Position numbers and translations under genes: made by a program. From Flavobacteriaceae bacterium (lineage in GTDB: Bacteria; Bacteroidota; Bacteroidia; Flavobacteriales; Flavobacteriaceae): a DNA stretch of 49,589 nt. The stretch spans positions 1-49,589 of the forward strand of contig JABSPL010000062.1 of the NCBI GenBank assembly GCA_013215105.1, given 5' to 3'. The notes beneath the pieces are model-generated. The model made no database searches. It was not told where the DNA came from and saw nothing but the letters and a program-made list of their open reading frames with translations. This document shows, one piece after another, positions 1 to 49,589 of this stretch; positions within the stretch are counted from its first letter, which is position 1, and every line of letters begins with the position of its first letter.

Positions 1-225
1 AGTTTTATAAGAGTATTCTCGTTTGGAATCAACTTCTACTTTCAATGCAAAAGAATCAGTTTCTGTAGGATTACTAACCCCTATAGAACCGTATATAGGA
101 GATTTGACAGCTTCTATATAAACATCGGTGTATTTTATACTTATATCTTCTTCGTCATTATAACTACATGAAAAAACTATTTTAATTAGATAAATAGCTA
201 AAAGAGACTTAAAAACTTTATTCAT
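1..225 (-). CDS. Partial lipoprotein, N-terminal 75 residues
   Basis: The reading frame opens with ATG at 225 and is still open at the left edge, so only the N-terminus is present. It starts with a basic-hydrophobic signal (MNKVFKSLLAIYLIKIVFSC) with a lipobox-like end at Cys20, followed by acidic residues (SYNDEED). This is the pattern of Bacteroidota lipoproteins sent to the outer membrane or cell surface. The remaining 55 residues give no recognisable domain. The ORF is short and incomplete, and the call rests on the signal peptide and on the absence of stops. Function unknown. Confidence 0.6.
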   Translation of the reverse strand, partial: MNKVFKSLLAIYLIKIVFSCSYNDEEDISIKYTDVYIEAVKSPIYGSIGVSNPTETDSFALKVEVDSKREYSYKT

Positions 226-267
226 AACGCAATGTTTTATAAATTACCAATGCGAATATACAAAAAA

Positions 268-300
268 AACCTAACTAATTAGCATTTAATTAGTTAGGTT
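268..300 (-). terminator. Intrinsic terminator downstream of the ferredoxin gene
   Basis: A perfect 14-bp inverted repeat (268-281 and 287-300, 5-nt loop) is followed on the minus strand by a run of eight T. It lies 19 nt past the ferredoxin stop codon. Confidence 0.8.
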
Positions 301-318
301 TGTATGTGTATTTATAAA

Positions 319-728
<410 letters not shown>

Positions 729-1799
729 ATGAACTTAGAAAACAGAAAAAAAGCATTTATAGATTTAGGATTATTTCTTAAGCAATTTTCAGAGAACGAA
801 TTTGTAAAAAACAATGACATTGCTCATAATGATATTTTTTATGATGCTTTTTCTATGCAAATAAAAAGAAGCAAAGAACATAACTCTTGGTTTACTAAAG
901 AAAACGTATGTTTCTCTTTACTAAGCTGGTCCAAATGCTTAACTAAAGAAAATTTAGATCTATGGTTAGACCAATACTATATCTCAGAAAACAAAAACCC
1001 TAAAACCGTAGCTGTCATAATGGCTGGAAATATTCCCTTGGTAGGTTTTCACGACTTTCTGAGCGTACTAATGAGCGGTAACCATATAATAGCAAAACTT
1101 TCGAGTAGCGATAAGTATTTCCTACCTCTTATAGCTAAGTATTTAGAATATTTAGACCCTTATTTCAAAAAAGCTATCTCTTTCAGTGAAAGACTAGAGA
1201 GCTTTGACGCTGTAATAGCTACTGGTAGCGGTAATACCTCTAGGTATTTCGATTATTATTTCAAAGACAAACCTAGTGTCATAAGAAGAAACAGAAACGC
1301 TGTAGCCGTACTTTCGGGTAAAGAAACTCCTGAGCAACTAGAAGCCATGGCAGACGATATATTCAAATATTTTGGTTTAGGGTGCCGAAGTATTTCTAAA
1401 ATATTTTTACCTAAAGGTTACGATTTAGATCTTTTGTTCAAAGCTATTTACAAATACAACTATTTGTTAGACTATGATAAATACCGAAACAATTACGATT
1501 ATAACAAAGCAGTTTATCTGATGAGCCTTTTTGATATAAGAGAAAATGGTTTTTTTATGCTAAAAGAAGACAAATCGTACAGTTCGCCTATAGCTAGTTT
1601 GTTTTACGAATACTACGATGATATTGAAGTATTGGAACAACAATTAACCGACGACAAAGACAAAATACAATGTATCACCTCTGAAATGAATATAGTCGGA
1701 GCTATTGGCTTAGGGGATACTCAAAAACCTAGTTTGAGCGAATATGCCGATGGAGTCGACACTATGGACTTTTTGTTGAGCCTAAACATTACAGACTAA
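729..1799 (+). CDS. Acyl-CoA reductase (LuxC family)
   Basis: Protein of 356 residues resembling the LuxC-type acyl-CoA reductases found beside ferredoxin genes in many Flavobacteriia. The family reduces acyl-CoA to aldehyde with NAD(P)H through a cysteine thioester. Visible landmarks are VAVIMAGNIPLVGFHD (about residues 94-109), the nucleotide-binding segment ATGSGNTSRYFDYYF (164-178), RRNRNAVAVLSG (186-197) and the probable catalytic Cys219 in GLGCRSISK. No signal peptide or membrane segment is seen, so it should be cytoplasmic. It is shorter than LuxC of luminous bacteria and there is no lux neighbour, so a light-emitting role is not suggested. Its natural substrate is unknown. A strong hairpin follows at once. 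Confidence 0.85.
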   Translation: MNLENRKKAFIDLGLFLKQFSENEFVKNNDIAHNDIFYDAFSMQIKRSKEHNSWFTKENVCFSLLSWSKCLTKENLDLWLDQYYISENKNPKTVAVIMAGNIPLVGFHDFLSVLMSGNHIIAKLSSSDKYFLPLIAKYLEYLDPYFKKAISFSERLESFDAVIATGSGNTSRYFDYYFKDKPSVIRRNRNAVAVLSGKETPEQLEAMADDIFKYFGLGCRSISKIFLPKGYDLDLLFKAIYKYNYLLDYDKYRNNYDYNKAVYLMSLFDIRENGFFMLKEDKSYSSPIASLFYEYYDDIEVLEQQLTDDKDKIQCITSEMNIVGAIGLGDTQKPSLSEYADGVDTMDFLLSLNITD

Positions 1800-1809
1800 A
1801 AAAACTAAA

Positions 1810-1843
1810 ATTGCATTAGTAAATATCCATTTACTAATGCAAT
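1810..1843. terminator. Bidirectional intrinsic terminator
   Basis: A perfect 15-bp stem (1810-1824 and 1829-1843) with a 4-nt loop has T-rich sequence on the plus side and A-rich sequence on the other. It separates the convergent acyl-CoA reductase and serine hydrolase genes. Confidence 0.8.
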
Positions 1844-1851
1844 TTTTAATC

Positions 1852-3201
1852 TTACTTTTCTATACAGTCTAGTATATCTTTGACGAAAGTATTAAAATCG
1901 AATAATTCTTCATCTTTAGTAAAAGCAGTCCTTACTATCACTATATCTCTCGAAGGTATTATAACTATTCTCTGACCTTGATAACCACTAGCATAATAGG
2001 TGTCTTTAGGTATATCTGGATACAAACCTTCCTTGTTCAGCCAAAACTGACCTCCATACTCTCCGTTAGAGGTGTCGGTAGGAGTAGTCAAGTAATCTAT
2101 CCACGATTCTTCTACTATTTGTTCTCCGTTCCAGTTTCCTTTATTAAGGTGCAGTATCCCAAACTTAGCCCAGTCTCTGGTAGTAGCCCAAGCATAAGAC
2201 GACATCACATAACTACCATTCATATCGGCTTCTAGTATCATCGAATTCATACCTATTTTATCTATCAATTTGGAATAGGGATAATCTAAATAATCTTGAT
2301 AGTACTCCATTCTTTCCCTCATTATTTTATTTAGAAGATTGGTAGTCCCCGAAGAATAGTTCCAAAATGTATTTGGCTCGTGTTTCAATATTTTATTCAT
2401 CTGAAAAGACCCCATATCTTCTTCAAAAAACAACATTTTGGTTACATCAGATATAGTATTATAGTCTTCGTTCCACTCCAATCCACTATTCATTTGCAGA
2501 AGGTTATTGATAGAAATAGCCGATCTACCATCATTCTCCCATTCTTTAAAAAGGTTAGTCTCGTTGATATCAATCAAACCTTCTTTGCTCATAACTCCAT
2601 ATACAGTTGACAGTAAACTTTTAGCAATAGACCAGCCTAGTGTTTTACTATTTTCATCATATCCTTTTGCATATTTTTCGGATATTATATTGTTTTTATA
2701 ATAAACCAAAACAGTTCTTGTTTGGTTTTGAGCAGTATAATCATTCAAAAAACCGTCTGTCACCTTATTTAGTTTAGTGTAATTTATTTCCGAATACAAA
2801 GTATCTTTACACGGCAAAACACCATAAGGATAAGGTAACATTTTGGTTTTATTATCTCTTTTAGGAGTTTTCCTTTTTACTTTTATATCGAAATTATCAT
2901 TAATAAGTACCGAACCTAATCCCTCCCTAAACAGAGCTTTTCTTGGCTTTAAACCATACAAAGAGGATGTTGTTATTTTAGCTTCATCATCTAATTTAGT
3001 TTTAGATAGTCTTATAGGAGAAAAGTTATTTTCATTTAAACTAACACTATCAAGTAGCCTGTTTGCTATATAAATAGAAGAGTTTGCATTTTTGGAAGCA
3101 TATCCAGTTAATAAATTAAGTTTAGGGATGCTCTTATATATCAACACAACAGCTATAATTATAACTATAATTACAATTATTAATAATATAATTTTTCTCA
3201 T
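1852..3201 (-). CDS. Membrane-anchored serine hydrolase, beta-lactamase class C fold
   Basis: Protein of 449 residues with an N-terminal hydrophobic anchor (about 4-22, almost all Ile, Leu and Val). A roughly 130-residue linker precedes a class C beta-lactamase/penicillin-binding-like domain. The SxxK nucleophile motif is S191-I-A-K194, the tyrosine motif is Y282-S-S, and GYQGQ (406-410) sits where the third active-site element is expected. Such proteins include peptidases, esterases and rarely true beta-lactamases; the sequence does not say which. The transmembrane helix places the domain on the periplasmic face of the inner membrane. It stands alone between the acyl-CoA reductase and the acyltransferase gene. 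Confidence 0.85.
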   Translation of the reverse strand: MRKIILLIIVIIVIIIAVVLIYKSIPKLNLLTGYASKNANSSIYIANRLLDSVSLNENNFSPIRLSKTKLDDEAKITTSSLYGLKPRKALFREGLGSVLINDNFDIKVKRKTPKRDNKTKMLPYPYGVLPCKDTLYSEINYTKLNKVTDGFLNDYTAQNQTRTVLVYYKNNIISEKYAKGYDENSKTLGWSIAKSLLSTVYGVMSKEGLIDINETNLFKEWENDGRSAISINNLLQMNSGLEWNEDYNTISDVTKMLFFEEDMGSFQMNKILKHEPNTFWNYSSGTTNLLNKIMRERMEYYQDYLDYPYSKLIDKIGMNSMILEADMNGSYVMSSYAWATTRDWAKFGILHLNKGNWNGEQIVEESWIDYLTTPTDTSNGEYGGQFWLNKEGLYPDIPKDTYYASGYQGQRIVIIPSRDIVIVRTAFTKDEELFDFNTFVKDILDCIEK

Positions 3202-3468
3202 ATTTACATTGTTTTTATTTTAAATTATTCAATCAAATACACAAAAATAACTAGTTTAATATAAAATTCTACTATAAAAACAAAAAAAAACATAAGTAAA
3301 CCTCTTAATTTTAGAAATCTTCCTAAATTAAAGGAACTTAACTCCTCCTGTTTCGAACTTTTTATTAATAAGAGTCTTCCTATATTTTAAACATTAAAAA
3401 AACAGCACGAAACCTTAAATAAACTCTTGGTTTAATATTGCCCTTTCTATTAATATTAAAGCATATTA

Positions 3469-4338
3469 CTATTTAACCCTGTGTTTCCACCTCCTATGAG
3501 TCCAGAAATAATATTGAGGATCTTCTTTTATTTGCTGTTCTAACTTACGTAAAAACAAATCGGTCAACTCGTACTGAGTAGTTTTTTTAGGGCTTTCAGA
3601 AAGCACTTCGGGAGTAATTTCGTAATATCCTCTTTTTACTTTTTTGCTTTTCAGAAATATCACAGCACAATCGTGCTGCTTGGCTAATAATTCGGTACCA
3701 ACATGAGTAGGTACTTTTATACCCATAAACTCAGTCCAGTATTTGGCTTTTCTCTTTGTGGGAGACTGATCAGAGGCTAAACCATATACACTAGGAGTTT
3801 TAGACTTTTTGTTTTCTTCTATTTCAGGATATATGTCTTTAGGTATTACAAGCTTTACTCCGAACCTACCTCTCGATTTGGCTATAGCTTTGTTGAAATA
3901 TTTATTAGTCAAAGGCATATATACAGCTACACATTTATATTCTGGTAAATTTGGAGGTATAGAAGTCATCCACTCCCAATTAGCGTAATGCCCGCAAGTT
4001 ATTATTATATCTTTAGGGTAAATATTATTAAATACATCTATATCTTTAAAAATATACCTCTTGTTTAGAGCCCTTTCACTTATAGTAAGGAACTTTAACG
4101 ATTCTATAAATAAATCACAGAAATGACGGTAAAAATCTTTCGCTATTTTTTCTCTTTCAGCATCTGTCTTTTCGGGGAAAGCTAGTTTTAGGTTATCTAA
4201 AACCACCTTTTTACGGTATTTTATTAGTCTATAGACTAGTATATATACCAAGTCAGAAATGAAGTACAAAACTCTGAAAGGCAATATTGATAAGACCAAA
4301 AACAGAGGAAAAAATATTATATATGTTATTAATTTCAT
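3469..4338 (-). CDS. LpxL/HtrB-type lipid acyltransferase
   Basis: Protein of 289 residues of the lysophospholipid/lipid A acyltransferase family. An N-terminal hydrophobic segment (about 5-35) anchors it in the inner membrane. The catalytic HX4E motif is H117-Y-A-N-W-E122 in CGHYANWEWM, and the downstream block SDQSPTKRKAKYW is typical of the family. By family it adds a secondary acyl chain to lipid A or a related aminolipid on the cytoplasmic face. The chain length and exact acceptor cannot be read from sequence. A weak -7-like box lies about 20 nt upstream of the start. Confidence 0.88.
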   Translation of the reverse strand: MKLITYIIFFPLFLVLSILPFRVLYFISDLVYILVYRLIKYRKKVVLDNLKLAFPEKTDAEREKIAKDFYRHFCDLFIESLKFLTISERALNKRYIFKDIDVFNNIYPKDIIITCGHYANWEWMTSIPPNLPEYKCVAVYMPLTNKYFNKAIAKSRGRFGVKLVIPKDIYPEIEENKKSKTPSVYGLASDQSPTKRKAKYWTEFMGIKVPTHVGTELLAKQHDCAVIFLKSKKVKRGYYEITPEVLSESPKKTTQYELTDLFLRKLEQQIKEDPQYYFWTHRRWKHRVK

Positions 4339-4521
4339 TAATTTTGTTTTGTTTCTGCAAATATCATATTTATTTGGTTTTTACCTATTATAAATATTGT
4401 TTTTTTGATAGACTAAAAATAGTTTTGTTTTTTGAATCCTAAATATAGGTATAACTATATTTATATTGGTTTCTTAATATTATATTTACATTGAAACATT
4501 AAAGCTTAACTAAAATAATTA

Positions 4522-4529
4522 TATTTTTG
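4522..4529 (+). promoter_or_regulatory. Possible -7 promoter box immediately upstream of guaA
   Basis: TATTTTTG matches TAnnTTTG perfectly and ends 3 nt before the guaA ATG at 4533. If it is used, the transcript would be leaderless or nearly so. No -33 TTG is found at 17-23 nt, so this could be chance in AT-rich DNA. Confidence 0.3.
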
Positions 4530-4532
4530 CAC

Positions 4533-6062
4533 ATGGAAGAAAAGATATTGATTATAGATTTCGGTTCTCAGTTTACTCAACTGATAGCCAGAAGAGTTAG
4601 AGAATTAAACATATTTTGCGAAATAAAACCATACAATGGTTCTAAGATGGACTTTACGTCTTACAAAGCGATTATACTTTCGGGTAGCCCTAGCTCAGTA
4701 AGGTCAAGCGACAGCCCCAAAATAGACTTATCGGAGGTAAAAGGCAAAATACCTCTATTAGGAGTTTGTTTCGGAGCTCAATATTTAGCACATTTTTTTG
4801 GAGGAAAAGTAAGCGAATCATCGACCAGAGAATATGGAAGAGCTAATTTGTCATTCGTAAAAGACTCGGTTTTGTTCCAAGGAATAAAAAAAGAAAGCCA
4901 AGTATGGATGAGCCATAGCGATACTATATCGGCATTACCAACAGGAGGAGAGCTACTTGCTAGTACTCACGATGTAGAAAATGCAGCTTATAGAGTATCC
5001 GGAGAAGACACTTATGCTATACAATTTCATCCTGAGGTTTATCATTCACTTGACGGAGCCAAATTATTAGAAAACTTCTTAGTCAAAATAGCTAAACTAG
5101 CTCAAGACTGGACTCCTGACAATTTTGTGGAAAATACTGTAGAAGGCCTTAAAACCAAAATAGGAACAGACAAAGTAATATTAGGGTTATCGGGAGGAGT
5201 TGACTCTACCGTAGCTGCCGTGTTGCTCGACAAAGCTATAGGTACTAACTTGCATTGTATATTTGTAAATAACGGACTGTTACGTAAAGACGAATTCCAG
5301 AACGTACTAGACCAGTATAAGCACATGGGGCTTAACGTAAAAGGCGTAGATGCTTCCAAATTGTTTTTAGATGCTTTGGCAGGAATACAAGACCCTGAGA
5401 AAAAGAGAAAAGCTATAGGTAAACTTTTTATAGATGTATTTGACCAAGAATCAAAGCTGATAGAAGATGCCAAATGGCTAGCACAAGGTACTATTTACCC
5501 TGATGTAATAGAATCAATATCGCATAACGGAGCAGACTCTGCAACCATAAAATCGCACCATAATGTAGGGGGATTACCTGACTATATGAAGCTAAAAATA
5601 GTAGAACCTCTAAGGATGATATTCAAGGACGAGGTAAGACGTGTAGGTGCTTCTTTGGGAATAAAGAAAGAATTATTAGGCAGACACCCCTTTCCTGGAC
5701 CTGGTTTAGCTATCAGAATACTCGGAGATATTACTCCCGAAAAGGTAAGTATTTTGCAAGAAGTTGACCATATTTTTATACAAGGGCTTAGGGATTACGG
5801 CCTATATGACGATGTATGGCAAGCAGGAGCTATGTTGTTGCCCGTTAATTCGGTAGGTGTTATGGGCGATGAAAGAACTTACGAGAAAGTAGTTGCTCTT
5901 AGGGCAGTTTCTTCTGTCGATGGTATGACGGCTGACTGGGTTGACTTACCTTACAAATTTCTTCAAAAAGTATCTAACGATATAATAAATAAGGTAAAAG
6001 GAGTTAACAGAGTTGTTTATGATATAAGTTCGAAACCACCTGCCACTATAGAATGGGAATAA
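4533..6062 (+). CDS. guaA: GMP synthase (glutamine-hydrolysing)
   Basis: Makes GMP from XMP, ATP and glutamine, the last step of guanine nucleotide synthesis, in the cytosol. The protein has 509 residues. The N-terminal class I glutamine amidotransferase has nucleophile Cys79 in [10 protein letters not shown] with His166 and Glu168 in QFHPEV. The ATP-pyrophosphatase P-loop is SGGVDS (220-225). The C-terminal dimerisation domain ends in the conserved [10 protein letters not shown]. The ATG at 4533 gives the canonical [13 protein letters not shown] start; an in-frame TTG two codons earlier is not needed. Full length, with no anomalies. Confidence 0.98.
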
Positions 6063-6241
6063 TCAGTGGAATATTTTTGGCCTATATAATATTATTGTTT
6101 TATGGCATTTATAGTATTTTAAAGATTAACACATAACAACCTTACTTCGTACTACACAAGCGATTACACTGTTTTGTGTTCTTTTTATTGATATTCGATA
6201 ACAATAATCAAAAAAGATTGATATAAAAATTGTATTTTTAT

Positions 6242-6272
6242 AAAAGGTTGTAATATTGCATTACAACCTTTT
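6242..6272 (+). terminator. Terminator-like hairpin between guaA and the LysM gene
   Basis: A perfect 13-bp stem (6242-6254 and 6260-6272) with a 5-nt loop ends in TTTT. It sits 180 nt after guaA and 23 nt before the next start codon, so it may end guaA transcription or act as a leader hairpin for the downstream gene. Confidence 0.55.
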
Positions 6273-6295
6273 ATTTGTAATAACATATAATTAAT

Positions 6296-8044
6296 ATGAT
6301 AAAAAACTTATTGCTAACTACTTTACTTCTGTTTTTTGTGAGTATTTCTTACTCTCAAATAGTTAATCCTCACCTTTCTTATACTTTGAAAGAAGGAGAA
6401 ACCATGAAAACTATTTCCAAAAAAATAGGTGTAAAAAAGAAATATCTGAAAAGTATTAATTCTACTCTAGGTAATAAACCTGGTAAAAACACGGTTATAA
6501 ACATACCTATAGATGCGCCTGAACTACGTAGTTTATACCCTTCGCATACAGTAGACGTTAAGCAAGGTTTGTATTCTATAGCCCGAAAATATGGTCTGAC
6601 CGTAGAAGAATTGAAGTTTGCTAACTCACTTTCTTCTGACGATATAGATATAGGTTTAGAATTAATTATTCCTGAACCCAAAAGACTAAAAGGAAAGGAG
6701 ATAGAACTTCCTTTGGAAGAGTTAAAAAAAGAATATATAGTTCATATAGTCCAAAAAGGAGACACTATATATAATATAAGTAAACGCTACAATATAGACG
6801 AGCTTAAACTATATGAGATAAACCCTGAGTTGGATTTCGGTTTGAAATTGGGCATGTATCTTAAAATAAGAAAAACATCTGATTTGGGTTATTTCGAAAA
6901 CGATGATACTTTGTTTTTTGAAGACAATATAGACTTAGACAAGCCTTTGAATATAGCTTTATTACTACCTTTCAATTCTTATAAATACGATAGTTTGAGT
7001 CCTTATAGCATTTTCAGAAGGAAGAAAACACTGGTCGATATAGTATCTGATATGTATATGGGAATGAGTATAGCTTTAGATAAACTACAATCGCAAGGAG
7101 CCGACATAAGACTTTCGGTGTTTGACACTCAAAACAATATAGACACTATAAGAAGTATAATAAGAACTAATAGAGATGTAAAATACGATGCTATAATAGG
7201 GCCTCTGTTTCATAAAAACTCAAAAAAAACAAGTGAACTTATAAGTAAAACACCTATTATATTGCCTATGGACTATAAAGGTAAATCGGGATTATACGCA
7301 AGTAACCTTATAAAACTAGGAGCTGATAAAGATATATACGAAGACACAGCCGTCGATTATATGATACGAAACTATACTTATGAAACTATAATAATAGTCG
7401 GAGACGGAACTATAGAGTCCAAAATAATAATAGACAGAGTAAAAGCAAAACTAGACTTATCGGGTAAAGTATACGAATTAATAGTTTTTTATGACAGCCA
7501 AGAGGTAGATAGAGACTATTTTAGGGAATGTCTTTCGGTTATACGAGACAATTGGATAATAGCTGCTATAGGCGATAAACGTAAAAGCACTATGATATCG
7601 ACCTTAGTTAACAGCCTTACAGTTCAAGATGAAGTAAATATGAGGTTGTTTTCTTTCGAAAAAACAAGAGGTTTCGATATAATAGACAATGCCCGATTAG
7701 CAAAACTTAACTACACTTATATAAGTTCGGAAAGCCTAAATATAGACAACGAAAACATGTCTGAGTTTTACGATTTGTACAAAGAAAAATACAATAGTTT
7801 CCCCTCCTCTAGTTCTATATTGGGTTATGACACCTTTTTGGAAACTATAATGAGACTATACGGTGAAGGAGATTATTACGAAAACCTAAGCAAAGGAACA
7901 TCTACTAGGTTGGCTCATAAATACAGTTATAAACTGAGCAAAAACCAAGGGGTAATAAACCAAAATATATTTATGTTGCAGTATCAACCAGATATATCTG
8001 TCAAGAAAATACCATTATATAAAGAACTTGAAAATTTCCTTTAA
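6296..8044 (+). CDS. LysM and periplasmic-binding-protein (PBP1 type) domain protein
   Basis: Secreted protein of 582 residues with a signal peptide (1-20, ending SISYS). Three LysM-like segments follow at about 29-71, 82-126 and 147-191; YIVHIVQKGDTIYNISKRYN is the clearest. From about residue 216 (NIALLLPFNSYK) to the C-terminus there is a type 1 periplasmic-binding-protein fold, with YDAIIGPLFHKNSKK and the closing segment IFMLQY. LysM modules bind peptidoglycan, so the protein is probably periplasmic and wall-associated. The PBP1 part may sense a ligand, but the ligand is unknown. Bacteroidota commonly place this architecture next to guaA. Its stop codon abuts thyA, so both are probably cotranscribed. 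Confidence 0.85.
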   Translation: MIKNLLLTTLLLFFVSISYSQIVNPHLSYTLKEGETMKTISKKIGVKKKYLKSINSTLGNKPGKNTVINIPIDAPELRSLYPSHTVDVKQGLYSIARKYGLTVEELKFANSLSSDDIDIGLELIIPEPKRLKGKEIELPLEELKKEYIVHIVQKGDTIYNISKRYNIDELKLYEINPELDFGLKLGMYLKIRKTSDLGYFENDDTLFFEDNIDLDKPLNIALLLPFNSYKYDSLSPYSIFRRKKTLVDIVSDMYMGMSIALDKLQSQGADIRLSVFDTQNNIDTIRSIIRTNRDVKYDAIIGPLFHKNSKKTSELISKTPIILPMDYKGKSGLYASNLIKLGADKDIYEDTAVDYMIRNYTYETIIIVGDGTIESKIIIDRVKAKLDLSGKVYELIVFYDSQEVDRDYFRECLSVIRDNWIIAAIGDKRKSTMISTLVNSLTVQDEVNMRLFSFEKTRGFDIIDNARLAKLNYTYISSESLNIDNENMSEFYDLYKEKYNSFPSSSSILGYDTFLETIMRLYGEGDYYENLSKGTSTRLAHKYSYKLSKNQGVINQNIFMLQYQPDISVKKIPLYKELENFL

Positions 8045-8869
8045 ATGAAAACTTATTTCGATTTAGTAAAGCATGTATTAAGAGAAGGTACAGTCAAACA
8101 AGACCGTACTGGTACTGGTACTACTAGTGTTTTTGGTTATCAGATGAGGTTTGACCTATCCGAAGGTTTTCCTTTACTGACTACCAAAAAGATACATCTC
8201 AAATCGGTAATCCACGAGCTTTTATGGTTCTTAAAAGGAGATACTAATATAAAATACCTACAAGAAAATGGCGTTAAAATATGGAACGGATGGGCTGACA
8301 GCAACGGTGACCTAGGTCCGGTATATGGTCATCAATGGAGAAACTGGAACAGCGAAGGCATAGACCAAGTCGCTGACCTCATAGAAACCCTAAAGACCAA
8401 TCCAGATAGTCGTAGAATGATAATAACCGCTTGGAACCCTAGCGTATTACCCGATACTTCAGTGTCTTTTGAACAAAATGTAGCTAACAACAAAGCTGCT
8501 TTACCTCCTTGTCATTCACTATTTCAGTTTTATGTAAGCGAGGGAAAACTATCGTGTCAGCTATACCAAAGAAGTGCCGATGTGTTTTTGGGAGTACCTT
8601 TCAATATAGCTTCTTACGCTTTGTTTACGGCAATGATAGCACAAGTAGTAGGGCTAGAAGTCGGTAGTTTTGTGCATACTTTTGGTGATGCTCATATATA
8701 TAATAACCACAAAGAACAGATAGAAACACAATTAAGTAGAGAGTTTAGAGACTTACCTAAACTAAAACTTAACAAAAACATCAAAAACATATTCGATTTT
8801 ACTTATGAGGATATCAAATTCGAAAACTATAATCCTCATCCTGCAATAAAAGCTAAGGTTTCTATATAA
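8045..8869 (+). CDS. thyA: Thymidylate synthase
   Basis: Converts dUMP to dTMP with methylene-tetrahydrofolate. The protein has 274 residues. Visible landmarks are [12 protein letters not shown] (121-132), catalytic Cys156 in [27 protein letters not shown] (175-192) and DAHIYNNH (215-222). It is about ten residues longer than the E. coli enzyme because of a short insertion around 138-150 before the active site. The ATG directly follows the TAA of the LysM gene with no gap, indicating translational coupling. No dihydrofolate reductase gene follows. Confidence 0.98.
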
Positions 8870-9010
8870 AAGTTTACTTTTTTAGGTTAAAATAACATAA
8901 AACTTATATTTAGAACCTATTTAAATTAACTCAATACACAGTATATTTGTTTGATTACCTATATATTAGATAAAACCACGTTATAGTTATCTCAAAAAAA
9001 CATTTAATTA

Positions 9011-9041
9011 TTTGTTAATAATAATAAAATGTCTAATTTAG
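9011..9041 (+). promoter_or_regulatory. Candidate promoter of the first TonB-dependent receptor gene
   Basis: TTTG (9011-9014), a 19-nt spacer and TAATTTAG (9034-9041) match the Bacteroidota -33/-7 pattern with one mismatch. The start codon is 24 nt downstream. Confidence 0.5.
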
Positions 9042-9065
9042 TGCAAAACATAACAAATTTAATAT

Positions 9066-12053
9066 ATGAAACAATTTATTCTATTATGTAGTCTTTTCGT
9101 AAGTACTATATTTTATTCCCAAACAACCATTTCGGGGAAAGTAACAGATATAAACGGAGAACCTCTAATGGGGGTTAACGTATTATCAGAAAGCCTTGTA
9201 CATGGAACTACTACCGATGTGAATGGTAAATACACATTAGTTATAAACGTAACAGTACCCTTTAAAGTAGAGTTTTCTTATGTAGGTTTTAAAACCAAAA
9301 CAGTAGAGGTAACTACTAATAATAGTAACTTAAATATCACTTTAGAAGAAGAATCTAGCTATTTGGACGAAATAGTAGTCTCTGCTTCTAGAACTCCTGA
9401 AAGAATAATGGAGTCGCCAGTTACTGTAGAGCGTATGGATGCTATGGCAGTGCGTAACACTCCTTCAGCTTCTTTCTACGACGGACTAGAAAACCTAAAA
9501 GGTATAGACATGAACTCTAACGGACTTACATTTAAGTCGGTTAATACTCGTGGTTTTGCTGCTTTTTCTAATACTCGTTTTGTACAGTTAGTCGATGGTA
9601 TGGATAACTCTTCACCAGCTCTTAACTTTGTACTTGGTAACCTATTAGGTGCTTCAGAGCTAGATATAGAAAGTGTAGAATTACTTCCTGGTGCTTCTTC
9701 GGCTCTTTATGGTGCTAATGCTTTTAACGGTATACTATTTATGAATACCAAAAACCCTTTCGATAGCGAAGGTGTTTCTGCTTATGTAAAAAGTGGTGTT
9801 ACTAGCCAAAACGCTGGTGGTACTAACGTATATACAGAAACTTCTGCTAGAGTAGCTCGTAAGTTTAGCCATAAATTCGCTGCTAAAGCTTCTTTTACCT
9901 TTACTAATGGTACTGACTATATAGCCGAAGATTATGATCAATACACCGTAAATGCAGCGGGTAAAGCTAATGATATAGTGAAATTTGAAAATAGAGGATT
10001 AGCTCATGATGGGCTTAATATATATGGTGATGAGGTAGCTACTAATATAAAAGCAGTTGCTTTAGGGATGGAAAGTACTCTTAAAGATAAAGATGTACCT
10101 GGAGTATATCTTCTACCTACAGGAGCCTCAGCTTATGTTCCTGATGTTGTAGTAGGTATGCCAGGTTATAAAGAAAGGGATTTGACTGATTATAAAATCA
10201 AGAATTTTAAGATGAGTACTTCTTTTAATTACCGTCCTATGGGTAACGAAGACTTAGAGATAATATACAACTTCAAATATGGTCAAGGAAATACTATATA
10301 CCAAGGAGCTAACAGATATAACTTAGAGAACTTTATGATGCAACAGCATAAATTAGAGTTTAAAGGTAAAAAATTCTTTGCTCGTTTTTATGCTACTATC
10401 GAAGATGCTAACGAATCTTACGATATGAAGTTTACTGGTGTTAATATGTCCTTAAAGCAAAAAAATACTTGGTTTGGTACTTATGTAGGTGCTTTTGTAG
10501 CAACAGGAGGAACAGCAACTCATGCACAAGCTAAAGCTGCTGCTGATGCTACCTTGGCTCTACCAGGAACAGCTGCTTTTGACACTATGTTTCAAGCTAC
10601 TAAAAGTGATCCAAACTTAAGTACGGGTTCTTTGTTTACAGATAAGTCTAGAATATATCACTCAGATGTTAACTATAACTTCGGAGATGTACAAGTAGGA
10701 GGTTCTTATAGAATGTATGAATTGAATTCTAATGGAACTATATTTACTGACTATGATGGAGCTATTACTTATGGAGAATACGGTATATATACTCAATACC
10801 AAAAGAAACTGATGGACGATAGACTTAAACTAACAACTTCTATACGTTACGACAAGGCTCAAAACTTTGATGGTAATTTCTCTCCAAGATTTTCACTAGC
10901 TTATGCTATGGGAGAGGACAAAAACCATAATATAAGAGCATCTATACAATCAGGATTTAGAAACCCTACTACTCAAGATCAATATATAGGTTTAGATGTA
11001 GGGCAAGCTTTATTAATAGGTTCTGCTCCTGATAATATTGATAGATATACTAAAGAAGGTGTTGGTATAAGTCTTCTGGGGTATAGTTTATCTGCTGGAT
11101 CTGGAGGAGGTGCTTATATTGATACTGACCCTGATTCTAGTACTGTAGGAGAAGCTTTTATTGATGTAAATGGCTCTATGGCTTATAATAATTCTTACAC
11201 GTATAGTTCTATAGATGCATTTTCCAAATTAGCTGGAGAAGGAGGTGCAATGTTAGCTGTAGGTAATATGGCAGGATTAGCTAAGTTTCAAGAAGCTGAA
11301 GCTGCCTTGGAAAAAGCAAACGTAGGTTATGTACAGCCAGAGAAAGTGACTGCTTTTGAAATAGGATATAGAGGTAAGATTAATAAAATAAGTCTTGATG
11401 TGAATGTTTATTATAGTAAATACGAAAACTTCATTAACACTTCTACTGTAATAGCTCCTCTACATGGAAAAGTTGGTGAGGTAGGAACTGGAGATTATAG
11501 CTTTATACTTGACCCAACAAATAAAACTCCTTCTTCACCTTTAGCTGGAGCAGGTGCTGTCACTAGTAAAGGAGCAGCTATACTAACTGGAGACTACCAA
11601 GCATTCCAAGTATACACAAACTCTAAGGTTGATATTTCTTCATACGGAGCTACTTTAGGGCTTAATACTAAGGTAAAAGGTTTCGATATAGGTTTTAACT
11701 ATACTTATGCTAAGTTCGATTTCGATCAGGCAGCAGACCCTGACTTTGAGGCGGCGTTTAATACTCCAGAGCACAAGGTTAAGTTTAATATAGGTAAAAC
11801 ATCGATTGTTAAAAACTTAGACTTTAACGTAAATGTACGTTGGAACGACGAGTACCTTTGGGAGTCTTCTATAGCAGATGCTATAATAGTTGCTAATACT
11901 GTTGTAGATGCACAGATTAGCTATCATCTAAAAAGTCTTAAGTCGGTACTTAAGATAGGAGCTACCAATATAGGTGGTAACGAATATCGTTCGGCACCAG
12001 CTACAGCATTTATAGGACAACAATACTATGCAGGTTTAACTTTGAACTTGTAA
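9066..12053 (+). CDS. TonB-dependent receptor with CarboxypepD_reg-like domain
   Basis: Outer-membrane receptor of 995 residues that uses TonB-transmitted energy to import a ligand. A signal peptide (1-18) precedes a carboxypeptidase-regulatory-like beta domain (about 20-96, GKVTDINGEPLMGVNV). The plug follows at about 105-230, with SVNTRGFAAF and the stretch LPGASSALYGANAFNGILF. The rest is a 22-strand barrel that ends in an aromatic/hydrophobic C-terminus (YYAGLTLNL). No SusD-like partner gene lies next to it, so polysaccharide uptake is not implied; the substrate could be a metal chelate, vitamin or peptide. The barrel includes long Ala/Gly-rich extracellular loops around residues 470-520 and 690-750. 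Confidence 0.92.
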   Translation: MKQFILLCSLFVSTIFYSQTTISGKVTDINGEPLMGVNVLSESLVHGTTTDVNGKYTLVINVTVPFKVEFSYVGFKTKTVEVTTNNSNLNITLEEESSYLDEIVVSASRTPERIMESPVTVERMDAMAVRNTPSASFYDGLENLKGIDMNSNGLTFKSVNTRGFAAFSNTRFVQLVDGMDNSSPALNFVLGNLLGASELDIESVELLPGASSALYGANAFNGILFMNTKNPFDSEGVSAYVKSGVTSQNAGGTNVYTETSARVARKFSHKFAAKASFTFTNGTDYIAEDYDQYTVNAAGKANDIVKFENRGLAHDGLNIYGDEVATNIKAVALGMESTLKDKDVPGVYLLPTGASAYVPDVVVGMPGYKERDLTDYKIKNFKMSTSFNYRPMGNEDLEIIYNFKYGQGNTIYQGANRYNLENFMMQQHKLEFKGKKFFARFYATIEDANESYDMKFTGVNMSLKQKNTWFGTYVGAFVATGGTATHAQAKAAADATLALPGTAAFDTMFQATKSDPNLSTGSLFTDKSRIYHSDVNYNFGDVQVGGSYRMYELNSNGTIFTDYDGAITYGEYGIYTQYQKKLMDDRLKLTTSIRYDKAQNFDGNFSPRFSLAYAMGEDKNHNIRASIQSGFRNPTTQDQYIGLDVGQALLIGSAPDNIDRYTKEGVGISLLGYSLSAGSGGGAYIDTDPDSSTVGEAFIDVNGSMAYNNSYTYSSIDAFSKLAGEGGAMLAVGNMAGLAKFQEAEAALEKANVGYVQPEKVTAFEIGYRGKINKISLDVNVYYSKYENFINTSTVIAPLHGKVGEVGTGDYSFILDPTNKTPSSPLAGAGAVTSKGAAILTGDYQAFQVYTNSKVDISSYGATLGLNTKVKGFDIGFNYTYAKFDFDQAADPDFEAAFNTPEHKVKFNIGKTSIVKNLDFNVNVRWNDEYLWESSIADAIIVANTVVDAQISYHLKSLKSVLKIGATNIGGNEYRSAPATAFIGQQYYAGLTLNL

Positions 12054-12077
12054 AAAAAATAATTTATTTTTAGTTAG

Positions 12078-12108
12078 AAAAAGGCTTACCGTTGTGGTAA
12101 GCCTTTTT
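12078..12108 (+). terminator. Intrinsic terminator of the first TonB receptor gene
   Basis: A 13-bp stem (12078-12090 and 12096-12108) with loop GTTGT is followed by a T tract, 24 nt after the receptor stop codon. Confidence 0.85.
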
Positions 12109-12157
12109 TTTATGCACCTAGTTGAGTACTACACTTCAACCTCTACATATCTGAACC

Positions 12158-13264
12158 TTACAGAAACACTATCTGGTAATTAACATTCCTTCCTTGTCCT
12201 GTAGACTTGAATATTCCCATTTCGTTTAGCTTTTGTAAGTCTCTTGTGGCGGTCGAGTTGGATATTTTATTTATTCTCATGTATTTTTTGGTAGTCATTC
12301 CTCCTTCAAATATAACTAAGCCATTATCTAGTATTTTGTTTATGCCTTTTAGTTGTCTTAGGTTCAGTTTATCTTTGTAATAGTCAAATAATCTGGTTTT
12401 TTGAAGAGTAAAGTTTATTAATTCTTCAGAATTATCCAGAGCCTTTATTATTATATTAGTAAAATAAACAATCCAATCTGTTATATCGTTACTTCTCTGA
12501 GCTATCTTCAGAGCTTTGTAATATTGTTTTCTTTCTTTTTCGATACTATCCGATAAACTTATAAGTATAGGGAAGCCGATGGTTTGCAATAATGCTTTTT
12601 CGGCTATAGATCTTCCTATACGTCCATTTACGTCCTCTAAAGGATGTATAGACTCGAAGTACAGATGAGCAATAGCACAGCGTATAGTAGGGTGTTTTAT
12701 TTCCTTTTCTTTTCCGGGGGCTGTTTGGTTAAACCATTCTATAAAACATTTCATTTCGGCAGGAACTCTAGCCGAAGGAGGAGTTTCAAAGTGTATAGTT
12801 TCTTTACCATAGCTACCTGATACTATTTTCATAGGTTCAGAGTGAAAACGCCATTTTCCTATAGTAAGGTTTTGTTTTTTCGAGAAGATAATTTTATGCC
12901 AATCCAAAATAATACTTTCGGTCAATGGCTTTTTATAATTGCTTCTTACTTCGGTAATCATCTTTGCGATACCTTTAGCATGTAGGTCTTTGGTTGGTTT
13001 GTCGTTATTACTTATTCCTAAGTTGTTTTTTATCGAAGACATTATATCTTCTCTACTCAAATACTCACCTTCTATTTCCGATGTTTTGATGGCTTCCAAA
13101 ACTAATAGATCTACTAAAACATTCTGATTATGTTCCTCGGGTAAAACGTTTTTAAAGGCTTTGTTAATACCTATTTTTTCAGCAAAAACATACAAATATT
13201 CTTCTATATCACTTTTGTTGTAAGTAAAGTTTTTCCAGTCCGATTGTTGCCAATTGTATGTCAT
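12158..13264 (-). CDS. Fic family protein with N-terminal DUF4172-like and C-terminal winged-helix regions
   Basis: Protein of 368 residues. Fic enzymes usually transfer AMP or another nucleotide onto a target protein. The Fic core is HPLEDVNGRIGR (207-218), close to HxFx(D/E)GNGRxxR but with Leu for Phe and Val for the first Gly. The motif T61-S-E-I-E65-G66 fits the (S/T)xxxE(G/N) auto-inhibitory helix, here located N-terminal to the Fic core (class II arrangement). The N-terminal 40 residues (YNWQQSDWKNF) resemble DUF4172. Residues about 305-365 look like a winged helix (STATRDLQKLNEMGIF), so DNA binding is possible. No toxin-antitoxin partner is adjacent. It lies opposite to the two TonB receptor genes that flank it. 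Confidence 0.88.
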   Translation of the reverse strand: MTYNWQQSDWKNFTYNKSDIEEYLYVFAEKIGINKAFKNVLPEEHNQNVLVDLLVLEAIKTSEIEGEYLSREDIMSSIKNNLGISNNDKPTKDLHAKGIAKMITEVRSNYKKPLTESIILDWHKIIFSKKQNLTIGKWRFHSEPMKIVSGSYGKETIHFETPPSARVPAEMKCFIEWFNQTAPGKEKEIKHPTIRCAIAHLYFESIHPLEDVNGRIGRSIAEKALLQTIGFPILISLSDSIEKERKQYYKALKIAQRSNDITDWIVYFTNIIIKALDNSEELINFTLQKTRLFDYYKDKLNLRQLKGINKILDNGLVIFEGGMTTKKYMRINKISNSTATRDLQKLNEMGIFKSTGQGRNVNYQIVFL

Positions 13265-13582
13265 GAGCCGATTAATGTTTTTATTCAGCTCAAATTATTT
13301 TTGACTATATAAATTCACCGAAAATAATATCAAAAATACCTTAACAGCAATTCCTAAGAATGTTATGTTAAAAATAAACAAAGCAATAGACTAATTAATC
13401 TTTTAAGGTTAACAATCAGGTAACATTAAATTAACAATAGACTAGTTGGTTTTTGATTGCCAAGATATTATACATTAGACTTATCTGGTGTTAGTCTTGC
13501 TATTGTTAATCTATATTGTGATTTTATGTCTGTTTTTTCCATGAAATTTGCCTCATAAATAAATCTAACGTAAAAACACAAA
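13265..13582. other. Intergenic region between fic and the second TonB receptor gene
   Basis: 318 bp, AT-rich, divergent promoter region. A possible -33 TTTG (13452-13455) and a -7-like TACATTAG (13471-13478, one mismatch) are separated by only 15 nt, shorter than usual. The word TTAACAAT recurs near 13409 and 13431. I see no RNA gene or coding frame. Confidence 0.4.
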
Positions 13583-16297
13583 ATGAGATCATTTAAACAT
13601 TTACTATTATTAGTATTGTTCGTATCAACGACAGCTATTTTTGCACAGTCCAAACTTACTGGTACTATAGTTGACCAATCAGGAGTTCCTGTAACTGGTG
13701 CTAACGTGATAATAAAATCACAAAACAAAGGGACTAATACCGACTTTGACGGTAATTTTAGCGTAAACGTAGAAGCTGGTAGCGGAGTATTAGAGATAAT
13801 CTTTATGGGTTATACTACTTTAAAACTTAACTACACTGTAGCTGACGGAGCAACTAAAAATTTCGGAACTATAACTCTACAAGAAGATGCTAACGCACTT
13901 GACGAGATAGTTATTTCGGGAATAATCGATTTGGCTAAGGACAGAAAAACTCCTGTAGCAGTTTCGACTATAAGAATAGACGAGATACAAGCTAAACTAG
14001 GTTCTCTGGAATTCCCTGAACTACTTAAAAGCACTCCTTCGGTTTATGTAACTAAGCAAGGTGGTGGTTTTGGAGATGCTCGTATCAACATACGTGGTTT
14101 CTCTCAAGAAAACGTAGCTGTTATGATAAACGGTATGCCTGTAAACGATATGGAAAGTGGAGCTGTATATTGGTCTAACTGGTCAGGATTATCTGACGTT
14201 ACTTCGGCTATGCAAGTACAACGTGGATTAGGTTCTTCTAAACTAGCTATTTCATCGGTTGGTGGTACTATAAATGTGGTTTTAAAATCATCAGACAAAA
14301 AAGAAGGAGGATCTGTTTCTGTAGGTATGGGGAACGATATGTATATGAAAACTCTTGCATCATATAATACAGGTCTTATGGATTCTGGTTTCTCTACTTC
14401 AGTACTTATGAGTCGTACTTCAGGTGATGGTTACGCACAAGGTACAGCCTTTACAGGGTATTCTTATTTTATAGGTATGGGATATAAAGCTAGTGAAAAG
14501 CATGATTTCCAATTTATTTTAACTGGAGCTCCTCAAGAGCATGCAAGGAGAGCTTATACTACATCTATAGATAAATACTTGAAATACGGTACTAAATACA
14601 ATGAAAACTATGGTACTCTAAAAGGAAAAGATTTTAACTGGGGTAATAATAATTATCACAAACCAGTAGCTTCTTTGAATTGGGAATGGAAAATAAATGA
14701 TACATCTAAATTATCTACAATAGTCTATGCTTCTTACGGACGTGGAGGTGGAACAAGTGGTAATGGTAAGATTAATGGAAAAAAATCATATAAAGACTTC
14801 TTCAAAAACCCAGATACAGGTAATATAGATTTTGATAAAATATATGCTTATAACTCAGGAGAACCAGTTACTTTCTATGATGGAGACACCGATGTTCACA
14901 CTGCTACACCTAATGCAGACGGTAAATATATAAGTGGGTCTAGTGAAGGAATAATTTTATATAATTCAATAAACTCACATAACTGGATAGGGTCTGTTAT
15001 AAACTTCAACGAAAAAATAAACGAAAACCTTACTTTAGATTTAGGTATAGATTTACGTGATTACACTGGTATTCACTATAAGGAAGTTGCAAATCTTTTG
15101 GGATCTGATGGATATTCTGACGGAACAGATTTGAATAATCCTAATACTATAAATATAGTAGAGCATGATTATGATTTGGCATCTACTTTAAATGTATTCA
15201 AAAGTATAACCGAAGGAGATAAAATAAGACATAATTATGAAGGTAAAGTTAAGTGGTCTGGATTGTTTGCTCAACTAGAATATTCTAAAGAAGATGTTTC
15301 AGTGTTTGTACAGGCAGCAGTTTCTTCTCAAACTTTCCAAAGAATAGATAAAATGAGATATCTTAACTCTGATCCTAATAGAAAAAGCAAGAAAGAAACT
15401 ATCGTTGGAGGTAATGTGAAAGGGGGAATAAACTATAATATAGATGAGCAACATAATATTTTTGCTAATGCAGGTTACTACTCTAAACAACCTAATTTCT
15501 TTGCAATATTTACAGAATCTAAATATGGAACTAACGGTAATACTATAAACGAAGATTATAAGAATGAACAAATAACAGGAATAGAACTTGGTTATGGTTT
15601 CCGTTCTTCTAATTTTTCGGCTAATGTAAATATATATAGAACTACTTGGAATGATATATTTAAAAGAAATAGAGATGCTGTAACTCAAGATGATATAACT
15701 TTAAGTGGATTAAAAGAAATACATCAAGGAGTTGAGGTAGATTTTACTTATAAAATATTAGATAACCTGAGTGTAGTAGGAGTACTTTCTATAGGTGATT
15801 GGTTCTATGAAGGGAATCCTGTAGGTAAAGCATATGAGGAAAACACAGGAGTGTTACTTAATGAGCAAGTACTATATATGGATGACGTTAAAGTAGGTGA
15901 TTCTGCTCAATTAACTTCAAGATTAGGATTAAATTACGAAGCTATTGAAGGATTGAATTTTGATGTTTCTTGGGATTATGTAGATAAGTTATATGCTAAA
16001 TTAAATATAAGTAATTTTTCTTCTGAAGACCATAAGGGATCTTTGAAATTACCATCTTATAATTTGATGGATGCAGGTGTTTCTTATAAATGGAATCTTA
16101 AGGCAGGTAAATCGCTTAACTTTAGGTTAAATATAAATAACTTATTTGACGAAGTTTATATTTCAGAATCTACATCTAATACATTTGATGGAGATTATGG
16201 TTCTACAGGAGTTAAATACAAAGGAATAGACACAGGTAACAAAGTATTCTTCGGTTTCGGAAGAACTTGGAATACATCAGTTAGATTTAACTTCTAG
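13583..16297 (+). CDS. TonB-dependent receptor with CarboxypepD_reg-like domain
   Basis: Outer-membrane receptor of 904 residues. The signal peptide ends near residue 22 (TTAIFAQ). A carboxypeptidase-regulatory-like domain (about 25-105) contains GTIVDQSGVPVTGANVIIKS, and a linker ends in LDEIVISG. The plug (about 120-235) includes INIRGFSQENVAVMINGMPV, VYWSNWSGLSDV and SSVGGTINVV, which are typical of Bacteroidota receptors. The barrel ends in WNTSVRFNF. There is no SusD homologue beside it. It differs strongly from the receptor at 9066 outside the shared architecture, so the pair is not a recent duplication. The ligand is unknown. Confidence 0.92.
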   Translation: MRSFKHLLLLVLFVSTTAIFAQSKLTGTIVDQSGVPVTGANVIIKSQNKGTNTDFDGNFSVNVEAGSGVLEIIFMGYTTLKLNYTVADGATKNFGTITLQEDANALDEIVISGIIDLAKDRKTPVAVSTIRIDEIQAKLGSLEFPELLKSTPSVYVTKQGGGFGDARINIRGFSQENVAVMINGMPVNDMESGAVYWSNWSGLSDVTSAMQVQRGLGSSKLAISSVGGTINVVLKSSDKKEGGSVSVGMGNDMYMKTLASYNTGLMDSGFSTSVLMSRTSGDGYAQGTAFTGYSYFIGMGYKASEKHDFQFILTGAPQEHARRAYTTSIDKYLKYGTKYNENYGTLKGKDFNWGNNNYHKPVASLNWEWKINDTSKLSTIVYASYGRGGGTSGNGKINGKKSYKDFFKNPDTGNIDFDKIYAYNSGEPVTFYDGDTDVHTATPNADGKYISGSSEGIILYNSINSHNWIGSVINFNEKINENLTLDLGIDLRDYTGIHYKEVANLLGSDGYSDGTDLNNPNTINIVEHDYDLASTLNVFKSITEGDKIRHNYEGKVKWSGLFAQLEYSKEDVSVFVQAAVSSQTFQRIDKMRYLNSDPNRKSKKETIVGGNVKGGINYNIDEQHNIFANAGYYSKQPNFFAIFTESKYGTNGNTINEDYKNEQITGIELGYGFRSSNFSANVNIYRTTWNDIFKRNRDAVTQDDITLSGLKEIHQGVEVDFTYKILDNLSVVGVLSIGDWFYEGNPVGKAYEENTGVLLNEQVLYMDDVKVGDSAQLTSRLGLNYEAIEGLNFDVSWDYVDKLYAKLNISNFSSEDHKGSLKLPSYNLMDAGVSYKWNLKAGKSLNFRLNINNLFDEVYISESTSNTFDGDYGSTGVKYKGIDTGNKVFFGFGRTWNTSVRFNF

Positions 16298-16328
16298 TAA
16301 GAAGTAAAAACAAAACAAACAATAAACC

Positions 16329-16365
16329 AAAAAGCTAGTAAAGTATAATACTTTACTAGCTTTTT
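16329..16365. terminator. Bidirectional intrinsic terminator
   Basis: A perfect 17-bp stem (16329-16345 and 16349-16365) with a 3-nt loop, A-rich on one side and T-rich on the other. It separates the convergent TonB receptor and flavoprotein genes. Confidence 0.85.
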
Positions 16366-16393
16366 GCTGTTTATATAAATAGCTAATAGTAAC

Positions 16394-17344
16394 CTACAAA
16401 TCCATCATAGTTGTTTTGGCTTGGTTATACTCGCTTACTATTTCTTGCATAATATCTTTTACCGACATTACGCTGTCTATAAGCCCTGCTACTTGACCTA
16501 TTTCTAGTTCTCCTTCGGTCATATCGCCTAGGAACATTCCTTTTTTGGCTCTTCCTCTGCCTAACAGGTCTTTTAGTTGTTGTGCTGAGGCATTGTTGCT
16601 ATAAAGTTCTTCTATCTGTTTATAAAATGCGTTTCTCATCATCCTAACAGGGGCAAGTTCTTTAATGGTAAGCACGGTGTCTCCTTCGGTAGAGTTAAGT
16701 ATATAGTCTTTGAAGTTTATATGAGCCGAGGACTCTTTACTCATCACAAATCGGCTTCCTATCTGCACACCATCGGCACCTAATGCCATAGCAGCAAGCA
16801 TAGACCTACCAGTAGCGATACCTCCTGCGGCAAGCACAGGTATATCCAAAGCCTTTTTGACCATAGGAATAAGAGTCATAGTGGTCGATTCTTCTCTACC
16901 GTTATGCCCACCAGCTTCGAAACCTTCGGCAACCACGGCATCAACACCTGCAGCTTGTGCTTTTAGGGCAAACTTAACGCTACTCACTACATGTACTACT
17001 TTTATGCCTACTGCCTGAAGCTTGGCTGTCCATAGGTTTGGGCTACCTGCCGAAGTGAATACTACAGCTACTTTATGTTCCATTATTATAGCCATAAGTT
17101 CGTCTATATCGGGGTACATCAGTGGTATGTTAACTCCAAAAGGTTTGTCGGTAGCTTTTTTACACTTTATTATATGCTCGGCTAGTACTTTCGGGTACAT
17201 CGATCCTGCTCCTAATACTCCTAGCCCTCCGTTTTCGGACACTTGGCTTACTAGTTTGTTACCACTTACCCATACCATTCCTCCTTGTATTATAGGATAT
17301 TTTATGCCGAATAGTTTTATTATCGAATTCATACTGTATTTCAA
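16394..17344 (-). CDS. FMN-dependent flavoprotein, nitronate monooxygenase / FabK family
   Basis: Protein of 316 residues with a TIM-barrel fold that binds FMN. Landmarks are YPIIQGGMVWVSG (16-28), GGLGVLGAGSM (39-49), KPFGVNI (67-73), GFEAGGHNG (141-149), LAAGGIATG (171-179) and GADGVQIGSRFV. The AGGHNG segment and overall layout closely resemble FabK, the NADH enoyl-ACP reductase, as well as nitronate monooxygenases, and sequence alone does not separate the two. No fatty-acid synthesis gene is immediately adjacent, although accA lies in the next cluster. ATG at 17344 is used; a second ATG four codons later is equally possible. Confidence 0.85.
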   Translation of the reverse strand: MKYSMNSIIKLFGIKYPIIQGGMVWVSGNKLVSQVSENGGLGVLGAGSMYPKVLAEHIIKCKKATDKPFGVNIPLMYPDIDELMAIIMEHKVAVVFTSAGSPNLWTAKLQAVGIKVVHVVSSVKFALKAQAAGVDAVVAEGFEAGGHNGREESTTMTLIPMVKKALDIPVLAAGGIATGRSMLAAMALGADGVQIGSRFVMSKESSAHINFKDYILNSTEGDTVLTIKELAPVRMMRNAFYKQIEELYSNNASAQQLKDLLGRGRAKKGMFLGDMTEGELEIGQVAGLIDSVMSVKDIMQEIVSEYNQAKTTMMDL

Positions 17345-17390
17345 TTTTATGATTAAAAAATAGTGGTTCTATTTTGTATTATTAATTAAT

Positions 17391-17548
17391 ACCAGTTGAA
17401 TCTCCATCTGTCATATGTAAATAGTTTCTTTTCTCCTTTATCTGCGTTAAAAAACAGAACCATAGCCATGCTATGCTTAAATTTTTTGCCTTGCTAAAGA
17501 AAAAAATAATTCTATTTCTTTTATGACATTTAGAAATACAATTGGTAT
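17391..17548. repeat. Palindromic MITE-like element with ATACCA...TTGGTAT ends
   Basis: 158 bp bounded by ATACCAGTTG (17391-17400) and CAATTGGTAT (17539-17548). The outer roughly 40 bp of each end are imperfect inverted repeats, including TGTCATA near both ends. It carries no coding frame. The right half closely matches the 65-bp element at 40181-40245, so it is a dispersed family. It occupies part of the 445-bp gene-free stretch 17345-17789. Confidence 0.6.
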
Positions 17549-17691
17549 AAGATGAGTGTAAATATATTCAAAAAAGTCTTTTGTTTACTTTTTTCTATCC
17601 TATAAAAATAAAAGATTTGTTTTTGGTTGCTAAACAGTCACCAGCGAGAGATTACTTCGTGCCTCGTAAGGCAACCCCTACACCTGCAAGT

Positions 17692-17729
17692 CACCCCCTA
17701 CTCGTCATTGCACCCCCTACTCGTCATTG
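17692..17729. repeat. Two perfect tandem copies of a 19-bp unit
   Basis: CACCCCCTACTCGTCATTG occurs at 17692-17710 and again at 17711-17729. The GC content is visibly higher than in the surroundings. It lies just downstream of accA, before the accA terminator remnants end. No function is evident. Confidence 0.7.
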
Positions 17730-17739
17730 CGGCAACCAA

Positions 17740-17770
17740 AAAAAGCCGATATAAATTATATCGGCTTTTT
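17740..17770 (-). terminator. Intrinsic terminator of the tgt-accA cluster
   Basis: A 14-bp stem (17740-17753 and 17757-17770) around the core GCCGATATA is followed on the minus strand by T residues, 19 nt after the accA stop codon. Confidence 0.8.
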
Positions 17771-17789
17771 CAGTAATTGTATTATGTTT

Positions 17790-18746
17790 TTATTTTTCAG
17801 AAAACTCTCCCATATTCTCATATTTCGCCATACGTTGTTCTATCATGGTGTCTATGTCTAGTTTTTTTAGTTCAGCTAAAGTATCTATAATAGTTTTTCT
17901 TACGTTATCGAAAGTTTCTTTTCTGTCGGAATGTGCTCCACCAGCAGGTTCTCTTATAACGCCATCTATAAGTCCTTGAGCTGTCATATCGCTAGAAGTA
18001 AGCTTTAGAGCCGAGGCTGCTTGTATCTTATAATCCCAACTTTTCCAAAGTATAGAAGAACAATTTTCAGGAGAAATAACCGAAAACCAAGAGTTTTCCA
18101 TCATAAGAACCCTATCACCTACACCTATACCTAAGGCTCCACCCGAAGCACCTTCACCAATTATTATATTTATAATAGGCACTCTAAGAGTAGTCATCTC
18201 GAATATATTACGAGCTATAGCTTCACCTTGTCCTCTTTCCTCAGCATCTAACCCTGGGTTAGCACCTGGAGTGTCTATAAGAGCTATTACAGGGATATCG
18301 AACTTTTCTGCCATACGCATAAGTCTAAGAGCCTTTCTGTATCCCTCTGGGTTAGCCATTCCGAAGTTACGGTACTGTCTGGTCTTGGTATTATAACCTT
18401 TTTGTTGACCTATAAACATATAACTTTGGTCGCCTATTTTACCTAGTCCACCTATCATTGCTTTGTCGTCTTTTACAGTTCTGTCACCGTGAAGTTCCAT
18501 AAAAGTATCGCCTGCTAATGCGTTAATATAGTCTAAAGTATAAGGACGATTAGGATGTCTTGACAATTGCACTCTCTGCCAAGGCGTTAAGTTGCTATAT
18601 ATATCTTTCTTTAGTTTTTCTATTTTTTTGATGATTCCCTGGCTAGTTGCTGTTACGTCAACATCGCTTTTCTCACCTATTATTATACACTCTGCTAGTT
18701 GTTCTTCTAGGTTCTTAATAGGTAATTCAAAATCTAAATACTCCAT
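17790..18746 (-). CDS. accA: Acetyl-CoA carboxylase carboxyltransferase subunit alpha
   Basis: Cytosolic subunit that, with AccD, transfers the carboxyl group from biotin to acetyl-CoA to make malonyl-CoA for fatty acids. The 318 residues equal the usual length. Typical blocks are [14 protein letters not shown], the [15 protein letters not shown] stretch, [20 protein letters not shown] and [18 protein letters not shown], the last lining the CoA site. It is last in the minus-strand cluster tgt-permease-EamA-accA. A -7 box TATATTTG (18772-18779) upstream suggests it also has its own promoter. No accD is present in the window. Confidence 0.97.
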
Positions 18747-18793
18747 GTTTAATATTTTTACAGATAAGTCACAAATATAATAAATACTCTTAT

Positions 18794-19687
18794 CTAATTG
18801 TTGTTTATTTTCTTTTTCTCAAATCTCTTAAATACAGCGTTAGTAACCATCGATAAAAGTATGATTCCCGTCCCCATATAGAATGCAGGAGTCATCTGTT
18901 TGGCTTCGTCAAATATAATGACAGCCAGCAGTATACCGTATATAGGTTCCAAATTAACACTTATCATAACAGTGTAAGGGCTCAGAAAGCGCATAACTTT
19001 GACCGATGCTATAAAGGCATAAGCGGTACAAACGCTACTCAATATTCCTAAGTATATCCAATCTTCGGTTGTTAATACAAAGAAACTTGCAGTAAAGTAA
19101 CCTTGATAAGCCATATATATTGACAGAGATATTATTCCTAAAAACAGCTGATAGAAAGTAATAGTGGTAGGCGGATTCTTTTTGACCCACAAACCATTAC
19201 ATACCGAAAAGGTAGCCGACAGCAAAGAAGCTGCTAGACCATACATGATACCCAAAGTATATTGTGAATTGACTCTGAATATAACAGATACTCCTATTAT
19301 TATAAGCACACCACAGACTATTTCCGATAGTTTCACTTTTCGTTTGAATACTATAGGTTCTATAAAAGCCGCAAAAAGAGTACCTGTACTCAGCATAGTA
19401 AGCGCTATAGATATGGTTGATTCTTTTATAGAAGAAAAGAACGCAACCCAGTGCAAACATATTAATATCCCTCCAAATGTGTATCGGACAAACTGTTTTC
19501 GGTTTAGTTTAAAAGGTTTTTTGCTTATGACCATATAAACGGCAATAAAAACTACTGCCATAGTTACTCTGTACCAAACAAGAGGTAAAGCATCTAGCTC
19601 TATCAGCTCGCCTAGTATAGCCGTAAATCCCCATATAAAAACTATAAAATGGAGTAAGACGTAGTGATTTATATTACTTTTTTGCAT
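18794..19687 (-). CDS. EamA/RhaT-type (DMT superfamily) transporter
   Basis: Integral inner-membrane protein of 297 residues with about ten hydrophobic helices in two repeats, the pattern of drug/metabolite exporters. Recognisable pieces are [17 protein letters not shown] at the start, [18 protein letters not shown], and in the second repeat [18 protein letters not shown] with [19 protein letters not shown]. The transported metabolite is unknown. Its first 14 nt overlap the end of the upstream permease gene, so the two are translationally coupled. Confidence 0.88.
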
Positions 19688-20759
19688 AATAAAAAAGGTA
19701 TAATGCGATTATTCCGAACAAAATATTGGGTAACCATACATATAGTATAGCTATATTACCCGAAACAGCTCCTAGCACTTCCCCTACTTTTATAAGGAAA
19801 ACGTACGAAAACATAAGTGCCAATCCTATGGCTATATTAACACCAGTACCTCCTCTACGTTTCTGGAAAGCCAAACAAACAGCCATAAGAGTAAGTATAT
19901 AAGTCGATAGCGGCAGAGAGGTTCTTTTGTACAACTCTACTCTATACATATTAAGATTTTTAACCCCTCTAGCTTCCGAATTCTTTATTATATTGTATAG
20001 CTTAAACGAGGTTATCTCTATAGCCAGATAATCCTTGTAAACCATATCGGTAGGGGTTACTGGAAATATAGTATCCAAACTCTCACCTATCACTATACTG
20101 TCTTTGTCTTTGGTTATATATCGTTTGGTGTAGTTTTCTAAAGTATATACACTATCGGCAGGGTTCCATTTCATCTTAGGAGCCGTTAGCTTGTATTTAA
20201 GGTCTATTCCTTCGTATTCTTCTATAGAAAAATTAATTCCTTCGTTTTTTTCTAAACGATACTTTTCTATAAAAAAATAGTTCTCGTTAGTTAGTTGAAT
20301 ACTAAAGTTATCAACCACTTTTTGCAATCTTTTTTTCTTAGATAAATATGTTCTTTCGAACTCAGTACGCTCTTTATTACTATGAGGCACTAGAAAATGA
20401 TTCATAAAAAAGGTAAATACCATAATAACACTAGCCCCTATAAAATAAGGACGTAAAAAACGTGTAAAAGATACTTGAGCGCTGTTTATGGCTATCACCT
20501 CGGTGTCATTAGCCATTTTGGAAGTAAAAAGTATTACAGCTATAAACAAAGCCAGAGGCATAAAAGTGTTTATATAATATATCACGAAGTTCACATAATA
20601 ATCTGTAATTATAGACTCTAAGGTAAGGTCAGCATCTCTCAAAAACTTATTAATCTTCTCCGCCACATCTATAGATATAGATATGGGGATAAGTATAAGT
20701 AATATAAAAATGAAAGTACTCAGGTACTTTTTTAATATGTATTTATCTATTATTTTCAA
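19674..20759 (-). CDS. LptF/LptG family permease (lipopolysaccharide export)
   Basis: Inner-membrane protein of 361 residues in the YjgP/YjgQ family, the permease part of the ABC complex that extracts lipopolysaccharide for transport to the outer membrane. Membrane helices lie near residues 12-32, 52-78, 98-118 and, after a large periplasmic beta-jellyroll (about 125-270), near 282-300, 308-325 and 335-357. The start MKIIDKYILKKYLSTF is characteristic of the family. It is 4 nt downstream of tgt, a pairing common in Flavobacteriia. Whether it is LptF or LptG cannot be told, because the partner is not in the window. Confidence 0.88.
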   Translation of the reverse strand: MKIIDKYILKKYLSTFIFILLILIPISISIDVAEKINKFLRDADLTLESIITDYYVNFVIYYINTFMPLALFIAVILFTSKMANDTEVIAINSAQVSFTRFLRPYFIGASVIMVFTFFMNHFLVPHSNKERTEFERTYLSKKKRLQKVVDNFSIQLTNENYFFIEKYRLEKNEGINFSIEEYEGIDLKYKLTAPKMKWNPADSVYTLENYTKRYITKDKDSIVIGESLDTIFPVTPTDMVYKDYLAIEITSFKLYNIIKNSEARGVKNLNMYRVELYKRTSLPLSTYILTLMAVCLAFQKRRGGTGVNIAIGLALMFSYVFLIKVGEVLGAVSGNIAILYVWLPNILFGIIALYLFYYAKK

Positions 20760-20763
20760 GTTG

Positions 20764-21894
20764 TTACAATCTTTTGTTCATTTGGTTTACCATCATATTT
20801 TTCCAAGTCTTAAAGTCTCCTGCTATTATATGCTTACGTGCTTCACGCACTAACCACATATAAAAACCTAGGTTGTGTATAGTCGCTATTTGCTTACCCA
20901 ACATTTCGTTAGCTGCAAACAAATGTCTAAGATATGCTTTTGAATATAATAAATCAACATCGGTTATCCCCATCTCGTCTATAGGAGAAAGGTCGTCTGC
21001 CCATTTTTTATTCTTCATATTCATAGTACCATGAGCGGTAAACAGCATACCATTTCGGGCATTTCGGGTAGGCATCACACAGTCAAACATATCAATTCCT
21101 AACGCTATATTTTCCAATATATTGATAGGTGTACCTACTCCCATAAGGTATCTTGGCTTGTCCGAAGGTAATATATCACATACTATTTCGGTCATAGCAT
21201 ACATTTCTTCTGCTGGTTCTCCTACCGATAGTCCTCCTATGGCGTTACCTTCTGCTCCTACGCTTGCTATGAATTCTGCCGATTGTATTCTTAAGTCCTT
21301 ATAAGTACTTCCTTGTACTATAGGGAAAAAAGCTTGGCCGTAGTCGTAACTCAATGGTGTTTTGTCAAGGTGAGTTATACATCTTTTTAACCAACGGTGA
21401 GTCATATGCATAGACCTTTTGGCATAGTTATAATCACAAGGGTAAGGAGTACATTCGTCAAATGCCATTATAATATCGGCACCTATTTTTCTTTGTATTT
21501 CCATTACATTTTCTGGAGAAAAGAAATGATAAGATCCATCAATATGAGACTTAAACTTAACACCTTCTTCTTTTATTTTTCTTCTACCCGAAAGAGAGTA
21601 AACCTGATAACCACCACTATCGGTAAGTATAGGACTGTCCCAGCTCATGAATTTATGTAATCCTCCTGCTTTTTCTATTATATCTGTCTTAGGACGTAAG
21701 TAAAGGTGATAAGTATTACCCAATATTATATCGGGGTTTACTTGTTCCTTTAGGTCCTTTTGAGTAACCCCTTTGACTGTAGCTACAGTACCTACTGGCA
21801 TGAATATAGGTGTCTCTATATCACCATGATCGGTAGTTACTATTCCTGCTCTTGCCTTTGTTGCTTCGTCCTGTTTTTTTAATTCAAATTTCAT
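20764..21894 (-). CDS. tgt: tRNA-guanine transglycosylase (queuine/preQ1)
   Basis: Exchanges guanine 34 for preQ1 in tRNAs for Asp, Asn, His and Tyr. The protein has 376 residues from the ATG at 21894, which gives the standard MKFELKKQD start; a longer frame from 21903 adds three residues. Landmarks are TDSGGYQVYSL with Asp92, MAFDECTPYPCDY (143-155), IGGLSVGEP (219-227) and nucleophile Asp271 in FDCVMPTR. The CxCxxC zinc ligands expected around 303-315 are absent (DLSPIDEMGITDVD), while the His of TIHNL (His340) is kept. This matches my memory of other Bacteroidota Tgt sequences, so it is not taken as inactivation. First gene of a cluster with lptF/G, EamA and accA. Confidence 0.96.
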   Translation of the reverse strand: MKFELKKQDEATKARAGIVTTDHGDIETPIFMPVGTVATVKGVTQKDLKEQVNPDIILGNTYHLYLRPKTDIIEKAGGLHKFMSWDSPILTDSGGYQVYSLSGRRKIKEEGVKFKSHIDGSYHFFSPENVMEIQRKIGADIIMAFDECTPYPCDYNYAKRSMHMTHRWLKRCITHLDKTPLSYDYGQAFFPIVQGSTYKDLRIQSAEFIASVGAEGNAIGGLSVGEPAEEMYAMTEIVCDILPSDKPRYLMGVGTPINILENIALGIDMFDCVMPTRNARNGMLFTAHGTMNMKNKKWADDLSPIDEMGITDVDLLYSKAYLRHLFAANEMLGKQIATIHNLGFYMWLVREARKHIIAGDFKTWKNMMVNQMNKRL

Positions 21895-21900
21895 AACTTG

Positions 21901-21908
21901 CAAATATA
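21901..21908 (-). promoter_or_regulatory. Possible -7 box abutting the tgt start codon
   Basis: TATATTTG on the minus strand ends 6 nt before the tgt ATG at 21894, which would imply an almost leaderless transcript. No clear -33 TTG is seen at the expected distance. Confidence 0.35.
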
Positions 21909-22160
21909 AAAATACTATTGGTATTTTGTAGTAATATTTTTTAAAAAAAGAGATAAGAATCTAGATTAGTACTTAGCTATAAATAGATTGTTGTAAGAAC
22001 TACTTTTTAATAAGAAAAAAAGATACTTAATAAAATAATCCCTAAAAGAATTAAAACCTATTTATTAACAAATAACATACAATTACACCGAAAAACCATA
22101 TCCGTAAAAAGTAGTAATACCAATCTTTTATTCCTACACAACAATATGCAAATAAAACAC

Positions 22161-22838
22161 TTAACCTTCTTTTCTTTTAACCTTACGTATTACAAGCCTC
22201 AGTCCTTTATCATTTCTTAGATAACTCCAGCTCCAATTCAGAAGTACGACAAGTCTATTTCTGAAATCGACCAGTAGCATCAAATGCAAAAACATCCACG
22301 TAAACCAAGCGATAATTCCCGAAAACTTCAAAAAAGGCAAATCTACTACTGCTTTGTTTCTACCTATGGTAGCCATAGTACCTCTATCGTTGTAAACAAA
22401 GGCTTTCATCTTCTTTTTATTAGCAATTGCATTTAGGTTTTTTGCCAAATGTTCACCTTGCTGTCCTGCAACAGAAGCTAACATCAGATACCCTCTCTTG
22501 TCCGCCTCTGACTCTATACAAGCAACGTCTCCTATTGCAAAAACATCCTCATAGCCTTTTACTTTATTATATTGATCAGTTATAACTCGTTTTCCTCTGT
22601 TTAGACTTTTATCCATATTAGATATAGGAGATCCCATAACTCCAGCCGACCATATCAATGTTTTGGTATTAAAATTGGTTGCGGAGGTAACAGCTATACT
22701 ACCATCATAGTCTTTCACTGTAGTCTTTAGCCATATATTTACACCTAGTTTTTTCAAAAACTTATACGATTTTGAAGATGCGTTATCACTCATACCCGAT
22801 AGAATTCTGTCAGATGCTTCTACTAAGTATTTGCATCT
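22161..22838 (-). pseudogene. Truncated type II NADH dehydrogenase (NDH-2), C-terminal half
   Basis: The open part from ATG 22793 encodes 210 residues. The NDH-2 homology continues upstream in frame to about 22838 (LVEASDRILSGMSDNASSK). It then passes, still open, into REP-like DNA that encodes nothing of the family. What remains is the second nucleotide-binding half: TLIWSAGVMGSP, the FAD-contacting VFAIGDVACIE and AGQQGEHLAKNL, followed by a C-terminal amphipathic/hydrophobic region (KFSGIIAWFTWMFLHLMLLV) for membrane attachment. Intact NDH-2 proteins have about 420-450 residues, so roughly 220 N-terminal residues with the first GxGxxG FAD motif are lost. I found no trace of them elsewhere in the window. 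Probably inactive. Confidence 0.8.
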
Positions 22839-22853
22839 GTCATAATATTCCGA

Positions 22854-22894
22854 CTCTATTAATATTCCGCCACGCTGTGGCTTATCGTTCCTGT
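22854..22894. repeat. REP-like palindrome, copy 1
   Basis: The 41-bp sequence contains the hairpin GCCAC-GCT-GTGGC preceded by CTATTAATATTCC and followed by TTATCGTTCCTGT. It directly flanks the truncated NDH-2 gene. Confidence 0.75.
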
Positions 22895-22970
22895 GTTTTA
22901 AAAGATCTAGAAGAGCTAAAATATGACGCTCAATTATTTTCTATTAATATTACTCCTATTAATATTCCGC

Positions 22971-23011
22971 CTCTATTAATATTCCGCCACGCTGTGGCTT
23001 ATCGTTCCTGT
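22971..23011. repeat. REP-like palindrome, copy 2
   Basis: Identical over the 41 bp to copy 1 at 22854-22894. Two degenerate CTATTAATATT(A/C)C half-units lie just before it (22941-22970). Confidence 0.75.
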
Positions 23012-23045
23012 ACTTCAGAAGTTCCTCTGGAGTTAAATATTAACA

Positions 23046-23058
23046 GCTCCTCTGGAGC
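23046..23058. repeat. Second REP-like hairpin at the transposase 3' end
   Basis: GCTCC-TCT-GGAGC, a 5-bp stem with a 3-nt loop, lies 4 nt past the transposase stop codon. A partial copy TTCCTCTGGAG is at 23022-23032. It may be the end recognised by the HUH nuclease. Confidence 0.55.
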
Positions 23059-23062
23059 GGTA

Positions 23063-23521
23063 TTATTCATCAATAAAAATATATTCTGATTTAAAATCAA
23101 TATGATAAGCATTAAGGAATTCTATATATTCTTCTTTAAATGTTTTCTTAGCATGATGTTTCTCTTGATTCTTAATATACTCTACTACATTACTAATTCC
23201 TGATTGACTTACAGTAAACGCCCCAAAACCTGTTTGCCATTCAAATTTTCCATTCATAAATTTTCTTTGATCTATCCATTTTGAAGAATTCGTCTTTACA
23301 TCTCTGATTAAATCAGACAAATTACAATTCGGTTTTGTTCCTATTAGCAGGTGTATATGATTAGGCATACCGTTTATAATCATCAGTTTCTGATTTTGAT
23401 TAGAAACTATCCCTGAAATATATTTATACAATTCATCTTTCCAATTAGTTGAAATCTTGTTTTGTCTACCTTTTACAGCAAATACGATATGAAAATATAA
23501 CTGAGTGTATGTGTTAGCCAT
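23063..23521 (-). CDS. Y1 (HUH) transposase, REP-associated (RAYT)/IS200-like
   Basis: Protein of 152 residues from the ATG at 23521 (MANTYTQLYFHIVFAVKGRQ); a longer frame from 23575 is possible but lacks family similarity in the extra part. The HUH metal-binding motif is H55-I-H57 in GMPNHIHLLIG. The catalytic tyrosine is probably Tyr115 in NVVEYIKNQEKHH. These single-strand nucleases cut and rejoin DNA at short hairpins. REP-like palindromes lie on both sides, and no accessory TnpB is present. The ORF is intact. A remnant of another copy's C-terminus (FIDEQYRS) is readable near 23736-23775. Confidence 0.88.
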   Translation of the reverse strand: MANTYTQLYFHIVFAVKGRQNKISTNWKDELYKYISGIVSNQNQKLMIINGMPNHIHLLIGTKPNCNLSDLIRDVKTNSSKWIDQRKFMNGKFEWQTGFGAFTVSQSGISNVVEYIKNQEKHHAKKTFKEEYIEFLNAYHIDFKSEYIFIDE

Positions 23522-23686
23522 TGTTTTAATAATTTTATATTTCCAGATACCTGTCGTTTTATTTAAAACATCCATAAGAAATAAATATTAATAGCTTTAA
23601 AGATACGATATTTATAGAATTACATAGAGTTCTCCAATAAAAACATAATTACGTACCTGCATTTACCTTTATCATAATATTCCGCA

Positions 23687-23775
23687 TCTATTAATATTCC
23701 GCCACGCTGTGGCTTATCGTTCCTGTGTTTTAAAAGTTCCATAGAGCGGTATTGTTCATCTATAAAAATATTATT
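23687..23775. repeat. REP-like palindrome copy 3 plus remnant of a transposase end
   Basis: 23687-23726 repeats the GCCAC-GCT-GTGGC unit. 23736-23775 is a degenerate copy of 23046-23085, in which the transposase C-terminus reads IFIDEQ instead of IFIDE-stop. Together with 22854-23058 it brackets the transposase gene. This explains most of the 485-bp stretch between the transposase start (23521) and the ApaG-like gene (24007). Confidence 0.65.
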
Positions 23776-23941
23776 ATGTATATCTGTTTCCCCTTTGTAT
23801 TAATATATACTAATCTCCTATAAAAACAATTATAGTTATTTAAAATGTTCACTCAACCATAATCAATGTATAATTAAAGTAATCACTAAACAGATAAACC
23901 GACAATCACAAACGCCTAAACTAAAGAAAACTAGTTATTTA

Positions 23942-23949
23942 TAGTTTTG
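23942..23949 (+). promoter_or_regulatory. Candidate -7 box for the ApaG-like gene
   Basis: TAGTTTTG fits TAnnTTTG and lies 57 nt before the ATG at 24007. No -33 TTG is visible at the usual distance. Confidence 0.35.
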
Positions 23950-24006
23950 TTTATATATAAAAGATTAGCTTAGCTAAGAGTTCTAATTTTAAAATAATAT
24001 AAAAAG

Positions 24007-24393
24007 ATGACCGAATCTACAACAAAAACAATACATGTATCTGTAAAACCTTTTTTTAATAAAATATTTATCAATAATAAAAGAACAGAGTTTATGTTCA
24101 ATTACACTATATATATAAAAAATTTAGGTAAAGAAGAAGTCAAGATAATTGGAATAAATAGAATAACTAGAGATTCTTTAAGTCCTACAAAAAACATTTA
24201 CGATAAATTCGACGAGCCCAACAGATTAATATTAAGACCCAATATGGCTTGCGAAGTAGAATATTCATACGCTATAATATCATCCGTAGGATATGCAAAA
24301 GGTCATTTGATTATAGGAAACACCAATAATTACGAGACAGAAAACATACCTCTTCCGTTAGTTAACTTGATAGTTCCTTTTGTATTAAACTAA
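24007..24393 (+). CDS. apaG: ApaG (DUF525) domain protein, divergent
   Basis: Protein of 128 residues that fits the ApaG fold along its length. It has the N-terminal strand IHVSVKPFF, then FNYTIYIKNLGKEEVKIIGI, the central LRPNMACEVEYSYAIISSVGYAKGHLII and the terminal VNLIVPFVLN. In typical ApaG the matching parts are more Gly/Pro-rich (PxLxPGExxxYxSG), so this copy is divergent and the assignment is by pattern. ApaG proteins are small immunoglobulin-like beta sandwiches whose biochemical role is unclear. It has no signal peptide, so it is cytoplasmic. It is followed 62 nt later by the pseudouridine synthase gene. Confidence 0.7.
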   Translation: MTESTTKTIHVSVKPFFNKIFINNKRTEFMFNYTIYIKNLGKEEVKIIGINRITRDSLSPTKNIYDKFDEPNRLILRPNMACEVEYSYAIISSVGYAKGHLIIGNTNNYETENIPLPLVNLIVPFVLN

Positions 24394-24433
24394 AATAAGT
24401 CCTAAAAAAAGGCTCTTTTATTTTAAAAAGCAG

Positions 24434-24441
24434 TAGTTTTG
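24434..24441 (+). promoter_or_regulatory. Candidate -7 box for the pseudouridine synthase gene
   Basis: TAGTTTTG, 14 nt before the ATG at 24456, implies a leader of about 10 nt. No -33 box was identified. Confidence 0.35.
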
Positions 24442-24455
24442 TAAAAATTTTTTAA

Positions 24456-25469
24456 ATGGATTCTAATAAAAACTCGTCGAGAGGACGACACAACAAAACT
24501 CAAAGTAATTCAAACTCTTACTCAACAGGTAGAGCTCATAGTACTAAAAGGAACAACAGCCCTATCAGAACTAATGACAGCTCTACTAGATCTTTTGATT
24601 CGAGAACCAAATCTTCAAGAACTTTTGATTCAAGAAAAACTGAAGGTAATTACATTAAAAAAAGCTCTTACAAAGGAGATGCAGCAACAAACTCTGATGG
24701 TAAAGAAAACGTTAAAAGAGTAACTACTAAACCTGCAGTTAGTCGAGAAGGTACTAGGCTTAACAAATACATTTCTAACTCAGGAATATGCTCTAGGAGA
24801 GATGCTGACATGTATATAAAATCAGGAAACGTAAAGGTTAACGACCTTCCCGTAACTCAGATGGGTTATATGGTGCAGAAAACTGATATAGTTAAGTTTG
24901 ACGATTCTCAGATAAACCCTGAGACTAAGCGTTATGTGCTTATGAATAAGCCAAAAAACTACATTACCACTATGGAAGACGATAGAGGTAGAAAAACTGT
25001 AATGGATTTGGTAGCAAACGCAACATCTGAAAGAATATATCCTGTAGGAAGACTAGACAGAAATACAACAGGTCTATTACTATTCACTAACGATGGTGAT
25101 TTAGCCAAAAAACTTACACATCCTAAACATGATGTAAGAAAACTTTATCACGTTTCTTTGGAAAGAAAACTAGACATGAAAGACTTAAACTCTATAAAAG
25201 GAGACTTCTCCATAGAAGGTAAAAAAGTATTTGTCGATGAGGTTTCGTATATCGAAGGAGAAAGAAAAACCGAAATAGGAATAGAAATTCACTCAGGAAG
25301 AAACAGAATAGTAAGAAAAATATTCGAAAACTTCGGATACAATGTTACTAAACTAGACAGAGTAGTATTTTCTGGTTTGACTAAGAAAAACTTACCTAGA
25401 GGAGAGTGGAGACACCTTACTCAACAAGAAGTTATAAATCTTAAAAATAGTAACGCTACTAAATTTTAG
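24456..25469 (+). CDS. Pseudouridine synthase, RsuA/RluB family
   Basis: Protein of 337 residues. A disordered Ser/Arg/Asn-rich N-terminus (1-95) has imperfect TFDSRK-type repeats. It is followed by an S4 RNA-binding domain (about 100-150, LNKYISNSGICSRRDADMYI). The catalytic domain carries PVGRLDRNTTGLLLFTNDG with Asp201, GRNRIVRKIF and a C-terminal LPRGEWRHLTQQE. By family it isomerises a uridine in 23S (RluB/RluE/RluF) or 16S (RsuA) rRNA; RluB is the closest guess. The basic N-terminal extension is common in Bacteroidota members. A strong terminator follows. Confidence 0.92.
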   Translation: MDSNKNSSRGRHNKTQSNSNSYSTGRAHSTKRNNSPIRTNDSSTRSFDSRTKSSRTFDSRKTEGNYIKKSSYKGDAATNSDGKENVKRVTTKPAVSREGTRLNKYISNSGICSRRDADMYIKSGNVKVNDLPVTQMGYMVQKTDIVKFDDSQINPETKRYVLMNKPKNYITTMEDDRGRKTVMDLVANATSERIYPVGRLDRNTTGLLLFTNDGDLAKKLTHPKHDVRKLYHVSLERKLDMKDLNSIKGDFSIEGKKVFVDEVSYIEGERKTEIGIEIHSGRNRIVRKIFENFGYNVTKLDRVVFSGLTKKNLPRGEWRHLTQQEVINLKNSNATKF

Positions 25470-25490
25470 ATTTAATAAACTATAAAATTC

Positions 25491-25526
25491 AAAAAAGGCT
25501 ACTAATATTTTAGTAGCCTTTTTTTT
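25491..25526 (+). terminator. Intrinsic terminator of the pseudouridine synthase gene
   Basis: The stem GGCTACTAA/TTAGTAGCC (25497-25505 and 25510-25518) is flanked by A6 and T8. Confidence 0.88.
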
Positions 25527-25702
25527 GTATATCATATTATGAAAATATTTCATAGCATTTATTTTTTAAACAATATAATCTAGAACAAATCACAGTAAAC
25601 AATCTCATTATTTTTCACTAAATTGCGGACTTATACAGGGTGATTTCTCCCCTTACCAGAAGAAGGAATTTTTTATTTACTAAAAATTAAATAATTGACA
25701 AA

Positions 25703-26944
25703 ATGAGCTTAACTATCAAAAATTCAGAGCAAGCTATAGAGTTAGAAAACAAGCACGGAGCACATAACTACCACCCATTACCTGTGGTACTTAACAAAGG
25801 AGAAGGTGTATATGTGTGGGATGTAGAAGGGAAAAGATATTACGACTTTTTGTCGGCATATTCGGCAGTAAACCAAGGGCATTGTCATCCGAAAATAGTA
25901 AACGCTATGATGGAGCAAGCCAAAACACTTACTCTTACTTCGAGAGCTTTCTATAACGATGTATTAGGTTCTTACGAAAAATACATGACTGAGTTTTTTG
26001 GTTTTGACAAAATACTTCCTATGAATACTGGTGCTGAAGCTGTAGAAACAGCTATCAAACTTTGTAGAAAATGGGCTTACGAAAAAAATAACATAAAAGA
26101 AAACGATGCTATTATAGTAGTTTGTAAAGACAACTTCCACGGAAGAACAACTACTATAATTTCTTTTTCTAACGATGCTGATGCTTGTAAAAACTTCGGA
26201 CCTTACACTCCCGGGTTTGAAAAAGTAGAGTACAATAACTTAGAGGACCTTGAGAAAACATTCAAAAACACCAAAAACGTAGCAGGTTTCTTAGTAGAGC
26301 CTATACAAGGTGAAGCAGGTGTTTATGTACCTGACGCTGGTTATTTGACCAAAGCAAAAGCTCTTTGTGAAAAATATGGAGTTCTTTTTATAGCTGACGA
26401 AGTACAAACAGGAATAGCTAGAACAGGAAGAATACTAGCAGTAGATCACGAAAATGTAAAACCAGATATTCTTATTTTGGGTAAAGCATTGTCAGGAGGA
26501 GTATATCCTGTTTCGGCAGTACTTGCTAACGATAATATAATGGAAGTAATAAAACCAGGGCAACACGGTTCTACCTTTGGAGGTAACCCTATAGCTGCTG
26601 TGGTTGCTATAGCTGCGCTAGACGTAGTTAAAGACGAAAACTTAGCCGAAAACGCAGAGAAACTAGGAATTATCTTTAGAGCTAAAATAAACGAGTTTTT
26701 GGTAAACTGTGACTTAGTAAATAGCGTAAGAGGTAAGGGGCTATTAAACGCTATACTTATTAACGATACTGAAGATAGTACTACCGCTTGGGATATATGT
26801 ATGAAACTAAGAGATAATGGTTTATTGGCTAAACCAACTCATGGTAATATAATACGTTTTGCACCACCATTAGTAATGACCGAAGAGCAATTATTAGACT
26901 GCGTAAGTATAATAACCAAAACGCTTAGCGAGTTCAAAAAATAA
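25703..26944 (+). CDS. rocD: Ornithine aminotransferase
   Basis: PLP enzyme that converts ornithine and 2-oxoglutarate to glutamate semialdehyde and glutamate, linking arginine/ornithine to proline metabolism. The protein has 413 residues. Landmarks are [13 protein letters not shown] (107-119), NFHGRTT (144-150), [13 protein letters not shown] (199-211), the PLP-binding Asp232 in [12 protein letters not shown] and the Schiff-base Lys261 in ILGKALSGG. The C-terminal [12 protein letters not shown] block binds substrate carboxylate. It is a single gene followed by a shared bidirectional terminator. The 233-bp region 25470-25702 upstream holds only the preceding terminator and no clear promoter pair. 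Confidence 0.96.
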
Positions 26945-26971
26945 TTAATTCCAGGTAAATTATTTGCCATA

Positions 26972-27017
26972 AAAAAAGCTCTAAACATTTGAATATTCAA
27001 ATGTTTAGAGCTTTTTT
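26972..27017. terminator. Bidirectional intrinsic terminator, perfect palindrome
   Basis: A 23-bp perfect inverted repeat with no spacer (26972-26994 and 26995-27017) has A6 and T6 ends. It serves the convergent rocD and nadA genes. Confidence 0.88.
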
Positions 27018-27038
27018 ATTTATTCAACAACTAGTAAT

Positions 27039-28034
27039 CTATGATAATTCAAGCATCCTAGCTATAGGTTTTAAAGCTTTCTCTCTTAGCTCCTCTCCTA
27101 CTATTATCTCTGGCAGTTCATGCTTCATACATAAATACAATTTTTTCATAGTATTCATTTTCATATAAAAACACTCGCTACAAGCACAAGTATTATCATC
27201 TTTTGCTGGTGCAGGTATTAGTTCTTTCCCTGGGTTATCCAATTGCATTTTGTACAAAATACCAGCTTCAGTAGCTACTATAAATTTGTTTTTATCACTA
27301 TTTTTTACATAGTTTAACAAACCTGCTGTAGAACCTACATATTTGGCCATTTTAAGTATATGAGCTTCCGATTCTGGGTGAGCTATTATATCGGCATCTT
27401 GGTTGTTTTTGTATAGTTCTATCATCTTATCCATAGAAAAAGCTTCATGAACCATACAAGCACCGTCCCAAAGTAACATATCTCTACCAGTTTCTTCTAT
27501 CAGGTAAGCGCCCAAATTCTTATCTGGAGCAAAAATTATAGGAGTATCTTTAGGTATAGAATTTATTATTTTAAGGGCATTAGACGAGGTACAAACGACA
27601 TCGCTAAGAGCCTTAATTTCGGCAGAACAGTTAATATAAGTAACCACCACATGGTCTGGGTGTTCGGCTCTGAACTTAGCAAATTCGACAGGAGGACAAG
27701 AGTCCGCTAGCGAACAACCTGCTTTAAGGTCGGGCAATACCACCTTTTTGTTAGGATTAAGTATTTTAGCTGTTTCGGCCATAAAATGCACACCTGCAAA
27801 CACTATAATATCAGCATCTACCGACACTGCCTTTTGAGCCAAAGCCAAACTATCACCTACAAAATCAGCTATTTTTTGTATAGCATCTTCCTGATAATAA
27901 TGAGCTAATATAACTGCATTTTTATCTTTTTTTAACTGTAATATTTCTTTGACATAGTCTATTCCGCTATCTAGTTTTATATCCAGATAACCTTTATTTT
28001 CTATATCTTTTTTAGCTTCCTCTAAAGACAACAT
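27039..28034 (-). CDS. nadA: Quinolinate synthase
   Basis: Iron-sulfur enzyme that condenses iminoaspartate with dihydroxyacetone phosphate to quinolinate for NAD synthesis. The protein has 331 residues. The [4Fe-4S] ligands are expected among Cys107 or Cys113, Cys193 (DGACMVHE) and the C-terminal CACSEC (283-288). AHYYQED (44-50), [13 protein letters not shown] and [10 protein letters not shown] are also typical. Here it follows ilvE by 22 nt, so the two are probably one transcript. No nadB or nadC is adjacent. Confidence 0.97.
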
Positions 28035-28056
28035 AATCTCTCTATTTTAGTTTTTA

Positions 28057-29136
28057 CTACTTAACTTGACGCATCCAGCCAAATTTATCTTCCTTCTTAT
28101 TTGCTTGTATTCCTTCTATCATATTCTTGAAATAGTCAGCATAAGTATCTTCTATTTTAGGTAAAGTATAATCAACTCCTTTATAACCAAATATAGCTAT
28201 AGGGCTAACTACGGCAGCAGTACCAACACCAAACATTTCTTTAAGAGATCCGTTTTTGGCTGCTTCTACTATTTCCTTTACACTTACAGGTCTTATTTCT
28301 AAGTCCATTCCTTTATCTTCCGCTAGTTTTATTACACTTTTACGAGTAATACCGTCTAGTATTCTATCGCTAGTAGGAGCAGTTAACAAGGTATCGTTTA
28401 CTCTAAAGAACACATTCATAACTCCTGCTTCTTCCAAATACTCATGAGTATTCGAGTCGGTCCATACTACCTGATGATAACCCGCATCGTTAGCTAGTTT
28501 GGTAGGGTAAAATTGCCCTGCATAGTTACCTGCACATTTGGCAAAACCTACACCTCCATCAGCAGAACGGCTATATTTTTCGGCAAACAATACTTTTATA
28601 TCTACTTTCTTACCGCTAAAATAAGACTGAGCAGGAGAACAGATAATCATAAATGTATATTCAGAAGCTGGAGATGCCGAAACACCACTCTGACTTGCTA
28701 TAACAAACGGACGTATATAAAGAGAATTACCTTCTCCTTTTTTGATCCATTCTTTATCCATTTTAAGTAAAGCTTCTAATCCTTCAAAAAACTTATCTTC
28801 AGGGAAAGAAGGCATAGCCAACCTTTCACTCGATATATTTAAACGCTTCTGATTATCTTCTGGTCTAAAAAGCCATATAGAATCTTTTTCGTCTTTATAA
28901 GCCTTCATACCTTCGAAAACCGCTTGACCATAATGAAAAACCTTAGCCGACGGATCCATCATAATAGGTCCATAAGGAACTATTTCTGACTGTTGCCATT
29001 GTCCATCTTTATATTTACAAGTAAACATATGGTCTGTAAATATTTCTCCAAAGATTATATTGTCAAAATCTACAGAACCTATTTTAGACTCTTCGGCTTT
29101 TCTTATTTTCAAAGTACTAGTTTCTACTATATTCAT
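28057..29136 (-). CDS. ilvE: Branched-chain amino acid aminotransferase (type II)
   Basis: PLP class IV aminotransferase that interconverts Leu, Ile and Val with their 2-oxo acids. The protein has 359 residues, the length of the eukaryote-like type II subgroup. Landmarks are HYGQAVFEGMKAY (68-80), LYIRPFVIAS (139-148), the Schiff-base Lys200 in GFAKCAGNY, and EEAGVMNVFF with GITRKSV near the cofactor phosphate. First gene of the pair with nadA. A -7 box (TAATTTTG, 29156-29163 minus) lies 20 nt upstream. Confidence 0.95.
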   Translation of the reverse strand: MNIVETSTLKIRKAEESKIGSVDFDNIIFGEIFTDHMFTCKYKDGQWQQSEIVPYGPIMMDPSAKVFHYGQAVFEGMKAYKDEKDSIWLFRPEDNQKRLNISSERLAMPSFPEDKFFEGLEALLKMDKEWIKKGEGNSLYIRPFVIASQSGVSASPASEYTFMIICSPAQSYFSGKKVDIKVLFAEKYSRSADGGVGFAKCAGNYAGQFYPTKLANDAGYHQVVWTDSNTHEYLEEAGVMNVFFRVNDTLLTAPTSDRILDGITRKSVIKLAEDKGMDLEIRPVSVKEIVEAAKNGSLKEMFGVGTAAVVSPIAIFGYKGVDYTLPKIEDTYADYFKNMIEGIQANKKEDKFGWMRQVK

Positions 29137-29172
29137 AAGTCTTTATATTATACTACAAAATTACAAAAAAAT

Positions 29173-29201
29173 AAAGTGAAATCTTATGCAGACTTCACTT
29201 T
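29173..29201 (-). terminator. Intrinsic terminator of the rimP-nusA-infB operon
   Basis: A 12-bp stem (29173-29184 and 29190-29201, one G-U pair) is followed on the minus strand by a run of T, 35 nt past the infB stop codon. It overlaps the region that carries the ilvE promoter. Confidence 0.75.
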
Positions 29202-29235
29202 AAATTTTATAATCGATTAATATTTTAAATATATT

Positions 29236-32049
29236 CTATTTAAGTTTCTTTTTAACCTCTATTTCTTGATAAGCTTCTATATTATCACCTTCTTGTATAT
29301 CGTTATATCCTTTTATCTGAACACCACAATCATAACCTTTAGACACTTCTTTTACGTCATCTTTAAAACGCTTAAGAGCTATCAATTCTCCTGTATGAAC
29401 TACTATACCTTCTCTTATTATTCTTATTAGAGAGCTTCTGAATATCTTACCATTCATAACCATACAACCTGCAATATTACCAACTTTAGATATTTTGAAT
29501 ATCTCACGTATTTCTACGTTACCAGTAACTTCTTCCTTAATATCAGGAGAAAGCATACCTTCCATAGCATCTTTTAAGTCGTTTATAGCATCGTATATTA
29601 TAGAATAAGTTCTAACATCAACTTCTTCAGTATCTGCTAATGTTTTAGCAGCTCCTGCAGGTCTTACGTTAAACCCTATAATTATAGCGTTAGAAGCCGA
29701 AGCTAACAACACATCCGATTCGGTAATAGCACCTACAGCTCTGTGAACTATATTTACTTGTATCTCTTCGGTAGATAATTTTTGGAAAGAATCGGTTAAT
29801 GCCTCTACAGAACCATCAACATCTCCTTTCAATATTATATTAATTTCCTTGAAGTCTCCAAGAGCAATACGTCTTCCTATCTCGTCAAGAGTTATATGTT
29901 TCTGTGTTCTTACAGATTGTTCTCTTTGCAATTGAGACCTTTTAGTTGCTATTTGTTTAGCTTCTTTTTCGTCTTCGAATATATGGAATTTATCACCTGC
30001 TTGTGGAGCTCCATCTAGTCCTAGCACCGATACTGGTGTAGAAGGACCTGCTTCTTTCATTTTCTTACCACTCTCGTTGAACATGGCTTTTATCTTACCA
30101 CTGTTCTTACCTGCTAACATATAGTCACCTACTTTAAGAGTACCTGACTGAACTAATATAGAAGATACATATCCTCTACCTTTATCCAATGATGCCTCTA
30201 CAACAGTACCTACTGCACGCTTGTTAGGGTTAGCTTTTAGGTCTAACATTTCAGACTCTAAAACTACTTTTTCTAATAATTCTTCTATCCCTAGACCTTT
30301 TTTAGCTGATATTTCTTGAGATTGGTATTTACCTCCCCAGTCTTCTACCAATAAGTCCATAGATGCTAATTGTTGCTTTACAGTTTCAGGGTTAGCTCCT
30401 TCTTTGTCTATCTTATTAATAGCAAATATCATAGGAACTCCTGCTGCTTGTGCGTGGCTTATAGCTTCTTTGGTCTGAGGCATTATACTATCATCAGCCG
30501 CTATTACTATTATAGTAAGGTCGGTTACTTGAGCACCCCTTGCACGCATTGCTGTAAACGCCTCGTGACCTGGTGTATCCAAGAATGTTATCTTTTTACC
30601 ATTAACATCTACCGAATAAGAACCGATATGCTGAGTTATACCTCCTGATTCTCCAGAAGTAACATTAGCCTTACGAATATAATCTAGTAAAGATGTTTTA
30701 CCATGATCAACGTGACCCATCACAGTTACTATAGGTGCTCTATAAACTAAGTCAGACTCCTCGTCTTTCTCTTCTAATATAGCTTCTTCTACATCTGCAT
30801 TTATAAATTCGGTCTTAAAGTTAAACTCATCTGCAACTATTGATAAAGTCTCAGCATCTAACCTCTGATTCATTGTTACCATAAGTCCTAAAGACATACA
30901 AGTCGATATAATTCCAGTTACTGGAACATCCATCATGGCTGCCAATTCACTAGCTGTTACAAATTCAGTAAGCTTTAGAGTTTTCTTTTCTATATCTTTT
31001 AATTCCTCTTGTTTCTCGGTTTTATCTCTATGGAAATCTCTTTTCTCTTTACGATACTTAGCTCCTTTTCCTTTTCCTTTTTTACCTTGAAGTTTTTCAA
31101 GAGTATCTTTAATTTTCTTTTGTACTTCTGCCTCTGTAGGCTCTACTTTTTTAACTACGGCAGCTCTTTGCATTCTAGCCTTGTAGTTGTTCTTCTTATT
31201 AAATACAGGTCTTTTCTTATCTGTAGCAGCTGCTGCTGTTCCAGGTTTAGACTTTGCTGTATCTATTCTTTTTCTTCTCTTCTTATTTGCAGCATTAACA
31301 ACTGGTTTTTTCTTTGGCTTTTCAAACTTTTTAAGATCTATTATAGTACCTGTAAGTTTAGGACCATCCAATTTCTTATATTGAGTTTCTAGCTTAGCTG
31401 ATTCTTCTGTTTTAGCAGGCTCTTCTTTTTTAACCACATTTTTAGATGGTGCTTTTTTAGACACAAAATCATTTGCTTGGTCTATAGCTTTAGAAGGCAT
31501 TTTTTTAGAAGTTGGAACAGGTGTAACTTCTTTAGATTTATCAGTTTCTGTTTTTTTAACAGAAACTTTTTTATCCTCTACCTTTGAAGGCTTTGGTTCA
31601 TCTTTTTTAGTTTCTACCTTTACAGACTCAGGCTTTTCTACAGTTTCCTTTTTCTTTTCAGAAACAGGAGCTTTCTTTTTGTCAGACAAATCGATCTTCC
31701 CTACTGTTTTAACCTGTAGTTTCGCTGCTTTAGCTTTCATTACCTCAGCTTTCTTAAGGTCTTCTGCTTTCTGCTTAGCTTGCTTCACCTTTCTTTCTTT
31801 CTCCTGAATATCTAAGATAGCTTGTTTTTCTTTCTTCTTTTCTTCAGCAGCTTCTTCTGAGGCTGCTTTTTTCTTTTTATCAGTCTGAAAGCCACCCTGT
31901 AATACCTGATTCATTTCTGCAGATATTTTGGATGTAGGACGTAATTCTTCTGCGTGACCTTTCGACGTTAAGTATTCGACAGCCCTATCTAAAGAAATAT
32001 TTAACTCCTTTAAAACCTTATTTAACCTTATTGTTTTACTTTCAGACAT
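29236..32049 (-). CDS. infB: Translation initiation factor IF-2
   Basis: GTPase that places initiator tRNA on the 30S subunit and promotes subunit joining. The protein has 937 residues. A small IF2-N domain starts the protein ([21 protein letters not shown]). A Lys/Glu/Ala-rich low-complexity region (about 55-345) separates it from a second IF2-N-like domain (about 358-420). The GTPase motifs are GHVDHGKT (445-452), DTPGHEAF (491-498) and NKID (545-548). Domains II to IV follow and end in EVKKKLK. The charged linker is long but usual for Bacteroidota. Third gene of the operon, 52 nt after nusA. Confidence 0.98.
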
Positions 32050-32101
32050 ATAATCTTAAATTGTATTTTTGTACTTTTTTTCCTTCTTATTCCAAAGACA
32101 A

Positions 32102-33352
32102 CTATCCTTCGAACTCCTCTTTTAATATTTTGTGAACTTCTAAAACAGTTTCTTCTTCTAAGTCTGTAAGTTTCACCAATTCTTTGATAGGCTTATCTAA
32201 TACACTTTTAGCTGTATCTAAACCTATTTTATTTAATTCTGCTATTACCCAAGCTTCTATTTCATCAGAAAACTCTGTCATAGCAACATCTTCCTCTACT
32301 CCTTCTCGCTGAACGTCTATTTCGTAACCTGTCAACTGACTAGCCAAACGAATATTAACACCTCCACGACCTATAGCTTTAGAAACCTCTTCTGGCTTCA
32401 AGAAAACATTTACTCTTCCTTTTTCTCCAGTCTCTTCATTTGGCTCTTGAAGTATCTTTACAGAAACAACCTTAGCCGGACTAAGAGCCCTTGTTATAAA
32501 CAATTCTTTATTGTTAGTAAAGTTTATAACATCTATATTTTCACCTCCTAGTTCCTTAACTATACCATGTATTCTCGACCCTTTCATACCTACACAGGCA
32601 CCTACTGGGTCTATTCTATCATCGTAAGAGTCTACAGCTACTTTAGCTTTATCTCCTGGAGACCTAGCCACTTTCCTTATTGTTATAAGACCTTCTGCTA
32701 CTTCAGGAACTTCTTGTTCAAACAATCTTACCAAGAAAGATGAATCTGTTCTCGAAAATATAATACAAGGCTTATTATTTCTTAATTCTACCGATTTTAT
32801 AATACCTCTTATAGAATAACCTTTCTTATAGTAGTCTGCTGGTATTTGCTCTGATTTCGGCAACAACAACTCAGCTCCTTCATCGTCCATAAGAATAGTA
32901 TCTTTTTTGACATAATGAACTTCTGCAGAAAACAACTCCCCTACTAATTCTTTATATTTCTTAAATACATTAGTATTATCGTGTTCGTTAACCTTACCTA
33001 TCAAGTTTTGTTTCAAAGTCATTATTGCTCTACGCCCTAAGTCTATCAACTTAACTTCTTCAGAAACATCTTCGCCAATTTCAAAATCAGGTTCTATCTT
33101 CCGAGCAGCATTAAGTTCTATTTCTTCGTTTTCGTCTTCAACTTCTCCGTCAGCTACTACAACTCTATTTCTCCATATTTCCAAATCCCCTTTATCAGGA
33201 TTTATTATTATATCAAAATTATCGTCTGAACCAAACTTCCTTTTTAAAGCCGCACGAAAGACCTCTTCTAAAATAGACATCAGCATTACTCTATCAACGC
33301 TTTTATCTTCTTTAAATTCAAAAAAAGATTCTATAAGATTTGTGTTTTCCAT
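32102..33352 (-). CDS. nusA: Transcription termination/antitermination factor NusA
   Basis: RNA-polymerase-associated factor that modulates pausing, termination and antitermination. The protein has 416 residues. The N-terminal polymerase-binding domain covers about 1-125. An S1 domain lies at about 130-200, with two KH domains after it: ACVGMKGSRIHGIVKELGGE and KAIGRGGVNIRLASQLTGY. A short C-terminal helix-hairpin segment follows (KSVLDKPIKELVKLTD). It lacks the second acidic repeat of the E. coli protein, as is usual outside Gammaproteobacteria. Five nucleotides separate it from rimP. Confidence 0.97.
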   Translation of the reverse strand: MENTNLIESFFEFKEDKSVDRVMLMSILEEVFRAALKRKFGSDDNFDIIINPDKGDLEIWRNRVVVADGEVEDENEEIELNAARKIEPDFEIGEDVSEEVKLIDLGRRAIMTLKQNLIGKVNEHDNTNVFKKYKELVGELFSAEVHYVKKDTILMDDEGAELLLPKSEQIPADYYKKGYSIRGIIKSVELRNNKPCIIFSRTDSSFLVRLFEQEVPEVAEGLITIRKVARSPGDKAKVAVDSYDDRIDPVGACVGMKGSRIHGIVKELGGENIDVINFTNNKELFITRALSPAKVVSVKILQEPNEETGEKGRVNVFLKPEEVSKAIGRGGVNIRLASQLTGYEIDVQREGVEEDVAMTEFSDEIEAWVIAELNKIGLDTAKSVLDKPIKELVKLTDLEEETVLEVHKILKEEFEG

Positions 33353-33357
33353 CTTTT

Positions 33358-33825
33358 CTAATTAAATTTTATTACAACTATAGCTTCTACAATATCTGCA
33401 AAAACCAATGTTTTAGTGTTTTTTACAGTCACTTTACCTTTACCAATAGGTTTAGGCTCTCTTGATTCCCATTCTAAGACTATTTCTTGACCTTCTATCT
33501 TGGTCAAAACTCCTTCAAAATCACCTTCTGAAGTTTTTATAGCCATAGTTCTTCCTTTATTTTTAAGATATTGTCTTATATCGACAATAGCCTCAGTAAT
33601 ATCAGGACCACTAACATTTACCGAATAACCGTGTTCTTCGTCTTCGTCGAACAAGCCTTTTTTAATATATCGAGTTATCCTTACGCACTCACTTATAGGA
33701 ATACCTTCTTCACCGTCTACTACAAGACTAATTCTGCTTTCAGAATCAATATCTTTTTTTATAAGAAACAGTTTTTCATTTTCTGAAATAGCCTCTTCTA
33801 TAAGTTTGTTTATTATTTTACTCAT
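33358..33825 (-). CDS. rimP: Ribosome maturation factor RimP
   Basis: Protein of 155 residues needed for 30S subunit maturation. The N-terminal alpha/beta domain contains LVVDGEEGIPISECVRITRYI, and the SYNVSGPDI-like piece (GYSVNVSGPDITEA) replaces the usual LEVSSPG. The C-terminal SH3-like barrel runs from about 85 (KTSEGDFEGVLTKIEGQEIVLEW). Its place as first gene before nusA and infB is the standard order and supports the call. A well-formed promoter lies 68-99 nt upstream. Confidence 0.93.
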   Translation of the reverse strand: MSKIINKLIEEAISENEKLFLIKKDIDSESRISLVVDGEEGIPISECVRITRYIKKGLFDEDEEHGYSVNVSGPDITEAIVDIRQYLKNKGRTMAIKTSEGDFEGVLTKIEGQEIVLEWESREPKPIGKGKVTVKNTKTLVFADIVEAIVVIKFN

Positions 33826-33892
33826 TTTTGCGTATAAAAATAGGGGTTTAAAATAGCCCCTTTTCCTTTTCTTTTATTAAATTTCACTTCTG

Positions 33893-33924
33893 CAAATATA
33901 TAAACTAATTATTTATCTGCAAAA
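33893..33924 (-). promoter_or_regulatory. Promoter of the rimP-nusA-infB operon
   Basis: On the minus strand TTTTG (33920-33924), a 19-nt spacer and TATATTTG (33893-33900) give a textbook Bacteroidota promoter. The leader of about 60 nt contains a small stem (AGGGG...CCCCT, 33842-33861) followed by a T-rich stretch. This could be an attenuator or merely a leader hairpin. Confidence 0.7.
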
Positions 33925-33999
33925 TAAATGTTAACTATTAATTTCAAACAGATATTAATGGTTAAAAAAACATTTCACAACAAAACTATTAAGACAATT

Positions 34000-34428
34000 C
34001 TACTGAAGCCTTATCCACTGTTGAGTCCTAAAAAAGAAACCTATATAACCTCTTACAATCAATTTATCTTTGCCTTCTAACCACATTTTACAATCGTAAA
34101 TACTACCTTTTTCAGGATCCAAAATACCATCATCTTTCTCCCAATAAATATCATCTTGCTCCAAACCCATAATAATAGTCATACCTACAACCTCTTTATC
34201 TTTGAAATCTCCCGTACATTTATCACAAATAGGGTTGTCCGATTCACCTGGTTTAGGCAACACTTTTATCACATCACCATAAAGTAATCCGTCCTTTATA
34301 TATATATTTATTATCGATTTGTTTTCTTGAGTTTTCTCGTCAATAGTAGCCCATTTACCCTCTATAGATTGAGAATAACCTAATACTACAAAAAAAGCTA
34401 GCACTATAAAATTGATTTTGTTTTTCAT
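34000..34428 (-). CDS. DUF2147 family secreted protein
   Basis: Protein of 142 residues with a signal peptide (about 1-19, LAFFVVLGYSQ). The mature part begins SIEGKWATIDEKTQENKSII and contains ICDKCTGDFKDKEVVGMTII, DGILDPEKGSIYDCKMWLEG and the terminal GFFFRTQQWIRLQ, which fit DUF2147, a small beta-barrel-like family of unknown function. Four Cys could pair in the oxidising periplasm. It lies between truB and rimP on the same strand, with 81 nt after truB. Confidence 0.88.
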   Translation of the reverse strand: MKNKINFIVLAFFVVLGYSQSIEGKWATIDEKTQENKSIINIYIKDGLLYGDVIKVLPKPGESDNPICDKCTGDFKDKEVVGMTIIMGLEQDDIYWEKDDGILDPEKGSIYDCKMWLEGKDKLIVRGYIGFFFRTQQWIRLQ

Positions 34429-34509
34429 ATCTATTATTTTTAAGTCAATTTAGTGGTTTTATTCATTGTTTTTAACAATATAACTAACAAAATCACGATT
34501 AAACAATTA

Positions 34510-35199
34510 CTACTTCTTTAATTCTTCTATAAAACCCTCGATACTCAATGCCTCTACAACATTCAACTCACCTATTTTAGTTCTTCTTAACTTAGCCAAA
34601 TGAGCACCTACACCTAGTTTAGCTCCAAAATCGTTAGCCAAAGATCTTATATAAGTACCTTTACTACAAACAACTCTAAACTCTATATCTGGCATATTAA
34701 TAGCCGTTATTTCAAACTCACTTATATTAATACTCCTAGGATCTATCTTAACCTCCTCACCTTTCCTAGCATACTCATACAAGCGTTTACCATCTTTTTT
34801 TAATGCAGAAAAAATTGGAGGATACTGCTGTATATCCCCTATAAAACTACTAGTATTTGCTTTTATATCTTCGGAAGAAACACCCGAAATATCAAAAGTT
34901 TTATCTATTTCTGTTTCCAAATCGTAACTAGGAGTAGTACCTCCTAACCTTATAATCCCTGTGTATTCTTTTACTTTAGCCTGATATTCTTCTATCCTTT
35001 TGGTGTATTTACCTGTACAAAGAACCAGCAAACCAGTTGCCAACGGATCGAGAGTACCTGCATGCCCTACTTTTATTTTTTTGATAGAAAATTTGTTTTT
35101 TATTTCCCATCTAAGCTTGTTCACCACCTGAAACGAAGTCCAGTCCAAAGGCTTATCTATAAGTAATACTTTTCCTTCTTTAAAGTTTTCTTCTGTCAT
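34510..35199 (-). CDS. truB: tRNA pseudouridine(55) synthase
   Basis: Makes pseudouridine 55 in the T loop of tRNAs. The protein has 229 residues, on the short side because the C-terminal PUA domain is missing, which is common in Bacteroidota. The catalytic Asp51 lies in VGHAGTLDPLATGLL; QYPPIFSALKKDGKRLYEYAR and CSKGTYIRSLANDFG are also typical. It is the last gene of ftsX-DUF3098-uppP-truB and starts 1 nt after the uppP stop codon. Confidence 0.96.
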   Translation of the reverse strand: MTEENFKEGKVLLIDKPLDWTSFQVVNKLRWEIKNKFSIKKIKVGHAGTLDPLATGLLVLCTGKYTKRIEEYQAKVKEYTGIIRLGGTTPSYDLETEIDKTFDISGVSSEDIKANTSSFIGDIQQYPPIFSALKKDGKRLYEYARKGEEVKIDPRSINISEFEITAINMPDIEFRVVCSKGTYIRSLANDFGAKLGVGAHLAKLRRTKIGELNVVEALSIEGFIEELKK

Positions 35200-35200
35200 T

Positions 35201-35998
35201 TTATTTCATATAAGCATACACAACTGCAGCAAGTCCTACTATTCCACAATATATAGAGAAGTAAAAAAGTCCTTTTTTCTTTACTAAATTAACCATCCAT
35301 TTACAGGCCAAAGCTCCTGTTACAAAAGCAGCTACAAAACCTATAGCCATAGAGCTTATATTTTGAGTCTCCAAACTTATATCTCCGCTAAGCAAGTCTT
35401 TACATATTTTACCTAAAATAAGAGGAACAACCATCAAAAAAGAAAATCTCGCAGCTTTTTCTCTATCAACACCCAGCAAAACCGAAGTAGATATAGTAGC
35501 TCCAGAACGAGAAACACCAGGCAGCATAGACACAGCTTGAGACACCCCTATTATTATAGCATTTTTATAACCTATGTTTTTACCCGTATTTTTAGACATA
35601 TCGGCAAGCAAAAGCAATACAGCGGTTAGCATCAGCATGAAACCGACCAACATTACATTAGAGTTAAACAGGCTTTCTAATTGTTTTTCGAAAAACAAAC
35701 CTATAACAACGGCTGGTACCATAGAGACTATTATTTTCAGAGAAAACTTAGTTTCTTCGTTCCCTTTGAAACTAAACAAACCTTTTATAAGTTCTACTAC
35801 TTCATTTCTGAATACAAATATAGTACTAAGTGCTGTTGCGAAATGTAAGACTACAGTCATAGTTACATTTGCATCATGTAATTGCCCTTTTTCATCAAAA
35901 AACAATTTAGCCAACTCCAAATGCCCGCTCGAAGATACCGGTAAAAACTCTGTCAAACCCTGTATTATACCGAGTATTAACGATTCCAAATAGCTCAT
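35201..35998 (-). CDS. uppP: Undecaprenyl-diphosphate phosphatase
   Basis: Integral membrane enzyme (also called BacA) that dephosphorylates undecaprenyl diphosphate, recycling the carrier for peptidoglycan and O-antigen. The protein has 265 residues with about seven to eight helices. The active-site signatures are GLTEFLPVSSSGH (14-26) and PGVSRSGAT (160-168). It is packed between DUF3098 and truB with no intergenic space, so all four genes are one transcript. Confidence 0.97.
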   Translation of the reverse strand: MSYLESLILGIIQGLTEFLPVSSSGHLELAKLFFDEKGQLHDANVTMTVVLHFATALSTIFVFRNEVVELIKGLFSFKGNEETKFSLKIIVSMVPAVVIGLFFEKQLESLFNSNVMLVGFMLMLTAVLLLLADMSKNTGKNIGYKNAIIIGVSQAVSMLPGVSRSGATISTSVLLGVDREKAARFSFLMVVPLILGKICKDLLSGDISLETQNISSMAIGFVAAFVTGALACKWMVNLVKKKGLFYFSIYCGIVGLAAVVYAYMK

Positions 35999-36253
35999 TT
36001 ACTTCTTAGCTTTTAAGATGATGGCATATATTTCTATTCCAAAACCTATAAGTATCAGCAAAGGTGCTAGTCTTATTCTTTGGAAATTGTATATATCAGG
36101 ATTAAACTCCTCAGCATTATCACTACCTCCCCCTGACATTAGCACAAAACCTACTGCTATAAATACTAAACCTATAAGCATAACTTGATAGTTTTTTTTC
36201 TCGAATAAAAATTCTGGTTTGTTTTTTGTTTTTTTCATGTTATTATTTTTCAT
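35999..36253 (-). CDS. DUF3098 small membrane protein
   Basis: Protein of 84 residues from the ATG at 36253; an in-frame TTG one codon earlier and an ATG five codons later are alternatives. Two hydrophobic helices (about 24-42 and 62-80) flank a short polar loop (GGGSDNAEEFNPDIYNFQR). This is the DUF3098 family, found in Bacteroidota between ftsX and uppP. The function is unknown; the conserved position suggests a link to cell division or envelope synthesis. Its stop codon is directly followed by the uppP start. Confidence 0.85.
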   Translation of the reverse strand: MKNNNMKKTKNKPEFLFEKKNYQVMLIGLVFIAVGFVLMSGGGSDNAEEFNPDIYNFQRIRLAPLLILIGFGIEIYAIILKAKK

Positions 36254-36292
36254 CAATAAGATTAGGGTTTATCAAATTATTCTTGTTATTTT

Positions 36293-37171
36293 TTAATGTA
36301 ATTCTTCGGTCTGAAGGTTAAGAAATCGGATAGTTGCAAAGTAAGTACTAGCCCAAGATATAACTATACCCAGACCAAGAGTGATAGCAAATATTTTAGC
36401 TAACAATTCAAAATCGGTTATAAAGTACTTTTCGCCTATTATATTCATATCTATATAATATATAGTTATCAGCAACAACAAGAACGCCACTATAGCTCCA
36501 AAAACACCTAGCTTTATATGGTGTTTTATAAATGGCTTTCTTATATAAGACTTAGTAGCTCCTACCATTTGCATGGTTTTTATTATAAATCTCTTAGAGT
36601 AAACCGACAACCTAATAGAGCTATTAATAAGCAGCATAGCCAAAACAGCAAAAAACAAACCTGCTACAAGCATCCAAGAACTGACTTGCTCCAGTTTAGA
36701 GTTAAGCAAATCGACCAACATGGTATCGTACTGTACATCCAAAACATGATTATTATTCAGCATTTCTTTTTCTATTTCTTTTAAACTCTCATTATTTACA
36801 TATTCTGCTTTTATTTTCAATTTGAAACCATCTTTAAGAGGATTTTCTCCTAGGAAAGAAACAAAATCTTGTCCTAACTCTTTAGAATAAATTTCTGAAG
36901 CTTGTTTTTTACTAATATATTCTTTGCTAAGTATATATTTTTTATCGTCTAACAATAGCGAAAAAGCATCTATATTAGAAGAGGTAAGACTATCTTTCAA
37001 AAACAAATAAACAGTGGTTTTTTCTTTTATTTTATTACTAAAACTATCATATTTAAGTATTAACAAAGAAAAGAATCCTACCAAAAAAAGAACTAAACTT
37101 ATACATATAACCACCGAAAGGTACGAGGTTGTTACTCTTTTTTTATTGTATCTATCAAAGGATTTGGACAT
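36293..37171 (-). CDS. ftsX: Cell division protein FtsX
   Basis: Membrane partner of the FtsE ATPase; it controls peptidoglycan hydrolases at the division site. The protein has 292 residues. The first helix is about 17-40, followed by a periplasmic domain (41-165) with the VYLFLKDS segment and a LLVD-like region, then three helices near 168-188, 222-246 and 262-282. MVGATKSYIRKPF is the conserved cytosolic coupling loop. First gene of the operon. ftsE is not adjacent, as usual in Bacteroidota. Confidence 0.93.
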   Translation of the reverse strand: MSKSFDRYNKKRVTTSYLSVVICISLVLFLVGFFSLLILKYDSFSNKIKEKTTVYLFLKDSLTSSNIDAFSLLLDDKKYILSKEYISKKQASEIYSKELGQDFVSFLGENPLKDGFKLKIKAEYVNNESLKEIEKEMLNNNHVLDVQYDTMLVDLLNSKLEQVSSWMLVAGLFFAVLAMLLINSSIRLSVYSKRFIIKTMQMVGATKSYIRKPFIKHHIKLGVFGAIVAFLLLLITIYYIDMNIIGEKYFITDFELLAKIFAITLGLGIVISWASTYFATIRFLNLQTEELH

Positions 37172-37256
37172 GGTTTTTGTTTTGCAATATAGTGTTTTGA
37201 AAAATAATATTTAATATTGTTACAAAAAATAAATATATTCACTCATATATCAATAA

Positions 37257-37646
37257 TTACTCTAATACCTCCGAACACAGAGTAATAAATACGGCTTGCT
37301 CTGAATAAAAAGTATAGCCATCGTCGACAGTAACAAAAGCTCTGGCATAATACTTAGTATTCTCTTCTAATCCCTCTAATTTAACTTCTATTATATTATC
37401 TACAAACTCAGCTTCAAATACCATATCTCCTAACTCAGGAATTGGAGATATAGAATAAACTAAACCTGAGTTTTCGATTTCATACAGCTCTAACTCTTCG
37501 AGTATTATTTTAGCTTCTGCCGATTTCACACCTAGAACAAACTCGGTCAATGTGAATTCTAATTCATGACCTAAATCACCCTTTTTACAACCGAAAGGTA
37601 ATATCAACAACAATATCACTGAAATTAAATTAATTTTTCTCTTCAC
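37257..37646 (-). CDS. Short lipoprotein with one FN3-like domain (array member 1)
   Basis: Protein of 129 residues: a signal peptide with lipobox ILPFGC (Cys20), then a single fibronectin-III-like domain (about 28-123, with the TKYYARAFVTVDDGYTFYSEQAVF strand pair). Its N-terminal domain is clearly homologous to domain 1 of the large lipoproteins upstream (FTLTEF...SGLVYS...YYARA). It looks like a family member reduced to its first module. The residues after the lipidated Cys are Lys-Lys-Gly-Asp, unlike the acidic start of the large paralogues. Whether it is functional or a truncated copy cannot be told. The frame has no visible decay. Confidence 0.8.
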   Translation of the reverse strand: MKRKINLISVILLLILPFGCKKGDLGHELEFTLTEFVLGVKSAEAKIILEELELYEIENSGLVYSISPIPELGDMVFEAEFVDNIIEVKLEGLEENTKYYARAFVTVDDGYTFYSEQAVFITLCSEVLE

Positions 37647-37950
37647 TTTTCTTCCTTAAACATATAAAACACTAATTAACAGGGACTAACAGGAACTTTA
37701 ACATTAAACCATCTTTTATTTGTTTGACTTAACACAACAACAAATATATTATTATAAATGAATAATTTCCAGATTATTAGCTAATATACCATATATATAT
37801 AACAAGACCTAATTAACAAACAAGTTTACATAATTATTAACAAGTATATTAACTTAATTAACTATTTATATAAACACAAAAAAGCAGTATTCCATCTGAA
37901 ATCCAAATGAAATACTGCTTTTTAATAATTTTATTATTTCTACTACCTAA
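37647..37950. other. Gene-free stretch between array members 1 and 2
   Basis: 304 bp, very AT-rich. It holds a -7-like TATATTTG (37741-37748, minus strand) that may serve the short lipoprotein gene, with no -33 partner, and the terminator of the next gene at 37879-37923. Nothing else is evident. Confidence 0.5.
37879..37923 (-). terminator. Terminator of array member 2 (type A)
   Basis: A 13-bp stem AAAAAGCAGTATT/AATACTGCTTTTT (37879-37891 and 37911-37923) encloses a 19-nt loop. The same hairpin, with nearly the same loop, recurs at 42125-42169 after member 4. Confidence 0.75.
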
Positions 37951-39933
37951 CTATTCAGGTGTTTCTGTAGACCTTTCGTAACTAAAACCTCCTCCGTTCT
38001 GTCCCGAAGTCCAAGAAGTAAATTTGATATCTATATATATGTTTTCTTCCTCTAGGTGAAGAACCATATTTTTACCCGCAATAAACGAAGCTCCGTAAGT
38101 CGTTTTACCTAAAAAGCTGTTAAAAGACAGGTTTTCTACACCATGAGCTATAGTTCCGTAAGCCCACTTAGTACCCACAGGAGATAAACTCGACTGACCC
38201 GATTCGGAATTTATATTAAATATAGACCAACTATCTGCTCTGGTTATGCTCACTCCCAAAATAGTATCTTGACCATCTACCTCTCTATCTATAGTTATTA
38301 TATCTTGATTTTCTTCTAGAGTATGATTTGCATAATCTTCTTTAGTAAAAGTAATATTTTCTCCTAACCATAAAACGGCTGCTTCATCTACAGGCTTATC
38401 AGAATCACTGATATTGTATTTGCCATTAGTTAGCTCTTCAATAGAGGGAACATACAAGTTGTTTTCTATAACATAAGCCTCTACTCCTGTCTTTCCTTCT
38501 TCGGGAACTGTGTTTATCAAGGTTTCCAAAGCAGAATAATCAACTAATACAGGATTGTCGTGTATTGACGAATCACTATATCGCCCTACTCCAGAGTAAC
38601 TAAGGTTTTCTATACCATTTAAGCTTTCCAAAGAATCATTTAACGATATAGTAAGACCATTTGCTACTTCTAAAGAAGCCAAACCGTTCAAATCAGTTAT
38701 TTTATCATTTTTAGATATAAACATAAAATCAGTAGAGCTAACCAAATTACCTAAACCCGTAAAACTTAAGAGCTCTTCATTGTATTCTACGATCAAATAT
38801 TTAGTTGTTATTAAAGATTCTAAACCTGACAAATCTGTTAAACTATCATTATCATACACATATATCTCTTCTGCATTCACAATACCTTCTAAACCTTCTA
38901 AGCTAAGTAAACCATCGTTGTTTACTATATATAAGCTTATCAAAATATTTTCTTCTTCCTGCTGTTTACTCACTATATTCTCTAAGCCATTTAGGTTCCC
39001 TATATTAGGGCTTCCCATAATATATAATTCTCCAAATACATGCTTAATAGATTTTAAACCACTAATGTCACTTATATCTGAGGTTGGCTCATCATATTCA
39101 TCATATCGAGAATAAAACTCATTATAATTACTAGTCTTTCTGCTAGCTGCCCTACCTGCAGGGTAAACACCTATGATCAATACTCCCTCTATAGATGTAT
39201 ATTTTTCAGTCACAAAAGCATCAACCTCTGCCTGACTTGCCAATGTAAGATCTCCAACATATGGCTTTTCGGTATATTCGGTATCAAAAGAAACTACATC
39301 AGAATAAAAAGTTCCATAATCATTTTCGCCGTAGGCTTTAACGTAATACTTAGTCCCTCCTATTAACTCTGTTGCTGTCAGATTAAATTCAGAATTTGTT
39401 ATCTCTACAGTTTCAATATCTTGTTCAAAATTTTCAGATATACTATATATAAATCCTTTATTTATTATATCGTAACCTTTATCGTCGCTTATAGCCGAGG
39501 TAAAAGTAGCTTTTGTATCAGATATTTCCGAAACAGATATCTGTGCAAAATCGGGGATTGACGTCTCTATAGCGTAGGTATTAAAAGCAACCTGCTCCGA
39601 ATAAAAAGTCTCGTTGCTATCCATAGTTATAAATGCTCTAGAATAATACACCGTATCGGCTTGCAAGTCATTAATAGTTACAATCATAGTATTTTCAACA
39701 AAATTTGCCTCAAAAACTATATCAGATATAGTAGGATTTTCATTTATAGAAAAAACAACTCCTGAGGTCTTTATTTTGTACCCTTCTATTTCGTCCAAGA
39801 CAACCTCTGATGTAGCCGAATCGATACTTACAATAAACTCCGACAAAGCAAATTCAATATTTTTCTTTATTTCATCTTTATCACAATTAACAAATAGCAA
39901 CAAAGTTACTATTGCATAAATTAATTTTCTCAT
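37951..39933 (-). CDS. Surface lipoprotein with FN3-like and leucine-rich L-domain repeats (array member 2)
   Basis: Protein of 660 residues. The lipobox ends at Cys17 (LLLFVNC), followed by DKDEIKK. Two FN3-like domains cover about 25-118 and 128-220. A receptor-L/leucine-rich domain (about 225-490) is built of repeats such as NDSLTDLSGLESLITTKYLI, each about 23 residues. The C-terminal domain (about 505-660) has ITFTKED, NQDIITI, FIAGKNMVLHLEEENIYIDI and ends GGGFSYERSTETPE. Acidic residues after the Cys fit a Bacteroidota lipoprotein export signal, so surface exposure is inferred. Function unknown; FN3 and L-domain modules usually bind protein or glycan partners. An Arg/Tyr-rich loop (about 255-283) varies between paralogues. 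Confidence 0.85.
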   Translation of the reverse strand: MRKLIYAIVTLLLFVNCDKDEIKKNIEFALSEFIVSIDSATSEVVLDEIEGYKIKTSGVVFSINENPTISDIVFEANFVENTMIVTINDLQADTVYYSRAFITMDSNETFYSEQVAFNTYAIETSIPDFAQISVSEISDTKATFTSAISDDKGYDIINKGFIYSISENFEQDIETVEITNSEFNLTATELIGGTKYYVKAYGENDYGTFYSDVVSFDTEYTEKPYVGDLTLASQAEVDAFVTEKYTSIEGVLIIGVYPAGRAASRKTSNYNEFYSRYDEYDEPTSDISDISGLKSIKHVFGELYIMGSPNIGNLNGLENIVSKQQEEENILISLYIVNNDGLLSLEGLEGIVNAEEIYVYDNDSLTDLSGLESLITTKYLIVEYNEELLSFTGLGNLVSSTDFMFISKNDKITDLNGLASLEVANGLTISLNDSLESLNGIENLSYSGVGRYSDSSIHDNPVLVDYSALETLINTVPEEGKTGVEAYVIENNLYVPSIEELTNGKYNISDSDKPVDEAAVLWLGENITFTKEDYANHTLEENQDIITIDREVDGQDTILGVSITRADSWSIFNINSESGQSSLSPVGTKWAYGTIAHGVENLSFNSFLGKTTYGASFIAGKNMVLHLEEENIYIDIKFTSWTSGQNGGGFSYERSTETPE

Positions 39934-39980
39934 TCTCTTTTAGGTTTTTGATTATTTATTTTTCTTTATAAAAACAAAGG

Positions 39981-39988
39981 CAAATTTA
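39981..39988 (-). promoter_or_regulatory. Candidate -7 box for array member 2
   Basis: TAAATTTG on the minus strand, 47 nt before the start codon. No TTG lies at the expected -33 distance, so the support is partial. Confidence 0.35.
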
Positions 39989-40023
39989 AGGTTTTTAATA
40001 AAAAAAAAGGTAGAAATTTAAAT

Positions 40024-40067
40024 AAAAAAAGGCAACTCATTTACTTGTAAATGAGTTGCCTTTTTTT
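40024..40067. terminator. Strong hairpin terminator after the decayed paralogue
   Basis: The stem GGCAACTCATTTAC/GTAAATGAGTTGCC (40031-40044 and 40047-40060) is flanked by A7 and T8. It lies 26 nt past the stop codon of the C-terminal remnant at 40093 and probably once ended that gene. Confidence 0.8.
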
Positions 40068-40092
40068 TATTACAAAAGAGTTATTGTTCTAT

Positions 40093-40282
40093 TTATTGAG
40101 GTGTTTCAGTCAATCTTTGGTAACTAAAACCTCCGCTTCCTACTTCTTAGCCTTCATTTGCTGAGGTCTACGAAGTGAGTTTATACCAAATGAACATTAA
40201 AATAATTCTGTTTTTCTAAGGTCATTTCAAAATACATTGGTATAAATCATAATCAGCTTTTCTTTAGTAAAAGTAATTGTTA
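40093..40282 (-). pseudogene. C-terminal domain remnant of an array paralogue, interrupted by a palindromic element
   Basis: Read on the minus strand, the frame gives ITFTKEKLIM, then a 65-bp palindromic element, then KLTS-stop-TSANEG-stop-EVGSGGFSYQRLTETPQ-stop. These are the start and end of the paralogues' C-terminal domain, with the roughly 85 residues between lost and two in-frame nonsense codons. No signal peptide or other module remains, so this is a dead 3' end of a former gene. Confidence 0.75.
40181..40245. repeat. 65-bp palindromic element inside the remnant
   Basis: Its ends are TTATACCAA (40181-40189) and TTGGTATAA (40237-40245). The right 45 bp match the right end of the 158-bp element at 17391-17548 closely. 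It sits within the paralogue remnant, so it inserted there or was left at a deletion junction. Confidence 0.6.
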
Positions 40283-40288
40283 TTCTAT

Positions 40289-40409
40289 TTATTGAGGTAT
40301 TACAGTAGATCTTTGATAACTGAAACCTCCACCTCCTGCCTCTTAGTCTTCATTTTCTGAGGTCCACGAAGTCAGTTTACTCCTGCCATAAAACAGCAGT
40401 ATCATCTAC
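40289..40409 (-). pseudogene. Decayed C-terminal domain of array member 3
   Basis: The same frame as the upstream ORF continues past its TAG as VDDTAVLWQ. An internal deletion then brings KLTSWTSENED-stop-EAGGGGFSYQRSTVIPQ-stop into place. Intact paralogues read QGNVVDETAILWQG and then about 100 further residues before KFTSWTSG. The TAG replaces a Val codon. The gene therefore lost its C-terminal domain by a nonsense mutation plus a deletion. Confidence 0.8.
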
Positions 40410-41930
40410 CTAATTATCTTGATTTGCAATATCACAATCACCTTCTACCAAATCTTCATAAGAAGGATTATATAGATTACTATATATATATAAAGACATT
40501 TCAAAACCAGTTTGTTCATTAATAGATGCAGACACAAGCTCACCTAAAGCACAATAATTAGATAACGTCTCGTTATTTTCTATATAAACATCCTCTATGT
40601 AAATAAGATTATCTAAACCATCTAAACTAGTTATTCCATCATTATATCTTATGTTTAAGACAGATGCGTTAACCAAAGACTCTAAACCTACTAGATTAAT
40701 CAAAGAAGTATTGTAGGCTATATCAATATACCCCGAGGGAGGCCCCATCATAGACCCTTCTGACACTATTAAGTCCAAATTATTAAGTCCTTCTAAATTA
40801 ACAAGACTATTATTATGTTCTATGATTAAATATAATGCATTAGTCAAAGACTCTAAACCTACTAGACTGGTCAAAGAATCGTTATAAGATAAAACAACAA
40901 GACCTGGAGGCACCTCCGTCATAGATCCTTCCACAGGAGGTTCTTCTGATATTATTAAATTGATATTATTTAAACCCTCTAGATTTGTTAGGTTAGAATT
41001 TCCAAAAACAATTAGGGAACCTTCAATAGATGATAAAGAAATCAAACCCCTTAAATCAGATATATCAGTTGTAGGCACATCTTCATCTATAGGCTCTCTT
41101 CTACCTTTAGTTTTATCATTTACACTTTTATATCTAATCCTTTGCTCAGGTTCGTCTAAAGCAATAGAAATCAATAAACTTCCTTTTATATCCGTGTATT
41201 TCTCTGCAGCAAACTCCTCAACTTCAGCTTGAGTACTAAGCATAACATCTCCGTCGTACTCTTTGTAAGTGTATTCGGTAGTAAACATAACTGGTTCAGT
41301 ATAGAATGTATCAAAGCTATTTTCAGCATAAGCTTTAACGTAGTATGTAGCACCTCCTATCAGCTCAGTTATTACTGAACTAAATTCTTCACTTATAACA
41401 ACTATAGTCTCTATATTTTCTCCAAATTCTTCAGACACACTATATACAAACCCTTTACTAACTATTGCATAACCATTATCATTGCTTATAGAAGCTGTAA
41501 AAGCTGCTGTCATATCAGAAATATCAGAAACAGAAACCTCTCCAAAAACAGTAGTAGAAGTTTCTATACCATTAGTTTTAAAAGAAACTTGATCCGAATA
41601 AAAAGTCTCGTTGCTAGTTGTTGTTATGAAAGCTCTAGCATAGTAAGTAGTATCGTCTGATAGTCCGCTAAGGTCTATAGTTATGTTATTATTAACTAAG
41701 TCAGCCGTAAAAGTTTCATCAGCTATAGTAGGGTTTTCAGCAATAGCATAAGCCACTCCTGCAGTTTGCACGTCGTAACCTTCTATAGTATTAAGTACTA
41801 ACTCAGCAGTTGCTGTGTCTATGTCTGATACAAAATCGGACAGTGTCACATTAACTACTTTTGTAACTTCTGCATCTTCACAATTTGCAAATAGCATAAC
41901 CATAGCTACCGCATAAATAATTTTCTTCAT
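40410..41930 (-). CDS. Lipoprotein with FN3-like and L-domain repeats, C-terminus lost (array member 3)
   Basis: The remaining open frame encodes 506 residues. The lipobox is VMLFANC (Cys17), followed by EDAEVTK. Two FN3-like domains (about 25-120 and 128-220) precede leucine-rich L-domain repeats (about 225-480), such as NNSLVNLEGLNNLDLIV. The product ends at EGDCDIANQDN, exactly where the C-terminal domain should begin. Remnants of that domain lie directly downstream, so this is a truncated family member. The shortened lipoprotein could still be secreted and functional as a repeat-only protein. Its repeats resemble those of member 5 more than those of member 2. A variable Arg/Lys loop lies at about 260-285. 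Confidence 0.78.
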   Translation of the reverse strand: MKKIIYAVAMVMLFANCEDAEVTKVVNVTLSDFVSDIDTATAELVLNTIEGYDVQTAGVAYAIAENPTIADETFTADLVNNNITIDLSGLSDDTTYYARAFITTTSNETFYSDQVSFKTNGIETSTTVFGEVSVSDISDMTAAFTASISNDNGYAIVSKGFVYSVSEEFGENIETIVVISEEFSSVITELIGGATYYVKAYAENSFDTFYTEPVMFTTEYTYKEYDGDVMLSTQAEVEEFAAEKYTDIKGSLLISIALDEPEQRIRYKSVNDKTKGRREPIDEDVPTTDISDLRGLISLSSIEGSLIVFGNSNLTNLEGLNNINLIISEEPPVEGSMTEVPPGLVVLSYNDSLTSLVGLESLTNALYLIIEHNNSLVNLEGLNNLDLIVSEGSMMGPPSGYIDIAYNTSLINLVGLESLVNASVLNIRYNDGITSLDGLDNLIYIEDVYIENNETLSNYCALGELVSASINEQTGFEMSLYIYSNLYNPSYEDLVEGDCDIANQDN

Positions 41931-41983
41931 TATTGAGTTTTATTTAAAATTAATATTCTGTTTTACTCTTAAAGAGACAATTT

Positions 41984-41991
41984 CAAATATA
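41984..41991 (-). promoter_or_regulatory. Candidate -7 box for array member 3
   Basis: TATATTTG on the minus strand lies 53 nt before the start codon. No -33 TTG is present at the usual distance. Confidence 0.35.
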
Positions 41992-42124
41992 ATAAAAAAT
42001 TAACTAAAAATATTATAACCCCTATTATATTAAAACAAATACAACTCACAAAAACAACAAGTAAACACAAAATTCAATAAACACCTAACACACTTACTCT
42101 TAAGGACTGAAATCACAATACAAA

Positions 42125-42169
42125 AAAAAGCAGTATCCCATCTGAAAACCAAATGAAATACTGCTTTTT
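42125..42169 (-). terminator. Terminator of array member 4 (type A copy)
   Basis: The stem AAAAAGCAGTAT/ATACTGCTTTTT (42125-42136 and 42158-42169) is nearly identical to that at 37879-37923, including most of its loop. Confidence 0.75.
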
Positions 42170-42197
42170 ATTAATATTTACTATACTTGCTACCTAA

Positions 42198-44561
42198 CTA
42201 CTCAGGTGTAGCGGTAGATCTTTGGTAACTAAAACCTCCTCCGTTCTGTCCCGAAGTCCAAGAAGTGAATTTGATATCTATATAGATGTTTTCGTTAGCC
42301 AAATAAAGGACAAAACTATTACCTGGAAGATTTTCAGCATTACCATCAACTAAATAATCAGTGAAATCCAAGTTTTCAACTCCCATTTCTATAGTACCGT
42401 TAGCCCACTGTACGTAACCAGGAGAATACTCTGATCTTCTATATACCATTTCTTCATAAGCATTATAAAGAAGACCGTTATTTCCTCTAGTAAGCCAAAC
42501 TTCATCGGTTATCCTATCTTGATTTGCTTCTAAACTAGAATCTGCACCGTCCTCTTTAGTAAAAGGAATAGTTGGTCCTTGCCATAAAATAGCAGTCTCA
42601 TCTACCACATTACCTTGGCTATACATATCATAATCACCCTCTATTAAATCTTCAAAAGAAGGATTGTATAGATTACCGTATATTTCCAAGTCCAATTCCG
42701 ACTCTGATACAAGCTTACTTAAAGCAGAATAATTAGATAACGACCAGTTGTTTCCTATATAAACATCCTCTGCATAGACAAGATTCTCTAAACCAGACAA
42801 ACTAGTCAAAGAAGTGTTCCCGTATATATATAACTCGTCACTTACACTAGTTAAACCCTGTAAACCATCCAAGTTTATTAAACTATTATTGTATTCTAAA
42901 TCTAAATAATAAATATACTCCAAACTTTCTAAACCAGATAAATTTAATAATGAGGAGTTATCGTATATATAAAATTCATCTACATTTATCAATCCACTTA
43001 ATCCTGTAAAATCAGTCAAACTTGTGTTTCCAATTATCCCAACCTCATAAGGATTAACTACACCTTCTAAACCTTCTAGGCTAGTTAATGCTTCGTTGTA
43101 CACAATAGAAATAGAAGGCATTCCATATTCCATTTCTTCTTCCATTCTACCAGATCTATTAGGTGGTCCTGGAGGGCCTTGATCATAACCTTCTGAACTA
43201 ACCAAATTACCTAATCCACTTATACTAGTTAAGCTAGGATTGTTAAATATTGTTAATTCTCCTTTAATTTCAGATATTGACATTAAACCGCTTATATCTG
43301 ATATATCAGACCCTACAGGCATCTCTGGTTCTGGATTTGGATCCATACGTCCAGAAATATCACCTCCTAATTCTTTAGCTCTTCTATATTCTACACGAGT
43401 AGCATCTGTTCTTCTTTTATAATTATGACGTCTTTCATTAGTATTATCACTAACACCTCTACTAAACGGAGGCGGCCCTCCACCTTCATTATCTTCGTCA
43501 ACACCTATAATCAAGTCTCCATATATAGCAGTATATTTTTCAGAGACGAACATATCGACATCTTCTTGGCTTCCAAGAATAACATCTCCTTCTTTTATTT
43601 TTTCAGTATAATCAGTAGTAAAAGAAACTATTTCACTATAATAAGTTCCATACATATTTACAGCATAAGCCTTCACATAATAGACCGTTCCACCTTCTAA
43701 GTTTTGTACTTGAGTAGTGAAACCTTCAGATCCACTTCCTTTTGTTTGTGGCTCTAACAATTCTTCAGAAACACCATAAACAAAACCTGTACTCAATATT
43801 TCTTGATCTCTATCATCTGTAACTTCTCCTGTAAATGTAACAGTTACATCAGTTATATCAGATGGTTCTGATATTGAAACAGTAGGTACTGCTTCTTCTA
43901 CCCAGTCAGCTACTATAGCAGTCACTTCACTATAGAAAGTTCCAAATTCGTTAACAGCATACGATTTCACACTATAGCTTTCACCTTGCATAACGTCAAA
44001 CTCTGCAGAGAAAGAAGAAAAATCTTCAGTTTCTACCATAGTAGTAACATCGGCCATACCATCTTTCATAAATACAAAACCTACCTCTGTGATAGTTCCG
44101 TAATCAGCATTATTAACAGCATTAGACTCCACAGAGACTTTAGTAGCACTCATTCCTTCAAAAACAGGAGTCATAAAAGTAGGGCTAGCCTTGTCTAAAG
44201 CTTTAGTTTTAAAAGATATTTGAGAAGAATACAAAACATTATCTCCTACATTAACATATGCTCTGGCATAGTATGTAGTATCAGCTGTCAAGTCACTCAA
44301 ATTAACAGATATTCTGTCATCTTCGAATTGAGCTGCATAGGTCATATCGTCGGTCGTAGGGGTTTCATTAGTAGCATAAGCCACTCCTGAATTTTCTATA
44401 CTATAACCTTCAATATCTTCAAGAATAACCTCGGCAGTAGCTGAAGTTATACCTATATTAAACTCCGTTAAAGTGAATTCAATATTATTTTTAATCTCTT
44501 CTTCATCGTCACAATTTGCAAATAGCATCACCATAGCTATCGCATAAATTAATTTTTTCAT
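42198..44561 (-). CDS. Surface lipoprotein with three FN3-like domains and L-domain repeats (array member 4)
   Basis: Protein of 787 residues. The signal peptide ends at lipobox Cys17 (VMLFANC), followed by DDEEEIKNN, a strongly acidic stretch that fits a surface export signal. FN3-like domains cover about 25-120, 125-220 and 226-318. The L-domain starts at 324 (EGDVILGSQEDVDMF) and is interrupted by an Arg/Gly/Asp-rich loop (355-418). It resumes at DISDISGL, followed by about six leucine-rich repeats to about 640. The C-terminal domain (655-787) contains LWQGPTIPFTKEDGADSSLE, NQDRITDEVWLTRGNN and the tail GGGFSYQRSTATPE. The frame is intact. Its 5' half is almost identical to members 5 and 6, but its 3' end and terminator match member 2. 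Confidence 0.85.
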   Translation of the reverse strand: MKKLIYAIAMVMLFANCDDEEEIKNNIEFTLTEFNIGITSATAEVILEDIEGYSIENSGVAYATNETPTTDDMTYAAQFEDDRISVNLSDLTADTTYYARAYVNVGDNVLYSSQISFKTKALDKASPTFMTPVFEGMSATKVSVESNAVNNADYGTITEVGFVFMKDGMADVTTMVETEDFSSFSAEFDVMQGESYSVKSYAVNEFGTFYSEVTAIVADWVEEAVPTVSISEPSDITDVTVTFTGEVTDDRDQEILSTGFVYGVSEELLEPQTKGSGSEGFTTQVQNLEGGTVYYVKAYAVNMYGTYYSEIVSFTTDYTEKIKEGDVILGSQEDVDMFVSEKYTAIYGDLIIGVDEDNEGGGPPPFSRGVSDNTNERRHNYKRRTDATRVEYRRAKELGGDISGRMDPNPEPEMPVGSDISDISGLMSISEIKGELTIFNNPSLTSISGLGNLVSSEGYDQGPPGPPNRSGRMEEEMEYGMPSISIVYNEALTSLEGLEGVVNPYEVGIIGNTSLTDFTGLSGLINVDEFYIYDNSSLLNLSGLESLEYIYYLDLEYNNSLINLDGLQGLTSVSDELYIYGNTSLTSLSGLENLVYAEDVYIGNNWSLSNYSALSKLVSESELDLEIYGNLYNPSFEDLIEGDYDMYSQGNVVDETAILWQGPTIPFTKEDGADSSLEANQDRITDEVWLTRGNNGLLYNAYEEMVYRRSEYSPGYVQWANGTIEMGVENLDFTDYLVDGNAENLPGNSFVLYLANENIYIDIKFTSWTSGQNGGGFSYQRSTATPE

Positions 44562-44605
44562 TTTTCTAATATTTTAAATATTTTTTTTTATATCCGACAT
44601 CATAA

Positions 44606-44622
44606 TTGTAGTAATACTACAA
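44606..44622. promoter_or_regulatory. Operator-like palindrome upstream of array member 4
   Basis: TTGTAGTA-A-TACTACAA is a perfect 8-bp inverted repeat, 10 nt below the -7 box and so just inside the predicted leader. A near-identical palindrome lies at the same place before member 5 (47303-47317). Confidence 0.5.
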
Positions 44623-44632
44623 AACCCTCTAT

Positions 44633-44662
44633 CAAATGTAATAAATATTATTAAATAAACAA
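44633..44662 (-). promoter_or_regulatory. Promoter of array member 4
   Basis: On the minus strand TTG (44660-44662), a 19-nt spacer and TACATTTG (44633-44640) form a standard Bacteroidota promoter. The architecture is repeated before member 5. Confidence 0.65.
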
Positions 44663-44749
44663 GAAAAACACCAAATAGACCTTAATTATATAGTTTAAAG
44701 ACAATTAACAGATATGTTTTGTGAACTTAATTGATTTTCAGTACCTCTA

Positions 44750-44817
44750 GCAAGCCCAATATAGCCAAGCTTCGGTTTATTTCAACTTCAGAGTTCAATA
44801 TCCCATAGTGGGCTTGC
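44750..44817. repeat. Imperfect 13-bp inverted repeat in a variable insert
   Basis: GCAAGCCCAATAT (44750-44762) and ATAGTGGGCTTGC (44805-44817) pair at 12 of 13 positions. The matching region upstream of member 5 (47430-47490) lacks about 66 bp here, with short TAGCC direct repeats at the breakpoints. It lies in the gene-free stretch 44562-44940, which otherwise holds the promoter, the palindrome and a terminator. Confidence 0.55.
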
Positions 44818-44853
44818 ACCACCTAGCCAATAACAACGCACGGCACACCAAAA

Positions 44854-44888
44854 AAGGGATATGTTTCACCAAATGAAACATATCCCTT
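44854..44888 (-). terminator. Terminator of array member 5 (type B)
   Basis: A 15-bp stem (44854-44868 and 44874-44888) around AAGGGATATGTTTCA with loop CCAAA is followed on the minus strand by T6. It recurs almost exactly at 47487-47525. Confidence 0.85.
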
Positions 44889-44940
44889 CTTACAAATCTA
44901 TATATTATTCTTATATAGCCATATATAGTCATATATAATA

Positions 44941-45143
44941 TTACTCTACAGTAGCAGCAGTAGATCTTTCGTAACTAAAACCTCCTCCTGAACCTTCGCC
45001 ATCTCCATTTCCTTCAGACCAAGAAGTGAATTTGATATCTATATAGATATTTTCTTCTATTAAGTAAAGAACCATGTTTTCACCTACCACCATAGTAGGC
45101 TCCCAATCTATTTCATATAATAAATGGTCGAAAGACAATAACT
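44941..45143 (-). pseudogene. Detached C-terminal tail of array member 5
   Basis: Read from about 45143, the frame gives NLSFDHLLYEIDW-like sequence, then VGENMVLYLIEENIYIDIKF, and the closing GGGFSYERSTAATVE. It is the end of the paralogues' C-terminal domain, shifted out of frame from the main ORF. Between the two, the first frame reads on as DNAIGETIV after a TAA at the place of a Gln codon. A nonsense mutation plus a deletion with frameshift therefore separated this piece from 45167-47260. It has no credible start of its own. Confidence 0.75.
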
Positions 45144-45166
45144 ATAGTTTCACCTATCGCATTGTC

Positions 45167-47260
45167 TTAATCAGCAGCACAATCGCCTTCAATCAAATCT
45201 TCATAAGATGGATTATACAGGTTGCCACTTGCACCAAAGTACACTTCAAAACTAGGTTCTCCATTTATAGATGCAGATACAAGTGCATTCAGACCACAAT
45301 AGCTAGATAACAACAAATTATTGTCTATATAAACAGAATATGCATAAATAAGGTTTTCTAAACCCAACAGACTAGTCAAAGAAGGATTTTCAGATATATA
45401 TATCTCATAGCTAACATTAGCTAAACCCTGTAAACCATTTAAATTCAGTAAATTATCATTATACTCTATATCTAGAGAACCTAAACTTTCAAGATTATCT
45501 AAACCAGATAAACTAGTTAAAGAAGAGTTTCCATATATATATACATCGTCACTTACACTAGTCAAACCTTGTAAACCATCCAAGTCTATTAAACTATTAT
45601 TGTATTCTATATCTATATAACTTAAACTATCAACACTATCTAAACCAGATAAGCTAATCAAAGAAGGGTTTTCATATATATAAACGAAACCTGAAGGTGG
45701 ACCCATCATAGGCTCTTCTGATATTATTAAATCCAAATTATTAAGTCCTTCTAAATTAACAAGACTATTATTAGAATCTATAATTAAATGAAATGCATCA
45801 ATCAAAGACTCTAAACCTACTAGATTAGTCAAAGAATCGTTATAACCTATATAAACAAAACCTGAAGGCTCTTCCACAGGAGGCCCTTCCATAGGAGGTC
45901 CTTCCATAGGAGGTCCTTCCATAGGAGGTCCTTCCATAGGAGGTCCTTCTGATATTATTAAATTGACATTATTTAAACCTTCTAGACTTGTTAGGTTAGG
46001 GTTTCCAACAATATCTAAGGATCCTTTAATAGATGATACAGAAATTAAACCACTTATATCTGATATATCTGAAGTAGGCATATCAGGTTCTTCCATGCGA
46101 TATTCTGTATTTACTCTAGCTGAACGTCGTTTTTTATTAGAGATAGCTTCTACATAAGCTCTACGATCATCTTCATCCTCATCCTCATCCTGATAAACAC
46201 CTATAGTTAGGTTACCATCTATATCGGTATATTTTTCAGAGGCAAACATATCTACATCTTCTTGGCTTCCAAGAATAACATCTCCGTCATGTTCTTTGTA
46301 AGTATACTCAGTCATAAAAGAAATAGTTTCTCCATAGAAGACACCATACATGTTTTCGGCGTAAGCCTTCACATAATACATAGTTCCACCTTCTAAGTTC
46401 TGCACATCAAAACTAAAACTTTCATTTCCGCTTTCTACTGTTATACTTCCCTCTTCTAATTCTTCTGAAGTTCCATAAACAAATCCTATACTTAGTATAT
46501 TATAGTCTTTGTCATCTGTGACATCTGCTGTAAATGTAGCAGTCATATCTGTTATATCAGAAGGAGCTCCAATTGTCATAAGCGGAGTAGATTCTTCAAC
46601 CCAGTCAGCTACTATAGCAGTCACTTCACTATAGAAAGTTCCGAACTCGTTAACTGCATACGATTTTACACTGTAAGTATTTCCTTGAACAACTTCAAAC
46701 TCTGCAGATAAAGAAGAAAAATCTTCAGTTTCTACCATAGTAGTAACATCGGCCATACCATCTTTCATAAATACAAAACCTACTTCAGAAATAGTTCCGT
46801 AATCAGCATTATTAACAGCATTAGATTCTACATAGACTTTAGTAGCACTCACTCCTTCAAAAACAGGAGTCATAAGAATAGGACTAGCCTCATCTATTGC
46901 TTTAGTTTTAAAAGACATTTGAGAAGAATACAAAACATTGTCTCCTACATTAACATATGCTCTGGCATAGTATGTAGTATCAGCTGTCAAGTCACTCAAA
47001 TTAACAGATATTCTGTCATCTTCGAATTGAGCTGCATAGGTCATATCGTCGGTCGTAGGGGTTTCACTAGTAGCATAAGCCACTCCTGAATTCTCTATAC
47101 TATAACCTTCAATATCTTCAAGTATCACCTCGGCAGTAGCTGAAGTTATACCTATATTAAACTCCGTTAAAGTGAATTCAATATTGTTTTTAATCTCTTC
47201 TTCATCGTCGCAATTTGCAAATAGCATCACCATAGCTATCGCATAAATTAATTTTTTCAT
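45167..47260 (-). CDS. Lipoprotein with three FN3-like domains and L-domain repeats, C-terminus lost (array member 5)
   Basis: Open frame of 697 residues from the ATG at 47260 (MKKLIYAIAMVMLFANC), which matches the paralogues. An earlier in-frame ATG at 47299 adds 13 residues without a signal-like start. After lipobox Cys17 and DDEEEIKNN come three FN3-like domains (about 25-318) nearly identical to member 4. The L-domain region has an Asp/Glu/Arg-rich loop (DEDEDEDDRRAY), a GPPME minisatellite and about eight leucine-rich repeats such as YGNSSLTSLSGLDNLESLGS. The product ends at EGDCAAD, where a Gln codon became TAA at the start of the C-terminal domain. The lost tail is at 44941-45143. It may act as a truncated surface protein. 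Confidence 0.8.
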   Translation of the reverse strand: MKKLIYAIAMVMLFANCDDEEEIKNNIEFTLTEFNIGITSATAEVILEDIEGYSIENSGVAYATSETPTTDDMTYAAQFEDDRISVNLSDLTADTTYYARAYVNVGDNVLYSSQMSFKTKAIDEASPILMTPVFEGVSATKVYVESNAVNNADYGTISEVGFVFMKDGMADVTTMVETEDFSSLSAEFEVVQGNTYSVKSYAVNEFGTFYSEVTAIVADWVEESTPLMTIGAPSDITDMTATFTADVTDDKDYNILSIGFVYGTSEELEEGSITVESGNESFSFDVQNLEGGTMYYVKAYAENMYGVFYGETISFMTEYTYKEHDGDVILGSQEDVDMFASEKYTDIDGNLTIGVYQDEDEDEDDRRAYVEAISNKKRRSARVNTEYRMEEPDMPTSDISDISGLISVSSIKGSLDIVGNPNLTSLEGLNNVNLIISEGPPMEGPPMEGPPMEGPPMEGPPVEEPSGFVYIGYNDSLTNLVGLESLIDAFHLIIDSNNSLVNLEGLNNLDLIISEEPMMGPPSGFVYIYENPSLISLSGLDSVDSLSYIDIEYNNSLIDLDGLQGLTSVSDDVYIYGNSSLTSLSGLDNLESLGSLDIEYNDNLLNLNGLQGLANVSYEIYISENPSLTSLLGLENLIYAYSVYIDNNLLLSSYCGLNALVSASINGEPSFEVYFGASGNLYNPSYEDLIEGDCAAD
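45871..45945. repeat. Minisatellite: five tandem 15-bp units inside array member 5
   Basis: CTTCCATAGGAGGTC repeated five times (the first copy with two changes). It encodes GPPME-type pentapeptides on the minus strand. The unit is a multiple of three, so gain or loss keeps the frame. Confidence 0.9.
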
Positions 47261-47302
47261 TTTTAGGGTTTTTATTTTTTTATTTATATTCGACATCATT
47301 AA

Positions 47303-47317
47303 TGTAGTAATACTACA
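47303..47317. promoter_or_regulatory. Operator-like palindrome upstream of array member 5
   Basis: TGTAGTA-A-TACTACA lies 10 nt below the -7 box, equivalent to 44606-44622 before member 4. Confidence 0.5.
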
Positions 47318-47327
47318 AATTCGAAGT

Positions 47328-47357
47328 CAAAAGTAATGATTTTAGCTTAATAAACAA
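47328..47357 (-). promoter_or_regulatory. Promoter of array member 5
   Basis: On the minus strand TTG (47355-47357), a 19-nt spacer and TACTTTTG (47328-47335). Spacing and position match the promoter of member 4 exactly. It is part of the 304-bp gene-free stretch 47261-47564, which also holds the member 6 terminator. Confidence 0.65.
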
Positions 47358-47486
47358 AAAAAATACTAAATCAACCTTAATTATATAGTTTAAAGACAAT
47401 TAACAGATATGTTTTGTGAACTTAATTGATTTCTAGTATCTCTAGCAAGCCTAATATAGCCAATAACCATGCACGGCACACCAAAA

Positions 47487-47525
47487 AAAAGGGATATGTT
47501 TCACCAAATGAAACATATCCCTTTT
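47487..47525 (-). terminator. Terminator of array member 6 (type B copy)
   Basis: A 17-bp stem (47487-47503 and 47509-47525) with loop CCAAA, the same hairpin as 44854-44888, 40 nt past the member 6 stop codon. Confidence 0.85.
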
Positions 47526-47564
47526 TAAAATCTATATATTATTCTTATATAGTCATATATAATA

Positions 47565-49589
47565 TTACTCTACAGTAGTAGCGGTAGATCTTTCATAACT
47601 AAATCCACTTCCATCACCACTCCAAGAAGTAAATTTAACATCTATGTATATATCATCGCCTGTCAAATACAGAACCAAATTTTTTCCTATTAGAAATGTA
47701 CCGTCGTCAAACTCTGGCGTTAAATCATATAAATTCTTAAAAAACAAACTACTAACACCATCCGATATACTTCCTTCTGCCCATATTATAAGAGTAGGGT
47801 CAGGCCCCATAAGAGGAGGAGCATTAGGATCTGGATACACATTAAAATAACTATAAACATATCCATTATCATCTCTAGTTATAGAAACATTTGGAGTTAT
47901 CAAATCTCTATTTTCAGCTAAAGAAGAATCAGTTCCGTCCACTTTGATGAAAGTCATAGTTGGTCCTTGCCATAAAATAGCAGTCTCATCTACCACATTT
48001 TCTTGATCAGTAATATCGAATTTCCCATTTATTAGATCTCCGAAAGAAGGATTATACAGGTTATAATCTGTCGTGAAATCCAATTCAAAACCAGATTCTT
48101 CATCCTCAGATGCAGATACAAGTGAGCTTAAAGCACTATAATTAGATAACAACTCGTTGTCTGATATATAAACTTCCTCTATGTAAACAAGATTATCTAA
48201 ACCATCTAGGCTAGTCAGTTTATCATTGTATGCTATATCTATTAGAGTAGCATTTGTTAATGATTCTAAACCTATTAGATTAATCAAAGAAGGATTATAT
48301 ACTATAATAAAAGATCCTGAAGGCTCTTCCATAGGAGGCTCTTCCATAGGAGGCTCCTCTTCCATAGGAGGTCCATCGTTCATTATAAAATTAATATTCC
48401 CCAAGCCTTCTAAGCTAGTTAGATTAGGATTACCAAATATAAAAACAGATAACTCAACTGTTTTTATAGAAATCAAACCACTTAAGTCATTAATATCAGT
48501 TGCAGGGGGACCCGGCATTCTATTTGCAGCTACACTAAAACGTACTCCTGGAGGGCCACTATTTGGATCAAAGGCAGATATCATCAATGATCCAGATATA
48601 GAAGTGTATTTTTCAGCTACAAAAGCATCCACTTCAGCTTGACTTTTAAGAAAAGCATCTCCTTCTTTTATTTTTTCAGTATATTCAGTAGTAAAAGAAA
48701 CTATTTCACTATAATACTTTCCATACATGTTTTCGGCGTAAGCCTTCACATAATACATAGTTCCACCTTCTAAGTTCTGTACATCAAAACTAAAACTTTC
48801 ATTTCCGCTTTCTACTGTTATACTTCCTTCTTCTAATTGCTCTGAAGTACCATATACAAAACCTTTACTTATTATATCTTGATTTTTGTCGTCTGTAATT
48901 TCTGCCATAAAGCTAGCAGTAGTATCTGCTATATCAGAAGGAGCTTCTATTGTCATAAGAGGAGTAGATTCTTCAACCCAGTCAGCTACTATAGCTGTCA
49001 CTTCACTATAGAAAGTCCCGAATTCGTTAACAGCATACGACTTTACACTATAGCTTTCACCTTGCATAACGTCAAACTCTGCCGAAAAAGAAGAAAAATC
49101 ACTAGTCTCTACATTAGTCATAAGACCATCCTCACCATCTTTCATAAACACAAAACCTACTTCAGAAATAGTTCCGTAATCAGCATTATTAACAGAATTA
49201 GACTCAACAGAGACTTTAGTAGCACTCACTCCTTCAAATACAGGAGTCATAAGAGTAGGACTAGCCTCATCTATTGCCTTAGTTTTAAAAGATATTTGAG
49301 AAGAATACAAAACATTGTCTCCTACATTAACATATGCTCTGGCATAGTATGTAGTATCAGCTGTCAAGTCACTCAAATTAACAGATATTTTTTTATCTTC
49401 GAATTGAGCTGCATAGGTCATATCGTCGGTAGTAGGGGTTTCACTAGTAGCATAAGCCACTCCTGAATTCTCTATACTATAACCTTCAATATCTTCAAGA
49501 ATAACCTCGGCAGTAGCTGAAGTTATACCTATATTAAACTCCGTTAAAGTGAATTCAATATTATTTTTAATCTCTTCTTCATCGTCACA
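47565..49589 (-). CDS. Surface lipoprotein with FN3-like and L-domain repeats, 5' end off the window (array member 6)
   Basis: 674 residues are visible. The frame is open to the right edge, and its first codon is the lipobox Cys itself (CDDEEEIKNN), so only the signal peptide lies outside. An internal GTG at 49460 is not the start. Three FN3-like domains are nearly identical to members 4 and 5. The L-domain has a shorter variable loop (GPPGVRFSVAANRMPGPP), a PPMEE minisatellite and fewer leucine-rich repeats. The C-terminal domain is intact: LWQGPTMTFIKVDGTDSSLA, a more divergent centre, then KNLVLYLTGDDIYIDVKF and GSGFSYERSTATTVE. The tail and terminator match member 5. Confidence 0.85.
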   Translation of the reverse strand, partial: CDDEEEIKNNIEFTLTEFNIGITSATAEVILEDIEGYSIENSGVAYATSETPTTDDMTYAAQFEDKKISVNLSDLTADTTYYARAYVNVGDNVLYSSQISFKTKAIDEASPTLMTPVFEGVSATKVSVESNSVNNADYGTISEVGFVFMKDGEDGLMTNVETSDFSSFSAEFDVMQGESYSVKSYAVNEFGTFYSEVTAIVADWVEESTPLMTIEAPSDIADTTASFMAEITDDKNQDIISKGFVYGTSEQLEEGSITVESGNESFSFDVQNLEGGTMYYVKAYAENMYGKYYSEIVSFTTEYTEKIKEGDAFLKSQAEVDAFVAEKYTSISGSLMISAFDPNSGPPGVRFSVAANRMPGPPATDINDLSGLISIKTVELSVFIFGNPNLTSLEGLGNINFIMNDGPPMEEEPPMEEPPMEEPSGSFIIVYNPSLINLIGLESLTNATLIDIAYNDKLTSLDGLDNLVYIEEVYISDNELLSNYSALSSLVSASEDEESGFELDFTTDYNLYNPSFGDLINGKFDITDQENVVDETAILWQGPTMTFIKVDGTDSSLAENRDLITPNVSITRDDNGYVYSYFNVYPDPNAPPLMGPDPTLIIWAEGSISDGVSSLFFKNLYDLTPEFDDGTFLIGKNLVLYLTGDDIYIDVKFTSWSGDGSGFSYERSTATTVE
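48326..48373. repeat. Minisatellite: three 15-bp units inside array member 6
   Basis: CTTCCATAGGAGGCT/GTC units at 48326-48340, 48341-48355 and 48359-48373, the last after a 3-nt spacer. It encodes PPMEE-type repeats and corresponds to the array in member 5 with a different copy number. Confidence 0.8.

Follow-up and report, generated by a model that had tools for sequence, protein, structure and literature searches.

Do the neighbouring copies of a tandem lipoprotein gene family in a Flavobacteriaceae genome exchange sequence with one another, and does such exchange serve to vary what the cell displays? The question is raised by positions 37257-49589 of the window (the whole stretch of 49,589 nucleotides that was analysed), where six tandem paralogous ORFs, m1 to m6, predicted to encode lipoproteins and all on the minus strand, adjoin the contig end, as a preliminary description of this DNA had proposed. 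Here, we present evidence that in this tandem family, which encodes lipoproteins predicted to lie at the cell surface and to feature an FN3-like stalk, a leucine-rich L-domain and an optional C-terminal domain (CTD), the copies recombine mutually, a reading to which we assign a probability of roughly 0.78. Arrays of this kind are already known as the tandem leucine-rich repeat (LRR) arrays of Flavobacterium psychrophilum. The mosaic evidence for m1-m6 comes from a single genome, a draft assembly of 224 contigs that is 92% complete, function is predicted from domain resemblance, and neither the 60 relatives compared nor the genomes listed in the CTD and second-array searches include one of the same genus.

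The common architecture first attributed to all members holds for m2 (37951..39933), m4 (42198..44561) and m6 (47565..49589), which are the only ones to combine a lipobox, FN3-like domains, a leucine-rich region and the CTD (all features given here for the window lie on the minus strand). It fails for m1 (37257..37646), a lipoprotein-like ORF of 129 aa with a single FN3-like domain (44% match to m4 residues 4-119) that is either a short member or a remnant, and for m3 (40410..41930) and m5 (45167..47260; start set at 47260, the mechanical ORF opening at 47299), both of which end at a Cys-containing LRR cap and lack the CTD with its FSYxRST tail. Leucine-rich regions are present in five of the six adjacent same-strand members, a layout like that of flavobacterial tandem LRR arrays. 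The 5' end of m6 is cut off by the contig end, and its start codon and signal peptide are found at positions 11841-11938 of another contig, C4, which terminates in the first 98 nt of m6 and has an exact 50-nt overlap with the array contig. Since the array thus runs off its contig, six members is a lower bound. At the locus after coaX, 22 of 23 relatives counted have an outer-membrane-protein-like ORF, judged by eye (30 loci were compared, including the one of this genome, and six minus-strand loci were left uncounted), and the array would seem to have come to this site by insertion or rearrangement.

The proteins are predicted, from their N-terminal sequences, to be outer-surface lipoproteins. 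The lipobox with acidic residues noted earlier was found in m2-m6 (the signal peptide of m6 lying on C4), the residues after the Cys being C-DDEEE in m4-m6, C-DKDE in m2 and C-EDAE in m3, with C-KKGD in m1. The F. johnsoniae lipoprotein export signal consensus, given as SDDFE in PMC5080379, is similar to these in charge but not identical in sequence. Regarding the domains, the claim of FN3-like and L-domains is backed by Pfam-type matches in some members: the Receptor L-domain PF01030 (cut-off 21.8 bits) is passed by m4 (23.8) and m5 (27.9), m3 scores 15.4 bits, under the cut-off, and for m1, m2 and m6 the Pfam search lists no match to it, although m2 and m6 align with m4 and m5 across the L-domain region. 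An assignment of the N terminus to NF049889 (arabinan endo-arabinosidase) was rejected, as all six members score 37.6-67.5 bits against a cut-off of 600 bits; the best stretches of these sub-threshold matches lie in the N-terminal FN3-like part. The AlphaFold model of whole m4 (five sequences) is poor, with a mean pLDDT of 59.5; only its residues 481-620 (pLDDT blocks 79-93) speak for regular strands in the leucine-rich part. Within its leucine-rich region, m5 contains a 141-nt tandem repeat (47 aa; 45350..45682; 2.4 copies, 78% matches), and m5 also has a 15-nt in-frame minisatellite (PPMEG; 45871..45949; 5.3 copies) to which a 15-nt minisatellite of m6 (48321..48371; 3.2 copies) is related.

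Along the array, short tracts of high identity, tens to about 150 nt long, are interspersed with diverged stretches, and the partner rotates. In 60-nt windows across m4, m5 and m6 the closest pair changes repeatedly and identity alternates between 92-99% and 62-78%. The three proteins are a patchwork of 83-88% identity over residues 17-316 (95-97% over residues 17-136, down to 65-81% over 217-316), and the description of their first 300 residues as almost identical was too strong. The sharp switches of identity in sliding windows that had been suggested as a check are present and non-random: a runs test counted 55 runs over 172 informative sites, where 100,000 shuffles gave 114 ± 6.1 (p ≤ 1e-5), and 42 against 59.3 ± 4.4 at third codon positions (p = 1.5e-4). 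A PHI-type test on m2-m6 gave 0.403 against 0.566 ± 0.008 (p = 5e-4, the lowest value that 2,000 permutations allow), with the same p at third positions. Both tests were run with custom scripts (unpublished software), and their significance, also at third codon positions, rejects a single shared history; site patterns are clustered and the closest copy shifts along the gene, as in a gene-conversion mosaic. Further, dS between m4 and m5 is 0.0 over codons 146-170 (24 codons) and 1.69 over codons 170-190 (20 codons). The three earliest switches, within the first 272 nt, lie close to tracts of identity as long as 72 nt, where assembly could affect them.

The origin of the segments was followed by painting each gene with its best match (positions are window starts, and only windows with a best match of at least 75% were used). 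In m5, the middle is m3-like at 1170-1500 (78-92%; at 1380 m6 is nearer) and m4-like at 1620-1710 (78-93%), and the tail past 2280 is m6-like (75-97%). In m4, positions 2250-2400 are m2-like (75-97%), and the best-matching 60-nt window of the m2 tail is 97% identical to m4. An inverted-repeat scan found terminator-like hairpins behind m2 (37879..37923), m3 (40019..40072), m4 (42125..42169), m5 (44851..44891) and m6 (47486..47526); two types are common to pairs, m4/m2 and m5/m6, and that of m3 is a third type. The proposal that m4 joins a 5' end of the m5/m6 type to the tail and terminator of m2 is thus borne out by blastn, painting and hairpin type, and m4 is a 5'/3' hybrid. Leucine-rich segments are reassorted among members, and the gene ends, meaning the signal peptide with the first FN3-like domain on one side and the tail with the terminator on the other, are homogenised between subsets of the genes. 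Windows of 60 nt with at least 85% identity number 48 of 149 for m6-m5, 48 of 176 for m5-m4, 11 of 130 for m3-m5 and 5 of 149 for m2-m4, and there are none between array members and four dispersed paralogues; the reversed-sequence control of this comparison never exceeded 63%. The exchange is uneven across members: m1 has no such window with any member, and m2 has none with m3, m5 or m6, so that m4 is its sole partner.

The 3' ends show a further kind of variation. The CTD occupies 37954..38397 in m2, 42201..42611 in m4 (137 aa) and 47574..47999 in m6, and a Pfam search with it gave no match. Behind the two members whose proteins lack the FSYxRST tail, out-of-frame or decayed remnants were found: two behind m3 (40303..40378 and 40107..40182), recognised by blastn to the m5 tail and by reading frames, and one behind m5 (44950..45138; E 1.6e-18), which corresponds to the last ~58 CTD residues. 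Among the proteins examined, all 12 that lack a CTD carry the Cys pair in the LRR cap, and all three with a CTD lack that pair. The 3' end may exist in two states: in one, a Ser/Tyr-type cap leads into the CTD, and in the other, a Cys-pair cap precedes a stop. Members m3 and m5 would have switched from the former to the latter, leaving dead CTD remnants. The CTD is a conserved module of about 130 residues that recurs in predicted secreted proteins: 37 of 397 genomes sampled from the family have it (this one included), as do 47 named loci, many from MAGs, labelled Bacteroidota and also Verrucomicrobia, Hydrogenedentes, Phycisphaerae and others. Its predicted fold is nearest to HmuY, PinO, Bfr and other Bacteroidota proteins in the best nine matches (Z 5.8-3.3; rmsd 3.5-4.2 over 90-106 residues), of which four are titled HmuY or HmuY-like and the remaining five are presumably kin of HmuY. 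The VIA-align Z is 5.8 at best, against a reference level of 8, and the best Foldseek E is 0.19. Membership in the HmuY family PF14064 was rejected, with no Pfam match and a profile-profile probability of 0.5%; the CTD may resemble the HmuY-like lipoproteins in predicted fold but shows no sequence match to them.

A second array, in another genus, comprises seven genes on a 908-kb contig (G085:C42). Its 5' module is common to five of the seven genes, the LRRs are diverged, and genes g2 and g6 have a common 3' end (88-95%). The constant-end, variable-middle layout is similar in both arrays, with the pattern weaker in the second, where the PHI-type test gave p = 0.015. Together with the rotating pairs, the PHI-type result on m2-m6, the jump in dS from 0 to about 1.7 and the lack of tracts shared with the four dispersed paralogues, this strongly supports the suggestion that the mosaic arose by gene conversion between tandem copies. 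Mechanistically, the process is probably ordinary homologous recombination between neighbouring copies: gene conversion would account for the short tracts, and unequal crossing-over for the copy number and for the hybrid m4.

The strongest competing explanation, a serious contender that falls somewhat short of even odds, is plain concerted evolution, in which copies are homogenised by chance or for the sake of dosage, while the mosaic plays no part in making diversity. Identity among m4, m5 and m6 is highest at the 5' ends (93-100%, window starts 0-240), and dN/dS is below 1 (0 to 0.64) in all scorable comparisons over the 5' kilobase, the region covered, which argues against diversifying selection there; for this exchanged stretch positive selection was rejected. 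The truncated m1 and the decaying CTD pieces that follow m3 and m5 look like birth-and-death. Antigenic or ligand variation as the purpose of the exchange is a hypothesis, and the 5' ends are homogenised rather than diversified. However, the LRR segments stay diverged, with their reading frames open, and are reshuffled among members; plain homogenisation would favour neither this nor the layout of the second array.

Allelic exchange with other strains, through transformation and recombination, might instead have supplied the segments, which we consider unlikely. Some segments have no close donor among m4-m6, such as window starts 600-780 nt of m4 (58-77% to both m5 and m6), and Porphyromonas gingivalis swaps surface-protein alleles between strains (PMC5266723), yet many mosaic segments have a donor-like copy within the same array. 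Both cases concern Bacteroidota surface proteins, and the P. gingivalis variants are described as mosaics unrelated to strain phylogeny (PMC5266723); that exchange is between strains and involves gingipains, fimbriae and other surface proteins, whereas here it is between neighbouring copies, with the four dispersed paralogues uninvolved.

Programmed antigenic variation of the vls or pilE type, with an expression site and silent cassettes, is very unlikely, even though the tandem layout with conserved ends and a variable middle would suit it. Each of the six members has its own start codon and a TAnnTTTG box within 140 nt upstream (chance 19% per stretch), and five have their own hairpin terminator; promoterless cassettes were not seen in the array, which from its sequence appears to have no single expressed copy served by promoterless donors. 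A perfect dyad, TGTAGTATTACTACA, lies upstream of m4 (44607..44621), with exact copies upstream of m5 (47303..47317) and, as the third in the genome, upstream of m6 (C4:11781-11795). Among the 25 longest of 83 inverted-repeat pairs, none clearly flanks a promoter as an invertible promoter would require. Several of these 25 pairs are terminator hairpins. A diversity-generating retroelement was rejected, as the 92%-complete assembly holds one sub-threshold, stop-riddled match to PF00078 and no reverse transcriptase above the Pfam cut-off. With the low dN/dS and a promoter-like box for each gene, this leaves programmed antigenic variation unsupported. The mgpC gene of Mycoplasma genitalium has donor repeats. 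In vls of Borrelia (PMC11499132) and mgpC (PMC2169797), as in our array, segmental recombination yields mosaic surface proteins. The vls system relies on a single expression site with silent cassettes, and its switching has been observed, whereas every array member looks like an independent gene.

An assembly chimera, with the draft assembler joining pieces of different copies, is highly improbable. The fragmented draft and the contig end within a repeat would allow it, but over 428-934 nt the longest three-way identical tract listed near each switch measures 4-28 nt, less than the 50-nt overlap, the mosaic continues through divergent LRR segments, and a similar pattern is seen on the 908-kb contig. 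Uneven constraint along old duplicates can be dismissed, since domains do differ in conservation but this cannot rotate the closest pair and is rejected by both tests, at third codon positions too, and by the abrupt shifts in dS.

Recombination between neighbouring copies is thus the preferred reading, and F. psychrophilum offers the closest comparison. Its LRR genes, predicted to encode surface proteins, stand in long tandem arrays that needed hybrid assembly, and 16 to 23 LRR ORFs are reported among isolates (PMC8400371, PMC9723704), a variation that implies recombination between copies, although the word 'recombination' is absent from the main text of PMC8400371. The two share family and tandem layout, likened by description; our array differs in that its products are lipoproteins, with FN3-like domains and in some cases a CTD, and in that the evidence is intragenic mosaicism within one genome. 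Among the titles and abstract beginnings listed for open-access PMC papers, we found no report of intragenic mosaicism in flavobacterial LRR lipoprotein arrays.

The likeliest role of the array could be a repertoire of surface binding proteins, with the LRR segments variable and the ends constant for export and expression. Such arrays look like sites where recognition proteins are rebuilt by recombination. More tentatively, and with considerable doubt, tandem L-domain lipoprotein arrays of Flavobacteriaceae may form a recombination-driven recognition repertoire arisen in more than one genus, in which constant promoter, signal and stalk modules and 3' ends frame continually reassorted LRR segments, and a 3' cassette with two states, CTD or disulphide cap, adds another layer of variation. 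A practical caution is that assemblies from short reads break such arrays or count too few of their genes. If the exchange is continuing, one clonal culture should hold several versions of the array proteins, and a source of flavobacterial surface variation, be it towards phage, host or substrate, would become directly testable.

Along the first kilobase of m4, m5 and m6, three of the six tandem minus-strand genes for lipoprotein-like proteins (m1-m6, window 37257-49589), the closest pair switches several times. In the five clearest segments, from a segmentation that also has one untrustworthy 5-nt segment, the identities of m4-m5, m4-m6 and m5-m6 are 0.99, 0.75 and 0.75 at alignment positions 440-506, 0.76, 0.96 and 0.76 at 518-566, 0.72, 0.72 and 0.94 at 713-860, 0.64, 0.95 and 0.64 at 869-926, and 0.92, 0.62 and 0.62 at 934-972. 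The sharp switches that the preliminary description had proposed looking for in sliding windows are thus present, for example where m4-m5 identity falls from 0.99 to 0.76 between the first two segments. The 172 two-to-one sites form 55 runs, compared with 114 ± 6.1 in 100,000 shuffles, and third codon positions only give 42 runs compared with 59.3 ± 4.4. PHI-type incompatibility across m2-m6 is 0.403 versus 0.566 ± 0.008 (199 sites), and 0.421 versus 0.580 ± 0.017 at third positions (92 sites), both with p = 5e-4, the floor of the test. Comparing m4 with m5, synonymous divergence goes from 0.0 at codons 146-170 to 1.69 at codons 170-190, in short stretches of 24 and 20 codons; the runs, PHI-type and divergence tests are our own implementations. 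With the closest pair rotating and both the runs and PHI-type tests deviating, the suggested recombination between tandem copies is strongly supported.

Exchange is also visible at the scale of whole genes when members are painted in 60-nt windows (positions are window starts; only best matches of at least 75% reported). Here, m5 is nearest to m3 at 1170-1500 (78-92%), save at 1380 where m6 is nearer, to m4 at 1620-1710 (78-93%) and to m6 past 2280 (75-97%), and m4 is nearest to m6 at 1950-1980 (77-90%) and to m2 at 2250-2400 (75-97%). Terminator hairpins are of three types, one common to m4 and m2, one to m5 and m6, and one found in m3 by itself, so that the view of m4 as a hybrid with the tail of m2 is borne out. 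Windows of at least 85% identity number 43-48 in each pairing of m4, m5 and m6, 11 between m3 and m5, 2-3 between m3 and m4 or m6, and five between m2 and m4; m2 has none with other members and m1 none with any. Four dispersed paralogues in this genome have no window at that level with array members, their best reaching 80% (contig C192, whose top window against m4 is the signal-peptide region), and a reversed-sequence control gave at most 63%. Since these paralogues share no such windows and the counts within the array are uneven, exchange appears, from these comparisons, to be restricted to tandem copies, chiefly m3-m6.

The window takes up all of contig C184, one of the 224 contigs of a 3.05-Mb draft, ~92% complete, and the array lies at its right end, in the minus-strand order m6, m5, m4, m3, m2, m1, followed by genes that we take from their ORF sequences to be ftsX-like and then uppP- and truB-like. 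The gene m6 begins on contig C4, whose terminal sequence holds its start codon and initial 98 nt and overlaps the window end by exactly 50 nt; the gene preceding it there is presumably, from the ORFs, coaX-like. Six is thus a minimum for the number of members, and the assembly is broken where the array is most repetitive. Switching by the assembler itself is another conceivable source of mosaics. At the switches at 428-934 nt, however, the longest nearby three-way identical tracts listed are 4 to 28 nt, shorter than the 50-nt contig overlap, which would have left a graph-based assembler little opportunity to jump between copies; the three earliest switches, near identical tracts of up to 72 nt, fall outside this argument. 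Two more contigs of the same genome end within lipoprotein-like genes with repeated domains (L040:2-2068, L040 denoting C4, and L041:1-1248), which hints at further repeated surface-protein genes broken in assembly. Elsewhere in the window, an ORF (23063-23575) presumably resembles a small IS200/REP-type transposase, and a 210-aa ORF (22161-22793), near a 17-nt tandem repeat (22940-22988), resembles, we assume, an NADH dehydrogenase-type flavoprotein without its N-terminal half and is possibly a broken gene.

The earlier description is confirmed in part. The single architecture that it ascribed to all six members, in which a lipobox and FN3-like domains precede a leucine-rich region and a C-terminal domain (CTD) with an FSYxRST end, holds for m2, m4 and m6 and fails for the other three: m3 and m5 terminate at their leucine-rich cap, and m1 has 129 residues and one FN3-like domain. 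Pfam Recep_L passes its cut-off in m4 and m5 and is weak in m3, with no listed match for m2 and m6. Downstream of m5, the last ~58 CTD residues persist as an out-of-frame remnant (E 1.6e-18), and two decayed tail copies follow m3. A Cys in the cap repeat and another at the L-domain end, assumed to form a disulphide, occur in all 12 CTD-less proteins examined (m3, m5, three dispersed paralogues and seven from the relative G085, leaving out a truncated paralogue on C1 and the genes of relatives G101 and G201) and in none of three CTD-bearing ones (m2 and m6, before the CTD; m4, whole mature protein), fifteen proteins that are not all independent. Because the Cys pair tracks CTD absence, m3 and m5 look like recipients of a Cys-type end with its stop, the dead CTD having been left behind. 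The leucine-rich regions of m5 (45871-45949) and m6 (48321-48371) also contain in-frame 15-nt minisatellites with PPMEG-like units, which likely vary in length.

The CTD (~130 residues; the m4 copy is at 42201-42611) has no Pfam match and was found in 37 of 397 genomes of the family, the window's own counted. Among named genomes it was found in 47 loci (L074-L120), labelled Bacteroidota but also Verrucomicrobia, Hydrogenedentes, Phycisphaerae and others, many records being MAGs. It stands alone with a type IX-like tail, terminally in lipoprotein-like proteins or within very long ORFs; by a crude pattern, 20 loci are short proteins with the type IX-like tail, five short lipoprotein-like, seven other short proteins and 15 inside ORFs >400 aa. 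A leucine-rich pattern precedes it in L095 only, probably by chance. The structural alignment has 45 rows, 42 of the 47 loci and three window copies, without L093, L112, L113, L115 and L116 (cut short or near-duplicate). With the predicted model, a confident one (mean pLDDT 88.7), Foldseek gave no match at E<=0.001, and the CTD profile scored 0.5% probability against 17 PF14064 members; the best nine rows of a second-look structural alignment comprised HmuY, PinO, Tfo, Bfr and other Bacteroidota proteins (Z 5.8 to 3.3), four titled HmuY or HmuY-like and the remaining five presumably kin to it. The predicted domain may at most be called HmuY-like in fold.

A leucine-rich-region profile matched 14 of 199 family genomes at E<=1e-20, the window's own counted, and five closely spaced matches occurred, besides the window's genome, only in G085, which is of another genus. 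Four regions from three genomes were inspected for arrays: L186:2496-12164 of G085 holds seven consecutive same-strand lipoprotein-like/L-domain genes (g1-g7), two others have just one L-domain gene each, and in the fourth region the gene is interrupted by stops. In G085, g1, g2, g3, g4 and g7 have similar 5' modules and mostly divergent leucine-rich parts, the g1/g7 resemblance extends far into the repeats, and g2 and g6 have a common 3' end (88-95%), the 5' end of g6 having no partner at >=85%. The PHI-type test gave p=0.015 (48 sites; first 420 gap-free nt, five of seven members), suggesting a weaker recombination signal than in the window.

Upstream of all six members lies a TAnnTTTG box (chance ~19% per stretch), the flavobacterial -7 consensus described in PMC9723704, and five members are followed by their own hairpin, so the array has little resemblance to a system of one expression site and silent cassettes. 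Directly downstream of the box, the perfect dyad TGTAGTATTACTACA stands ahead of m4 (44607-44621), m5 (47303-47317) and m6 (L040:11781-11795). The genome has no fourth exact copy, and two other sites differ from it by one mismatch; the dyad is a candidate operator or simply co-duplicated sequence.

Homologous recombination between adjacent copies is the most likely mechanism, in which gene conversion would produce the short tracts and unequal crossing-over the m4 hybrid and copy number. In Flavobacterium psychrophilum, tandem LRR genes were resolved only through hybrid assembly and differ in number among isolates (PMC8400371), fish plasma induces 17 of them (PMC9723704), and surface proteins of Porphyromonas gingivalis are mosaic (PMC5266723). 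To these known tandem arrays and mosaic proteins, the present array would add direct sequence evidence of intragenic exchange as the new element. With dN/dS below 1 in all scorable comparisons of the 5' kilobase, adaptive diversification is unsupported. Given the domain resemblance and the LRR segments being the part kept different, the most attractive proposal for the array's role is that it may serve as a recognition repertoire.
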